From: Novosphingobium sp. 9U
Lineage (GTDB): Bacteria; Pseudomonadota; Alphaproteobacteria; Sphingomonadales; Sphingomonadaceae
Length of the DNA: 45,777 nucleotides
Direction: 5' to 3'
Assembly: GCF_902506425.1 (NCBI RefSeq)
Contig: NZ_LR732540.1
Coordinates: forward strand, 1-45,777
Position 1 is the stretch's first letter; every line of letters begins with the position of its first letter. Positions 1-45,777 of this stretch are shown here, in pieces. The notes beneath the pieces are model-generated. The model had not been told where the DNA came from. It saw only the letters and a program-made list of their open reading frames with translations, and did not search any database. A program made the translations under genes and the position numbers.

Positions 1-248
1 GCTCGATCGGGCTAGACCTCGATTTCCTCGTCAGCCTGGGAGAGGGCCGCACGGCCGAACTGGACCTCGCGCGCCTCGAAGACCTGATGCGGCGCTTCGA
101 TCGGGGCGACTTCGATCTCGTCGCCGTGGGCCGCGCGATGATCGCCGAGCCCGATTGGCCCAAGCTCGTGCAGGCAGGTGCGCTCGACCGATTGAAGCCG
201 TTCGCGACAAGCCTGATGGCCGATCCGCTTATGGCGCATGTGAAGTAA
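1..248 (+). CDS. NADH:flavin oxidoreductase (old yellow enzyme family), 3' end only
   Basis: Only the last 81 or so residues are in the window, reading in frame from base 3 to the TAA at 246-248. The segment FDLVAVGRAMIAEPDWPKLV is the typical C-terminal end of the TIM-barrel of old-yellow-enzyme type flavin oxidoreductases, where the VGR(A/P)MIA(E/D)P stretch lines the FMN phosphate site. These enzymes reduce activated alkenes with NAD(P)H. The active-site His/Asn and the N-terminus lie outside the window, so substrate class cannot be judged. It is on the same strand as the LprI-like gene that starts 18 bases later. Confidence 0.75.
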   Translation, partial: SIGLDLDFLVSLGEGRTAELDLARLEDLMRRFDRGDFDLVAVGRAMIAEPDWPKLVQAGALDRLKPFATSLMADPLMAHVK

Positions 249-266
249 GGCGGGCAGGGTGGCGGC

Positions 267-683
267 ATGAAGCTATCCGTCCTGTTCCTCCTTGCCCTGC
301 CCACGGCCACTTGGGCGGCGGCCCCTGCCGACGATGCGACGCAGCGGTCACTCGACGCCTGCCTCGCCGCGCCTGGCGGAGCCTCTACTGCGGGACAGAC
401 CCAGTGCGAGGTGACGGCCCAGCAAAGCTACGACCGGCGGATGAACCGCGCCTACACGCAGCTCATGCGCAAGCTTCCGCCCGCCGCCGCGGCACGGCTG
501 CGCGCCGCCCAACGGGCCTGGATTGCTTTCCGCGACGCGGATGAAGCCGCGCGATCGGCGCTGTATGAGACACGGCAGGGAACGATGTACGTGCCGATGC
601 AGGCCGCAGCGAGTGCGCGCATCGTCTGCGACCGGGCGCTGGAGCTCGAAGGCCTGCTGCAGGTGATGACCATCGACGACTAG
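267..683 (+). CDS. Secreted LprI/DUF1311-like protein
   Basis: A 138-residue protein with an N-terminal signal peptide (MKLSVLFLLALPTATWAAA, cut near residue 19). The mature part has the DUF1311/LprI N-domain pattern: a Cys near residue 31, a second in TQCEV, the QRAWIAFRDAD helix and a final Cys in IVCDRALEL, which together suggest two disulfides in a small helical periplasmic domain. Family members include lysozyme inhibitors of the LprI type, but most are uncharacterised, so a lysozyme-inhibitor role is only a possibility. ATG at 267 is the only start that keeps the signal peptide. Confidence 0.7.
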   Translation: MKLSVLFLLALPTATWAAAPADDATQRSLDACLAAPGGASTAGQTQCEVTAQQSYDRRMNRAYTQLMRKLPPAAAARLRAAQRAWIAFRDADEAARSALYETRQGTMYVPMQAAASARIVCDRALELEGLLQVMTIDD

Positions 684-777
684 GAGGCCCGAACGCCGGC
701 GGCTGTCATCGACGTTGCGTTGCAATGGCTTGCCGCACCCGGCATGGTGATGCCCTGAGAGTTTGGGGGGAACTGCA

Positions 778-2196
778 ATGCGCATGGTACTGGCTGGCTG
801 CATGGCCGCGTTGGTCGCCGCTCCGCTCGCTGCGCAGGAGGCGCCGACGCAGGAAGTCTTTGGGCAAACCAACGCGCAGGGCGACGTATCGGTCACCATC
901 TACAACAACGATGTCGCGCTGGTTCAGGACGTGCGGACGCTCTCGCTCGGAAGTGGGCGCGTAAGCCAGAGCTTCCCGGACGTGAGCGCGCAGATCCGGC
1001 CCGAGACGGTATCGCTGGCCCTCGCCGATGCGGCCATTGTCGAGCAGAACTTCGACTTCGATCTGCTGACCCCGTCGAGCCTGATGGAGAAGGCAGTGGG
1101 CCAGACGATCACACTGGTGCGCACCAACCCGGCAACCGGTGCCGAGACTCGCGACGCGGCGAAAGTGCTGGCGGTGAACGGCGGCGTCGTGGTCGAAATC
1201 AACGGCCATGTCGAAGTGCTGCGCGACGATGGTCTGCCGGTGCGCGCCGTGTTCGACAGAGTACCTCCCGCCTTGCGCGCGCGCCCGACGCTGTCTGTGA
1301 CGCTTGCCAGCACCCGCTCGGGCACCCGGCCCGCGGCGCTCTCGTATCTTACCGGCGGGCTGGGCTGGACCGCCGACTATGTCGCCTTGTTCGACGAGAA
1401 GAGCGGCAAGGTCGACGTGCAGGGCTGGGTCACGCTCAGCAACACCAGCGGTACCACCTTCCGCAGCGCCAAGACGCTGCTGGTCGCAGGCGATGTCGGC
1501 AGCACCGATGGCGACGACAACACGCGCTACCAGCCCCGCCCGCCCCGCGCCACCCGATACCAGCCTGGCACCGAGACGGCCGGGCGCGAGCAGCTGGGCG
1601 ACTACTACCTCTATCCCCTGGCTGAACGGACCACCATCGCCGACAAGCAGACCAAGCAGGTCAGCTTCCTGGATGCCAAGGGCGTGGCGGCCAGCTCCGG
1701 CTATCGCTTCGAGAACACCTGGCTGGCACAGGCCGACCAGCTGCGCAGCGCACAAAGCGTGCTGCGTTTCGCCAATTCGGGCGCGGCGGGCCTGGGCGAT
1801 GCACTGCCGGCGGGGACGGTGCGGGTCTACATGCGCGACGCGCGTGGCCAGCCGCAGTTCACCGGCGAGAACCGCATCGACCATACGCCACAAGGCTCCA
1901 CCATCTCGCTGCCGACCGGCGATGCCTTCGACGTCAAGGTGCAGCCAGTGGTCGTCGCCCGCACGCGCCTGCCTAACGACCGCTGGCGCACCCAGATGCG
2001 CTACCGCCTGACCAATGCTCGCTCGCGCCCGGTCACCGTCGAACTGGTGCAGAGCGGTCTCGACTGGGTCGACACGCGGATCACCGAGGAGAGCCGCAAG
2101 AGCGAGCGGCGCGATGCCGGATCGACCGTGTGGCAAGTGCCGGTACCGGCCAATGCCGAGGCGGTGGTGACCGCCACGTTCGACACGCGCTACTGA
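778..2196 (+). CDS. Secreted DUF4139 domain protein (first of a tandem pair)
   Basis: A 472-residue protein with a signal peptide (MRMVLAGCMAALVAAPLAAQ). The rest matches the DUF4139 layout: an N-terminal beta domain with the pattern VTIYNNDVALVQDVR, and a C-terminal beta-sandwich beginning around LTGGLGWTADYVALFDE and ending with NAEAVVTATFDTRY. The start is taken as ATG 778, 7 bases after the run GGGGGGA; TTG 763 is also possible but would spoil the signal peptide. DUF4139 proteins are secreted or envelope-associated and mostly of unknown function; some relatives are called mucoidy inhibitor MuiA. Its stop codon overlaps the start of the next, paralogous gene, so the two are translationally coupled. 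Confidence 0.8.
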   Translation: MRMVLAGCMAALVAAPLAAQEAPTQEVFGQTNAQGDVSVTIYNNDVALVQDVRTLSLGSGRVSQSFPDVSAQIRPETVSLALADAAIVEQNFDFDLLTPSSLMEKAVGQTITLVRTNPATGAETRDAAKVLAVNGGVVVEINGHVEVLRDDGLPVRAVFDRVPPALRARPTLSVTLASTRSGTRPAALSYLTGGLGWTADYVALFDEKSGKVDVQGWVTLSNTSGTTFRSAKTLLVAGDVGSTDGDDNTRYQPRPPRATRYQPGTETAGREQLGDYYLYPLAERTTIADKQTKQVSFLDAKGVAASSGYRFENTWLAQADQLRSAQSVLRFANSGAAGLGDALPAGTVRVYMRDARGQPQFTGENRIDHTPQGSTISLPTGDAFDVKVQPVVVARTRLPNDRWRTQMRYRLTNARSRPVTVELVQSGLDWVDTRITEESRKSERRDAGSTVWQVPVPANAEAVVTATFDTRY

Positions 2197-3752
2197 TGCG
2201 ATTGCGGTTCTGCCCGGCCGTGCTGCTGGGCATGATCCTGGCCGCCGCGCCTGCATCGGGCCAGTCGGCGGAAGAGGGGCAGGTCGTCACCTCCAGCGGT
2301 CCTGACCGTCTCGCCCTGACGATCTACCGCGCGCCATACGGGCGCGGTGCGCTCCAGCTGTCGTACCTGAACGGCTTCGCGATGATCACCGAGACGCGCA
2401 AGGTACGGGTACCGCGCGGCCGCGCGACGCTGCGCTTCGAAGGCGTGGCCGAGGGCATCGTACCGGTCAGCGCCGTGATCGCCGGCCTGCCAGGCGGCAC
2501 CATCGAGAAGAACCGCGACACGCGCCTGCTGTCCCCGGCATCGCTGGTGGACGGCACGCTGGGGCACCTGGTCACCATCGCGCGCACCGACAAGGCGACC
2601 GGGCGCACCGTTCGAGAGGATGCGACCGTGGTCGCCGGGCCGAGCGCCGCCACCCGCGGCGGGGTGGTGCTGCGCACGCCCACCGGGGTCGAGGCACTGC
2701 GATGTTCGGGCTTGCCGGAGAAGCTGGAGTTCGCACGCATCCCGGCGGGGCTGTCCAGCCAACCCGTGCTCAGCGTGGTGACCGACAGCCCTTCGGCACG
2801 GTCGGTCACGGTCAAGTTGACGTACCTGGCCAGCGGCTTCGATTGGCGCGCCAGCTACGTGGCGACGCTCGCGCGGGATGGCCAGTCGCTGGACCTGTTC
2901 GCATGGCTCACGGTCGGCAATCGCAATGCCCAGGCCTTCCCCGATGCCGACGTCAGTGCCGTGGCCGGGCGGATCAACCGGGTCTACACGCCGCAGGTGA
3001 ACGCAAGGATCGCGGCCCTGCGGCTCGTCTGCTACCCGCAAGGTACCACGACGTCCGATTTGCGCATGCCGGAGGCGAGCGAGATCATCGTCACCGCCCG
3101 GCGTCGCAGCGAAGGCATAACGCCGCCAGCCTTGGTGATGGCGATGCCGGCTCCGCCACCGCCTCCACCACCTCCGCCTCCGCCGCCTGAGAACTTGGGC
3201 GACCTGAAGCTCTACCATGTGCCCCAGCATGTTTCGGTGCGCGCCAATGGCCAGAAGCAGATGGCGCTGCTCTCCAGCTCGGGCGTCAGGTACGAGCGGC
3301 GTTACCGGCTCACTGTCCGGCCCAATGCCTGGTTCCAGAATGCGCCGGCCTCGCCGGTGCTGGTTCTGACCAACACGCGCGAGGCGGGGCTCGGTATCGC
3401 GCTGCCTGCCGGGACAACGGCACTCTACGCCGCGAAATCTGACGGGGAGCGGCAACTCGTCGGCCTAGGCTCACTGACCGACCGCGCCGAAGGCGAAGTG
3501 TTCCGCCTTTCCGCGGGGAGCAGCTCGCAAGTGCTCGTCGATCACGCCCTGTCGGTGTCGCCGGCGCACGAAGGCGTGATCCGCGTGACCAACAGCAACG
3601 GTTTTGCGACGAAGATCGAAGTGCCGATCGGCGGGGGCGGCCAGAAGATCAAGGCACGCGGCGCTGACCTGCCGATCGTGGACGGCGTGCCGACCTGGTA
3701 CGCGACAGTGCCGGCCGGCGGGACTGCGGAACTGCGCTACGGCTTCGACTGA
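2196..3752 (+). CDS. Secreted DUF4139 domain protein with TonB-box-like and poly-proline insert
   Basis: A 518-residue paralogue of the preceding gene; the start ATG 2196 overlaps the upstream TGA by one base (TGATG). A signal peptide (MRLRFCPAVLLGMILAAAPASGQ) is followed by the same two beta domains (LTIYRAPYGRGALQLSYLNG; YLASGFDWRASYVATL; end GGTAELRYGFD). At residues 296-304 (bases 3081-3107) it has EIIVTARRR, the sequence that opens the plug of many sphingomonad TonB-dependent receptors and contains a TonB box. It is followed by 12 consecutive prolines (residues 320-331, bases 3153-3188). The first paralogue has a short QPRPPRATRYQP stretch at the same place. Function unknown. Its 3' end overlaps the convergent lactonase gene by 16 bases. 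Confidence 0.8.
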   Translation: MRLRFCPAVLLGMILAAAPASGQSAEEGQVVTSSGPDRLALTIYRAPYGRGALQLSYLNGFAMITETRKVRVPRGRATLRFEGVAEGIVPVSAVIAGLPGGTIEKNRDTRLLSPASLVDGTLGHLVTIARTDKATGRTVREDATVVAGPSAATRGGVVLRTPTGVEALRCSGLPEKLEFARIPAGLSSQPVLSVVTDSPSARSVTVKLTYLASGFDWRASYVATLARDGQSLDLFAWLTVGNRNAQAFPDADVSAVAGRINRVYTPQVNARIAALRLVCYPQGTTTSDLRMPEASEIIVTARRRSEGITPPALVMAMPAPPPPPPPPPPPPENLGDLKLYHVPQHVSVRANGQKQMALLSSSGVRYERRYRLTVRPNAWFQNAPASPVLVLTNTREAGLGIALPAGTTALYAAKSDGERQLVGLGSLTDRAEGEVFRLSAGSSSQVLVDHALSVSPAHEGVIRVTNSNGFATKIEVPIGGGGQKIKARGADLPIVDGVPTWYATVPAGGTAELRYGFD

Positions 3753-4744
3753 GCCACGTCGGGGATCTCGATCAGGAACGCCGCGCCGGGTATGTTGGCG
3801 ATTCGGCATGCGTCCTGCGCGTTCAGCGAGACATGCGCCACCCCGCCACCTTCCTCGTGCGCGACGATCACTTGGCCGCGATCCACCATGAGATGCCGGG
3901 GCGAGCTGCCGCCCGTATGGCTCCACTCGCGCAGGTGCAGCTGTTCGCCGTCGATGGCGAACCGCACGAGGCTGTCGTGGCCGCGGTTGGTGACCAGCAC
4001 CGTCCCATCGCGATCGAGCGCCAAGTGGCCGCCCAGGTTGTCTCGAACGCCGTCATGCGGGCAGGTGGGCACGGCACCGACGCAGGCAAAGTCCGGACCT
4101 TCGCGCCGGAGCAGTAGCAACTGCGCGCTCAGCTCGCACACCAGTAAGTCATGCTCGGCATCCGGGTGCAACAGCAGATGACGCGGACCGGCGCCGGACG
4201 GGGCGGAAAACGCAGGCGCGGAGGCCACGATACGGCCGCGCTCCAGCTCGTGCCGGAACACGCGGTCGAGGCCGAGGTCGACATGGTACAGCACGTCATC
4301 CCCGTCGAACACGGCGCAATGAGCGTGCGGGCCCTCCTGGCGCTCGGGAACGGGGCCATGGCCTGACGGCCGATAACTTGAAAGCAGCTGGCGCGGTGCG
4401 CCGCTTTCTGGGTCGAGCGCAAAGGTGGTCAGCGTGCCATCGCCATAGTTCGCGCAGGCCAGAGTATGGCCATCGGGCGAAAGGCTGAGGAAGCATGGCA
4501 GTGCTCCGCCGCTCGGCAGGCTGGCGACGTGCTCCCAGGCGCCATCGAAGCGCCACGTCGCGATGCGCCCTTCCTCCTTCTCCTCGACCATGTAGGCGAG
4601 GCGGTGGCGATCGGACCACACGACGTACGATGCATCTTCGATGGCCCGCTCGCAGCCGGTCAACATCAGTCGGCCGCCATCGCGCTCGAGGCGGTAGAAC
4701 CCTTCGCCGCCCTTCTCGCGGTACGATCCGACCCAGTTCGCCAA
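3737..4744 (-). CDS. Lactonase family beta-propeller protein (6-phosphogluconolactonase-like)
   Basis: A 335-residue soluble protein with the repeats of the seven-bladed lactonase propeller: SLSPDGHTLACANYGDGT, EGPHAHCAVFDGDDVLYHVDLGLDRV, GPRHLLLHPDAEHDLLVCELS, LVTNRGHDSLVRF and SSPRHLMVD. These are the landmarks of the YbhE-type 6-phosphogluconolactonase family (hydrolysis of sugar lactones to acids). No signal peptide is visible. It follows the SDR gene after only 7 bases and is probably its operon partner; a dehydrogenase making a lactone next to a lactonase opening it is a sensible pair. The natural substrate is not shown by the sequence. Confidence 0.8.
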   Translation of the reverse strand: MANWVGSYREKGGEGFYRLERDGGRLMLTGCERAIEDASYVVWSDRHRLAYMVEEKEEGRIATWRFDGAWEHVASLPSGGALPCFLSLSPDGHTLACANYGDGTLTTFALDPESGAPRQLLSSYRPSGHGPVPERQEGPHAHCAVFDGDDVLYHVDLGLDRVFRHELERGRIVASAPAFSAPSGAGPRHLLLHPDAEHDLLVCELSAQLLLLRREGPDFACVGAVPTCPHDGVRDNLGGHLALDRDGTVLVTNRGHDSLVRFAIDGEQLHLREWSHTGGSSPRHLMVDRGQVIVAHEEGGGVAHVSLNAQDACRIANIPGAAFLIEIPDVAQSKP

Positions 4745-4751
4745 GGCGCGG

Positions 4752-5498
4752 TCAGCCCGTCTTCTGCTGGATCGGCTCGATCCGCAGCATGGGGATGTCG
4801 CAGCGGGTGGAGCGGGTCAGCACGAACTCGATGGCTTCCGCGATTTCTTCCGCGAACAGCATCTCGCCATGGGCGATTGCCTCGCGCTGTTCCTCGTCGG
4901 TGCACTCCTGCATGTCGCTGCCGACCGAACCGGGCTCGATCACGGTCACCCGCACGCCTTTGTCGCCCACCTCCTTGCGCAAGGTGAGCGCGAAGTGGTT
5001 GATGCCGCCCTTGGTCGCGGCATAGACGCTTTCGCCCGGCGCCATGATCTCCGGACTGATCGAACTCACCAGGACGATCAGGCCGGAACCTTGCGCGATC
5101 ATGCGCTTGAGCGCGCCGCGCGCGCAGGCCAGGTAGCCGACGAGGTTGGTGTCGATGACATAGCGCCAATCCTCGTCGCTCATCTCGTGGAGCGGCTGGG
5201 CGCCGAGGGCCGCGCAGGCGATCAGCACGTCGATGCCGCCCAGGCGCTCATCGACCGCTTCGAAGATCCGCTCGATGTCCTCCGGCTTGCTGGAGTCGGC
5301 GGTCATGCCGCACTCGTCCGGCAGTCCGGCAAGTTCCAGCACCTGTGCGAGCGGTTCGGGTTCGCGCCCGAAGGTGAGCAGCTTGGCTTCCTGCTTGGCC
5401 AGCGCGAGAAACGTGGCTCTACCTATGCCGGTCGTCCCGCCGGTTAAAAGGATCCGTTTGCCAGCGATGGCCTCGTGAGGCGTCTTTTCCTGTGTCAT
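4752..5498 (-). CDS. Short-chain dehydrogenase/reductase (SDR)
   Basis: A 248-residue classical SDR: NAD(P)-binding motif TGGTTGIG at about residues 19-26, structural NLVG in DTNLVGYLACARG, catalytic Ser in VLVSSIS and YxxxK in YAATKGG, then the PG motif in VIEPGSVGSDM. No acidic/basic residue pattern clear enough to assign NAD or NADP. It is first in a two-gene unit with the lactonase and is divergent from the glycosidase-like gene at 5702, with about 200 bases between. Likely oxidises or reduces a hydroxyl/keto group of a sugar or similar polyol, judging only from neighbours. Confidence 0.85.
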   Translation of the reverse strand: MTQEKTPHEAIAGKRILLTGGTTGIGRATFLALAKQEAKLLTFGREPEPLAQVLELAGLPDECGMTADSSKPEDIERIFEAVDERLGGIDVLIACAALGAQPLHEMSDEDWRYVIDTNLVGYLACARGALKRMIAQGSGLIVLVSSISPEIMAPGESVYAATKGGINHFALTLRKEVGDKGVRVTVIEPGSVGSDMQECTDEEQREAIAHGEMLFAEEIAEAIEFVLTRSTRCDIPMLRIEPIQQKTG

Positions 5499-5701
5499 GC
5501 ACGATCAAGCGCACGCCGGTGCTGCAAGTTTCGCGAATGCAGGCGGGTCGGCGCTTTTCAGAAACCTTCGGACGCAGTTGCTTCTCGTACCTTAATCTAA
5601 GTCAAACAGGCAGTTATTTGCGTGAGAGGGCGTGGCAACTGATCGCAGCGGAACGCGTTCAGCCAGCACATTCGTCAACATGGCCGGAGGTACATGCCGC
5701 A

Positions 5702-7909
5702 ATGCCCCAAGCCAGCACCATCGAAGCGATCTCTCCAGAGACGGCGCATGCCAGCAAGGTGCTCACCGACACGTCACCACCGCTCGCAAGCGCACGGCAG
5801 GGCGGACTGGATCTGGAGGCTCGCCTCGATCGAGATACCGTATGGCTGATTATGCGGCGCAACGGCGATGGCGGTCTGGCGCTGCGCATGCCGGTGTTCA
5901 GCGACGATGCCAAGCCGAGGGTCCTGAAAGTGGCCGGTGCGCTGCTGGCGTTGGAATGCAAAGGCACCCTTGGCACTGCGCACCTCGTGGTCACCGGCGA
6001 GCCGTTCGGGCTCGACCAGCTCCGCGCCACACTGCAGTTCAAGCCGGCTCAGGATCTCGCAATCGATTGGGTGCCGCGGGATCTCGTGCCGTTCAACGCT
6101 CGCGGCGAAGCCCAGGCGACCACCGGCAACATCGAGGCGCACCAGCGCAAGATGAACACTGGACTGCTGTACTTCACCTTGCAAGAGCCGGCTTTCGGCA
6201 AAGTGCTCTATCTGCAGAACCTGACTGCGTTAAACGATTACTTCAACGCCACCGGCAGCAATCCCGGTGAGGCGGTCACCGGTCGCTGGCCAGACCTGGG
6301 CTACCAGTTGCCGCGCAATCCCGAGACCGAGCGTGCCGTGCTGCCCAAGGGCCAGGACCTCACGCTCTACGACACGATCCTGTCGGTCCGCGGCTACCCG
6401 CAGACGGGCGAGACGGACTCGGCCTGGCAGTTCCTCGACATGCTGGGCGCGGTGTACCACTCGCTGAACCCACCCGAGCCGGGCTACCACGATTGGGTCA
6501 ACCGGGCGCAACGCACCGTCGCCGACCTGGAGAGCGCGCCCGACACGCGCATCCGGCACTATGGCCACACGTATTTCCATCCCTACACCGCCAGCGAGTA
6601 CCCGGACTCGATGGTGCAGCTGTCCATCGCCTCGGCCCTGCTCGACTGGGGGCAGTGGAACAAGGAAGAGCACCCGCTCGTCCGCGAGATCGTGGCAGGG
6701 CTGGGTAAGTTCTACGATCCCAAGCTCAAGACCTTGCGCCGCTACCTCCCCAACGTCGGCGAGGACAAGAACGCCAACGCAGTCGACAGCTGGTATCTCT
6801 ACCACCCCATGCTCAACCTCTCGAACCTGGCGCTGGCGGGCAATGAGAAGGCGCGCGAGCTGTTCCTGGACAGCATCGAGTTCGGCATCAAGGCGGCGCA
6901 TCACTTCGAATACAAGTGGCCGATCATGTACGACGTCACCGACTTCAGCGTCATCACCGATGTCGCTGAAGCGGACGACCGCGGGCAGACGGATGTGGGC
7001 GGCATCTACGCCTGGGTCATGCTCCAGGCGTTCGAGCTGACACACGAACGGCGCTTCCTGGACGAGGCGGAGAACGCCATCGCGGCAGCGCAAGGCATGC
7101 GCTTCGACCTCAACTATCAGGCGAACTTGACAGCTTGGGGTGCCGCGGCCTGTATCAGGCTGTGGCGGATCACCGACCGCGACGAGCATCTGCACCAGAG
7201 CTACGTCTATCTCGCCAGCTTCTTCCACAATTGCCAGATCTGGAAAAGCGACATCGGCCTGTCGCGCCACTGGACCAACTTCCTGGGCGTCACCTGCCTG
7301 CAGGACGCGCCCTACATGGCGGCCTACGAGTGCTTCGACAGCTTCGCTGCGTTCGAGCGCTACCTGGATTATGTCGGGGCCGACATCATCCCGGGCGTCA
7401 AGCTGCTGGTGAACGAGTTCTGCCGCTATGCGCTGGATCGGGCCTGGTTCTTCTACCCTGACGCGCTGCCTGAGGAGGCGCTCGCCACCGAGAACCGCAA
7501 CGGCCATATCGATCCCAAATTGAATTTCCCGGTGGAGGATCTCTACCCCGACGGTCAGAAAAACGGCCAGGTCGGACAGGAGATCTACGGGGCGGGCGCG
7601 GCGCTGATCTATGCCACGCGCGCGTTTCACCGCCTCGACGACGCGCCGTTCCTGCTGTTCTGCGACAGCTTCGTGCGCGCCATGCATCGGTTGGACAGTC
7701 ACACGCTGAACTTGCGGGTCGACGGGCATGAGACAACGCCGGTGCGCCTGGCGCTGCTACCGCTCGACGGCAAGGGCAAGACGCTGCAGCTCAAGCTCTG
7801 GACGGCCAACCGCGAAGAGCTCGAGATCACGCAAGTGGACGGGCGCTACGAAACCTGGGCGCCCTCCAACAATTCGCTGCTGCTGAGCTGGAAGGACGAA
7901 GCCCGATGA
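5702..7909 (+). CDS. Large (alpha/alpha)-barrel protein, glycosidase-like, unrecognised family
   Basis: A 735-residue protein without signal peptide. I do not recognise a named family. The first ~170 residues look like a beta domain (VWLIMRRNGDGGLALRMPVF, LALECKGTLGTAHLVVTGEP). The middle ~400 residues are helix-rich with aromatic and acidic stretches like an (alpha/alpha)6 carbohydrate-active barrel (HYGHTYFHPYTASEYPDS, GGIYAWVMLQAFELTHERRFLDEAE, HHFEYKWPIMYDVTDFS), and a short beta domain ends it. The ATG at 5702 is chosen because GGAGG lies 11 bases upstream; an open frame continues up to 5492 but overlaps the divergent SDR. The stop overlaps the alcohol dehydrogenase start (ATGA), so the two are coupled. 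Glycoside hydrolase, lyase or epimerase activity are all possible. Confidence 0.6.
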   Translation: MPQASTIEAISPETAHASKVLTDTSPPLASARQGGLDLEARLDRDTVWLIMRRNGDGGLALRMPVFSDDAKPRVLKVAGALLALECKGTLGTAHLVVTGEPFGLDQLRATLQFKPAQDLAIDWVPRDLVPFNARGEAQATTGNIEAHQRKMNTGLLYFTLQEPAFGKVLYLQNLTALNDYFNATGSNPGEAVTGRWPDLGYQLPRNPETERAVLPKGQDLTLYDTILSVRGYPQTGETDSAWQFLDMLGAVYHSLNPPEPGYHDWVNRAQRTVADLESAPDTRIRHYGHTYFHPYTASEYPDSMVQLSIASALLDWGQWNKEEHPLVREIVAGLGKFYDPKLKTLRRYLPNVGEDKNANAVDSWYLYHPMLNLSNLALAGNEKARELFLDSIEFGIKAAHHFEYKWPIMYDVTDFSVITDVAEADDRGQTDVGGIYAWVMLQAFELTHERRFLDEAENAIAAAQGMRFDLNYQANLTAWGAAACIRLWRITDRDEHLHQSYVYLASFFHNCQIWKSDIGLSRHWTNFLGVTCLQDAPYMAAYECFDSFAAFERYLDYVGADIIPGVKLLVNEFCRYALDRAWFFYPDALPEEALATENRNGHIDPKLNFPVEDLYPDGQKNGQVGQEIYGAGAALIYATRAFHRLDDAPFLLFCDSFVRAMHRLDSHTLNLRVDGHETTPVRLALLPLDGKGKTLQLKLWTANREELEITQVDGRYETWAPSNNSLLLSWKDEAR

Positions 7910-8958
7910 AAGCCGCGCTCAAGACGCAGGAAGGCACGTTCGAGGTCCGCGAGGTCGATCAGCCGGAACTGCCCGGACCCGACTGGGTGCTGGTACGCGT
8001 CCGTATCGCCGGGATTTGCGGCACCGACTTGCGGCACTGGCGCAAGCACGAGGCGGACTTGGCCGGCCACATCATGGGCCACGAACTCGCCGGCGACGTC
8101 GTGGCTGTCGGGGATGCGGTGAGCAACGTCGCCGTAGGTGATCGTGTCGTGGCGGAGACGGTGCTCGGCTGCGGCCATTGTGAATACTGCCGCGCACGCC
8201 AGTACAACATCTGCCCGGATCTCTACGCCACGCGGCGCCGCACCGTCTCGCGCGCCTATGGCCAGTTCCTGGTCGCGCCGGCGAGCCACATCTACCGCTT
8301 GCCTCAGCACATCAGCTTCGAGGAGGCCGCGCTGGTGGACACCTTCTCGGTCTGTCTGCATGCGCAGCACCTTTCCGGCTTGACCATCAACGATCGGGTC
8401 GCGGTGATCGGCGCCGGGCCGATCGGGCTAGGGCAACTGATGCTGGCCAAGGCCAGCGGGGCCGACATGTTGATCGTCGACCGCGTCGCGAGCTCGCTGG
8501 CGGTCGCACAAGACCTCGGCGCCGATCTGACGGTGAACCCTGAAGAGGACGATCCGGTCGCCGCGATCAAGGCGTTCACCGGCGGTCGAGGCGCGGACAT
8601 CGTGTTCGAGTGCGCGGGCGGGACATCCATGCCTCAGACGCTACCGCTCGCCACGCAAATGGTCCGGCGCGGCGGCAAGGTGGTGATCATCGGCGGCTTC
8701 GATGCCGGCGTCACCGAGATCGGGCTGGAGTGGCAGCGCATCCAGATGAGCGAGATCCAGCTCATCCCTACCGCCAGCTTCGCCTGGCACAGGCTGAACA
8801 AGGAACAGGGCGAGGTGGTCGAGCTGATCGGCAAGGGCAAGCTCGACGCCAAGCGCCTGATCACCCACCGCTTTCCGCTCGACCGCATCAACGAGGCGTT
8901 CGCGTGCGGCGAAGGCAAGGCGCAGACCGGCGCCGTCTTCATCGCGATCGAGATGTAA
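7906..8958 (+). CDS. Zinc-dependent medium-chain alcohol/polyol dehydrogenase
   Basis: A 350-residue MDR protein. Visible features are the catalytic zinc ligands in AGICGTDLRHW (Cys) and GHELAGDVVAVG (His-Glu), and the structural zinc lobe GCGHCEYCRARQYNIC with four cysteines. The Rossmann motif GAGPIGLGQLMLAKASGADML is followed by an acidic VD in MLIVDRVASS, which suggests NAD rather than NADP. Sequence style is of the sorbitol/threonine dehydrogenase branch. It is translationally coupled to the large barrel protein upstream (ATGA overlap), so it probably oxidises a sugar or polyol released by that protein; the exact substrate is not visible. Confidence 0.85.
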   Translation: MKAALKTQEGTFEVREVDQPELPGPDWVLVRVRIAGICGTDLRHWRKHEADLAGHIMGHELAGDVVAVGDAVSNVAVGDRVVAETVLGCGHCEYCRARQYNICPDLYATRRRTVSRAYGQFLVAPASHIYRLPQHISFEEAALVDTFSVCLHAQHLSGLTINDRVAVIGAGPIGLGQLMLAKASGADMLIVDRVASSLAVAQDLGADLTVNPEEDDPVAAIKAFTGGRGADIVFECAGGTSMPQTLPLATQMVRRGGKVVIIGGFDAGVTEIGLEWQRIQMSEIQLIPTASFAWHRLNKEQGEVVELIGKGKLDAKRLITHRFPLDRINEAFACGEGKAQTGAVFIAIEM

Positions 8959-9009
8959 CCATTTGCGAGGATGAGAAGCCGTTTCGATCGGCATGACCCT
9001 CCGATCACA

Positions 9010-9024
9010 TCATACAATCATACA
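9010..9024 (-). promoter_or_regulatory. Putative GntR operator, site A (upstream of MFS carrier)
   Basis: Plus strand shows TCATACAATCATACA; on the minus strand this is TGTATGATTGTATGA, containing the shared element TATGATTGT (9014-9022) and two direct TATGA half-sites 8 bases apart. It lies about 70 bases before the GTG of the carrier gene. Nearly identical to site B. Protein binding is inferred from recurrence only. Confidence 0.5.
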
Positions 9025-9095
9025 GACATTGACAGCCAGACCGCTCCATCTATCCTGAGCCTTGTGCATCGGCACGGCAAGAAGGGTGGTGCAGC

Positions 9096-10325
9096 GTGGG
9101 GTCGTCTGGTTTTCGCTCTTGGGCGATCGTCGTCATCAGCCTGCTGGGCATTTCCACGGGGCCTGCCGCGTTCGGCCTTTCGTCGATCGGGATCGCGTCC
9201 GAACAGCTGGCGCGCGAGTTCGGGTGGAGCCGCACCGCTATCAGCGCGGCCGTATCGGTGATGATGCTGTGCACCGCGGCCTGCATGCCGATCGCCGGCA
9301 AGCTGATCGACACGTATGGCGCGCGCCGGGTCTTGATCCCATCGGTGGTGATCCTGGCGGCGTGCACCGGCCTGCTCGGCTTCGTGCACAGCTACTGGCA
9401 GTTCATCGCGCTCTACGCCGGCATGGGCACGATCGCGGTTGGCACCAACAGCACCGCCTACATGCGCGTGATCACCAGCTGGTTCGATCATCGTCGTGGC
9501 CTGGCGATCGGCATCGCCGGCAGCGGCACCGGTCTTGGCTTTGCCTACGTGCCGTTGCTGAGCCAGGCGCTGCTCGATCACGGTGGCTGGCGCATGGTCT
9601 ACTTCGGTCTGGCCGGCGTGCTGTTGCTGGTGACCTTGCCGCTGGTGCTCATCGGCATCCGCGAGGCGGCCGCGCACGACGCCCCGCATGACCAACCCGA
9701 TGTGCAGCAGGGGCAGAGCGGCGACAGCATGGGCGCAGCCATGCGCAAGCCTGACTTCTGGGTACTCGGCTCGATCTTCGTGGTGCTTGCCTTCGTGCTC
9801 TACGGCCTGATCCCGCATCTGGTGCCGATGCTGCAGGACCGCGGCGTCTCCGCTGCCGACGCGGCGGGCATCGCCTCGCTGTTCGGCATGGCCGCGTTCG
9901 CCGGTCGCTTGCTGATCGGGTTCATGGTCGACCAGTACGACGCGCGGCGTATCGCCATCCTGTTCTTCTCGCTCTCCGCGCTCGGCCTGGCGCTGCTCGC
10001 GCTGCCGCTGCCGGTCTGAGCCTTCCTGCCGGCCGCATTGCTGCTCGGCGGAAGCTTGGGCGCGGAAGTTGACATGCTCGCGTATCTCACCAGCCGCTAC
10101 TTCGGCCTGCGCTGCTTTGCGCAGATCTTCTCGACGTTGTTCGCGGCAGTAATGATCGCGATGGGGCTGGGTCCGCTCGCGTTCGGCGCGGTGTTCGATG
10201 CGACCGGCTCGTACATCGCGGTGCTGGCGATTGGTGCGCCGATCTGCCTGGTGGCGTCGGGGCTGGTCCTGCTGCTCAGCCCTTATGGCCAGCGCGCGCG
10301 CGGCGGTCAGGTGTCGCTGACCTGA
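9096..10325 (+). pseudogene. MFS transporter of the monocarboxylate/oxalate-formate type, interrupted by an in-frame TGA
   Basis: The frame runs from GTG 9096 (GAAGGGTGG upstream) to TGA 10017-10019, and then continues in the same frame without any shift to TGA 10323-10325, about 408 residues plus the internal stop. The first part has eight or so membrane helices with MFS signatures (GKLIDTYGARRV between helices 2 and 3; GFMVDQYDARRIAIL in the second half). The part after the stop carries the family's GAEVDMLAYLTSRYFGLRCF motif and the last helices. So one base change separates two perfectly matching halves. It may be a recent pseudogene, a sequencing error, or a readthrough site. Site A upstream and the context suggest uptake of the island's aromatic acid. 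Confidence 0.8.
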
Positions 10326-10347
10326 GCTGCGTTTAGCGCGCAGAAAT

Positions 10348-10379
10348 AAGGGGAGCGCTCCGCGTGGAGCGCTCCCCTT
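10348..10379. terminator. Bidirectional intrinsic terminator
   Basis: Perfect 14-base arms AAGGGGAGCGCTCC (10348-10361) and GGAGCGCTCCCCTT (10366-10379) around a GCGT loop, with a short T-run on the plus side and A-rich sequence (AGAAATAA) before it for the minus side. It lies between the convergent carrier gene and the TauD-like gene. Confidence 0.85.
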
Positions 10380-10401
10380 TCTCTTTGCGGTCCAGCTGTC
10401 T

Positions 10402-11205
10402 TCAGGCGGCCTTCGCATCCTCGATTTGAACCCGGAAGCCCGAGCGGACCTGCGGATAGTAATCCCAGATCGCCAGGTGCTGGGTGCAGCGGTTGTCCCA
10501 GAACGCTACCGAGTGCGGCTCCCACTTGAAGCGGCACTGGAAACAGGCGTTCTCGACATGGCGGTAGAGGAAGTCGAGCACCGCTTCGCTCTCGGCCGGG
10601 GGGACTTCGTTGATGTGGCTGGTGAAGCCCTTGTTGACGAACAGCACCTTGCGGCCCGTCACCGGATGCTCGCGGATCACGGAGTGGGTGGAGATCGGGT
10701 ACGATCCGGTCGGGTCGAAACGGCCGAATGCCAATCGCCCGTCGTGCACCGCCGTCAGGCCTTCGAGGTAGTCCTTCATCCGGTCCGACAGCGCGTCATA
10801 GGCCGCGTACATGCTGGAGAACGCGGTGTCGCCGCCTTCGGTCGGCAACGTATGCAGATAGAGGATGCTGCCCATCGGCGGCTTGGGCGCACAGGTCATG
10901 TCCGAATGCCATTCTTCCCCTGCAACGTGCTTCGACGTCTCGTCGGCGTGGAGCTTGCGCACTTCGGGGTGATCCGGGAGCCCCTTCAGCGCATGCGCCT
11001 GCAGGTTGCCGAAGTGTAGGCCCAGGCGCTTCAACGACACCGGATCGAGCGGCTGGTTTCGGAAGAAGATTACCTGGTGGTCAGCGATCGCCTGGTGCAG
11101 GTCGGTCACCTGCTCGGCCGAGAGCGGCTGGGTAAGGTCGACGCCGGAGATGATCGCGCCGATGCGCGGGGTCAGCTTCTCGGCCGTAATCGTTGCGTAG
11201 GACAT
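10402..11205 (-). CDS. TauD/TfdA-family Fe(II)/2-oxoglutarate dioxygenase
   Basis: A 267-residue enzyme starting at ATG 11205 with GGAG 10 bases upstream. It shows the family's facial triad: H100 and D102 in EEWHSDMT and the distal H243 in DNRCTQHLAIWDYY; the 2-oxoglutarate-binding arginine is in QVRSGFRVQI. TauD/TfdA enzymes hydroxylate next to a heteroatom, cleaving taurine, aryloxyacetates or alkyl ethers/sulfonates, with 2-oxoglutarate turned to succinate. In this island it could remove a side chain or ether group from the aromatic substrate before ring attack. It is divergent from the amidohydrolase with putative operator site B between them. Confidence 0.88.
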   Translation of the reverse strand: MSYATITAEKLTPRIGAIISGVDLTQPLSAEQVTDLHQAIADHQVIFFRNQPLDPVSLKRLGLHFGNLQAHALKGLPDHPEVRKLHADETSKHVAGEEWHSDMTCAPKPPMGSILYLHTLPTEGGDTAFSSMYAAYDALSDRMKDYLEGLTAVHDGRLAFGRFDPTGSYPISTHSVIREHPVTGRKVLFVNKGFTSHINEVPPAESEAVLDFLYRHVENACFQCRFKWEPHSVAFWDNRCTQHLAIWDYYPQVRSGFRVQIEDAKAA

Positions 11206-11261
11206 GCAGGCTCCATCTAGGGTCGGCGCGGCAGCTTGGATCGCAGCATACCGCATTGCAC

Positions 11262-11275
11262 GTATGATTGTATGA
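11262..11275 (+). promoter_or_regulatory. Putative GntR operator, site B (TauD / amidohydrolase divergent region)
   Basis: GTATGATTGTATGA contains TATGATTGT (11263-11271) and two TATGA half-sites 8 bases apart, the same arrangement as site A on its minus strand. The following CGATAAT extends the similarity to site C read in reverse (TTGTATGACGAT). It lies 57 bases upstream of the TauD-like start and 53 before the amidohydrolase start. Confidence 0.5.
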
Positions 11276-11327
11276 CGATAATCTCAAGAACGCGCAAGTG
11301 GCGCGGGGCTCCTGTCGAGGTGAGGTT

Positions 11328-12650
11328 ATGAGGAAACATACAGCGCGCAAGTGGATGGTGACAGGGGTCGGACTGGCGGCGCTGATCGCCGGGCCGGCCC
11401 TTGCGCAGGACCGCGTGATCCATGCCGGACATCTGTTCGATGGGAACAAGCGGGTGATGCAGGGAGCGAGCTCGATCGTGATCAAGGACGATCGCATCGT
11501 TGCGGTTCAGCCTGGCTTCGTGACGCCCGCGGGCGCCGAGGTGATCGACCTCAGCGACGAGACCGTCCTGCCGGGGCTGATCGATGCGCACACGCACGTG
11601 ACCTCGCTGCCACGCACCGGCAACGCGATTGCCAAGACTATGACGTACTCGCCGCTCGACACCGCGCTGGCTGCGACGGTCAACACGCATGCGATCCTGC
11701 TCTCCGGCGTGACCACGGTGCGTGACCTCGGCGGGCTTTATGGTGCCGACATCGCGCTGAAAGCAGCGATCGAGCGCGGGTCGGTCGTGGGGCCGCGCAT
11801 GTGGGTCGCCGGCGAGGCGATCGGGCCGACGGGCGGTCATAACGACTGGAGCCATGGCCTCGCCTCCGATGTCAGCCGGCCCGAGTTCGGCGAAGGTCTG
11901 GCCGATGGACCAGACGCGGTCACCGCGCTTGCCCGGCGCGAGCACAAGCTGGGCGCCAACGTGATCAAGATCATGCCGTCGGGGGGCGTCGTCAGCAGTG
12001 GCGACGATCCCAAGGCCAAGCTGATGTCCGACGCAGAGATCAAGGCGGCCGCCGATACCGCGCACGCGCTGGGGCTGAAGCTGGCGGCGCACGGGCACGG
12101 CAAGGCGGCGATCGATGCCGCCGTGCGGCTGGGCGCGGATTCGATCGAGCACGGGACCTACGCCGATGCCGAGAGCTGGGCGCTGATGAAGGCGCACGGC
12201 ACCTACTTCGTTCCCACGCTGCTCACCACGCAGAAGCTCTACGACACCGCGCAGTCGCGTCCCGATGCGCTGACTCCTTCGACGCGCGCCAAGGTGCTGG
12301 CGATGGGCACGGGCAGCCAGAAGCTGACCAATGCCTACAAGGCCGGGGTCAAGATCGCCATGGGCAGCGACACCGGCGCGGGCGAGAACGTCAAGGAAGC
12401 GGCGCTGATGGTCAAGGCAGGCATGGCGCCGATGGACGTGCTGGTGGCGGCGACTGCGAACGGCGCCGACGTGATCGGCTCGGACGAGATCGGCAAGATC
12501 GCAGCCGGGCGTTATGCCGACATCGTTGCCACCAAGGGCGATCCGCTGGCGGACATGGCGGCAGTGGAGCGGATCGACTTCGTGATGAAGGGCGGCGTGG
12601 TCTACAAGCGAGGCGGCGTCGAGCAGCCGGCGTTGCTGGTGAATCCGTAA
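11328..12650 (+). CDS. Secreted metal-dependent amidohydrolase (prolidase/imidazolonepropionase-like)
   Basis: A 440-residue amidohydrolase-superfamily protein with a signal peptide (MRKHTARKWMVTGVGLAALI, cut after AQ at about 27). Metal ligands follow the superfamily pattern: H88 and H90 in LIDAHTHV, K214 in NVIKIMPSGG (probable carboxylated lysine), H255 in AAHGHG, H275 in SIEHGTYA and D348 in AMGSDTG. The C-terminal AAGRYADIVATKGDPL is the usual return to the small beta domain. Start ATG 11328 is preceded by GAGGTGAGG. Characterised relatives hydrolyse Xaa-Pro or other N-acyl/carbamate bonds. A periplasmic hydrolase in an aromatic island suggests release of the aromatic acid or amine from a conjugate before uptake; that is inference. 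Confidence 0.85.
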   Translation: MRKHTARKWMVTGVGLAALIAGPALAQDRVIHAGHLFDGNKRVMQGASSIVIKDDRIVAVQPGFVTPAGAEVIDLSDETVLPGLIDAHTHVTSLPRTGNAIAKTMTYSPLDTALAATVNTHAILLSGVTTVRDLGGLYGADIALKAAIERGSVVGPRMWVAGEAIGPTGGHNDWSHGLASDVSRPEFGEGLADGPDAVTALARREHKLGANVIKIMPSGGVVSSGDDPKAKLMSDAEIKAAADTAHALGLKLAAHGHGKAAIDAAVRLGADSIEHGTYADAESWALMKAHGTYFVPTLLTTQKLYDTAQSRPDALTPSTRAKVLAMGTGSQKLTNAYKAGVKIAMGSDTGAGENVKEAALMVKAGMAPMDVLVAATANGADVIGSDEIGKIAAGRYADIVATKGDPLADMAAVERIDFVMKGGVVYKRGGVEQPALLVNP

Positions 12651-12658
12651 GCTAAACC

Positions 12659-12791
12659 CCCCTCCTCTTCAGAGGAGGGGCGGGGGGTGGTGGCGGAGCA
12701 AGCCAAGGCGCTGTTCCGCGCACCACCCCGCTGCGACTAGGGCCTGCTACGTAGACCCTAGTCTCGCTGCCCCTCCTCTGAAGAGGAGGGG
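12659..12791. repeat. Composite palindromic intergenic repeat
   Basis: Fills the gap between two convergent genes. Two near-identical hairpins bound it: CCCCTCCTCT-TC-AGAGGAGGGG (12659-12680) and CCCCTCCTCT-GA-AGAGGAGGGG (12770-12791). Inside are two more complementary pairs, GGGGTGGTG (12684-12692) with CACCACCCC (12721-12729) and GACTAGGG (12735-12742) with CCCTAGTC (12756-12763). The whole unit can therefore fold as a chain of stems. It resembles REP/MITE-like extragenic elements and probably also ends transcription from both sides. Confidence 0.8.
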
Positions 12792-12800
12792 AGCTCAGGC

Positions 12801-13826
12801 CTATCCGCCCCGCGCCAGATCCAGCGCCACGTCGACGATCATGTCCTCCTGCCCGCCCACCATGCGCCGCCGTCCCAGCTCCACCAGGATTGCGCGGGTA
12901 TCCAGGCCATGATCCGCCGCCGCCTTCTCCGCGTGACGCAGGAAGCTGGAGTAGACGCCGGCGTAGCCCAGGCTCAGCGTCTCGCGGTCGACGCGCACGG
13001 GGCGGTCCTGCAGCGGACGGACCAGCGTCTCGGCGGCGTCCATCAGCTTGAACAGGTCGCAACCGTGCTGCCAGCCCTTGCGGTCGGCCGCGGCGACGAA
13101 GACCTCGAGCGGCGCATTGCCCGCGCCCGCGCCCATGCCGGCAAGGCTCGCGTCGATGCGGATCGCACCAGCCTGCACGCCGACCATCGAGTTGGCGACG
13201 CCGAGCGACAGGTTGTGATGCGCATGGATGCCGCGCTGCGTCTCGGGCTTGAGCGTGCGATCGTAGGCCTCGCAGCGCGCACGATAGCCGTCCATGTCGA
13301 GCGCGCCGCCGCTGTCGGTGACGTAGACGCAGTGCGCGCCGTAGCTCTCCATCAGGACCGCCTGCTGCGCCAGCGCATCGGGCTCGATCATGTGGCTCAT
13401 CATCAGGAACCCCGAGACATCCATGCCAAGGTCACGCGCGGCCATGATGTGCTGGCGCGCAATATCGGCCTCGGTGCAATGCGTCGCGACACGGACCGAA
13501 CGCACGCCCAGCGCATAGGCGTGCTTCAGCTCATCGATCGTGCCGATGCCGGGGATCAGGAGAGTGGTCAGCACACTGTGCTCCAGCACGTCCGCGACCG
13601 CCTCCAGCCACTCCCAATCGGTATGCGCGCCAAAGCCGTAGTTGAAGCTGGAGCCGTTGAGGCCGTCGCCGTGCGCCACCTCGATGGCGTCGACCTTCGC
13701 CTCGTCTAGCGCGCGGGCAATCGCCTGGACATGGTCGGTGCCGTACTGGTGCCGGATCGCGTGCATGCCGTCTCGCAGCGTCACGTCCTGGATGTAGAGC
13801 TTGGTCTGGGTGGGATCGAACACCAT
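12801..13826 (-). CDS. mhpE: 4-hydroxy-2-oxovalerate aldolase
   Basis: A 341-residue class II pyruvate aldolase of the DmpG/BphI/MhpE family. It cleaves 4-hydroxy-2-oxovalerate to pyruvate and acetaldehyde using a divalent metal. Visible landmarks are [11 protein letters not shown] (catalytic Arg and metal Asp), EVAHGDGL, and the metal-binding [13 protein letters not shown]. Start ATG 13826 overlaps the dehydrogenase stop by one base (TGATG), the usual coupling for this channelling enzyme pair, in which acetaldehyde passes directly to the partner. Length is normal for the family. The gene symbol is by family; dmpG and bphI are the same function. Confidence 0.95.
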
Positions 13827-14767
13827 CACACCGCCTCCCTGGCGAGCCGGCGCGCCGCGATCTTCTCCGCCGTCGCGAGCGCGGCCGAGGTCATGATGTC
13901 GAGGTTGCCGGCGTAAGCGGGCAGGTAGTGCGCCGCGCCTTCGACCTCCAGGAACACGGTGGTCTTGATGCCCTCGAACGTGCCGAGCCCGGGAATGCGC
14001 ACCGGATTGTTAGCGCCGAACCGCTCGAACTGCACCTTCTGCTTGAGGCGATAGCCGGGCACGTAGGCGGAGACTTGGGCCACCATCGCCTCCACCGCGG
14101 CCTCGATCGCCGCCTCGTCCGCGCCCGAGCTGAGCGTGAACACCGTGTCGCGCATCAGCATCGGCGGCTCGGCGGGGTTGAGCACGATGATCGCCTTGCC
14201 CCGTGCGGCGCCGCCGACTTGCTCGATGGCGCGGCTGGTTGTCTCGGTGAACTCGTCGATATTGGCGCGCGTGCCCGGCCCGGCGCTCTTCGAGGCGATG
14301 GAGGCGACGATCTCGGCATAGTGCACTTGCGCGACCGAGGCCACGGCCGACACGATCGGGATCGTCGCCTGGCCGCCGCACGTCACCATGTTGACGTTGC
14401 TTGCGCCCAGATGCGCGTCGCCGTTGACGACCGGGATCACGTAGGGGCCGATCGCCGCTGGCGTGAGGTCGATCATGACCTTGCCGGCCTCGGTCACCGC
14501 CGCGCTGTGCCGCGCATGTGCTCCGGCCGAAGTGGCGTCGAACACCATGCCGATCTCGGGCCAGACCGGCAGCTGGAGCAATCCTTCAAGGCCTTGCGCC
14601 GTCGTCGCCAGCCCCATGCGTTCGGCACGCGCCAAGCCGTCGGAGGCAGGATCGATGCCGACCATCGCCGCCATTTCCAGCACGTCGGAGTGCCGCATGA
14701 TCTTGATCATCAGGTCGGTACCGATGTTTCCGGAACCGATGATCGCCGCCTTGATGTTGCCTGCCAC
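13826..14767 (-). CDS. mhpF: Acetaldehyde dehydrogenase (acylating)
   Basis: A 313-residue DmpF/BphJ/MhpF enzyme that turns acetaldehyde, CoA and NAD into acetyl-CoA. Evidence: N-terminal Rossmann motif [13 protein letters not shown], the catalytic cysteine C130 in [14 protein letters not shown], and the family block [22 protein letters not shown]. The start is GTG 14767 (GAGGGGT just upstream), which gives the standard [11 protein letters not shown] beginning; the open frame continues to 14830 but through the operator. It forms an operon with the aldolase and is divergent from the aspartate-dehydrogenase-like gene, with operator site C between. Confidence 0.95.
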
Positions 14768-14812
14768 GCGCACCCCTCGGTCGTTGCATTGTCTCAGATG
14801 GAGCGTAAAAGA

Positions 14813-14829
14813 TGTATGATCGTCATACA
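14813..14829 (+). promoter_or_regulatory. Putative GntR operator, site C (best inverted repeat)
   Basis: TGTATGATCGTCATACA is a 17-base inverted repeat: perfect 7-base arms TGTATGA/TCATACA around TCG. It contains TATGATCGT (14815-14823). It sits between the divergent acetaldehyde dehydrogenase (start 14767) and aspartate-dehydrogenase-like gene (start 14845), and almost touches the Shine-Dalgarno AAGGAG (14829-14834) of the latter. FCD-type GntR regulators commonly bind short inverted repeats of this size; the link to the local GntR protein is inference. Confidence 0.6.
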
Positions 14830-14844
14830 AGGAGTTTTGGGCAG

Positions 14845-15657
14845 TTGAGCACGTCCGCTACCATCGGCATGATCGGCTTTGGTGCGATCGGCATGGAGAT
14901 CGCGAGCGCCCTCGATCGCCTTGGCGAGAGCGAGCGGCTGGTCGCGACACTTGTGCGCGAAGGGCGCGCCGCGCCGCGTGCGGTCCATACGGCACACGAC
15001 TTGCTGGGGGCGCAGCCCGGCGTGGTGATCGAATGCGCCGGGCATCAGGCGGTGCGCGACTATGTGCCGGCGTTGCTGGCCGACGGAGTGGACTGCATCG
15101 TGTCCTCGATCGGCGTGCTGGCGGACCCGGACATGGCCGCGATCCTGGCCGCTGCCGAGCAGGCCGGAGGCGGACGCCTGTTGCTTCCAGCTGGCGCGAT
15201 CGCGGGCCTCGATGGTCTTGTCGCGGCTGCGCTCGCCGGCATCAGCCAGGTGACCTACACTTCGTACAAGCCGCCGCATGCATGGCGGGGCACGCTGGCA
15301 GAGCAGGCGATCGATCTCGATGCACCGGCAAGCGAGCAGGTGTTCTTCGAAGGCACCGCGCGCGAAGCGGCCGCCGCTTATCCCAAGAACGCCAACGTCT
15401 CGGTGGCCGTGGGCCTCGCCGGCATCGGCATCGACGCGACCCGAGTGCGGCTGGTGTCCTCACGCGAGGTGAGCGATCCGGTAGGCGTGATCGAGGCGGA
15501 AGGCGCATTCGGGCGGTTCCGCTTCGACATTCTGGCGCTGGCCTCTCCCAGCAATCCAAAGACCTCGGCGCTGACTGGTTACAGCCTGCTGCAATGCGCG
15601 CGGCTTGGCGGCGCATGGCCGGTATTCGCAATGGCGTGTGCAGGACGGCAAGCGTAA
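14845..15657 (+). CDS. Aspartate dehydrogenase-like NAD(P)-dependent enzyme
   Basis: A 270-residue protein of the L-aspartate dehydrogenase (NadX-like) family: [14 protein letters not shown]ossmann motif at residues 9-22, then [27 protein letters not shown] and [19 protein letters not shown], which is the conserved AspDH block. The start is taken as TTG 14845 because AAGGAG lies 10 bases upstream; an in-frame ATG at 14812 overlaps operator site C and has no ribosome site. Known members oxidise aspartate to iminoaspartate or work in reverse. No nadA/nadC neighbours are present, so NAD synthesis is unlikely. Here it may handle an amino acid or imine from an N-containing aromatic; this is inference. 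Confidence 0.75.
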
Positions 15658-15661
15658 TACG

Positions 15662-15675
15662 GTACGACATCGTAC
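15662..15675. promoter_or_regulatory. Inverted repeat upstream of the GntR gene, possible autoregulatory site F
   Basis: GTACGA-CA-TCGTAC, perfect 6-base arms with a 2-base spacer, just after the aspartate-dehydrogenase-like stop and about 55 bases before the regulator start. It has the form GTAYGA...TCRTAC shared with site C but a C/G transition and a shorter spacer, so it may be a weaker variant of the same operator or something else. Confidence 0.35.
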
Positions 15676-15728
15676 TTGAAGCTGCCACGGTCCCACTGCT
15701 ACGCGAACGGTGAGAAGGAGAGGTCAAG

Positions 15729-16421
15729 TTGAACGTTGAAGATCTTCGCATCGTGGCTAATCCCACGCTGGTTCGTGAGCATGCGCTAGAGAAGATGCGC
15801 ACCGCCATCGCCACCGGTCTCTACAAGCCTGGAACGCGGCTAGTAGAGCGGGAACTGTGCGATGCGCTGGGCGTCAGCCGTACTTCAGTGCGCGAGGCGA
15901 TGCGCCAGCTGCAGTCCGAGGGCCTGATCGAGACCGGCGCACGCCGATCCATCATCGTCTCGGTGCTGAGTGCCGAAGACGCGTTCGACATCTATACGCT
16001 GCGCGAGATGACCGAGACCATCGCGATCCGCCGCCTGGTCGAACATGACGACGCCAAGGTGCTCAAGCGGCTACAGTCCGCCTACAAGGCGATCGTGAAG
16101 TATGCCGGAAAGGGCGATCTGCCGGCGCTCTCGGAAATGGCCGGGACCTTCTACGAAGAGATCCTGGACGGTTCGCGCAGCAAGGTCGTGCAGGAGACGG
16201 GCCGGCAATTGCTGAAGCGCGTCAGCTACTTGCGCCTGGTCTCGATGGGACAGCCCAAACGCGTCGAAGCCGGGCTCGAGGAGTGGGAAGCGATCGTCGA
16301 TGCCGTGGCGGCGGGCAATGCGGATCGCGCCGCCGAGACGCTGGGTGAGCACATCCGCAATTCACGCGATGCGATCGTCGCCAGCTTGCGCAAGCAGGAG
16401 CTGCAAACCGCCGGAGCTTAG
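15729..16421 (+). CDS. GntR-family transcriptional regulator, FCD/FadR type
   Basis: A 230-residue regulator. The N-terminal winged helix (about residues 15-80) has the GntR signature: LEKMRTAIATGLYKPGTRLVERELCDALGVSRTSVREAMRQL (residues near 20-61) followed by EGLIETGARRSIIV. The rest is an all-helical FCD-like effector domain with the opening EDAFDIYTLREMTETIAIRRLV. The start is TTG 15729 with AAGGAGAGG 5 bases upstream. FCD members typically sense carboxylic acids and repress catabolic genes. Its central position in the island and the repeated TATGATYGT sites around it make it the probable local repressor or activator. Confidence 0.92.
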   Translation: MNVEDLRIVANPTLVREHALEKMRTAIATGLYKPGTRLVERELCDALGVSRTSVREAMRQLQSEGLIETGARRSIIVSVLSAEDAFDIYTLREMTETIAIRRLVEHDDAKVLKRLQSAYKAIVKYAGKGDLPALSEMAGTFYEEILDGSRSKVVQETGRQLLKRVSYLRLVSMGQPKRVEAGLEEWEAIVDAVAAGNADRAAETLGEHIRNSRDAIVASLRKQELQTAGA

Positions 16422-16458
16422 CTTGTATGATTTTATGATTGTCATACAAACTAAGCTC
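16414..16458. promoter_or_regulatory. Putative GntR operator D inside a long 17-base-pair hairpin
   Basis: Arms 16414-16430 and 16442-16458 match at 16 of 17 positions (one C/A mismatch), with an 11-base loop. The left arm includes the stop codon of the GntR gene. The arms contain TGTATGA (16424-16430) and TCATACA (16442-16448); a further TTATGA half-site before TCATACA recreates the site C layout (T-TATGA-TTG-TCATACA) with TATGATTGT at 16434-16442. It lies just upstream of the FAD hydroxylase start (16473). It can act as operator and, as RNA, as a terminator-like stem between the two genes. Confidence 0.55.
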
Positions 16459-16472
16459 GTTAGTCTGGGTGC

Positions 16473-17711
16473 ATGACGACGACGCGAGCGGCTGCTTTAC
16501 AACGTGTGATGATCATCGGCGCCGGGCCGGTGGGATCGATCCTGGCCCTGGCGCTGCGGCAGCAGGGCGTGCCCGTGCTGCTGATCGACCAGCTCGCCGC
16601 GCCGGAGCGCGACTGCCGCGCCGCCTCTTGCCATCCGCCCACGATCGCGATCCTGGACCGGCTCGGGCTGCTGGACGATGGGCTGGAGCAGGGGCTGGTT
16701 TCGCCCGTGTTCCACTACCTCGACCGGGTCACGGGCGAGCAGGTCGGCCGCTTTGCGTTGCCCGAGATGCAGTCGCCCCCCGAGCATGCCTACGTGCTCC
16801 AGTGGGAGCAGTACAAGATCGCCGACACGGTCGCGGAACGGCTTGCGGCGGACCCAGAGGCTCAGATCCTGCGCGAGACCACGCTGCTGGGTCTCGAGCA
16901 GCAGGCCGACCGCGTGATCGCCACCGTGCGGCGCGGCGATGGATCGACCGAGCAGCTGGACGCGCCCTACGTGGTCGGTTGCGACGGCGGGCGCAGCACC
17001 GTGCGCAAGCTGTCTGGCATCGACTTCGAGGGCTTTACCTGGCCCGAGCGGTTCATCAAGATCGATACCCGCCACGACTTCACCACGCTCGGCCCCAAGA
17101 TCAGCAACCGCAACTACTTCTCCGATCCGGACGAGTGGATGAACCTGTTCAAGGCGCGGGGCGAGGACGGGTCGGGCATGTGGCGCGCAGTCAGCCCGAC
17201 GCTACCTGAGCAGGCGGACGAGGACCTGCTCTCGCCCGCGGCTATCGAGGCGCGGCTGCAGAAGTTCTGCCCCAAGCCCGGCACCTACGAGATCGTCACC
17301 GTGGCGCTCTACAACGTGCACCAGCGGATCGCCGCGACCTTCAACGAGGGGCGGGTGCTGCTGGCGGGAGACGCTGCGCACGTCAACAATCCGGTCGGCG
17401 GCATGGGCATGAACGGCGGCATCCACGACGCGATGAACCTGGCAGAGAAGCTGTCGATGATCCTGCACCACGGCGCCGAGGCCGAGCCACTGCTCGACCG
17501 CTACAGCCGTCAGCGGCGCAAGGCGCAGGTCGACGGCGTGCAGGCGCAGAGCATCGCCAACAAGCAGACCTTGGGCGAGAAGGACCCGGCCATCCGCGCG
17601 GCCAAGCTGGCCGAGATCGCGCATGCGTCGGCCACGCAGGACTTGCACGACGCCTTCATCCGGCGCGCCTGCATGATCGACAGCTACGCCGCCGCCGAAG
17701 CCACTCTCTGA
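16473..17711 (+). CDS. FAD-dependent aromatic hydroxylase (class A flavin monooxygenase)
   Basis: A 412-residue flavoprotein monooxygenase. It has GxGxxG in MIIGAGPVGSILALALRQQG, the class A DG motif in YVVGCDGGRSTVRK and the GD motif in GRVLLAGDAAHVNNPVGGMGMNGG. These enzymes add one oxygen from O2 to a phenolic or N-heteroaromatic ring using NAD(P)H. No ferredoxin or thioredoxin-like C-terminal domain (as in MhpA/PheA) is present; it ends soon after the FAD domain. The cupin gene follows after 14 bases. It could supply the second hydroxyl needed for ring cleavage, or act on a hydroxylated acid. The substrate is unknown. Confidence 0.88.
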   Translation: MTTTRAAALQRVMIIGAGPVGSILALALRQQGVPVLLIDQLAAPERDCRAASCHPPTIAILDRLGLLDDGLEQGLVSPVFHYLDRVTGEQVGRFALPEMQSPPEHAYVLQWEQYKIADTVAERLAADPEAQILRETTLLGLEQQADRVIATVRRGDGSTEQLDAPYVVGCDGGRSTVRKLSGIDFEGFTWPERFIKIDTRHDFTTLGPKISNRNYFSDPDEWMNLFKARGEDGSGMWRAVSPTLPEQADEDLLSPAAIEARLQKFCPKPGTYEIVTVALYNVHQRIAATFNEGRVLLAGDAAHVNNPVGGMGMNGGIHDAMNLAEKLSMILHHGAEAEPLLDRYSRQRRKAQVDGVQAQSIANKQTLGEKDPAIRAAKLAEIAHASATQDLHDAFIRRACMIDSYAAAEATL

Positions 17712-17725
17712 CCGGAGCCCTCGCC

Positions 17726-18247
17726 ATGCAGACCGCCCGCCACGCCCGCCCCGCCGAGATCGCCGACTGGTCGCTCGAGCAGATCATGGACCGCTACGTC
17801 GCCCGCTTTGCGGATCGGGTGCCGGACTGGAACGCGTTCTCCGACGCCAGCATCGAAGGCTATCACCGCGCACAGCACCGCTTCATCGGCGCGGGTGCCT
17901 CGGGCAAGCACGACGATGGCAGCGTGGTGCCCGCGGGCAACTTCACGCTTTCGATCATGCTGGTGCCGCCTGGGCAAGGCAACGCCGCCCACACGCATGA
18001 GGTGGAGGAGGTGTTCTTCATCCTCCAGGGCCGCTGCACGGTGTTCGTCGAGGACGAGGCGGGCACCCGGCTTTCGAAGGAGCTGGGCCCGTGGGAGCTA
18101 ATCTCGTGCCCGCCCGGCGTGATCCATGGCTATCAGAACGATACCGATGAGCCGTGTTACTTGCAGGTGGTTCTGGGGCGCGGCAAGCCGGAGGTCGCGG
18201 GATTTGCCGACCAGGCGCTGTTCGAGAAGCGTGAGGCGCATCTCTGA
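17726..18247 (+). CDS. Cupin domain protein
   Basis: A 173-residue single-cupin protein. The two cupin motifs are visible: AAHTHEVEEVFFILQGRCTVFVEDE (metal ligands His-His-Glu) and ISCPPGVIHGYQND (His). There is an N-terminal helical region of about 55 residues. It is in an operon with the FAD hydroxylase. Cupins in such clusters may be isomerases, dioxygenases or small ligand-binding helpers; the sequence does not decide. It is convergent with the LigB-like gene; the 245 bases between them hold no gene or clear terminator that I can see. Confidence 0.8.
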   Translation: MQTARHARPAEIADWSLEQIMDRYVARFADRVPDWNAFSDASIEGYHRAQHRFIGAGASGKHDDGSVVPAGNFTLSIMLVPPGQGNAAHTHEVEEVFFILQGRCTVFVEDEAGTRLSKELGPWELISCPPGVIHGYQNDTDEPCYLQVVLGRGKPEVAGFADQALFEKREAHL

Positions 18248-18492
18248 GGTGGGGGCGTCCCTGTCACACCCGTACTCCGTCAGTCCCGCGAAGCCGAATC
18301 CATCGCCTGGATCATTGGTTCGTCGCGCGCTGCTGCCCAAGCTGAGCGCGCCGCATAAGTTCGCCTCACTTCACCGTCAGCCTGTTCGAGAGCGCCAGGG
18401 ATAGATCCGCCCTCGTGGGGTCGACGAAGGTAGGTTAGGTGTGCGCGCTCTCCGCCCGCATCCCTGTGTCGACCGAACGGAGAGGGAAGAGG
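18248..18492. other. Convergent intergenic gap with no recognised feature
   Basis: 245 bases between the cupin stop and the LigB-like stop. I see no open frame with a ribosome site, no strong hairpin with a T-run, and no copy of the TATGATYGT element. Confidence 0.6.
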
Positions 18493-19305
18493 TCAGCCTG
18501 CGACCTTTAGCTCCACGCCCGCCATGCCTGTCGCCCAGGTCGGCATCGCCTCGTAGAACACCGCTTCGCCGCCAGCGCCACCGGCCGCTGCTGCAGCGAC
18601 GATCCAGGCGTTGATCTCCAGCCCACCATTGCCGGCGACCTCAAGGATTTCGGCATTGTCGCGCGCTGCCATGGCCGACAGGTCACCGGCCAGCACTTCG
18701 GCGAGGAAGGCCTGGTCCCAAGGCTCGTTGATCGTGCCTTCGCCCGGCATGCCGACCCAGTGCGACAGTCCGCCTGCGCCGAGCACGACCACCCTCTGCT
18801 CGCCCGGCAGTTGGTTCACATAAGCGCGCAGGACTTCACCCAGTTCGCGGCACTGTGCCGGGCTGGGCTCGGGATAGAACACGGTGTTCACGTAGAGCGG
18901 CACTGCCGGAATGCTGCGCGCGGGATCGACGATCCCGAGTGGGATCATCACGCCATGGTCGGGCTGGATGTCCTCGGCGGCCGAGATCTCGACACCCTGC
19001 GCGTCTGCGAAAGTCAGCAGCCCCGTGGCAAACTCAGGCGCGCCGGGGACGGGATCGCGCGGCAGGCCCATGTCGCCGAGCGGGTGAAAGGTCTCCGCCG
19101 TGCCAACCGCGAAGGGCGCCGGCGCCCCCAGGCTAAAGTTGTTGAGGTGATCGCTGGACACCACCACCAGCACGTCGGGCTCCAGCGCCCGGATGCGCCG
19201 GCCGATCTCGCGCATGCCCTGGAACACGCGCTCGGACTGCTCGTCGACCCCCTCAGGGCTACCGAGCTGGTGCGACATCGCGAAGGCGCCAACGATCTGG
19301 CCCAT
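18493..19305 (-). CDS. Class III extradiol ring-cleavage dioxygenase, large (LigB-type) subunit
   Basis: A 270-residue LigB-superfamily enzyme that opens catechol-type rings next to the diol using Fe(II). Iron and acid/base residues of the LigB fold are at the expected places: H12 in FAMSHQ, H53 in VVSSDHLNN, a catalytic His in GAGGLSHWVG and the iron Glu in NGGLEINAW. DHGVMIPL is another family block. It starts one base after the stop of the small-subunit gene. The order small-then-large and the following hydrolase logic recall CarBaBb of carbazole degradation more than LigAB of protocatechuate degradation, which has no hydrolase step. Confidence 0.9.
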   Translation of the reverse strand: MGQIVGAFAMSHQLGSPEGVDEQSERVFQGMREIGRRIRALEPDVLVVVSSDHLNNFSLGAPAPFAVGTAETFHPLGDMGLPRDPVPGAPEFATGLLTFADAQGVEISAAEDIQPDHGVMIPLGIVDPARSIPAVPLYVNTVFYPEPSPAQCRELGEVLRAYVNQLPGEQRVVVLGAGGLSHWVGMPGEGTINEPWDQAFLAEVLAGDLSAMAARDNAEILEVAGNGGLEINAWIVAAAAAGGAGGEAVFYEAMPTWATGMAGVELKVAG

Positions 19306-19306
19306 G

Positions 19307-19564
19307 TTATCTCCGGTCGAAGAAGTGGCTGATGGCGAAGAACGGCATGGTCGGCCGCCCCGACCAGATCAGCCACTTGATGACGTAGTTGCCGTGCACG
19401 CCCAGCTGCGAGATCTCGTCGCGGCTGCCTGTCAGGAGCACCGTGCGCTCATCCTCCGGCACTTGAAACCTGTCGAACAGCGCATCCGGTTCCGACTTCA
19501 CCAGGGCCCGGTCTTCGGGATGGCGTACCAGATGCTCGATCAAGGCGTGGACGGCGACGCTCAT
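19307..19564 (-). CDS. Class III extradiol dioxygenase, small (LigA-type) subunit
   Basis: An 85-residue, mainly helical protein of the LigA family (alpha subunit of protocatechuate 4,5-dioxygenase-like enzymes): AVHALIEHLVRHPEDRALVKSE..LFDRFQVPEDER and the closing GVHGNYVIKWLIWSG, equivalent to the GVHP motif of the family. It caps the active site of the LigB subunit. The start ATG 19564 overlaps the hydrolase stop (ATGA). It ends one base before the large-subunit start, so stoichiometric translation by coupling is likely. Confidence 0.85.
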   Translation of the reverse strand: MSVAVHALIEHLVRHPEDRALVKSEPDALFDRFQVPEDERTVLLTGSRDEISQLGVHGNYVIKWLIWSGRPTMPFFAISHFFDRR

Positions 19565-20385
19565 GCCGCCGGCTTGCCGAGGAAGCGCAGCACTGCGCCG
19601 CAGAAGTCCTCGGTCTGCTCGATCATCGCCCAGTGGCCGCAATGGGGGACGATGTAGCCCCAGCTGTTGGGCAGCAGCTCCAGGAAGCGATAGGCGCGCG
19701 GCAGGATCGAGACGCCGTCCTGCTTGCCGTTCACCACCAGCACCGGCTGGGTGATCGTGGTCAGGCGTTCCTCGTCGTAGTTCAGCGTGCCCTTGCGTGT
19801 CTCGGCGTTCACTGCCTCCAGCGCCGCCTTGGCTGCCTCGTCCTCGAGCAGTTGGTAGCGGTACTCCACCATCTCGCCCTGAGGCTCGTAGCCGGGCGCG
19901 GTGAGGCCGACGATGACGCGGCGCATGCCCTCGCGCGTGAAGTCGTAGTGCAGGGTCGCCGCCAGGTTGGGCGAGGGCTTGGGTGGGATCGGCAGACCGG
20001 CGCTGCCCATCAGCACCAAAGCCGAGAGCAGCTCTGGCCGGTCCAACGCCACGCCGATCGCGGTCGCACCACCCATCGAGTTGCCGACGATCGCCACGCC
20101 GGTGAGGCCCATAGCGTCGAGGAAGTCGGCCATGTGGCGGTTGCGGCCGGGCTGGTCGTAGACGTAGCTTTCCGGTGATGGCTTGTCGGTCTTGCCGAAG
20201 CCGATCATGTCGGGCGCGATCACCCGAAAATGGGGCGCGAAATGCGCGAAGCAGTCCTTCCAGTTGCCCCAGCTGTCCGCGCCAGCGCCGCCGCCGTGCA
20301 CCAGCACCAGCGGCGGACCTTCGCCCGCCTCCAGGTAGTGGGTGCGCACGCCATTCGCGTCGACGAAGTTCGAAGTGATCTCCAT
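19561..20385 (-). CDS. Alpha/beta hydrolase, meta-cleavage-product C-C hydrolase
   Basis: A 274-residue alpha/beta hydrolase of the MhpC/BphD/CarC type. Evidence: oxyanion loop VHGGGAGADSW (H30 onward), nucleophile S103 in GNSMGG, acid D223 in VNGKQDGVS and H251 in PHCGHWAMIE. GPPLVLVHGGG and DMIGFGKTDKP are typical of enzymes that hydrolyse 2-hydroxy-6-oxo-dienoates into a carboxylic acid and 2-hydroxypenta-2,4-dienoate. It lies between the Rieske oxygenase (11 bases) and the LigA-like subunit (overlap) in one operon, in pathway order. Confidence 0.9.
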   Translation of the reverse strand: MEITSNFVDANGVRTHYLEAGEGPPLVLVHGGGAGADSWGNWKDCFAHFAPHFRVIAPDMIGFGKTDKPSPESYVYDQPGRNRHMADFLDAMGLTGVAIVGNSMGGATAIGVALDRPELLSALVLMGSAGLPIPPKPSPNLAATLHYDFTREGMRRVIVGLTAPGYEPQGEMVEYRYQLLEDEAAKAALEAVNAETRKGTLNYDEERLTTITQPVLVVNGKQDGVSILPRAYRFLELLPNSWGYIVPHCGHWAMIEQTEDFCGAVLRFLGKPAA

Positions 20386-20396
20386 GCCCGTGCTCC

Positions 20397-21557
20397 TCAG
20401 CGCAGATCGATCTTCTGCTGGATGCCGCGACCATGGCGGCTGGCGAGGCGGCGCCAGGCGAGGATCGTCTCGTCCGGCTCGCACAGCATCTCGTCCACCC
20501 AGCCGTAGTCGTCGGCGTAGAACGGCTCGGTCACTTCGCGCGCCCAGATGTCGTCGCCGTTGAAGCCGTCGAGCGCGTGAGGCTTCCACGTCGCTTCGAA
20601 CTCGTTGGCGAAGTTCACCTCGTCCGCGGGCGTCGGGCAGTGCTTGCCGATCGTCTGCACGTAGAGGTGGCGGTCGGCATCGAGCGGCACGTACCACTCG
20701 AATTGCGTCAGCCCGCCGGTCGGAAAGCTGTCCACCTTGAGTACGCCGGGCAGCCAGATCGAGGTCCCAACCGAAGCCGAAGTCCCCTGCACCTGTGCCG
20801 AGCGCGGTCCGCTGACCACGATCTCGCCATCGATCACGCCGTCCCAGACGGGCTTGTGCTGCGCGAAGTCGTCCATCACGCCCTTGGGGCCGTCCTCCTC
20901 CTCGATCAGCTGCACTGCGCCAGGCAGCGGCGTGTGGCCGATCGGAAAGTTGAAGGTGCGGAAGTGGCGGAGCGTCGTGTCCTTGTGGATGAAGATGTGC
21001 AGCGCGTCGAAGCCGTTCTCCGCGCCCAGGCGCCAGTTTGAGTTCACGACGCGGTGCTTGCCCAGGATCATGACGTCATCGTCGAGGAAGCCGGGCGGCA
21101 CGTCCTTGGCAAGGTCGTGCAGCTCGTCCGCGTCGCCCAGGAACACGAAGATCAGGCCCTTCGCCTCGGTGGCCGGGTAGGTGACGATCTTGCGGCGGTT
21201 GATCAGCTTGCTCTCCGGCACCGCCAGGATGTTGACCAGCTCACCGGTCTGAAACCGGTAGGTGTAGCCGTGGTACCAGCAGGTGATCGTGTCCTTGGTG
21301 TAGCAGTCGGGCTTCTTCGACAGCGGCACGCCGCGATGCAGGCAGCGGTCGCGCATGGCGTAGACCTTGCCCTCGATCCGCTTGAGCAGCAGCCGCTCGC
21401 CCAGCAGCTCGATGACTTCCAGCTGGCCCTCGCCCAGCTCCTTGGAAAAGCGCACCGGGTACCAGTGATTGCGGAAGCCCAGCTTGGCTTCGACATAGCC
21501 CTTCCAATCGCCGACCATGCTGACGACTTCGGGATTGACCAGCGGCTCTTCGTTCAT
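20397..21557 (-). CDS. Rieske non-heme iron oxygenase, CarAa (carbazole 1,9a-dioxygenase)-like terminal oxygenase
   Basis: A 386-residue oxygenase. Rieske cluster ligands are C72/H74 (RCLHRG) and C93/H96 (TCWYHG). Mononuclear iron ligands are H187 and H191 in ENGFDALHIFIHKD with bridging D184, and an Asp in NGDDIWARE (about 335). From memory the protein resembles CarAa strikingly: KLGFRNHWYPV, TITCWYH, SIWLPGVLKV, QFEWYVP and the end AWRRLASRHGRGIQ have close counterparts there. CarAa-type oxygenases are single-subunit homotrimers and no beta-subunit gene is found here, in agreement. Substrates of relatives include carbazole and 2-oxo-quinoline. It needs an electron donor, probably the reductase at 22439. 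Confidence 0.92.
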   Translation of the reverse strand: MNEEPLVNPEVVSMVGDWKGYVEAKLGFRNHWYPVRFSKELGEGQLEVIELLGERLLLKRIEGKVYAMRDRCLHRGVPLSKKPDCYTKDTITCWYHGYTYRFQTGELVNILAVPESKLINRRKIVTYPATEAKGLIFVFLGDADELHDLAKDVPPGFLDDDVMILGKHRVVNSNWRLGAENGFDALHIFIHKDTTLRHFRTFNFPIGHTPLPGAVQLIEEEDGPKGVMDDFAQHKPVWDGVIDGEIVVSGPRSAQVQGTSASVGTSIWLPGVLKVDSFPTGGLTQFEWYVPLDADRHLYVQTIGKHCPTPADEVNFANEFEATWKPHALDGFNGDDIWAREVTEPFYADDYGWVDEMLCEPDETILAWRRLASRHGRGIQQKIDLR

Positions 21558-21583
21558 CGTAGTGTCCTCGGAAGGTAGGATTT

Positions 21584-22369
21584 TCAGCGGAAGGAGGTGG
21601 CGACAGTGCCAAGACCCTCGATGGTGGCGTGCACCGCGTCGCCGGGAGAGACGGGGCGCATCGGGCCCAGCGCTCCGGTCAGGATGACCTCGCCCGCGCA
21701 CAATGGATGGCCGAGTGCGTGGCTGGTGCGCGCCAGCCAGGCCGCGGCATTGAGCGGGCTGCCCAGGCAATCGCGGCCATGGCCTTGCGAAACGGTCTCC
21801 CCGTTGATCGTCATGGTCATCGCGCAGTTCGCCAGGTCCAGTCCATCGAGGCGCCGCGCCGGTCCGCCCAACACGACCAGTCCAGCCGAGGCATTGTCCG
21901 CCACGGTGTCGAGAATGCCGATCTTCCAATCGGCGATGCGGCTGGCGACCACTTCGAGCGAGGGCACCGCGTAAGCGGTCGCGGCGATCACGTCGGCCAC
22001 CGTGGCGTTCGCCATATCGAGGTCGGCACCCAGGATCAGCGCGACTTCGGCCTCGATCCGCGGCTGGCGCAAGTCGGCATGATCGAGCACCGCATTGTCG
22101 CCGAAGACCATGTCGTCGGTGAGATGGCCGAAGTCCGGCTGGTCGACGCCGAGCTGGCGCTGCACTGCGGGCGAGGTCAGCCCGATCTTGCGACCCACTA
22201 CGCGGCGACCTGCCGCAAGCCGTCCCCCGATCTGCAGCAACTGCACTTCATAGGCCTGCGCGATATCCGCCAGGCCTTCCGCAACAGGCGCGATCGGCTG
22301 GCCTTGGTATGCCTCGGCAAGGCGCCGGGCGATATTCGCAGACGATTGTGAAGCAACAGATTCGTTCAC
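21584..22369 (-). CDS. mhpD: 2-keto-4-pentenoate hydratase (2-hydroxypenta-2,4-dienoate hydratase)
   Basis: A 261-residue MhpD/DmpE/BphH-family enzyme that adds water to 2-hydroxypenta-2,4-dienoate to give 4-hydroxy-2-oxovalerate, the aldolase substrate. Landmarks are [31 protein letters not shown], the metal-binding [11 protein letters not shown], and NPLN-like [13 protein letters not shown]. The start is GTG 22369 after AGGGGAAGAGC; the frame opens further upstream through operator site E. It is first in the five-gene operon hydratase-Rieske-hydrolase-LigA-LigB and is divergent from the reductase. Confidence 0.92.
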
Positions 22370-22388
22370 GCTCTTCCCCTGTATTCGA

Positions 22389-22402
22389 TATGATCGTATG
22401 AC
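22389..22402 (+). promoter_or_regulatory. Putative GntR operator, site E (hydratase / reductase divergent region)
   Basis: TATGATCGTATGAC contains TATGATCGT (22389-22397), with two TATGA half-sites 8 bases apart, and is followed by AAAC as in site D. It is in the 69-base gap between the divergent hydratase (start 22369) and reductase (start 22439), so it could control the Rieske/LigAB operon and the reductase together. Confidence 0.5.
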
Positions 22403-22438
22403 AAACATTCACCCTGCTTGTCGAGGAGGAAGTTCACG

Positions 22439-23434
22439 ATGTTTCGCGCCACGTTGCAGTTCCAGGATGGCGGATCGTTCGAACTCGATGTTCCCGAGGG
22501 GCGAACGCTGGTCGAAGCCGCGCTCGAAGCCGAGGCGCCGCTGCGGTCTGACTGCATGAGCGGCACCTGCGGCTCATGCGTCGGGCGGCTGCTGCGCGGC
22601 GAAGTGACGCGCGACCCAATGGATCAGTCGATCGTCAGCGAAGACGAGGCGGCGGCAGGCATCTACCCGACCTGCCTGACCCGCCTGGGCTCGGACGCGC
22701 GGTTCGAACTCGATTACCCACTCGATCCTTGCCCCAGTCCGCCGACGCGCATGCGCGCAGAACTGGTGTCGAGCGAGCGTGTAGCGACGACGGTGTCACG
22801 GCTGGTGATGCGGGTGGACGATCCGGACGCTTTCCGCTTCCAGCCGGGCCAATACTTGCGGCTGCGCCCGCCTGGCCTGCGTGTAGCACGTGCCTACTCG
22901 ATCGCTTCATCGCCGGCCTCGCTTCCGCTCGTCGAATTGCTGATCCGCCATGTCCCCGGCGGGCAGGTCAGCGGATGGCTCGACGGGGACGCTGCAATCC
23001 CCGGGGCGACGATGACCCTGCAAGGGCCGCTTGGCGGATTTGCGCTCGACGACCGGACCGGCCGCGCGGTGTTCGTCGTGGGCGGAACCGGACTCGCGCC
23101 GGCCATGGCGATGATCCGCGCCCATGCCGGGCGGCTGCCGATGCTGCTGTGCTTCGGCTGCACGCGGCCAGAGGAGCTGTTCCTCCATGACGAGCTGCGC
23201 GCGCTCGAGGCAGCGACGCCGGGCCTGGAGGTGCGCGTGGCGCTGATGGAAGGCGCCTCGGGCACCATCCGCGCGGGCACGGCCGTGGCGCTGCTCGCGG
23301 GCGATCCGGTCGCGGGATCGAGCTATCACTTGTGCGGCCCCCCGGCGATGGTGGATGCCGCACGCGCGGCCTTGCGCGCCGAAGGGGTCGGTCCCGAACG
23401 CATCCGCGCCGAACGATTCGCCGTCGGCGGCTGA
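22439..23434 (+). CDS. Ferredoxin-NAD(P)H reductase for the Rieske oxygenase (BenC-type fusion)
   Basis: A 331-residue fusion: an N-terminal plant-type [2Fe-2S] ferredoxin domain with C39, C44, C47 and C79 (SDCMSGTCGSC ... YPTCL), an FAD-binding barrel with RAYSIASSP (about residues 150-160), and a C-terminal NAD domain with VVGGTGLAPAMAM and the ending HLCGPPAMVDAAR. This is the layout of single-component reductases such as BenC or XylZ, which pass electrons from NADH to a Rieske oxygenase without a separate ferredoxin. The start ATG 22439 has GAGGAGGA 8 bases upstream. CarAa itself uses a separate ferredoxin and reductase, so this pairing differs from the carbazole system. Confidence 0.92.
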   Translation: MFRATLQFQDGGSFELDVPEGRTLVEAALEAEAPLRSDCMSGTCGSCVGRLLRGEVTRDPMDQSIVSEDEAAAGIYPTCLTRLGSDARFELDYPLDPCPSPPTRMRAELVSSERVATTVSRLVMRVDDPDAFRFQPGQYLRLRPPGLRVARAYSIASSPASLPLVELLIRHVPGGQVSGWLDGDAAIPGATMTLQGPLGGFALDDRTGRAVFVVGGTGLAPAMAMIRAHAGRLPMLLCFGCTRPEELFLHDELRALEAATPGLEVRVALMEGASGTIRAGTAVALLAGDPVAGSSYHLCGPPAMVDAARAALRAEGVGPERIRAERFAVGG

Positions 23435-23523
23435 GGCGGGACCGGCGCCTGTGAGCAACGAGCTGTCAGGTACTGCTCGGGACGGTCACCTCCGGCATGC
23501 CGACGGACTTTGCGTCCGCTGCT

Positions 23524-23814
23524 CTAAAGAGGTCGGTCGATCTCAAGCAGTTCCAGCGGATGGTCCAGAGTGCCCGTGCCGACGAACAGGCGGCTGACGC
23601 CAATATCCTCGGCCCACGCCACGCCGGTCGCTTCCGCTTCCTGGGCGGTGGCGAAAAGTTGCGTGTCGATGACCGACACCGATTCGTCGTCATTGTCCTG
23701 CGAGCACAACGCCGATGCGGTCAGCTTGTAGTTCCCGCCCGGCTGTTCTTCGATCCGGATGCAGTCGACATCGACGGGGGCCTGCTTGCCGATCGGTAGT
23801 CTGATGATTTCCAT
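23524..23814 (-). CDS. Small hypothetical protein
   Basis: A 96-residue soluble, acidic protein (MEIIRLPIGKQAPVDVDCIR...DDESVSVIDTQLFATAQEAEATGVAWAE) without a signal peptide, membrane helix or motif that I recognise. The central alternation of beta-like and acidic stretches and the helix ATAQEAEATGVAWAEDIG look like a compact alpha/beta domain. It is convergent with the reductase gene (89 bases apart) and lies outside the aromatic island proper. It may be a conserved sphingomonad protein. Coding is supported by its codon bias and a clean frame only. Confidence 0.6.
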   Translation of the reverse strand: MEIIRLPIGKQAPVDVDCIRIEEQPGGNYKLTASALCSQDNDDESVSVIDTQLFATAQEAEATGVAWAEDIGVSRLFVGTGTLDHPLELLEIDRPL

Positions 23815-23975
23815 CGCGCGTTCCTTGCTGTCCCTGAGGACTAACGCGGTCGAGAAGTATCGGCTCCGGACGGAGTGGCAGCACGATGAAACGCGGCGCG
23901 CTCTGGAGCGTCAATGTAGTATCGCGAGCGATGGCTGACAGGCGCCGAATGTTCAGGACGGGCCGGAACAGGCGC

Positions 23976-24067
23976 TGGCGGAGACGCCGGGATTCGAACC
24001 CGGGGTGCCCCCTTAAGAGCACGACGGTTTAGCAAACCGCTGGTTTCAGCCACTCACCCACGTCTCC
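23976..24067 (-). tRNA. tRNA-Ser (anticodon GCU)
   Basis: Reading the minus strand, the acceptor arm GGAGACG (24067-24061) pairs with CGTCTCC (23986-23980), followed by G and an encoded CCA (23978-23976). The anticodon stem-loop CGGTTTGCTAAACCG has anticodon GCT. A long variable arm follows, as expected for serine tRNAs, and the T arm holds GGTTCGAATCC. Decodes AGC/AGU. No integrase or repeated tRNA end is seen nearby. Confidence 0.97.
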
Positions 24068-24325
24068 GGATGCGGCCTTGAGGGCGCGGCTATAGCGAGG
24101 GAGGTGGAGGGCGGCAAGGGGGGTGCAGGCGTGCTCCGGCATTCATGGGCACATTTCCGTCTGTCCTTGCTCCGCCTTCGGTTGGTCGCAAAACGGAGTC
24201 GGCCAATCGCCCGTTCATTGTTCGATCAGCCGCGATCTCGTTTACCAACGGTTGGGTGCGACCAAAGGCGATTGCCGATACGTCGCGTGCGCCGGCCATG
24301 GGCGCGGGAGGGGTTTGCGAAGGCC
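24068..24325. other. Intergenic region upstream of the EipA-like gene
   Basis: 258 bases between the tRNA and the DUF1134 gene. It must contain the promoters of both (tRNA on minus, DUF1134 on plus), but I see no confident -35/-10 pair and no gene. Confidence 0.5.
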
Positions 24326-25141
24326 ATGAACATCTTGACGTTACGATCACGCTGGGCCCGCGCCGTTGCGGCATTGGGGCTTGCCTCGATGGCGCTCGGA
24401 ACGCCGGCTATGGCGCAAGTGCGCTCGGTCGATCCCGATGCCGCGATCGACGGCGATCTCTCGCCCGGCCAGAACACATCGGCACCAGCGCCGACGCGCG
24501 ATTATCCAGCGCCGACGAGCTCGGCGGGCACTTCCGGCAACGGCACGCCGGTGGATACGACATCGGGCGCTCCCGCGACGACGACGAGCGAGCCGCCGGC
24601 TTCGGTGGACGATTGGAGTCCGCAGTCGATCGGTACTGAGGCGAACACGCCGCAGGGCAGCACGTACCGCAAGGACGACCTGATCGGCGCGGCCGAGGGC
24701 GTGTTCGGGAAGGGCGCGCAAGGACTTGCCAGCCTGATCGAGGATCTGCTGAAGAAGCAGGGCGAGCCCAACGCCTACATCGTCGGGCGCGAGGGCTCGG
24801 GCGCCATCGGTGTGGGCCTGCGCTATGGCTCGGGCACGATGCACCACAAGGTGGAGGGCACGCGCGCGGTGTACTGGACCGGGCCGTCGATCGGCTTCGA
24901 CGCCGGCCTGAATGCGGCGAACGCCTTCGTGCTGGTCTACAACCTCTACGACACCGAGGACCTCTACAAGCGGTTCCCGGCGGGTGAGGGGCAAGCCTAC
25001 CTGATCGGCGGCTTCCACGTCAGCTACATGCGTCGCGGCAACGTGGTGCTGATCCCCGTCCGCATGGGCGCGGGCGTGCGCCTGGGCATCAACGCGGGTT
25101 ACATGAAATTCACGCACGAGCAGAAGTGGCTGCCGTTCTGA
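24326..25141 (+). CDS. DUF1134 / EipA-family periplasmic envelope protein
   Basis: A 271-residue protein: a signal peptide (MNILTLRSRWARAVAALGLA..AMAQ, cut near 31), a low-complexity Thr/Ser/Pro linker (residues ~45-95), and a C-terminal DUF1134 domain (SGAIGVGLRYGSGTMHHKVEGTRAVYWTGPSIGFDAG ... VGMGAGVRLGINAGYMKFT type pattern). Brucella EipA of this family is a periplasmic protein needed for envelope integrity; a similar role is likely. The start ATG 24326 follows GCGAAGG. Confidence 0.85.
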   Translation: MNILTLRSRWARAVAALGLASMALGTPAMAQVRSVDPDAAIDGDLSPGQNTSAPAPTRDYPAPTSSAGTSGNGTPVDTTSGAPATTTSEPPASVDDWSPQSIGTEANTPQGSTYRKDDLIGAAEGVFGKGAQGLASLIEDLLKKQGEPNAYIVGREGSGAIGVGLRYGSGTMHHKVEGTRAVYWTGPSIGFDAGLNAANAFVLVYNLYDTEDLYKRFPAGEGQAYLIGGFHVSYMRRGNVVLIPVRMGAGVRLGINAGYMKFTHEQKWLPF

Positions 25142-25246
25142 GGTTCGGTGCAGAGGCGCGGTAAGCCCGCCAGCCGCCCCTCCGCTGGAAAACCGCCACT
25201 CTGCGGCTTGCCGGAAGGGGCAGTGCACAGTAAGGCCCCGCCCGCC

Positions 25247-26425
25247 ATGCTCAGCAACCTCAAGCAACAGCCCGCCGACGCGCTCCTGGCGCTCATCAAG
25301 CTCCACAACGCGGATCCGCGCGCCGACAAGATCGACCTCGGCGTCGGCGTCTATCGCACCGGGCAGGGCGACACGCCTGTGTTCGCCGCGATCAAGGCGG
25401 CCGAGAAGAAGCTGTTCGAGGAGCAGGACTCCAAGGCCTACCTCGGCCCTGAGGGCGACATGGCCTTCGTCGAGGCGCTGATGCCCTACGTGTTCGGCAA
25501 GGATACCGCCGACATGGGCGGCCGCATCGAGGGTATGCAGACGCCCGGCGGGACCGGATCGCTGCGCGTGGCGCTCGCGATGGCGAAGCGCGCAGGGATC
25601 GAGCGCATCATCGTCGGCGTGCCAAGCTGGCCCAACCATGCGCAGATCTGCGCCGACCTTGGCCTCGCCGTCGTGGAATTCAATCACGCCACCGCTGCCG
25701 GCCAGACCGATATGGACGCGCTGCGCGGCGCTCTGGCGCAAGCCGGCGCCAGCGACGCGATCCTGCTGCACGGCTGCTGCCACAACCCCACCGGCATCGA
25801 CTACTCGCACGCCGAGTGGGACGAAATTGCGCACCTGGTCGCCGAGGCCAAGGTGCTGCCGATCCTCGACCTCGCCTATCAGGGTCTGGGCAACGGCATG
25901 GAAGAGGACGCCTATGGCGTTCGCCGCGTGCTGGTGGCCGTGCCCGAGGCGTTGATTAGCTATTCGTGCGACAAGAACTTCGGCCTCTACCGTGACCGCG
26001 TCGGCGCGCTCTACGTCATGGCCGCGGTGCCCGAAGACCTGCCGCGCTTGATGTCGAACGGGCACGTGCTGGCGCGCGCCAACTGGTCGCAGCCGCCGGA
26101 CCATGGCGCTGCCGCCGTGCGCGAAGTGCTGGCCGATGAAGCGCTCACTGCGCAGTGGCTGGACGAACTCGACCAGATGCGTGAGCGGATGCGCCAGGTG
26201 CGCGCCAAGCTCGCCGCTGCCGGCACCGCTGGTGCGGTCGATCTGACGCCCATGGGCGGGCAGAACGGCCTGTTCTCCATTGTGCCGCTCAGCAAGGAGC
26301 AGGTGCTGGAGATGCGTGAGAAGCACGGCATCTACATGGCGGCATCCGGCCGGATCAACGTGGCCGGGCTGACGATGGGCAACATCGACAAGTTCATCGC
26401 CGCGGTGGCGGATGTGGCCGCCTAA
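25247..26425 (+). CDS. Aromatic amino acid aminotransferase (AspC/TyrB type)
   Basis: A 392-residue fold-type I class I aminotransferase. Evidence: DKIDLGVGVYRTGQGDTPVF, the cofactor-binding HGCCHNPTGIDYSHAEWDEIA, DLAYQGLGNGMEEDAYGVR and the PLP lysine in SYSCDKNFGLYRDRVG. It transfers amino groups between aspartate or aromatic amino acids and 2-oxoglutarate in the cytoplasm. The ATG at 25247 gives the usual MLSNLKQQPADALL beginning; the frame is open upstream for 33 codons without a good start. The GNAT gene follows after 20 bases. tyrB and aspC functions cannot be separated from sequence alone. Confidence 0.9.
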   Translation: MLSNLKQQPADALLALIKLHNADPRADKIDLGVGVYRTGQGDTPVFAAIKAAEKKLFEEQDSKAYLGPEGDMAFVEALMPYVFGKDTADMGGRIEGMQTPGGTGSLRVALAMAKRAGIERIIVGVPSWPNHAQICADLGLAVVEFNHATAAGQTDMDALRGALAQAGASDAILLHGCCHNPTGIDYSHAEWDEIAHLVAEAKVLPILDLAYQGLGNGMEEDAYGVRRVLVAVPEALISYSCDKNFGLYRDRVGALYVMAAVPEDLPRLMSNGHVLARANWSQPPDHGAAAVREVLADEALTAQWLDELDQMRERMRQVRAKLAAAGTAGAVDLTPMGGQNGLFSIVPLSKEQVLEMREKHGIYMAASGRINVAGLTMGNIDKFIAAVADVAA

Positions 26426-26445
26426 GTATCGGGGCTGAGTACCAG

Positions 26446-27045
26446 ATGGACCGGCAGCCGATCCTCGATGGGGAGCGGTTGCTGCTCCGCCCGCTTGTTC
26501 GCGAGGACTGGGCGGCGCTCTACGCCATCGCGTCCGATCGCGAGATCTGGGCTGGCCATCCCTCGCACGACCGCTGGCAGGAGCCGGTGTTCCGCGCCTT
26601 CTTCGAAGACGCGCTCGCAGGCGGAGGCGCGCTGGCAATCGTCGACAAGGCGACCGGCGCATTGATCGGCTCTTCTCGCTACGGTGGCGAGGGCGACGCG
26701 AAGCTATCCGGAGCCATCGAGATCGGCTGGTCGTTCCTGGCGCGCAGCTACTGGGGCAAGGGCTACAACGCCGAATTCAAGCGGCTGATGATCGCGCATG
26801 CGCTGGCACACTACGAGCGGGTCGAATTTCAGGTGGGCGCTGACAACGTGATCTCGCGCGGTGCCATGGCCAACATCGGTGGGCAGTTGGTGCCCGGCCT
26901 AGGTGCGACGTACGAGCGTTGCGGCGTCATGGTTCACCACGTGGTGTTCGAGATCACCCGCGAAAGCTTCGCGTTGGGGCCGCTCAGCCGCGCAGGCTCT
27001 GCATCCGCTGGAGATAGCGGGCGAGCACGTCGATCTCCAGATTGA
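26446..27045 (+). CDS. GNAT family N-acetyltransferase (RimJ-like)
   Basis: A 199-residue acetyltransferase with the RimJ/RimL-type opening LDGERLLLRPLVREDWAALYAIASD and the central IEIGWSFLARSYWGKGYNAEFKRLMIAHAL, where the acetyl-CoA pyrophosphate loop normally sits. YERVEFQVGADNVISRGAMANIG is also a family hallmark. It would acetylate an amino group of a small molecule or protein. The last 20 codons overlap the 3' end of the convergent riboflavin synthase gene by 62 bases; the tail (SRAGSASAGDSGRARRSPD) does not look like GNAT sequence and may be a read-on after loss of an earlier stop. Confidence 0.85.
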   Translation: MDRQPILDGERLLLRPLVREDWAALYAIASDREIWAGHPSHDRWQEPVFRAFFEDALAGGGALAIVDKATGALIGSSRYGGEGDAKLSGAIEIGWSFLARSYWGKGYNAEFKRLMIAHALAHYERVEFQVGADNVISRGAMANIGGQLVPGLGATYERCGVMVHHVVFEITRESFALGPLSRAGSASAGDSGRARRSPD

Positions 27046-27601
27046 CTTTGTCGCCTTGCTGCAAGGTGCCGAGCGTGGTCACCTCTGCGGTGTGGGGGAT
27101 GATGTTGACCGCGAAGTGGCAGCTGCCGTCGGGCTGGTCGGTCACCTCATTCACGGTGAGCGAGACGCCGTCGATGGTGATGGACCCTTTCGCCGCCAGG
27201 TAAGGCGCCAGTTCGTGCGAGATGGCGAAGCCGATCCGGCGCGAGTCGCCGTCCGGGCACACGCCCAGCACTTCGCCCACCCCGTCGACATGGCCGGTGA
27301 CGATGTGGCCGCCGAGCTCGTCGCCAAGCTTCAGCGCGGGCTCGAGGTTCAGCGTGGTGCCTTCGTGCCAGCGGCCCGGCACGGTACGCGCGACGGACTC
27401 GCCCGAGATATCGACGGCGAACCATGCGTCGCCCGCCGTGCCGCCCTTGTCGACCACGGTCAGGCACACGCCCGAACAGGCGATCGAGGCGCCCATGGCG
27501 ATGCCTGCCGGATCGAACGGGCAGGCGATGACGGCACGCAAGTCGCCGGATTGGCGCGCTTCGCGAATGGTGCCGAGGGCGGTGACGATGCCGGTGAACA
27601 T
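26984..27601 (-). CDS. ribE: Riboflavin synthase alpha subunit
   Basis: A 205-residue protein starting with the diagnostic MFTGIV. Two repeated lumazine-binding halves are visible (GASIACSGVCLTVVD / KGSITIDGVSLTVNEV and LGGHIVTGHVDGVGEV). It dismutates two 6,7-dimethyl-8-ribityllumazine molecules to riboflavin. It lies 10 bases after ribD on the same strand, so the two form a riboflavin operon. The gene is also called ribC in some species. Confidence 0.95.
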   Translation of the reverse strand: MFTGIVTALGTIREARQSGDLRAVIACPFDPAGIAMGASIACSGVCLTVVDKGGTAGDAWFAVDISGESVARTVPGRWHEGTTLNLEPALKLGDELGGHIVTGHVDGVGEVLGVCPDGDSRRIGFAISHELAPYLAAKGSITIDGVSLTVNEVTDQPDGSCHFAVNIIPHTAEVTTLGTLQQGDKVNLEIDVLARYLQRMQSLRG

Positions 27602-27611
27602 GGATGCTGCC

Positions 27612-28577
27612 TTAGCCTCGGCGTGCGTAGACTTCCAGCGTGTCGGGCCCAAGCTGCCGACGATCGGTGAGTTGCCACTGCCCGTGCGCCGTGCTCAGCG
27701 TCGCTAGGCCGATGTTGCCGATCCCCGGCCGGCCACCACCGATGACGATCGGCGCGCGATAGATCAGCAACCGATCGACCGCGTTCGCAGCCAGGAACGC
27801 GGACGCTGCGCCGGCGCCTCCTTCGACGAACAGGTACTGCACGCCCATCATCGACCTGAGTGCATCGGGCGAACTCAGGGCGTGCCAGCCGTCGGGAGCG
27901 ACCCCGCGCGTCAACACCCAGCGCTGCGGCGATCGATCGGCAAGTCCGGGCAGGCGCACATCGAGGCGCGGGGCATCGCTGCGCAGCGTCCCGCCGCCCA
28001 CCAGGATCGCGTCGGCCCGCGCACGCATGGCATGCGTATGCGCGCGCGCGGCCTCTCCAGTGATCCACTGGCTTTCCCCGCTTGCCAGCGCGATGCAGCC
28101 GTCAAGTGAAAGCGCGAGTTTGAGGGTGACCTCCGGGCGACCCAGCCCGGTGCGGACGAGATAGCCCGACAGACTTTCCTTGCAGGCAGGGGAGGTGACC
28201 AGATCGCACTTGATCCCGGCATCGCGGATCCGAGCGATACCTTGCCCCGCGGTGCGCGAGTCGGGGTCCGCGCAGCCTACGACGACACGTGCCGGGCCGG
28301 AGGCGCAGACCAGATCGGCACAGGCCGGTCCGCGCGCCGAGATATGCGCGCAGGGTTCCAGCGTCACGTAGAGCGTCGCCCCCTGCGCTGCCTCGCCGGC
28401 AGCTTCGAGTGCCATCGCCTCCGCATGCGGCCGACCGCCGGCTTGCGTCCAGCCGCGCGCGACGACTTTCCCCTCGCGGACGATGATCGCGCCAACACCC
28501 GGATTGGGTCGGCTGAGCGGCCTTGCGCGAGCGGCGAGGCTGGCCGCGGCAGCGAGCCAGCGCTGGTCGTCGGTCAC
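27612..28577 (-). CDS. ribD: Bifunctional pyrimidine deaminase/reductase of riboflavin synthesis
   Basis: A 321-residue RibD: the N-terminal deaminase has the zinc ligands PHAEAMAL and [15 protein letters not shown], and the C-terminal reductase domain begins near [15 protein letters not shown] with the NADPH site [13 protein letters not shown] and [14 protein letters not shown]. It deaminates and then reduces the ribosylamino-pyrimidine intermediate. The start GTG 28577 overlaps the upstream gene's stop (GTGA), so it is translated from the preceding gene. A normal family member, a little short in the reductase half. Confidence 0.93.
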
Positions 28578-29089
28578 TGCGGTGGGGAAGCGGGGGCGGC
28601 AGGCGCGGCCGTCGGCTTGCCCTCTGCCGCGAGTTCCGCGTTCGCTTCCTGTCGGCGCTTGCGGATGGCTTCGAGCTCCGCCTTCTTCTCGGCGGCGTTC
28701 TGGGCATCGGCTTCGCGCGCGATCTTGTCGACGTCCATGCCCGACCAGCGGCCGAGCTCCTTGTACAAGTTGCGCACATCGGCATCGCGCCGTGCGCGAT
28801 CGAGCGCCAAGGCCTCCTTGCGCTTCTGGTTGGCGATGTTCGAGGCCTCGATCTCGGCGTCCGTGCGATGCGCAGGAAAGACGGTGATGTATGTGACCTT
28901 GGGCGGATGATGCGGCGCGCTCGCCTCCTGGCCCATCATCACGTAGAACACGCCGAAGGTGCAAACTGCGGCAACAGCGGCGAAGCGCCAGCGGTTGCCG
29001 CCCGCCTGGCGCCAGACCTCGCGAAAATCGGCGATCATGCCGGTGGGCGATACGTCCGCCCACATTCCGGATCGTTTGAACAATGACAT
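28574..29089 (-). CDS. Membrane-anchored coiled-coil hypothetical protein upstream of ribD
   Basis: A 171-residue protein with one membrane helix ([18 protein letters not shown], about residues 36-53), preceded by a short positive cytoplasmic segment, so it is probably anchored with the C-terminus outside. The C-terminal half is a charged helix ([30 protein letters not shown] ... [22 protein letters not shown]) likely to form a coiled coil, ending in an Ala/Pro-rich tail. Start ATG 29089 rather than 29107 keeps the usual MSLFKRSG opening. It is coupled to ribD (GTGA). I do not recognise a function; conserved sphingomonad genes of this type occur beside ribD only as far as this context shows. 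Confidence 0.7.
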
Positions 29090-29137
29090 GGCGCCAAGAT
29101 AGGGCATCGCGGCGGCCGGCGCCAGTTGCCGGAACGG

Positions 29138-29863
29138 TCAGCCGAACGGCTGGTAAAGCCCGCGCCCTTCGCGCTTGAGCCAGGTGTTGGCAGCGGCGAC
29201 ATCGCCTTCGAACATTCGATCGAGGCACGCGTGGAAAGCCGGTGAGTGGTCGAAGTGGACGAGGTGGGCGACTTCGTGAGCAACCACCGAGCGGCGTACA
29301 GCGTCGGGAGCCATCACCAGCCGCCAGTTGATTCGGATCGCGCCGTTCGCGGCACAGCTGCCCCAGCGGCGGGCCGCGTTCGATAGCGCCAGGCTGGAGG
29401 TAGGGCGTCCGGCAAGAGCGCAATAATGCTCCAGATCATTGGCCAGGAGCGCGCGCGCTTCGGCCTGGAGCCAGCGGCGCACGCGCGCTTCGATGGCAGT
29501 CTCGGGGCCGCCGATCAGGAGCATGCCTGCGTCCACGACCGGGCGGCGCCGCGCGGCGGGTTCGTGCCGGATCGCCAGCGCTTCGCCGCGAAAGCGGATG
29601 GTCGCGCCAGGGGCGACCGTCGATTTCGTGGGCAGAGCCGTCAGTTGCCGCTCCAGCCATTCGTGGCGGGAGCGGGCAAAGGCGAGCGCCTCGGCCGTCC
29701 GCGCCCAGGTCGGGATGGAGATGCGCACCTCGCTGCCGTCCGGAGATAGGCGCATGGTCATCCGCCGCGCGCGGTCCAGCCGGCGTACGACGATGGGCAG
29801 TTCGCGTCCGGCCACTGCGAGGCTCGGGACAGCGCGCGGGTCGCGCCGCAGCCAATCAAGCAT
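29138..29863 (-). CDS. YgjP-like zinc metallopeptidase (DUF45/SprT-like)
   Basis: A 241-residue protein with the DUF45/YgjP layout: ARRMTMRLSPDGSEVRISIP at the start, then WGSCAANGAIRINWRLVMAP and the zinc motif VVAHEVAHLVHFDHSPAFHACL (HExxH plus a distal His). It has no signal peptide, so it is a cytoplasmic metalloprotease-like protein of uncertain substrate. The start is ATG 29863 (a GTG lies directly before it). Confidence 0.88.
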   Translation of the reverse strand: MLDWLRRDPRAVPSLAVAGRELPIVVRRLDRARRMTMRLSPDGSEVRISIPTWARTAEALAFARSRHEWLERQLTALPTKSTVAPGATIRFRGEALAIRHEPAARRRPVVDAGMLLIGGPETAIEARVRRWLQAEARALLANDLEHYCALAGRPTSSLALSNAARRWGSCAANGAIRINWRLVMAPDAVRRSVVAHEVAHLVHFDHSPAFHACLDRMFEGDVAAANTWLKREGRGLYQPFG

Positions 29864-29986
29864 CACGGACGAGCCGGCCAGGTTTCGGATGTGCTTGCTG
29901 CAGCCAGGATGTCGAGAATGTCGCCGCTGCTGACCCTGTTACGGGTGTCGCTATGAATGAGAAAGGCGTGGCGGCATCGCTTACCA

Positions 29987-30490
29987 TCAATCGACGTCCC
30001 ACGGATCGCCTTCGGACTCGATCTCATAGCCTTCCATGCCATCCGGCCAGATGATGTGTTGCTCCAGCGGCCCGGCCACGGTCTCACTGACCACCCGGTC
30101 GACGATCGACACACCGGCGCGATGCACTGCGTCACGGTCGCCCGAGATGAGGTAATGCCAGCCCGGCAGCGGCTCGCCCGCGGCGCGCAGGCGGTAGGCG
30201 CAAGTCTGCGGCAGCCAGTCCAGCGAGCCGGAGTTGCGCGCCGTCAGCCGCATGCAGTCGGGCACGAAGCGGCGCCGGTCGGCATAGCTGGAACAGCGCG
30301 CGGTCTTGAGGTCGAGCAGCTTGCAGGCGACATTGGTGTGGTAGACCTCGCCCGTATCGGCGTCCTCCACCTTGTGCAGGCAGCATTGGCCGCAACCGTC
30401 GCACAAGGCCTCCCACTCGCGCTTGTTCAGCGTCTCGAGCGGCCGCTCCCAGAACTGCGCGCGAAACTCGGAGCTGCCTATTTCACCCAT
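29987..30490 (-). CDS. YcgN-like cysteine cluster protein (UPF0260)
   Basis: A 167-residue protein of the YkgJ/YcgN cysteine-cluster type: CDGCGQCCLHKVED, VACKLLD, ARCSSYADRRRFVPDC and LPQTCAYR supply eight or so conserved cysteines, expected to bind a metal or iron-sulfur cluster. The WHYLISGDRDAVHRAG block is also a family mark. The function is unknown. Its start lies inside the end of the SCO gene (13-base overlap), so the two are translated together. Confidence 0.9.
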   Translation of the reverse strand: MGEIGSSEFRAQFWERPLETLNKREWEALCDGCGQCCLHKVEDADTGEVYHTNVACKLLDLKTARCSSYADRRRFVPDCMRLTARNSGSLDWLPQTCAYRLRAAGEPLPGWHYLISGDRDAVHRAGVSIVDRVVSETVAGPLEQHIIWPDGMEGYEIESEGDPWDVD

Positions 30491-31098
30491 GTGCCCAATT
30501 CCGCCGCGACGGCGTCGGCGCCCTTGTCGACCGGCAGCATGGCCAGCGGCTTGCCGTCCGGGTCCATGAGATACGCGATGCGGCTGTGGTCCATGAGGTA
30601 TCCGCCTGAGCTCTCCTTGCCCTTGCTATAGTAAGCGGCGAAGGCCTTGGCCGCCACTGCCACTTGGGCCGGCGTGCCGGTAAGACCGACCAGGCGGGGC
30701 GAGAACGCGGCCGTCCACTGCCCGACGACCGCGGGCGTATCGCGCGTCGGGTCGATGGTGATGAAGATCGGCTGGACCTTCGCCGCGAGCGCCGGCTTGC
30801 TCTGGTCGAACGCGCTGAAACCCTTCATCAGCACTTGCATGTCAAGCGGGCACGCGTCGGGGCAGAAGGTGTAGCCGAAGTAGACGATGCGGTACTTGCC
30901 CTTGAAGCTGTCCCACGTGACCGTCTTCCCGTCCTTGTCGATCAGCGTGAACGGACCGCCGATCGCGGCGCCTTCCAACGGCGGGCGCTGCTCGTTGGCG
31001 GCGGGCTGACCGCCAGAGTTGCAGGCGGCAAGAAGAAGCGGGCTCATCAGGAGCGCGGCAAGACACAGGAGGCGATGGATCATGGCGCGGCGGTTCAT
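30478..31098 (-). CDS. SCO1/SenC-family copper chaperone lipoprotein
   Basis: A 206-residue protein with a lipoprotein signal (LLLAAC, C26) and the thioredoxin-like SCO domain: copper ligands in FCPDACPLDM (CxxxC) and a His in YLMDHSRIAYL. SCO proteins deliver copper to, or keep reduced, the CuA centre of cytochrome c oxidase on the outer face of the inner membrane. The start ATG 31098 is followed by a normal lipoprotein leader. It is operonic with the YcgN-like gene. Confidence 0.93.
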   Translation of the reverse strand: MNRRAMIHRLLCLAALLMSPLLLAACNSGGQPAANEQRPPLEGAAIGGPFTLIDKDGKTVTWDSFKGKYRIVYFGYTFCPDACPLDMQVLMKGFSAFDQSKPALAAKVQPIFITIDPTRDTPAVVGQWTAAFSPRLVGLTGTPAQVAVAAKAFAAYYSKGKESSGGYLMDHSRIAYLMDPDGKPLAMLPVDKGADAVAAELGTWVK

Positions 31099-31198
31099 GC
31101 TCTGCTAAACGCGCCGGTGCAAGGGCAGCCCTGCGGCAGGACTCGTGCGCCCTTGTTCCAAAACCGGGCGCGCGAAAAAGATGCGAAGGAACAACGAA

Positions 31199-31837
31199 GT
31201 GTCGAAGCTTGGCGGATCGCGTGCGGGACGGATGGTTCGGGCAGCGGTGATCGCGATGGTGGCAAGCGGGATCGGTCTTTCGGTTCCGGCGCAGGCCCAG
31301 TTCTCCGAAGGGTACAAGTTCCTCGAAGCGGTACGCAAGAAAGAGGGCGAGAAGGTCGAAGCTGCGCTCCAGTCCGGCGGCGGCACGATCATCAACACCC
31401 GCGACGTGACCAGCGGCGAATCGGCCCTGCACGTCGTCACCGCGCGCCGCGATCTTACCTGGCTGCAGTTCCTGGTCGCGAAGGGCGCGAACGTGAACGC
31501 TCGCGACGGGCAGGGCCGCACGCCGCTGCAGGTCGCGATCAACCTGGGCTGGCGCGATGGCGTGGGCGTGCTGCTTGGTCGGCAGGCCAACACCGAAGTC
31601 GCCAACGACGCGGGCGAGACGCCGCTGATCTCCGCCGTGCACCGCCACGATGTCGAACTGACCAAGCTGCTGCTGCAGGCCGGTGCCAACCCCGACCGTG
31701 CCGACAATTCCGGACGATCCGCGCGTGATTACGCGACACTGGACGGACCGAACAATGCGTTGCTCTCCGCCATCAAGACGGAAACGAAGCCCGGCGCCAG
31801 CAAGGCCAACAAGCCCACCTACGGCCCGTCGCTCTGA
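31199..31837 (+). CDS. Secreted ankyrin-repeat protein
   Basis: A 212-residue protein with a signal peptide (MVRAAVIAMVASGIGLSVPAQA near residues 12-33) and about four ankyrin repeats: SGESALHVVTARRDLTWLQFLVAKGANVNARD, GRTPLQVAINLGWRDGVGVLLGRQANTEVAND and AGETPLISAVHRHDVELTKLLLQAGANPDRAD are clear. It likely mediates protein binding in the periplasm. The start is GTG 31199, with AAGGA 8 bases upstream; ATG 31181 is a less likely alternative. COQ9 follows after 4 bases. Confidence 0.85.
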   Translation: MSKLGGSRAGRMVRAAVIAMVASGIGLSVPAQAQFSEGYKFLEAVRKKEGEKVEAALQSGGGTIINTRDVTSGESALHVVTARRDLTWLQFLVAKGANVNARDGQGRTPLQVAINLGWRDGVGVLLGRQANTEVANDAGETPLISAVHRHDVELTKLLLQAGANPDRADNSGRSARDYATLDGPNNALLSAIKTETKPGASKANKPTYGPSL

Positions 31838-31841
31838 ACCG

Positions 31842-32528
31842 ATGACCACCGATCTCGCCATCTCGGGCAGCGAACCCCACCACGACACGTCGCTGGATGA
31901 CCTGCGCCTTCGCCTTGCACCGTTGATCGCCGATGCCGCCGTGTTCGACGGCTGGAGCGCAGAGGCGGTCCGCTCAGCGGCGGAGCAGGCCGGGGTGGAC
32001 GCAGACGTTGCGGCTTACGCATTTCGCGGCGGCGCGATGGAGATGATAGCCGCCTGGATCGGCTCCGTGGACCTCGCCATGGCACGCGCGCTGCCGCGGA
32101 GCGAAGTCGCCGCGCTGCCCGTGCGGGAACGGATTCGCCGACTGGTGCTCGCGCGGCTCGATGCGATCGCCGGGCAGGAAGAAGCGCTGTCGCGGGCAAT
32201 GGCGATCATGGCGATGCCGCAGAACGTGGCTCGGGCCCTCAAGCTCGGCTGGAGCAGCGCCGACGTGATGTGGCGCCTCGCTGGCGACGTGGCGACGGAC
32301 TACAATCACTATACCAAGCGCACGATCCTCGCGGGCGTCTATGGCGCGACCCTGGCCGTCTTCGCCGATGATCACAGCACGGGCAAGGCGGAGACCCGTG
32401 CTTTCCTCGACCGCCGGATCGACGGCATCATGCGCTTCGAGAAGACCAAGGCGCAGCTGCTGCGCCCGGCCGAGCAGCGCTTCAGCATGGCCCGCTTCCT
32501 AGGCCGCTTGCGCTACCCCGCACGCTAG
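31842..32528 (+). CDS. COQ9-family ubiquinone biosynthesis protein
   Basis: A 228-residue COQ9-like protein: the TetR-like N-terminal helices (FDGWSAEAVRSAAEQAGVDADVAAYAFRGGAMEMI), and the COQ9 block WRLAGDVATDYNHYTKRTILAGVYGATLAVF. COQ9 binds lipids and supports COQ7 in ubiquinone synthesis on the inner membrane. The gene is downstream of the ankyrin gene by 4 bases and upstream of feoA. This arrangement (ankyrin - coq9 - feoAB) is common in sphingomonads as far as I recall. Confidence 0.9.
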   Translation: MTTDLAISGSEPHHDTSLDDLRLRLAPLIADAAVFDGWSAEAVRSAAEQAGVDADVAAYAFRGGAMEMIAAWIGSVDLAMARALPRSEVAALPVRERIRRLVLARLDAIAGQEEALSRAMAIMAMPQNVARALKLGWSSADVMWRLAGDVATDYNHYTKRTILAGVYGATLAVFADDHSTGKAETRAFLDRRIDGIMRFEKTKAQLLRPAEQRFSMARFLGRLRYPAR

Positions 32529-32546
32529 CCATTTCCGCTCGCAGTT

Positions 32547-32565
32547 ATTGCGAACCAGTTGCAAT
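32547..32565. promoter_or_regulatory. Possible Fur/iron box upstream of feoA
   Basis: ATTGC-N9-GCAAT is a 19-base inverted repeat, 26 bases before the feoA start, followed by another palindrome TTGCGCAA (32569-32576). Its size and place fit a Fur-type iron operator in alphaproteobacteria; match to a precise consensus was not tested. Confidence 0.35.
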
Positions 32566-32590
32566 ACCTTGCGCAATCTGGCAGCGGGCG

Positions 32591-32833
32591 ATGATGACTC
32601 TCGATCTCCTTCCCGCCGGACAGAGCGCCCGGATCGTGGCTGTCGACTGGAGCGTGCTGGTGGACGAGGAGGCTCGCCGCCTGCGCGCACTCGGGCTGGA
32701 TGACGGCGCTCGCGTGAAGGTCAGTCACCGCGGTGTATTCGGCGGCGCGGACCCCATTGCACTGGCAGTCGGCCGCATGACGGTGGCGGTGCGCCGGGCG
32801 CATGCGGCCGCGATGGAAGTCGAAGTCTTGTGA
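32591..32833 (+). CDS. feoA: FeoA domain protein
   Basis: An 80-residue SH3-like FeoA: LPAGQSARIVAVDW, LRALGLDDGARVKVSHRG and the ending MTVAVRRAHAAAMEVEVL. FeoA assists the ferrous iron transporter FeoB at the cytoplasmic side. ATG 32591 or 32594 could be the start. feoB begins 10 bases later. A putative iron-responsive box lies upstream. Confidence 0.9.
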   Translation: MMTLDLLPAGQSARIVAVDWSVLVDEEARRLRALGLDDGARVKVSHRGVFGGADPIALAVGRMTVAVRRAHAAAMEVEVL

Positions 32834-32843
32834 GCCATCTCTC

Positions 32844-34691
32844 GTGAGCAAGCCGCGCAAGATCGCGCTGGTCGGCAATCCCAACGCCGGCAAGAGCGCG
32901 CTGTTCAATGCGCTGACGGGCGCACGCCAGAAGATCGCCAACTATCCCGGCGTCACCGTCGAGCGAAAGTCGGGCCGCATGGTGCTGCCTTCTGGCGAGC
33001 CGGTCGAGATGACCGACCTGCCGGGCTCCTACTCGCTGGACCCGACCAGCCCTGACGAGGAAGTCACCGCCAAGGTGATCCGCGGGGAATTCACCGGCGA
33101 GTCGGCGCCCGACGCGCTGATCGTGGTGCTCGACGCGTCTAATCTGGAGCAGCACCTGGTCTTCGCCCAGGAGATCATCGCGCTGGGCAAGCCGACGGTG
33201 GTGGCGCTCAACATGGTCGACCTGGCCGAGCGCGACGGACTGGTCCTAGATCCGGTGGCGCTGGAGCAGGCCCTGGGCATCAAGGTCGTGCCCACCGTCG
33301 CTGTGCGGCGGCGGGGCCTGACCGAGCTTGCCGAAGCCGTCGCCCATGCCGAGCTGCGCCATCCCGGGCCGGGCCTGACTCAGCTGACCATGACCGAGCG
33401 ACGCGTGGCGGCGCACGCGATGGCGGATGCGGCGATCCTGTCCGAATCGAAGCGTCATCGCCTGCACGCTCGGCTCGATCGCACGTTGCTCCATCCGTGG
33501 CTCGGGCCGCTGATCCTGTTCGCGCTGCTGTTCGTGGTGTTCCAGGCGGTGTTCGCCTGGGCGACGCCGTTCGCCGATGGACTGGAAGCGGGCGTCAACC
33601 TGCTGAACGCTGGCGTCAACGACGCGGTGCCACCAAGCCTGGCGCGTGATCTGCTGACCGACGGCATTCTTGCCGGCGTCGGCGCGGTCGTCGTGTTCCT
33701 GCCGCAGATCGTGATCCTGTTCTTCTTCATCCTGGCGATGGAAGCCTCGGGCTACATGGCCCGCGCCGCGTTCCTGATGGACCGGATGATGGCGCGGGTC
33801 GGCCTGTCGGGCCGCAGTTTCATCCCGCTGCTCTCCAGCTTCGCCTGCGCCATTCCGGGCATCATGGCGACTCGCAGCATCACCGATCCCAAGGACCGGC
33901 TGACGACGATCCTGATCGCGCCATTGATGACTTGCTCGGCACGCCTGCCGGTCTACGCGGTGATCATCGCCGCCTTCATCCCACAGCGCACGGTCGGGCC
34001 GGGCATCGGACTGCAGGGCCTGGTGCTCTTCGCGCTCTACATCGCCGGCATCCTGGGCGCGATGGTCGTGGCGCTGATCCTGCGCAGTTCCGTGACCAAG
34101 GGCGCGGCCAGCGGCTTCATCATGGAACTGCCCAAGTACCAGCTGCCCGCGCCCAAGGACCTCTTGCTCGGCCTGTGGCAGCGCGCGTGGATCTTCCTGC
34201 GCCGCGCGGGCACGATCATCTTCATGGTCACGGTCGTGCTGTGGCTGTTGCTGAACTTCCCCCGCGCGAGCGAAGGCCAGAACCAGGTCGACGCCTCGAT
34301 CGCGGGCAAGATTGCCAATGGCCTGGCGGTCGTCGTCAAGCCGATCGGCTTCGATCGCGACATGGCGCTGGCGCTGATCCCGGCGATGGCCGCGCGCGAG
34401 GTGGCGGTCAGCGCGCTGGCGACGACTTACGCGGTCGCGGCTCCGGCCGACGATGAGGATGCGCAGGCGATGGCGCTGGGCGACCAGCTCAAGTCGCGCT
34501 GGACCCTGCCGATGGCTCTGGCCTTCCTGGCGTGGTTCGTCTTCGCACCGCAGTGCATGTCGACCATCGCGGTGACGCGCCGCGAAACGAATGGGTGGAA
34601 ATGGCCGGCGTTCATGTTGGCTTACCTGTTCGGCCTTGCCTATATCTTCGCCGGAATCACATACTGGAGCGCCGTCGCCCTCGGCCTCTAG
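32844..34691 (+). CDS. feoB: Ferrous iron transporter B
   Basis: A 615-residue FeoB: the N-terminal G domain has GNPNAGKSALFNALTG (G1), YPGVTVERK (G2), DLPGSYSL (G3) and NMVDLAERD (G4); the membrane part has about eight helices with the Gate motifs SFIPLLSSFACAIPGIMATR and RREVAVS-like AAREVAVSALATTYAV. It imports Fe2+ across the inner membrane, powered by nucleotide turnover. The start GTG 32844 gives the standard opening MSKPRKIALVGNPNAGKS. No third gene feoC is seen. Confidence 0.96.
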   Translation: MSKPRKIALVGNPNAGKSALFNALTGARQKIANYPGVTVERKSGRMVLPSGEPVEMTDLPGSYSLDPTSPDEEVTAKVIRGEFTGESAPDALIVVLDASNLEQHLVFAQEIIALGKPTVVALNMVDLAERDGLVLDPVALEQALGIKVVPTVAVRRRGLTELAEAVAHAELRHPGPGLTQLTMTERRVAAHAMADAAILSESKRHRLHARLDRTLLHPWLGPLILFALLFVVFQAVFAWATPFADGLEAGVNLLNAGVNDAVPPSLARDLLTDGILAGVGAVVVFLPQIVILFFFILAMEASGYMARAAFLMDRMMARVGLSGRSFIPLLSSFACAIPGIMATRSITDPKDRLTTILIAPLMTCSARLPVYAVIIAAFIPQRTVGPGIGLQGLVLFALYIAGILGAMVVALILRSSVTKGAASGFIMELPKYQLPAPKDLLLGLWQRAWIFLRRAGTIIFMVTVVLWLLLNFPRASEGQNQVDASIAGKIANGLAVVVKPIGFDRDMALALIPAMAAREVAVSALATTYAVAAPADDEDAQAMALGDQLKSRWTLPMALAFLAWFVFAPQCMSTIAVTRRETNGWKWPAFMLAYLFGLAYIFAGITYWSAVALGL

Positions 34692-34714
34692 TCTCCCGCT
34701 AGGAAGAGAGAACA

Positions 34715-35284
34715 ATGGCAGGCAGCGTCAACAAGGTCATTCTGGTCGGCAACCTGGGGGCCGATCCGGAGGTCAAGTCGTTCCAGAACGGCGGCCGCAT
34801 CGCGAACCTGCGGATCGCCACCAGCGAGAACTGGAAGGACAAGAACTCCGGCGAGCGCAAGGAGCGCACCGAGTGGCACTCTGTCGTGCTCAACTCGGAC
34901 GGCCTGGTGGGCGTCGCCGAGCGGTTCCTGCGCAAGGGCAGCAAGGTCTACATCGAAGGCCAGCTGCGCACCCGCAAGTGGCAGGACCAGTCGGGCAATG
35001 ATCGTTATACCACCGAGATCTCGGTTGGCGGCATGGGCGGGGTGCTCACCATGCTCGATGGCGCCCAGGGCGGCGGCGGTAGTGGTGGCGGCTCGCGCGG
35101 CGGTGGTGATTGGGGCGGCGGTGGCGGCAGCCGCTCGTCGGGCGGCGGTGACGATTGGGGCGGCGGCAGCTCGCGCGGTGGCTCGTCTTCGGGCGGTTCG
35201 TCGGGCGGCAGCGACTGGGGCCGGACCGGCGGCTCGTCGGGCGGCGGCTTCGGCGACGACCTGGACGACGACATCCCGTTCTGA
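34715..35284 (+). CDS. ssb: Single-stranded DNA-binding protein
   Basis: A 189-residue SSB: the OB fold runs to about residue 110 ([66 protein letters not shown]). A long Gly/Ser-rich linker with repeated SGGG and DWGGG units (residues ~113-178) follows, and then the acidic interaction tail DDLDDDIPF. The tail binds replication and repair partners. An ATG with AGGAAGAGAG upstream marks the start. Confidence 0.97.
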
Positions 35285-35300
35285 TCGGAGCGCTAGAACA

Positions 35301-35323
35301 TCCTCTCCCCGCAAGGGAGAGGA
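35301..35323. terminator. Hairpin between convergent ssb and YceD genes
   Basis: TCCTCTCCC-cgcaa-GGGAGAGGA has perfect 9-base arms and lies 17 bases after the ssb stop and 7 before the YceD-like stop. No clear T-run follows on the plus strand, so it may be a weak intrinsic terminator or an mRNA 3' stabiliser, or a remnant of the local palindromic repeat family. Confidence 0.5.
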
Positions 35324-35330
35324 CTTCACG

Positions 35331-35843
35331 TTACAACTTAAGATCTTTCAACGCCGAGAACGGGCTCGCGTCCTCGCCGCCATTCAGTTCGGGTCGTTTG
35401 CGGGCGTCGTCGGCTTCGGGGCCGGTCAGGAACGGATCGATCGCCAGGCCCAATGTCTGCGCCACCGCTTCGCCCAAGTCGAAGTGGCTGCCGGCATAGT
35501 CGATCTCGTCGAACTCCTCGGCGCTCAGCTCGATCTCTTCGTCGGGACCATACGTGCGCGCTTCCGGCACGAAGCGCACTTTGATCGGTTCATCGACCGA
35601 GACCGGCAGGTCCTCCGCGGAGACGGCGCAGGGCTGGACGATCTGGGCGCGGACGCTGCCGACGGCCTCGACCGTCCGGTCCTTGCGGTGGAGCACGACA
35701 TCCGCCTCTAAGCGATCGACCCGCACGATCCCAAAGCGTCGCGCCAGTGCGGCACGCTCGGCCTCGCTGGCGTCCAGGTGCACCGCCTTGCCCTCGCACT
35801 GGCGCACGTCGAACTCGCGGGAGAACTCCGGCTTGGCGCTCAT
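35331..35843 (-). CDS. DUF177/YceD-family protein
   Basis: A 170-residue YceD/DUF177 protein: FDVRQCEGKAVHLDASEAERAALARRFGIVRVDRLEADV, AQIVQPCAVSAEDLPVSVDEPIKVRFVP and the acidic EIELSAEEFDEIDYAGSHFDLGEAVAQTLGLAIDPF all follow the family. Relatives are linked to 23S rRNA/50S maturation and usually precede rpmF; rpmF is not found here. The start ATG 35843 overlaps the upstream chaperone gene (ATGA). Confidence 0.88.
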   Translation of the reverse strand: MSAKPEFSREFDVRQCEGKAVHLDASEAERAALARRFGIVRVDRLEADVVLHRKDRTVEAVGSVRAQIVQPCAVSAEDLPVSVDEPIKVRFVPEARTYGPDEEIELSAEEFDEIDYAGSHFDLGEAVAQTLGLAIDPFLTGPEADDARKRPELNGGEDASPFSALKDLKL

Positions 35844-36385
35844 CGTGCGATCTTTCCCGCCAGCAGGTCGTCCGGGCTCGTGGCGTCGAGCTGGTGCCAC
35901 AGCGCGAGCACGGCCGCGGCGAGTGCGGGCTTGTCGGCCTGGTCGATCAAGGTGACGTTGCGTTCCAGAACCGGCACCAGCGCCGTTTGCGGATCGCTGG
36001 CGGCCATGGCCTCGCGTAGTGCGCCGATCCGCCCGCCCAGCGTGCTGACCAGCTTGCCCATGCGTTTGCCGACGACCAGATCACCCACGCCCGACTGGCG
36101 CAACTGCCCGTCCATGTCCTCGACGAAGAGCTCGGTGAGGCGTGCTGCCAGTACTTTCAACTGTTCTTCCCGCTCCATCCGCAGCAGGACCAGGGAAAGC
36201 ACCATCGTCACTGCATCGAACCGGCCGGGCACGGTGTCGGCAATGCCGCCTTGCGCATACCACGGCTTTTCGCGCGCGATCTCGACCGTGCGGTGCCAGA
36301 GCGGGCGAACCGGAGCGCGGTCGTCGGACGTGCGGCCCAGCAGGCGATCGATGAGGGACAAGGGACGGGAGCCTTTCGGGTGCAT
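35840..36385 (-). CDS. Ubiquinol-cytochrome c chaperone (CBP3/UQCC1 family)
   Basis: A 181-residue helical protein: WHRTVEIAREKPWYAQGGIADTVPGRFDAVTMVLSLVLLRM, then LTELFVEDMDGQLRQSGVGDLVVGKRMGKLVSTLGGRIGALREAM, which is the conserved body of the Cbp3 family. It assists assembly of cytochrome b in the bc1 complex. It is upstream of and coupled to the YceD-like gene, and divergent from bamE, a common arrangement in this group. Confidence 0.9.
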   Translation of the reverse strand: MHPKGSRPLSLIDRLLGRTSDDRAPVRPLWHRTVEIAREKPWYAQGGIADTVPGRFDAVTMVLSLVLLRMEREEQLKVLAARLTELFVEDMDGQLRQSGVGDLVVGKRMGKLVSTLGGRIGALREAMAASDPQTALVPVLERNVTLIDQADKPALAAAVLALWHQLDATSPDDLLAGKIAR

Positions 36386-36561
36386 GGAACGAGGCGTTCA
36401 GGGGCAATTCAATCGAGCGGCCGCAACGGCCATTGCGCAGTCGGGTGCGTGACCGTAAGGCTCGAACCCGATTGATCTGGCCGAACGTCTCGGCCGATAT
36501 ATGGGCGGCAGGGCTGCTGGCAATGGCCGGCGCACGGCCGCTGCGGACTGGAGTGGGAATA

Positions 36562-37050
36562 ATGCGCAGCTTCGGGCAGATGGCCTGGCTCTCCGTGGCA
36601 TCGCTCGGCCTCGTGGCGGCAGCGAGTGGCTGCACTTCGATCACCGACCACCGCGGCTACATCATCGACCAGGCCCTCGTCGATGCGGTGCAGCCCGGCG
36701 TCGACAATCGCCAGTCGGTGGAAAAGACGCTCGGCCGTCCGACCTTCACCAGCCAGTTCGGCACGCAGGACTGGTACTATATCTCGCAGAACGTGAAGAC
36801 ACCGCCGTTCCGCCGGCCGCGCACCAGCGACCAGACGATCTATCGCCTGCGCTTCGATCCTGCCGGCAACGTCGCCGCGATCGACAAGCGCGGCATGGAG
36901 AAGGTCGCGCGGTTCAGCCCCGAAGGCGATAAGACGGCAACTCTGGGCCGCCATCGCGGCCTGCTGGAGGATCTGTTCGGCAACGTCGGCACCGTCGGTA
37001 CTGGCGGCGGAGGCGCGGCACCGACCGGCGGTCCGAACGGCAGCCAGTGA
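36562..37050 (+). CDS. bamE: BamE/SmpA/OmlA outer-membrane assembly lipoprotein
   Basis: A 162-residue lipoprotein. The leader is MRSFGQMAWLSVASLGLVAAASGC with the acylated Cys at residue 24. The BamE domain shows HRGYIIDQALVDAVQPGVDNRQSVEKTLGRPTF and QDWYYISQN..RPRTSDQTIYRLRFDPAGNVAAID. It is part of the BAM complex that inserts beta-barrel proteins into the outer membrane. A Gly-rich tail (TVGTGGGGAAPTGG) is an extension often seen in sphingomonads. The start ATG 36562 begins a normal leader; the open frame upstream has none. Confidence 0.92.
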   Translation: MRSFGQMAWLSVASLGLVAAASGCTSITDHRGYIIDQALVDAVQPGVDNRQSVEKTLGRPTFTSQFGTQDWYYISQNVKTPPFRRPRTSDQTIYRLRFDPAGNVAAIDKRGMEKVARFSPEGDKTATLGRHRGLLEDLFGNVGTVGTGGGGAAPTGGPNGSQ

Positions 37051-37103
37051 TGCTTACGATCGGCGCGGATTGAAGACCCGCCGCGCCGACATATATCCCC
37101 GCC

Positions 37104-37664
37104 ATGGACAATAGCGGGGCGAGCCACGGCCTCATCCAGTGGCACGGGACTACCATCATCGGCGTGAAGAAGGACGGCAAGACCGTCATCGCCGGCGATG
37201 GTCAGGTTTCCATGGGCAACACCGTCATGAAGCCGAACGCGCGCAAGGTGCGGCGGATCGGCAAGGGTGAAAAGGTCATTGCCGGGTTCGCCGGCGCGAC
37301 GGCCGACGCCTTCACCCTGTTCGAGCGTTTGGAGAAGAAGCTGGAGCAGTACTCCGGCCAGCTGACCCGCGCCGCGGTGGAGCTTGCCAAGGATTGGCGG
37401 ACCGACAAGTACTTGCGCAACCTGGAAGCGCTGATGATCGTCGCTGATGAGACCGCGCTGCTGGTGCTCACCGGCAACGGCGACGTGCTCGAGCCCGAAG
37501 CCGGGATCGCCGCGATCGGCTCTGGCGGAAATTATGCGCTCGCGGCGGCCAAGGCGATCGACCAGTACGAGGCCGATGCCGAGGTGATCGCCCGCAAGGC
37601 CATGGCGGTCGCTGCCGACATCTGCGTCTTCACCAACGATCGCGTGACGGTGGAAACCGTCTGA
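37104..37664 (+). CDS. hslV: ATP-dependent protease peptidase subunit HslV (ClpQ)
   Basis: A 186-residue HslV. The catalytic threonine is T16 in [14 protein letters not shown], so a 15-residue propeptide is removed on assembly; the glycine/lysine motif [22 protein letters not shown] is present. The family ending [17 protein letters not shown] is complete. HslV forms a double hexamer that degrades proteins fed by HslU. It is separated from hslU by a palindromic repeat unit, unusual for this normally tight pair. Confidence 0.97.
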
Positions 37665-37670
37665 CCTCAT

Positions 37671-37769
37671 CTCCCCTCCCGCTTGCGGGAGAGGGGTCGG
37701 GGGAGAGGGTGTCGAACGCTGCTCATCCCTCAACAATCTTCCCCCAGCCCTTCCCGCATGCGGGAGGGG
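37671..37769. repeat. Composite palindromic intergenic repeat between hslV and hslU
   Basis: Two hairpins, CTCCCGC-TT-GCGGGAG (37676-37691) and TCCCGCATGCGGGA (37752-37765), are placed symmetrically, with flanking G-rich (GGGGGAGAGGG, starting about 37700) and C-rich (CTTCCCCC, about 37738) stretches that can also pair. The design is the same as the unit at 12659-12791 although the sequence differs. It lies inside an operon, so it must permit readthrough or hold a second promoter. Confidence 0.75.
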
Positions 37770-37783
37770 AGAAGGACACAAGC

Positions 37784-39085
37784 ATGAACTCCTCCCTCAC
37801 CCCCAAGGCCATCGTCGCCGCGCTCGACTCGCACATCGTTGGCCAGACCGAGGCCAAGAAGGCCGTCGCCGTCGCACTGCGCAATCGGTGGCGGCGGCAG
37901 CGCCTCCCCGCCGAACTGCGCGACGAGGTCACCCCCAAGAACATCCTGATGATCGGGCCCACGGGCTGCGGCAAGACCGAGATCAGCCGTCGCCTGGCCA
38001 AGCTCGCCGACGCGCCGTTCGTGAAGGTGGAAGCCACTAAGTTCACCGAGGTTGGCTACGTCGGCCGCGACGTCGAGCAGATCGCCCGCGATCTCGTCGA
38101 GGAAGCGATCCGGCTCGAAAAGGAACGCCGGCGCGAGTCGGTGCGCGAAGCCGCGAGTAAGGCGGCGATGGAGCGGCTGTTGAACGCGCTCGTGGGTGAC
38201 AGCGCCTCCGAGGCGACGCGCGCCGCGTTCCAGCAGCGCATCGTCGAGAACGCGATGAACGACACAGAGGTCGAGATCGAGGTGGAGGACGCCCCCGCCG
38301 CGCCGATGGAGATCCCCGGAATGGGCGGCTCGGTCGGCATGATCAACCTGGGGGACATCATGGGCAAGGCGTTCGGCCAGAACAACCTGAAGCGCCGCAA
38401 GATGAAGGTGCCCGCCGCCTGGGACAAGCTGGTCGACGAAGAGTCCGAGAAGCGGCTCGACCAGGATGACGTCAACCGCACCGCATTGGCCAATGCCGAG
38501 ACCAACGGCATCGTCTTCCTGGACGAAATCGACAAGATCGCCGTCTCCGACGTGCGCGGCGGCTCGGTCAGCCGCGAGGGGGTGCAGCGCGATCTGCTGC
38601 CGCTGATCGAAGGCACGACGGTGGCTACCAAGTACGGGCCGATGAAGACCGACCACGTGCTGTTCATCGCCAGCGGAGCCTTCCACGTTGCCAAGCCCAG
38701 CGACATGTTGCCCGAACTGCAGGGCCGCCTGCCGATCCGCGTCGAGCTGAAGGCGCTGACCGAGGAGGACTTCGTGCGCATCCTCTCCGAAACGCGCGCG
38801 AACCTGGTGGCGCAGTACAAGGCGCTGCTCGAGACCGAGAAGGTCACTGTCGAGATCACTGCCGACGCTATCGCCGAGGTCGCCAGGATCGCCGCGCAAG
38901 TGAACGAGAGCGTCGAGAACATCGGCGCGCGGCGCCTGCAGACGATCATGGAGAAGCTGCTGGAGGAACTCAGCTTCGAGGCCGAGGACCGTCAGGGCGA
39001 GACGGTGACCATCGACGCGGGCTATGTACGCGAGCGGTTGACAGAACTGGCCGGCGACACCGACCTGTCTAAGTATATCCTGTAG
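37784..39085 (+). CDS. hslU: ATP-dependent protease ATPase subunit HslU (ClpY)
   Basis: A 433-residue AAA+ unfoldase. Walker A is [17 protein letters not shown], Walker B is [11 protein letters not shown], the pore loop is GYVGRD and the sensor 2 region is [23 protein letters not shown]. The intermediate domain (about residues 110-240) contains [15 protein letters not shown]. The C-terminal tail LSKYIL docks into HslV. ATG 37784 is preceded by GGAGGGGAGAAGG. Confidence 0.97.
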
Positions 39086-39099
39086 GCTGCCAGCGACCG

Positions 39100-39235
39100 C
39101 TCCCGTCCGCCCGGGCTCGACCCGGGTCCGGTTGCGGCATCGCACAACATGGCATCACGCGGCCGGCAACCTCGTGGCATGGCGGAACAAGCCCGGGTCG
39201 ACGCCGATCCCTTTCCTCAGCCCGGGTATGTGCTA
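39100..39235. repeat. Intergenic CCCGGG-containing inverted repeat
   Basis: CCCGGG-ctcga-CCCGGG at 39110-39126 and again GCCCGGGTCGA at 39191-39201 and GCCCGGG at 39220-39226. The first and second share GACCCGGGTC/CCCGGGTCGA in opposite orientation about 65 bases apart. This fills the gap after hslU and is probably another extragenic repeat, possibly also terminator-like. Confidence 0.5.
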
Positions 39236-39259
39236 CGTCTCGTGCAGAGGAGACCAGCC

Positions 39260-39658
39260 ATGCCAATCGAAGGCGGATGCCGATGCAAGCAGGTGCGCTA
39301 CAGCGTTGAGGGTGAGCCGCAGCACACGGCCTTGTGCCACTGCTCCGACTGTCGCAGTTCCTCGGGCGCTCCGGTGGTAGCCTGGACAGCCTTTAACGCC
39401 GATCGATTCACCGTCACCGCCGGAGAGGCGCGCGTCTACAATGGCGCGGGCGAAGCATACCGGCACTTCTGTGGGAACTGCGGCACCGGACTGTGGTACG
39501 TCAACGAGCCGTACCTTCCCGGGATCGTCGACATCCAGACGGCCACCTTCGACGACCCCGAGGCGTTCGTCCCTGGCGCCCATATCCAGGTGGCCGAGGA
39601 GCTCTCGTGGATGAGGACTGCGCACGATCTTCCGCATTTCGATCGCTATCCGGGCTGA
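39260..39658 (+). CDS. GFA/CENP-V-like zinc protein
   Basis: A 132-residue GFA-family protein, named after glutathione-dependent formaldehyde-activating enzyme. Two zinc sites are visible: GGCRCKQVRY with CHCSDCR, and HFCGNCGTGLWY. The remainder (DIQTATFDDPEAFVPGAHIQVAEELSWMR) is normal for the family. A formaldehyde role is not proven for most members. ATG 39260 has AGAGGAGACC upstream. The DUF1737 gene follows after 5 bases. Confidence 0.9.
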   Translation: MPIEGGCRCKQVRYSVEGEPQHTALCHCSDCRSSSGAPVVAWTAFNADRFTVTAGEARVYNGAGEAYRHFCGNCGTGLWYVNEPYLPGIVDIQTATFDDPEAFVPGAHIQVAEELSWMRTAHDLPHFDRYPG

Positions 39659-39663
39659 GCGCC

Positions 39664-39864
39664 ATGTCGATCCCGCCCGACGACCGCCCCGTCTATCGCC
39701 TGCTCACCGGCAAGGACGACCGCGCCTTCTGCGAGCGCGTGTCCGAAGCGCTGGAGCAGGGCTGGCGGCTCTACGGCTCGCCATCGCTCCATTGGGACAC
39801 GTCCGAGAACTGCATGAAGGCGGCCCAGGCGGTAGTGTGGAAGGATGCTGAGGTGATCAAGTAG
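39664..39864 (+). CDS. DUF1737 domain protein
   Basis: A 66-residue protein: PVYRLLTGKDDRAFCERVSEALEQGWRLYGSPSLHWD is the DUF1737 core, found in small cytosolic proteins of unknown role. The start ATG 39664 is 5 bases after the stop of the preceding gene, so both are probably one unit. The only downstream neighbour is the convergent ABC exporter. Confidence 0.8.
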   Translation: MSIPPDDRPVYRLLTGKDDRAFCERVSEALEQGWRLYGSPSLHWDTSENCMKAAQAVVWKDAEVIK

Positions 39865-39939
39865 GCGGTTCTGCAGCGACCAATCAACGCCACGGACGGG
39901 GAAGGTAGTGGGTTAGGTAAGAGTAGCCGCTTGTCAGGC

Positions 39940-41760
39940 CTACTCCGCCGCTTCCTCGAACTCTTCCTGCTCGGCCGCCTGCCGCGCCCACATCTCGGCG
40001 TAGAGACCATCGCGCCGCAGCAGGTCGAGGTGGCTGCCGCTTTCCGCCAGCTGCCCATCCTGCAGCACCAGGATCTTGTCCGAATCCGCAATCGTCGAGA
40101 GCCGGTGCGCGATCGAGAGGCTGGTGCGGTCCTCTGAGACACGATGCAGCGTCGCCAGGATGTCCTGCTCGGTTCGGGTGTCGAGCGCGCTGGTGGCCTC
40201 GTCCAGCAGCAAGATCGGCGGGTTCTTCACCAGTGTGCGGGCGATGGCGACACGCTGCTTTTCACCGCCTGAGAGCTTGAGGCCGCGCTCGCCCACTTCG
40301 GTGGCAAAGCCTTGCGGCAGTCGCTCGAGCAATCCCGTCAGCGCCGCGCCGCGTGCTGCGGCCTCGACGTCCGCCTGGGTCGCGTCTCCGCGGCCGTAAG
40401 CGATGTTGTAGCCAATGGTCTCGTTGAACAGGACCGAATCCTGGGGGACGATGCCGATCGCGGCGCGCAAGCTCGCCTGCGTCACCTGCGCGATGTCCTG
40501 CCCGTCGATCAGGATGCGCCCTGACCACGGATCGTAGAAGCGGAATAGCAGCCGCGCGATGGTCGACTTGCCGGCGCCCGACGGCCCGACGATGGCATAG
40601 CTCTGGCCCGCGGGCACCTCGAACGAGAGCCCCTTCAGGATCGTGCGGTCCTTCTCATAGCCGAACAGCACATTGTCGAACACGACCGAAGGCCGCTGGA
40701 TCACGAGCGCCGGCGCGCCAGGCACGTCGGCGACTTCCTGCGGTTCGTCGAGCAGGCGGAACATCTCCGCCATGTCGATCAGGCCCTGGCGGATGGTGCG
40801 ATAGACCATGCCGAGCATGTCAAGCGGGCGGAACAGCTGCGCGAGATAGGTCTGCACGAACACCAGCTGGCCCGCGCTGTAGCGGCCCTGCCACCAGCCA
40901 TAGACCGTCCACGCCATCGCCGCTGCCATCAGCAGGTTTACCACGAGCCCTTGCGCGATGTTGAGCAGGCCGAGGCTGTTCTCGCTCTTCACGGCGGCAT
41001 GGGCGTACTCGGTGGTGGCCTGGGCATAGCGCACCTCTTCGCGCTTCTCGGCGCCGAAGTACTTCACCGTCTCGTAGTTCAGCAGCGAATCGACTGCATG
41101 GGCCAGCGCCTTGCCGTCGAGCCGGTTCATCTTCTCGCGCAATGCGGTCCGCCACTCGGTGATGGCGCGCGTCACCCAAATGTAGGCGATCACCGCCAGC
41201 GCGGTCGCGGTGACGAGCGGCCAGCCGAAGTTCAGCTGGAAGATCACGCCGACCACCACCAGCTGCAGCACGGTGGGCGCGATGTTGAACAGCATGAAGT
41301 ACAGCATCGTGTCGATGCTCTTGGTGCCGCGCTCGATCACCTTGGTGACCTCGCCGGTGCGGCGCGCGAGGTGAAAGCGCAGGCTCAGCTTATGGAGCTG
41401 TGCAAAGACGTTCTCGGCCAGGGAGCGGGTGGCGTCCTGGCCGACACGCTCGAAGACGATGTTGCGCAAGTTGTCGAACCCGACGCCTGCGAACCGCACC
41501 GCCGAGTAGGCCAGTACCGTCAGCATGACGAGCGTCAGCGCCTTGGGTCCGGTCGCGCCCATCGCGTCGATGGCCCATTTGAGCAGGTAAGGCAGCACCA
41601 GCTGCGAGGCGGTGGAGGCCAGGATCAGCAGCGTCGCCACCACGATCCGCAGCCGCAGCGCCGGATTGTCGCGCGGCCACAGGTAGGGGAGGAAGCGGGC
41701 GAGCGTCCGCCATCCGTCGTGACGGGCCTTGGGATCGCGAACTGCGGTATCGGGTGGCAT
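39940..41760 (-). CDS. ABC exporter, ATM1/HMT1 type (permease-ATPase fusion)
   Basis: A 606-residue half-transporter: six membrane helices in the first ~320 residues (VATLLILASTASQLVLPYLLKWAI, LNIAQGLVVNLLMAAAMAWTVYG), then the ATPase with Walker A GPSGAGKST, Q-loop GIVPQDSVLFN, signature LSGGEKQR and Walker B ILLLDEATSAL. FHLARRTGEVTKVIERGTKSIDTMLYFMLFNI is characteristic of the ATM1/ABCB7 branch, which exports glutathione-linked sulfur or metal compounds. The start is ATG 41760; TTG 41832 would overlap nothing but adds a poor leader. It follows the retropepsin-like gene. Confidence 0.9.
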   Translation of the reverse strand: MPPDTAVRDPKARHDGWRTLARFLPYLWPRDNPALRLRIVVATLLILASTASQLVLPYLLKWAIDAMGATGPKALTLVMLTVLAYSAVRFAGVGFDNLRNIVFERVGQDATRSLAENVFAQLHKLSLRFHLARRTGEVTKVIERGTKSIDTMLYFMLFNIAPTVLQLVVVGVIFQLNFGWPLVTATALAVIAYIWVTRAITEWRTALREKMNRLDGKALAHAVDSLLNYETVKYFGAEKREEVRYAQATTEYAHAAVKSENSLGLLNIAQGLVVNLLMAAAMAWTVYGWWQGRYSAGQLVFVQTYLAQLFRPLDMLGMVYRTIRQGLIDMAEMFRLLDEPQEVADVPGAPALVIQRPSVVFDNVLFGYEKDRTILKGLSFEVPAGQSYAIVGPSGAGKSTIARLLFRFYDPWSGRILIDGQDIAQVTQASLRAAIGIVPQDSVLFNETIGYNIAYGRGDATQADVEAAARGAALTGLLERLPQGFATEVGERGLKLSGGEKQRVAIARTLVKNPPILLLDEATSALDTRTEQDILATLHRVSEDRTSLSIAHRLSTIADSDKILVLQDGQLAESGSHLDLLRRDGLYAEMWARQAAEQEEFEEAAE

Positions 41761-41836
41761 CGCGGGGGTATGTAGGGAGGCGAGGCGCTCAACGCAAAGC
41801 GCTGCAAGATTCTCGCTCGTAGCGAGACTCAAGCGC

Positions 41837-42730
41837 TCACCGGGCTACATCGAAGAACACCTTGCGTGACGCAAAATCGATGGCGATGCGGCGAAACGAT
41901 CGCATCTCGCGCATGCCCAGGAAGATCGCCGGCTTCTCCGCCAGCTTCAGCCCGGCAAAGGCAGGCGCATCGGCAAAGGCGATGAGGACATTGCTCACCT
42001 GCAGCGTATCGAGCTTGAGCTGGCGGGCGATGCCGAAGTCCGCAACCAAGGTCTGGCCGGTGACGCTGGCCAGCGAACCGACGCCTGCCGACTTCTTGCG
42101 CAGCGCTCGTTGCAAGGCGCGATTGCCGATCGTCCCTTGGGCGCCGGTATCCACCACCACGTCGACGCGCACGCCGTCGATCAGTGCATTGGTGAGGATC
42201 AGCCGCCCCGAGCGCCGGCGCGCGCGCACGACGATCTCGTAGCCGCTCGCCGGGCCGATCTCGCGCGGGGTGCCGATGGCGATGGTCTGGCGGACGAAAT
42301 CGAGCACCACCCGCTGGCCTTGCAGCGAGTCGGTGCCGATGATCCCGTCTGCCCCCATGTGCCGCCCTTCGAGCAGCGGCACGACCAGCCCAGCAACCGA
42401 TTGTTGGCCGAACGCAAGCTGCTCCACGTGCGCGGTAGCCACCTGGTTCACCCCCGCCACGCCGACGATGCGCACTGACGGTCCCTGCGCCAGCGCCAGC
42501 CGGCTTGCGACGGCAGTCGACAGCACGGTGCGCTGCGATCCAGTGTCGATGAGGAAGCTGTATGGTCCGGAGCCTTGCACGGCAACGGGAACGGTCATGC
42601 GCGCGGCCGCGTCACGTGCCGTCTCGATGAGGTCGATGTCCTCGGGCGCTGCGGTGGGGAGCGTCTGCTGAGCGCCCAAGATCAGGGGATCGGCGATCAG
42701 CAAGGCCAATGCGGCGGTCAGTCCCGGCAT
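41837..42730 (-). CDS. Secreted double retropepsin-like aspartic protease
   Basis: A 297-residue protein with an N-terminal signal-like segment (MPGLTAALALLIADPLILGA). Two aspartic-protease half-domains are present: FLIDTGSQRTVLS with later DGIIGTDSLQGQRVVLDF, and DVVVDTGAQGTIGNRAL with later IFLGMREMRSFRRIAIDF. Each carries a DTG and a hydrophobic-G partner, so a single chain could form the pseudo-dimer that retroviral proteases make from two. Periplasmic or membrane-tethered; substrate unknown. It lies just upstream of the ABC exporter. Confidence 0.85.
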   Translation of the reverse strand: MPGLTAALALLIADPLILGAQQTLPTAAPEDIDLIETARDAAARMTVPVAVQGSGPYSFLIDTGSQRTVLSTAVASRLALAQGPSVRIVGVAGVNQVATAHVEQLAFGQQSVAGLVVPLLEGRHMGADGIIGTDSLQGQRVVLDFVRQTIAIGTPREIGPASGYEIVVRARRRSGRLILTNALIDGVRVDVVVDTGAQGTIGNRALQRALRKKSAGVGSLASVTGQTLVADFGIARQLKLDTLQVSNVLIAFADAPAFAGLKLAEKPAIFLGMREMRSFRRIAIDFASRKVFFDVAR

Positions 42731-42839
42731 GATCTCCTCCGAGCCGCCCCGATCTACGCGGAGTCGCGCTGGGCATCAGCGTATCACTGCGGGCGCAGGA
42801 AAGCGAGGAAACCGCAAGCCTAGACGCGACGGTCCCGAT

Positions 42840-44345
42840 TCAAGCAGCCCGCATTCTCAGCCGATGCACCAGAGGCTCCACCGCATGCCGCACCGTCGCT
42901 ACCAGATCTTCGCGAGCAGGATGGCGCAGCACGAACACGCCCAGCAGCCACGCCGCGCCAGAGGCGAGCGCCGCCATCGCCAGCCCGGCGAAGCCCAGGG
43001 TCGCCGGGCTGCGCCACACGTGCGCGGCATAGAACGCGGGAAGGGCGGTCAGCACGGCCACACCCGCGCTGCTCGCGTAGATCCGCCGCATCACCGGCCA
43101 GCGAAAGCCGACCATCCGGTGCAGCCAACCCGCGTAGATAGCGACCCAGCCCAGGCCCCAGACCAGGCGCGAGGCGGCAGCCGCCTCCACGCCCATCGCG
43201 GCGCCGGCGGCCAGGGTGACGATCGACAGCGCCGTGTCGGCCAGGTTGAACCACAACAGCTGCTTGATCCGGCCGAGCAGGATCGGCAGGTCCATGTGCA
43301 ACGGGAGCGCCACGAAGCAGCACTCGGCCAGCGCCACGAAGGCCAGCAACGGTGCGGCCTGCGACCATCCCGGCCCGTAGAGCAGCAGGATCACCGGCTC
43401 CGACAGCACCGCCAGCAGGACCATGGCCGGCCAGACGACCGCGCCGTGCGCCGCGACCACCCGTTCGTAGTAGGGCCCAAGCTCGCGTCCTTCGTCGCGC
43501 AGCCGGGCGAACGTCGGATAGTAGATCGCGCTGACCGCGCCGGCCACGAGGTAGTGCAGCTGCGAAGCGAGCGCGACCCCGCGGCTGAACAGGCCCGCCG
43601 CCGCCATGCCCTGCATGCGCCCGACGATAAGGTCGGGCGTGCGCATGCCCAGGCCTCCCGAAAGGTACAGCAGTGCGCTGCCCGATCCGAAGCCGACGAT
43701 CTCCTTCATCCGCTCGAGCCGGACGCTCAGCGACAACGGCGCCGGCTGCCACAGCTGCGCTACGACCGCGCGCACGGCGGACTGCGCGATCATCGCCCAG
43801 GCCAATGACTCCGCCGAGAAGCCGGATGCAGCCAGCACCAGAGCGCACGCGCTGTTCGCTACAGCTCCAGCACAGTTGATCGTGAACGTCGCGCGAAAGT
43901 CGAGTCGTCGTGAGAGCAGGGCAACCGGCACCACGCTCCAGGGATTGAGCAGGTAGGAGGCAGCGATCAGCCCCAGGATGCCGAACAGCCGCGGCTCTCC
44001 GTAAAACCGCGCGACCGGCCAGGCCAGCGCCATGATCAGTGCGGCCACCACGAACGAGAACAGCACTGCAATTACAGTGCAGTGGCGTACGGTGTCCGGA
44101 TCGGCAGTAGGATGGCGACCGATGTAGCGGGTCAGCCCGAAGTCCTGGATGATCGACAGGATCATCGCCGCCGCCAGCGCGACCGAGAACAGGCCGATCT
44201 CCTCGGGCTTCAGGAAGAAGCGGGAGATGACGACAGAGGTGACGAACTGCAGCGCGAAGAGGCAGTACTGGCTTCCCGCCGCCCACAATGCGGCCGAGCG
44301 CACGCTGCCCTGTCCCCGTCCGCTATCGGATGCCGCCTCGCTCAT
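42840..44345 (-). CDS. Polysaccharide flippase (Wzx/MOP-family)
   Basis: A 501-residue membrane protein with about 12-14 helices, opening with RSAALWAAGSQYCLFALQFVTSVVISRFFLKPEEIGLFSVALAAAMI, the usual pattern of oligosaccharide flippases (PST family), and the loop GMRTPDLIVGRMQGMAAAGLFSRG. It would move lipid-linked sugar units across the inner membrane for capsule, exopolysaccharide or O-antigen. The start ATG 44345 overlaps the glycosyltransferase stop (ATGA), so the two genes are coupled. Confidence 0.9.
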   Translation of the reverse strand: MSEAASDSGRGQGSVRSAALWAAGSQYCLFALQFVTSVVISRFFLKPEEIGLFSVALAAAMILSIIQDFGLTRYIGRHPTADPDTVRHCTVIAVLFSFVVAALIMALAWPVARFYGEPRLFGILGLIAASYLLNPWSVVPVALLSRRLDFRATFTINCAGAVANSACALVLAASGFSAESLAWAMIAQSAVRAVVAQLWQPAPLSLSVRLERMKEIVGFGSGSALLYLSGGLGMRTPDLIVGRMQGMAAAGLFSRGVALASQLHYLVAGAVSAIYYPTFARLRDEGRELGPYYERVVAAHGAVVWPAMVLLAVLSEPVILLLYGPGWSQAAPLLAFVALAECCFVALPLHMDLPILLGRIKQLLWFNLADTALSIVTLAAGAAMGVEAAAASRLVWGLGWVAIYAGWLHRMVGFRWPVMRRIYASSAGVAVLTALPAFYAAHVWRSPATLGFAGLAMAALASGAAWLLGVFVLRHPAREDLVATVRHAVEPLVHRLRMRAA

Positions 44346-45361
44346 GACGAGGCGCCGGGCGAAACCGCCAGCGTCGCCGCGAGCCGCAGCGCGCGCACCG
44401 GCTCGCCGAAGCGCAGCAGGCGCACCACAGTGCGCCACATGCCATCCCGCCGGCCGCCATCGCGAAGATGCCGGATCAGCAGGTCGAAACCTTCCTCGCG
44501 CATGGCCTGGGCCGAGTAGAGCAGGCCAAGCGCCACTTGTTCACGCACCTGGCGCGACACGCCGGGACGCCCGAACAAGGCGTCGAGTTCGTCGATCGCA
44601 GGCAGGCGCTGCAGGCTTGCCGTCGGATCGGGCCGGCCGGCCTGGCGCTCTTCCCAGGCAAGCTGCGCAACCGCGGTGCCGAATTGCTGCTCGGTCGAAT
44701 GGCGCGCAGAGACCTGCCCTGCATAACGGCGGTAACGCAGCAGCCGCTCGGGGATGTTGCCCAGCTTGGTGACGCTGGCGAGCCGCAACCACAGGTCGAA
44801 GTCCTCGCAATGGCGAAACGCGGCATGATATCCTCCGACGGAGCGCACCACATCGCGACGGTACATCGCCGCAGGGTGACAGATCACCTGTTGTCCTTCT
44901 GCGATCGTCGCCAGCACTTCGTCATGGGTAATGGGGTGGTCCGCGCCGGTGCGGAACATCGGCTCCCCATGCTCGCCCATGTCCTCGCTCCAGGAGCCGA
45001 CGACGCCATGATCGGGATGTTCCGCCAGGAATGCGAGCTGACGCTCGAAGCGGACCGGCCGGCAGATGTCGTCGGCATCCATGCGCGCGATCACCGGGGC
45101 TTCGGCGCGCGCGATCAGCTCGTTGAGGCTTGCCACCAGTCCGCGGTTCTCGCGTACGATCGGTTTCACCCGGGCGTCCACCCGCTCGTAGCTGCGCAGG
45201 ATGGAGGCGGTGGCATCGGTCGAGCCATCGTCTAGGATCAGGAACTCGAAGTCGCCGAAGCTCTGGCCGAGCACGCTGTCGATCGCGGCCGCAAGGAAGC
45301 GCTCGCCATTGTAGACGCTCATGGCGACCGAGAGTGCAGGGGGACGCGCCGGACTGGCCAT
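44342..45361 (-). CDS. Family 2 glycosyltransferase
   Basis: A 339-residue inverting GT-A enzyme: LSVAMSVYNGERFLAAAIDSVLGQSFGDFEFLILDDGSTD at the N-terminus, the DxD motif in VIARMDADDICRP, and a later FRHCEDFDLWLRL with the catalytic acid position. The C-terminal ~100 residues are helical and more variable. It transfers a sugar from a nucleotide donor, probably in the synthesis of the polysaccharide exported by the adjacent flippase. ATG 45361 is the first good start. Confidence 0.92.
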   Translation of the reverse strand: MASPARPPALSVAMSVYNGERFLAAAIDSVLGQSFGDFEFLILDDGSTDATASILRSYERVDARVKPIVRENRGLVASLNELIARAEAPVIARMDADDICRPVRFERQLAFLAEHPDHGVVGSWSEDMGEHGEPMFRTGADHPITHDEVLATIAEGQQVICHPAAMYRRDVVRSVGGYHAAFRHCEDFDLWLRLASVTKLGNIPERLLRYRRYAGQVSARHSTEQQFGTAVAQLAWEERQAGRPDPTASLQRLPAIDELDALFGRPGVSRQVREQVALGLLYSAQAMREEGFDLLIRHLRDGGRRDGMWRTVVRLLRFGEPVRALRLAATLAVSPGASS

Positions 45362-45604
45362 GTGCCTCGTGGTATCCAGTGATCGGCGGCTCAGGTGACC
45401 GCCAGTACCTGCCTGCGCAGATACCCGTCTGCAGTAAAGAAAGGGTGAGGAGGCCGCTGCGAGGGACGAGGCACGTCTAAGGGCAGCGAGCCGGCAGGCG
45501 TATTCGCTTCATCGGCGGCCTGTTTGACGCTTACGGAAAGGAATTCCGGCCCATCACACCCTGGATTGTCTCCCAAACCCGCGCAAATCCGCCATTTCCG
45601 CATT
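45362..45604. other. Intergenic region upstream of the glycosyltransferase
   Basis: About 240 bases without a supported gene. An antisense open frame of 111 codons runs through the region but has no family resemblance and crosses the strong promoter at 45632. The region should hold the promoter for the glycosyltransferase-flippase unit on the minus strand; I cannot place it. Confidence 0.5.
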
Positions 45605-45631
45605 CGCATGAAACTTTTTTGAAAATAGTGT

Positions 45632-45660
45632 TTGACCGACTCAAGTGCCCTCCATATATG
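45632..45660 (+). promoter_or_regulatory. Strong sigma70-type promoter, rRNA-like
   Basis: TTGACC (45632-45637), a 17-base spacer and TATATG (45655-45660), preceded by an A/T-rich UP-like stretch CTTTTTTGAAAATAG (about 45613-45627). This is close to the consensus and by far the best promoter I see. It fires towards the window end. The high quality and the structured sequence after it suggest a stable RNA operon (rRNA) beyond the edge; not proven. Confidence 0.7.
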
Positions 45661-45720
45661 CCGCTTCACCGGACGGGACGACGCCACTGAGTGGCTCCAC
45701 TGCCTGGTCGCCAACATGAC

Positions 45721-45767
45721 GGACAACTAAGTCCCCCACCTGAAAAGCGGGGGATGATTGGTTGTCC
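45721..45767. repeat. Long two-part hairpin downstream of the strong promoter
   Basis: GGACAACTAA (45721-45730) pairs with TTGGTTGTCC (45758-45767) with one G/T wobble, and inside it TCCCCC (45732-45737) pairs with GGGGGA (45749-45754) around an 11-base loop. It lies about 60 bases after the expected transcript start. It could be a leader stem of an RNA operon or a small RNA; no T-run follows. Confidence 0.6.
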
Positions 45768-45777
45768 GGCTTTACTG

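Follow-up and report, generated by a model that had tools for sequence, protein, structure and literature searches.

The aromatic island and its repeated element

The window, the whole stretch of 45,777 nucleotides analysed from Novosphingobium sp. 9U, contains an island of aromatic-degradation genes with one GntR-type regulator gene. The island genes are listed below.

9096..10019, + strand: MFS carrier; in-frame stop after 307 residues, the frame then open again
10402..11256, - strand: TauD-like dioxygenase (PRK09553, E 1e-75, below cut-off)
11328..12650, + strand: amidohydrolase (Xaa-Pro dipeptidase-like)
12801..13829, - strand: 4-hydroxy-2-oxovalerate aldolase (TIGR03217, above cut-off)
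13826..14830, - strand: acetaldehyde dehydrogenase (TIGR03215, above cut-off); true start probably near 14785
14845..15657, + strand: aspartate dehydrogenase, AspDH (PRK13303 subfamily, above cut-off); TTG start proposed, ORF listed from 14812
15729..16421, + strand: GntR/FCD regulator (PF00392 and PF07729), proposed binder of sites A to H
16473..17711, + strand: FAD-dependent aromatic hydroxylase
17726..18247, + strand: cupin (PF07883)
18493..19305, - strand: LigB-type extradiol dioxygenase (PF02900)
19307..20434, - strand: orf375, conserved in all six clusters found
20397..21824, - strand: Rieske oxygenase of the carbazole 1,9a-dioxygenase type (PF11723; 4nb9/1ww9, E about 1e-131)
21584..22336, - strand: 2-oxopent-4-enoate hydratase-like protein (PRK11342, E 7e-97, below cut-off)
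22439..23434, + strand: ferredoxin-NAD reductase-type electron transfer protein; ATG at 22439, ORF listed from 22418

The TauD-like protein probably starts about 50 bases later than listed, as its relatives align from residue 15-20. For the hydratase-like gene, which overlaps the oxygenase ORF, the start is proposed. No Pfam or NCBIfam match was obtained for orf375, and a literature search for the gene set found no description.

The element TATGATYGT occurs at 9014-9022 (minus strand), 11263-11271, 14815-14823, 16434-16442 and 22389-22397. In shuffled windows the mean was 0.12 copies, and none of 100 shuffles reached the observed five. The initial annotation had reported these five copies at the heads of island genes, and a direct count of the sequence returned the same coordinates and strands and no further copy in the window. 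Its description of C as an inverted repeat, D as nearly so and A, B and E as direct repeats at 8 bp was likewise accurate. As listed, some ORFs reach into sites C and E at their start; with starts further in, both sites fall between genes. The complete sites are as follows, with their scores in the matrix model described below.

Site A, 9003..9027, - strand: direct form, upstream of the interrupted MFS gene; matrix 22.5, the weakest of the five
Site B, 11258..11282, + strand: direct form, between the TauD-like gene (-) and the amidohydrolase (+); matrix 27.1
Site C, 14810..14834, + strand: inverted form, between acetaldehyde dehydrogenase-aldolase (-) and AspDH-regulator (+); matrix 25.1
Site D, 16423..16453, + strand: inverted form, before FAD hydroxylase-cupin; matrix 39.7
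Site E, 22384..22408, + strand: direct form, between the hydratase-Rieske oxygenase-orf375-LigB operon (-) and the reductase (+); matrix 30.5

Site A has a degenerate core, with GTATGAT in place of GTATGAC, and the stop in the carrier gene behind it had escaped the initial annotation. Besides its near-inverted repeat, site D has a third unit 8 bp further left, and the array covers 16423-16449. When the gene order was checked, each transcription unit between 9096 and 23434 had a site at its head, as had been proposed.

Architecture of the proposed operator

The recognised unit is probably not TATGATYGT, as judged from the aligned sites, but a palindrome TYGT-NNN-ACRA together with an accessory GTATGA half-site 8 bp away. 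The centre of the core is asymmetric, NNN being ATG or CAT. The sequence YGT-NNN-AC was present in 36 of the 37 training rows of the matrix, the remaining row having AT, and conservation extended past TATGA (A18 in 37 rows, C19 in 36, A20 in 35 and A21 in 27). This ACRA half of the core had been overlooked before. The accessory box is usually single and lies on one side. With at most one mismatch, it was found at 8 bp 11 times on the left and 15 times on the right in 44 core rows, which overlap in part, whereas 17 other offsets gave a sum of 3 on the left and 6 on the right; the extra half-site thus stands above the control positions with 26 side-counts against 9. In 10 of 45 core rows the box was found only with 2 mismatches, and in 6 of 45 there was none. 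The 'mixed inverted/direct geometry' noted earlier does exist in both arrangements. It is, however, more simply described as a palindromic core with a GTATGA box at 8 bp, and on this view 'direct' and 'inverted' are variants of a single layout. What stands out is the strict 8-bp phase and the fixed form at each promoter: site E is direct in all six genomes and site D inverted in all six.

Specificity of the motif

TATGATYGT occurred 15 times in the 4.64 Mb genome; the reversed pattern, counted as a control, occurred 5 times. If the 10 copies outside the island are taken as the background rate, 0.03 would be expected in the 13.4 kb (Poisson P about 2e-10). The element is therefore strongly enriched in the island, but it is not specific to it, and as a sufficient motif it was rejected. 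The same applies to YGTATGACR in this genome, which was at control level (33 against 36); in five other genomes it occurred 26-59 times against 12-34 for the control, among the matches listed mostly outside the clusters. TYGTATGACRA was found outside the clusters once in this genome and twice in Pacificimonas. The pattern TATGATYGTNNNAYR had seven exact matches in the genome, the five island sites, site F (C1:889341) and C1:1126273, which has a different centre.

A matrix was trained on the 37 rows from five other genomes, their sites having been chosen by a pattern learned from the window, and was then scored on the window. Sites A to E took the first places and the 16 best rows all overlapped them. 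The longer model is thus specific where the 9-mer alone is not. Because the score never exceeded 5.9 outside A to E in the window, the sugar module and the core genes lack the element, in line with the initial annotation. Directly upstream of the regulator's own start the matrix found no site in the window; there is one in the relatives G368 (with a 2-mismatch box) and G422 (with a GTGTGAC core). No repeat of 12 or more terminal bases of tRNA-Ser was found elsewhere in the window.

Elsewhere in the genome, C1:1126273 (best matrix score at the locus 0.1), C1:2396676 (2.9) and C1:2518889 (16.7, but by eye no box at 8 bp) were rejected as further sites. The best score at the TATGATYGT copy at C15:17016 was 12.9. 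In the distant regulator loci L031-L104 the matrix had 35 matches above 10, all within five loci of 46-51% G+C, and these were taken as background; the median G+C of the 69 loci L031-L099 is 67.5%.

Conservation in relatives and sites beyond the island

The regulator, most of the gene set and the sites were found together in six genomes, this one included. At D and E, the 16-bp site was 98% identical over the six genomes, compared to 38-47% for the flanks. The AspDH gene has a site in all six clusters, inverted in 5, and the equivalent of site B precedes the amidohydrolase in G368 too. When TATGATYGTNNNAYR was searched in the six regulator genomes, 22 of 26 matches had an ATG or CAT centre (16 of 19 without the window's own genome), all 22 within the clusters or parts split off from them. 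As a control, 58 further genomes of the genus were searched, in which none of 19 matches had such a centre and no regulator match above 35% identity was found.

Three more sites, F, G and H, were located on contig C1 and had been missed before. They head genes for a Rieske ferredoxin, an asparaginase, a second carrier and a TonB receptor, and the genes behind them adjoin the island in G368. The sites remain with their genes where the cluster is split, on C1 in this genome and in G422 (33 kb). The island sites probably share one regulon, as had been claimed, but it would be larger than the claim and reach contig C1. The co-occurrence of motif and regulator in six genomes also supports the proposal of a single GntR regulon. 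A second FCD GntR lies beside tauD in 4 of the 6 clusters, and therefore 'single regulator' is true here, but not of all relatives.

The regulator and known systems

The regulator has an N-terminal GntR wHTH (PF00392, 59.9 bits) and a C-terminal FCD domain (PF07729, 73.2 bits), both above cut-off, and belongs to the FadR (FCD) subfamily of GntR regulators. Its orthologues in the five other genomes are 57-83% identical, with helices 36-68 conserved to 85-97% and the FCD domain to 47-81%. Where relatives have FH and EH, alignments inspected by eye show FY/FN/LY and EW here, with the last H kept; we take these histidines to be the FCD metal ligands. The sphingomonad carbazole clusters have a GntR-type CarR, likewise a GntR regulator near an oxygenase gene of the carbazole-dioxygenase type.

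According to the available part of one study (PMC4494728), FadR-subfamily operators are palindromic with GT and AC 2-3 nt apart, like the GT-N3-AC here, and may have one extra half-site 7-12 nt from the centre, here about 8.5. There the function of such half-sites was left to further experiment. On average, the extra boxes in that part carry about half as much weight as true half-sites, whereas here box and core are equally conserved at D and E, the 8-bp phase is strict and the form of each promoter is fixed. E. coli YieP also combines GntR and FCD domains, and its ChIP-exo motif atTTGTaTGAcaAAT, in the section available, equals our core (PMC7642389). The recognition helices are nearly identical (VSRTxVREA; VSRTAVREA in YieP, VSRTSVREA here), with 42% identity in the wHTH and 18% in the FCD domain. 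Unlike the island regulator, YieP controls other genes, and the available passages on YieP mention no accessory box (PMC7642389, PMC11340327). E. coli NanR is, in the sections available, a GntR protein whose operator consists of closely spaced tandem repeats, where several dimers sit next to each other (PMC8012715), as may be the case here. Its operator is (GGTATA)3 and not a palindromic core, and its cooperativity needs an N-terminal extension of 32 residues (PMC8012715). Such an extension is absent from the island regulator, which has about 16 residues before its wHTH starts near residue 17.

Which protein may bind, and what it would recognise

We consider it highly likely from the sequence comparisons that A to E are operators of the FCD-type GntR encoded at 15729-16421, in a regulon that also takes in F, G and H on C1 and so has at least eight sites. 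An unlikely alternative is that TATGA itself is recognised by a flexible dimer that accepts the repeat in direct or inverted orientation at a spacing of 8 bp. Both arrangements are truly present, and NanR and NagQ are described in part of PMC4494728 as GntR proteins on direct repeats. Against this, ACRA is conserved past TATGA in the direct form too (37 training rows), AC of the core is replaced by AT in the left unit, and the YieP motif, in the part of PMC7642389 available, is the palindrome alone. It is improbable that TATGAT is a sigma-70 -10 element common to the promoters and only the adjacent palindrome the operator. TATGAT resembles TATAAT, the pair TTCACG-18-TATGAT at E scores 9/12, and at D and E the hexamer reads towards the hydroxylase or reductase gene in all six clusters. 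But the region has 2 promoter-like pairs against 1.7 by chance, the box can be to the left of the core (11 cases) or to the right (15), at A it reads away from the sole downstream gene, and the third unit at 16 bp is not a -10. At D and E, TATGAT may have a double role as -10 element and part of the operator.

Slightly less probable still is that the sites are bound by another regulator, either one of the FCD paralogues or the product of the AraC-type gene next to the C1 block (L131:15886). Five further FCD genes are present in the genome, and L143 aligns to YieP over 157 residues at 38% identity. However, in helices 36-68 the five paralogues are only 36-42% identical to the island regulator while YieP reaches 48%, and the island GntR occurs in all six site-bearing clusters, where the regulators are catalogued in part. 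The core could be common to some of the paralogues in this genome or to cluster-linked regulators. Chance, or functionless inheritance of a repeated sequence, would fit the 9-mer and the 9-base core being at or near control level elsewhere, but the conservation of sites against flanks, the 8-bp phasing and the retention of sites in detached blocks make it hardly credible.

From the observed sites, their conservation and phasing and their co-occurrence with the regulator and gene set, we infer how the island regulator would act. One dimer would bind the palindrome TYGT-NNN-ACRA, with NNN being ATG or CAT. The GTATGA half-site, 8 bp off and oriented as a tandem repeat of the core half next to it, would allow a second dimer to join or add a further contact. 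With the promoters occupied by the protein, transcription would be repressed in both directions at the divergons, and via site C this would include the AspDH operon, to which the regulator gene itself belongs. Release of the regulator would come from an intermediate of the pathway, possibly an aromatic or ring-cleavage acid. Only tentatively do we suggest a stepped 8-bp array of overlapping dimers without a NanR-type arm, in which the form and box side set the strength or order of induction, and the form is hence kept.

In conclusion, the predicted operator is a palindrome of a known type, flanked on one side, at a distance of exactly eight bases, by an additional half-copy, and this repeated switch very probably lets one regulator control the whole set of genes for aromatic breakdown. 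For an aromatic-degradation gene set that has been little described, it defines a regulon of eight or more sites that can be tested, and it would link the Rieske ferredoxin gene on C1 with an oxygenase that has no ferredoxin gene next to it. With its form conserved promoter by promoter, it would offer a clean natural case for the role of additional half-sites beside GntR operators.

Sequence elements at the island promoters

The initial annotation had placed five copies of TATGATYGT (sites A-E) in the window, and their coordinates and strands proved exact; the shuffle mean is 0.12. As it had also claimed, one of the five sites heads each transcription unit of the island. It had proposed a genome-wide count, which confirmed strong enrichment in the island (five found, 0.03 expected, about 170-fold over the remaining genome) but not the specificity of the 9-mer, since the 4.64-Mb genome holds 15 copies and five of the reversed pattern. 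By itself, TATGATYGT is non-specific despite its enrichment in the island. The longer pattern TATGATYGTNNNAYR has seven exact matches in the genome, namely A-E, a new site F on another contig, C1 (C1:889341), and C1:1126273. The last was rejected as a site, with the centre GAG and a matrix maximum of 0.1 at its locus. The features concerned are:

9096-10400, MFS carrier gene, interrupted by an in-frame stop after residue 307, beyond which the frame reopens
island, TauD-like dioxygenase
island, amidohydrolase
island, 4-hydroxy-2-oxovalerate aldolase
island, acetaldehyde dehydrogenase
island, aspartate dehydrogenase (AspDH), suggested start 14845
15729-16421, regulator with GntR and FCD domains
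island, FAD hydroxylase
island, cupin
island, LigB
19307-20434, minus strand, orf375, between the LigB and oxygenase genes, kind unassigned
island, Rieske oxygenase, nearest solved structures carbazole 1,9a-dioxygenase
island, pentenoate-hydratase-like protein, suggested start near 22336
island, reductase, suggested start 22439
23976-24067, minus strand, tRNA-Ser, 3' end facing the island, about 540 bp past the last island gene

As listed, ORF starts overlap sites C and E. Alignments, together with ribosome-site-like sequence, point to later starts for AspDH, reductase and hydratase, which would place both sites in intergenic DNA. For the MFS carrier, relatives have 409-422 residues, and its stop may be real decay or a sequencing error; the weakest site, A, precedes this gene. 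No Pfam or NCBIfam match was obtained for orf375, and no second copy of the tRNA-Ser 3' end in the rest of the window.

To train a scoring matrix, 37 oriented rows were taken from five other genomes, with certain inverted sites entered as two rows; these rows were chosen with a window-derived pattern and the matrix is therefore not fully independent of the window. When the window was scanned, the top 16 rows all overlapped A-E, down to a score of 5.9. The best scores per site were 39.7 (D), 30.5 (E), 27.1 (B), 25.1 (C) and 22.5 (A); the maxima of 40 first-order Markov windows averaged 8.1 and reached 17.7.

Regulator-bearing relatives

At E up to 1e-30 the regulator was found in two of 396 genomes of the order, and at E up to 1e-40 in four of 397 of the family and one of 385 of the class, the own genome counted each time. 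Its orthologues are 83% (G368), 76% (G422), 67% (G460), 63% (Pacificimonas aurantium, locus L029) and 57% (a Brevundimonas MAG, locus L030) identical. P. aurantium belongs to the Sphingomonadales; G440, marked 'same family', is the same place as L029 and the two were entered as one. This makes the Sphingomonadales very probably the order of the window too. In the fetched DNA, all six genomes have the MFS, TauD, AspDH, regulator, FAD hydroxylase, cupin, LigB, orf375, oxygenase and reductase genes, orf375 in G460 only via an 81-residue match. The amidohydrolase was seen in all but L029 and L030 (four of six), the aldolase-dehydrogenase pair in all but G460, and an asparaginase-ferredoxin block in all but L029, where this flank was fetched in part only.

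In these six genomes, TATGATYGTNNNAYR has an ATG or CAT centre in 22 of 26 matches, all 22 in the clusters or their detached parts (16/19 with the own genome removed), compared with 0/19 in 58 further genomes of the genus. A regulator search of these 58 (E up to 1e-20) gave matches in five, all just 27-35% identical. Four regulator genomes together hold 22 copies of TYGTATGACRA, 19 of them in clusters, and one of its reversed control. As counter-evidence, YGTATGACR alone stays at control level in the own genome (33 vs 36).

Conservation and geometry of the sites

Each of the six clusters has a site at C, at D and at E. Over six genomes, the 16 bp of box and core are 98% identical at both E and D, whose 20-bp flanks reach 38 and 40% (E) and 47 and 38% (D). 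The figures are 78% at C (33 and 29%) and, over five genomes, 83% at F (38 and 30%). Identity within the site is partly a matter of choice because the rows were anchored at sites already found. The form is retained as well: direct at E (6/6), inverted at D (6/6), C (5/6) and F (4/5).

The annotation had described a mixed direct and inverted geometry. Both repeat types are indeed present, but a core with a one-sided box explains both. The core is the palindrome TYGT-NNN-ACRA, whose ATG and CAT centres are identical, read from opposite strands. The box, GTATGA with at most one mismatch, lies 8 bp to one side in tandem to the nearer core half, and whether it stands beside one or the other core end makes the repeat appear direct or inverted. 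Among 44 partly overlapping YGTATGAC rows, the box was found at 8 bp 11 times on the left and 15 on the right; the 17 other offsets from 6 to 23 gave three and six in total, four of the right ones at 16 bp. A further count covered 45 rows; it omitted three intragenic core matches and included the L141 site and the boundary-spanning sites of loci L137/L138. Of these rows, 29 had a box with at most one mismatch, 10 had two mismatches and six had none, and no row had a box (at most one mismatch) on both sides. At D, a third unit stands at 16 bp in four of six genomes, with a mismatch in one. A single Megasphaera locus (L087:10902-10936, G+C 45.5%) carries TGTATAATTGTATGATAATCAT, stepped by 8 bp, roughly 300 bp past the gene of an FCD regulator of 31% identity.

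Detached parts and a second regulator

In G368, genes for asparaginase, Rieske ferredoxin, gamma-glutamyltransferase, another MFS carrier, a TonB receptor and an SBF-like transporter come after the reductase gene. Sites lie in the asparaginase/ferredoxin and carrier/receptor gaps. In the window's genome, the asparaginase-ferredoxin block lies on C1 at about 888-897 kb and retains sites F, G and H (matrix scores 35.7, 22.8 and 27.5). Because tblastn at E 1e-10 matched none of the block's ORFs, ferredoxin included, to the window, the island oxygenase may use this distant ferredoxin. In G422, a different block (MFS, amidohydrolase, TauD) is 33 kb off, with a site at its MFS gene. The sites travel with the genes rather than with position.

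Another FCD GntR gene adjoins tauD in G368, P. aurantium, the Brevundimonas MAG and G422 (L129, L029, L030, L141; 43-48% identity to the L029 copy), and GTATAC half-sites lie upstream of tauD in those four of six clusters. Neither was found beside tauD in the window's genome or G460, where a core of the island regulator adjoins instead (window 11200-11260). The tauD gene seems to have been handed from one regulator to the other in an apparent exchange.

The regulator and a proposed mechanism

Over helices 36-68, five orthologues are 85-97% identical to the window's copy (FCD domain 47-81%) and five FCD paralogues of the own genome 36-42%. Two of the histidines that usually serve the FCD domain as metal ligands are apparently replaced by Y/N and an invariant W in the six orthologues aligned by eye. 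Escherichia coli YieP, also GntR plus FCD, is 48% identical over these helices (VSRTAVREA, compared with VSRTSVREA in the island), and its ChIP-exo motif is given as atTTGTaTGAcaAAT (PMC7642389). PMC4494728 states an operator rule for the FadR subfamily and describes additional half-sites at 7-12 nt, leaving their role open. NanR places several dimers on tandem repeats dependent on a 32-residue arm (PMC8012715), which the island regulator lacks.

The sites are real and conserved, and very probably operators of one GntR regulon, as the annotation had supposed; the regulon it described was too narrow, with F, G and H on C1 to be added. GntR-type factors mostly repress and are released by ligand (PMC11340327). 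In the simplest reading, one regulator would repress every site-bearing promoter of the set and a pathway intermediate would free them as ligand. The box probably increases affinity, either by bringing in another dimer or by adding a contact. As a guess, the enzymes present (gamma-glutamyltransferase, asparaginase, amidohydrolase, aspartate dehydrogenase, ring hydroxylases and meta-cleavage enzymes) hint at an amino-acid conjugate of an aromatic compound. A literature search, with most subscription journals outside its reach, found no description of this regulon. Its sites are a clean instance of an operator type that is known but unexplained.
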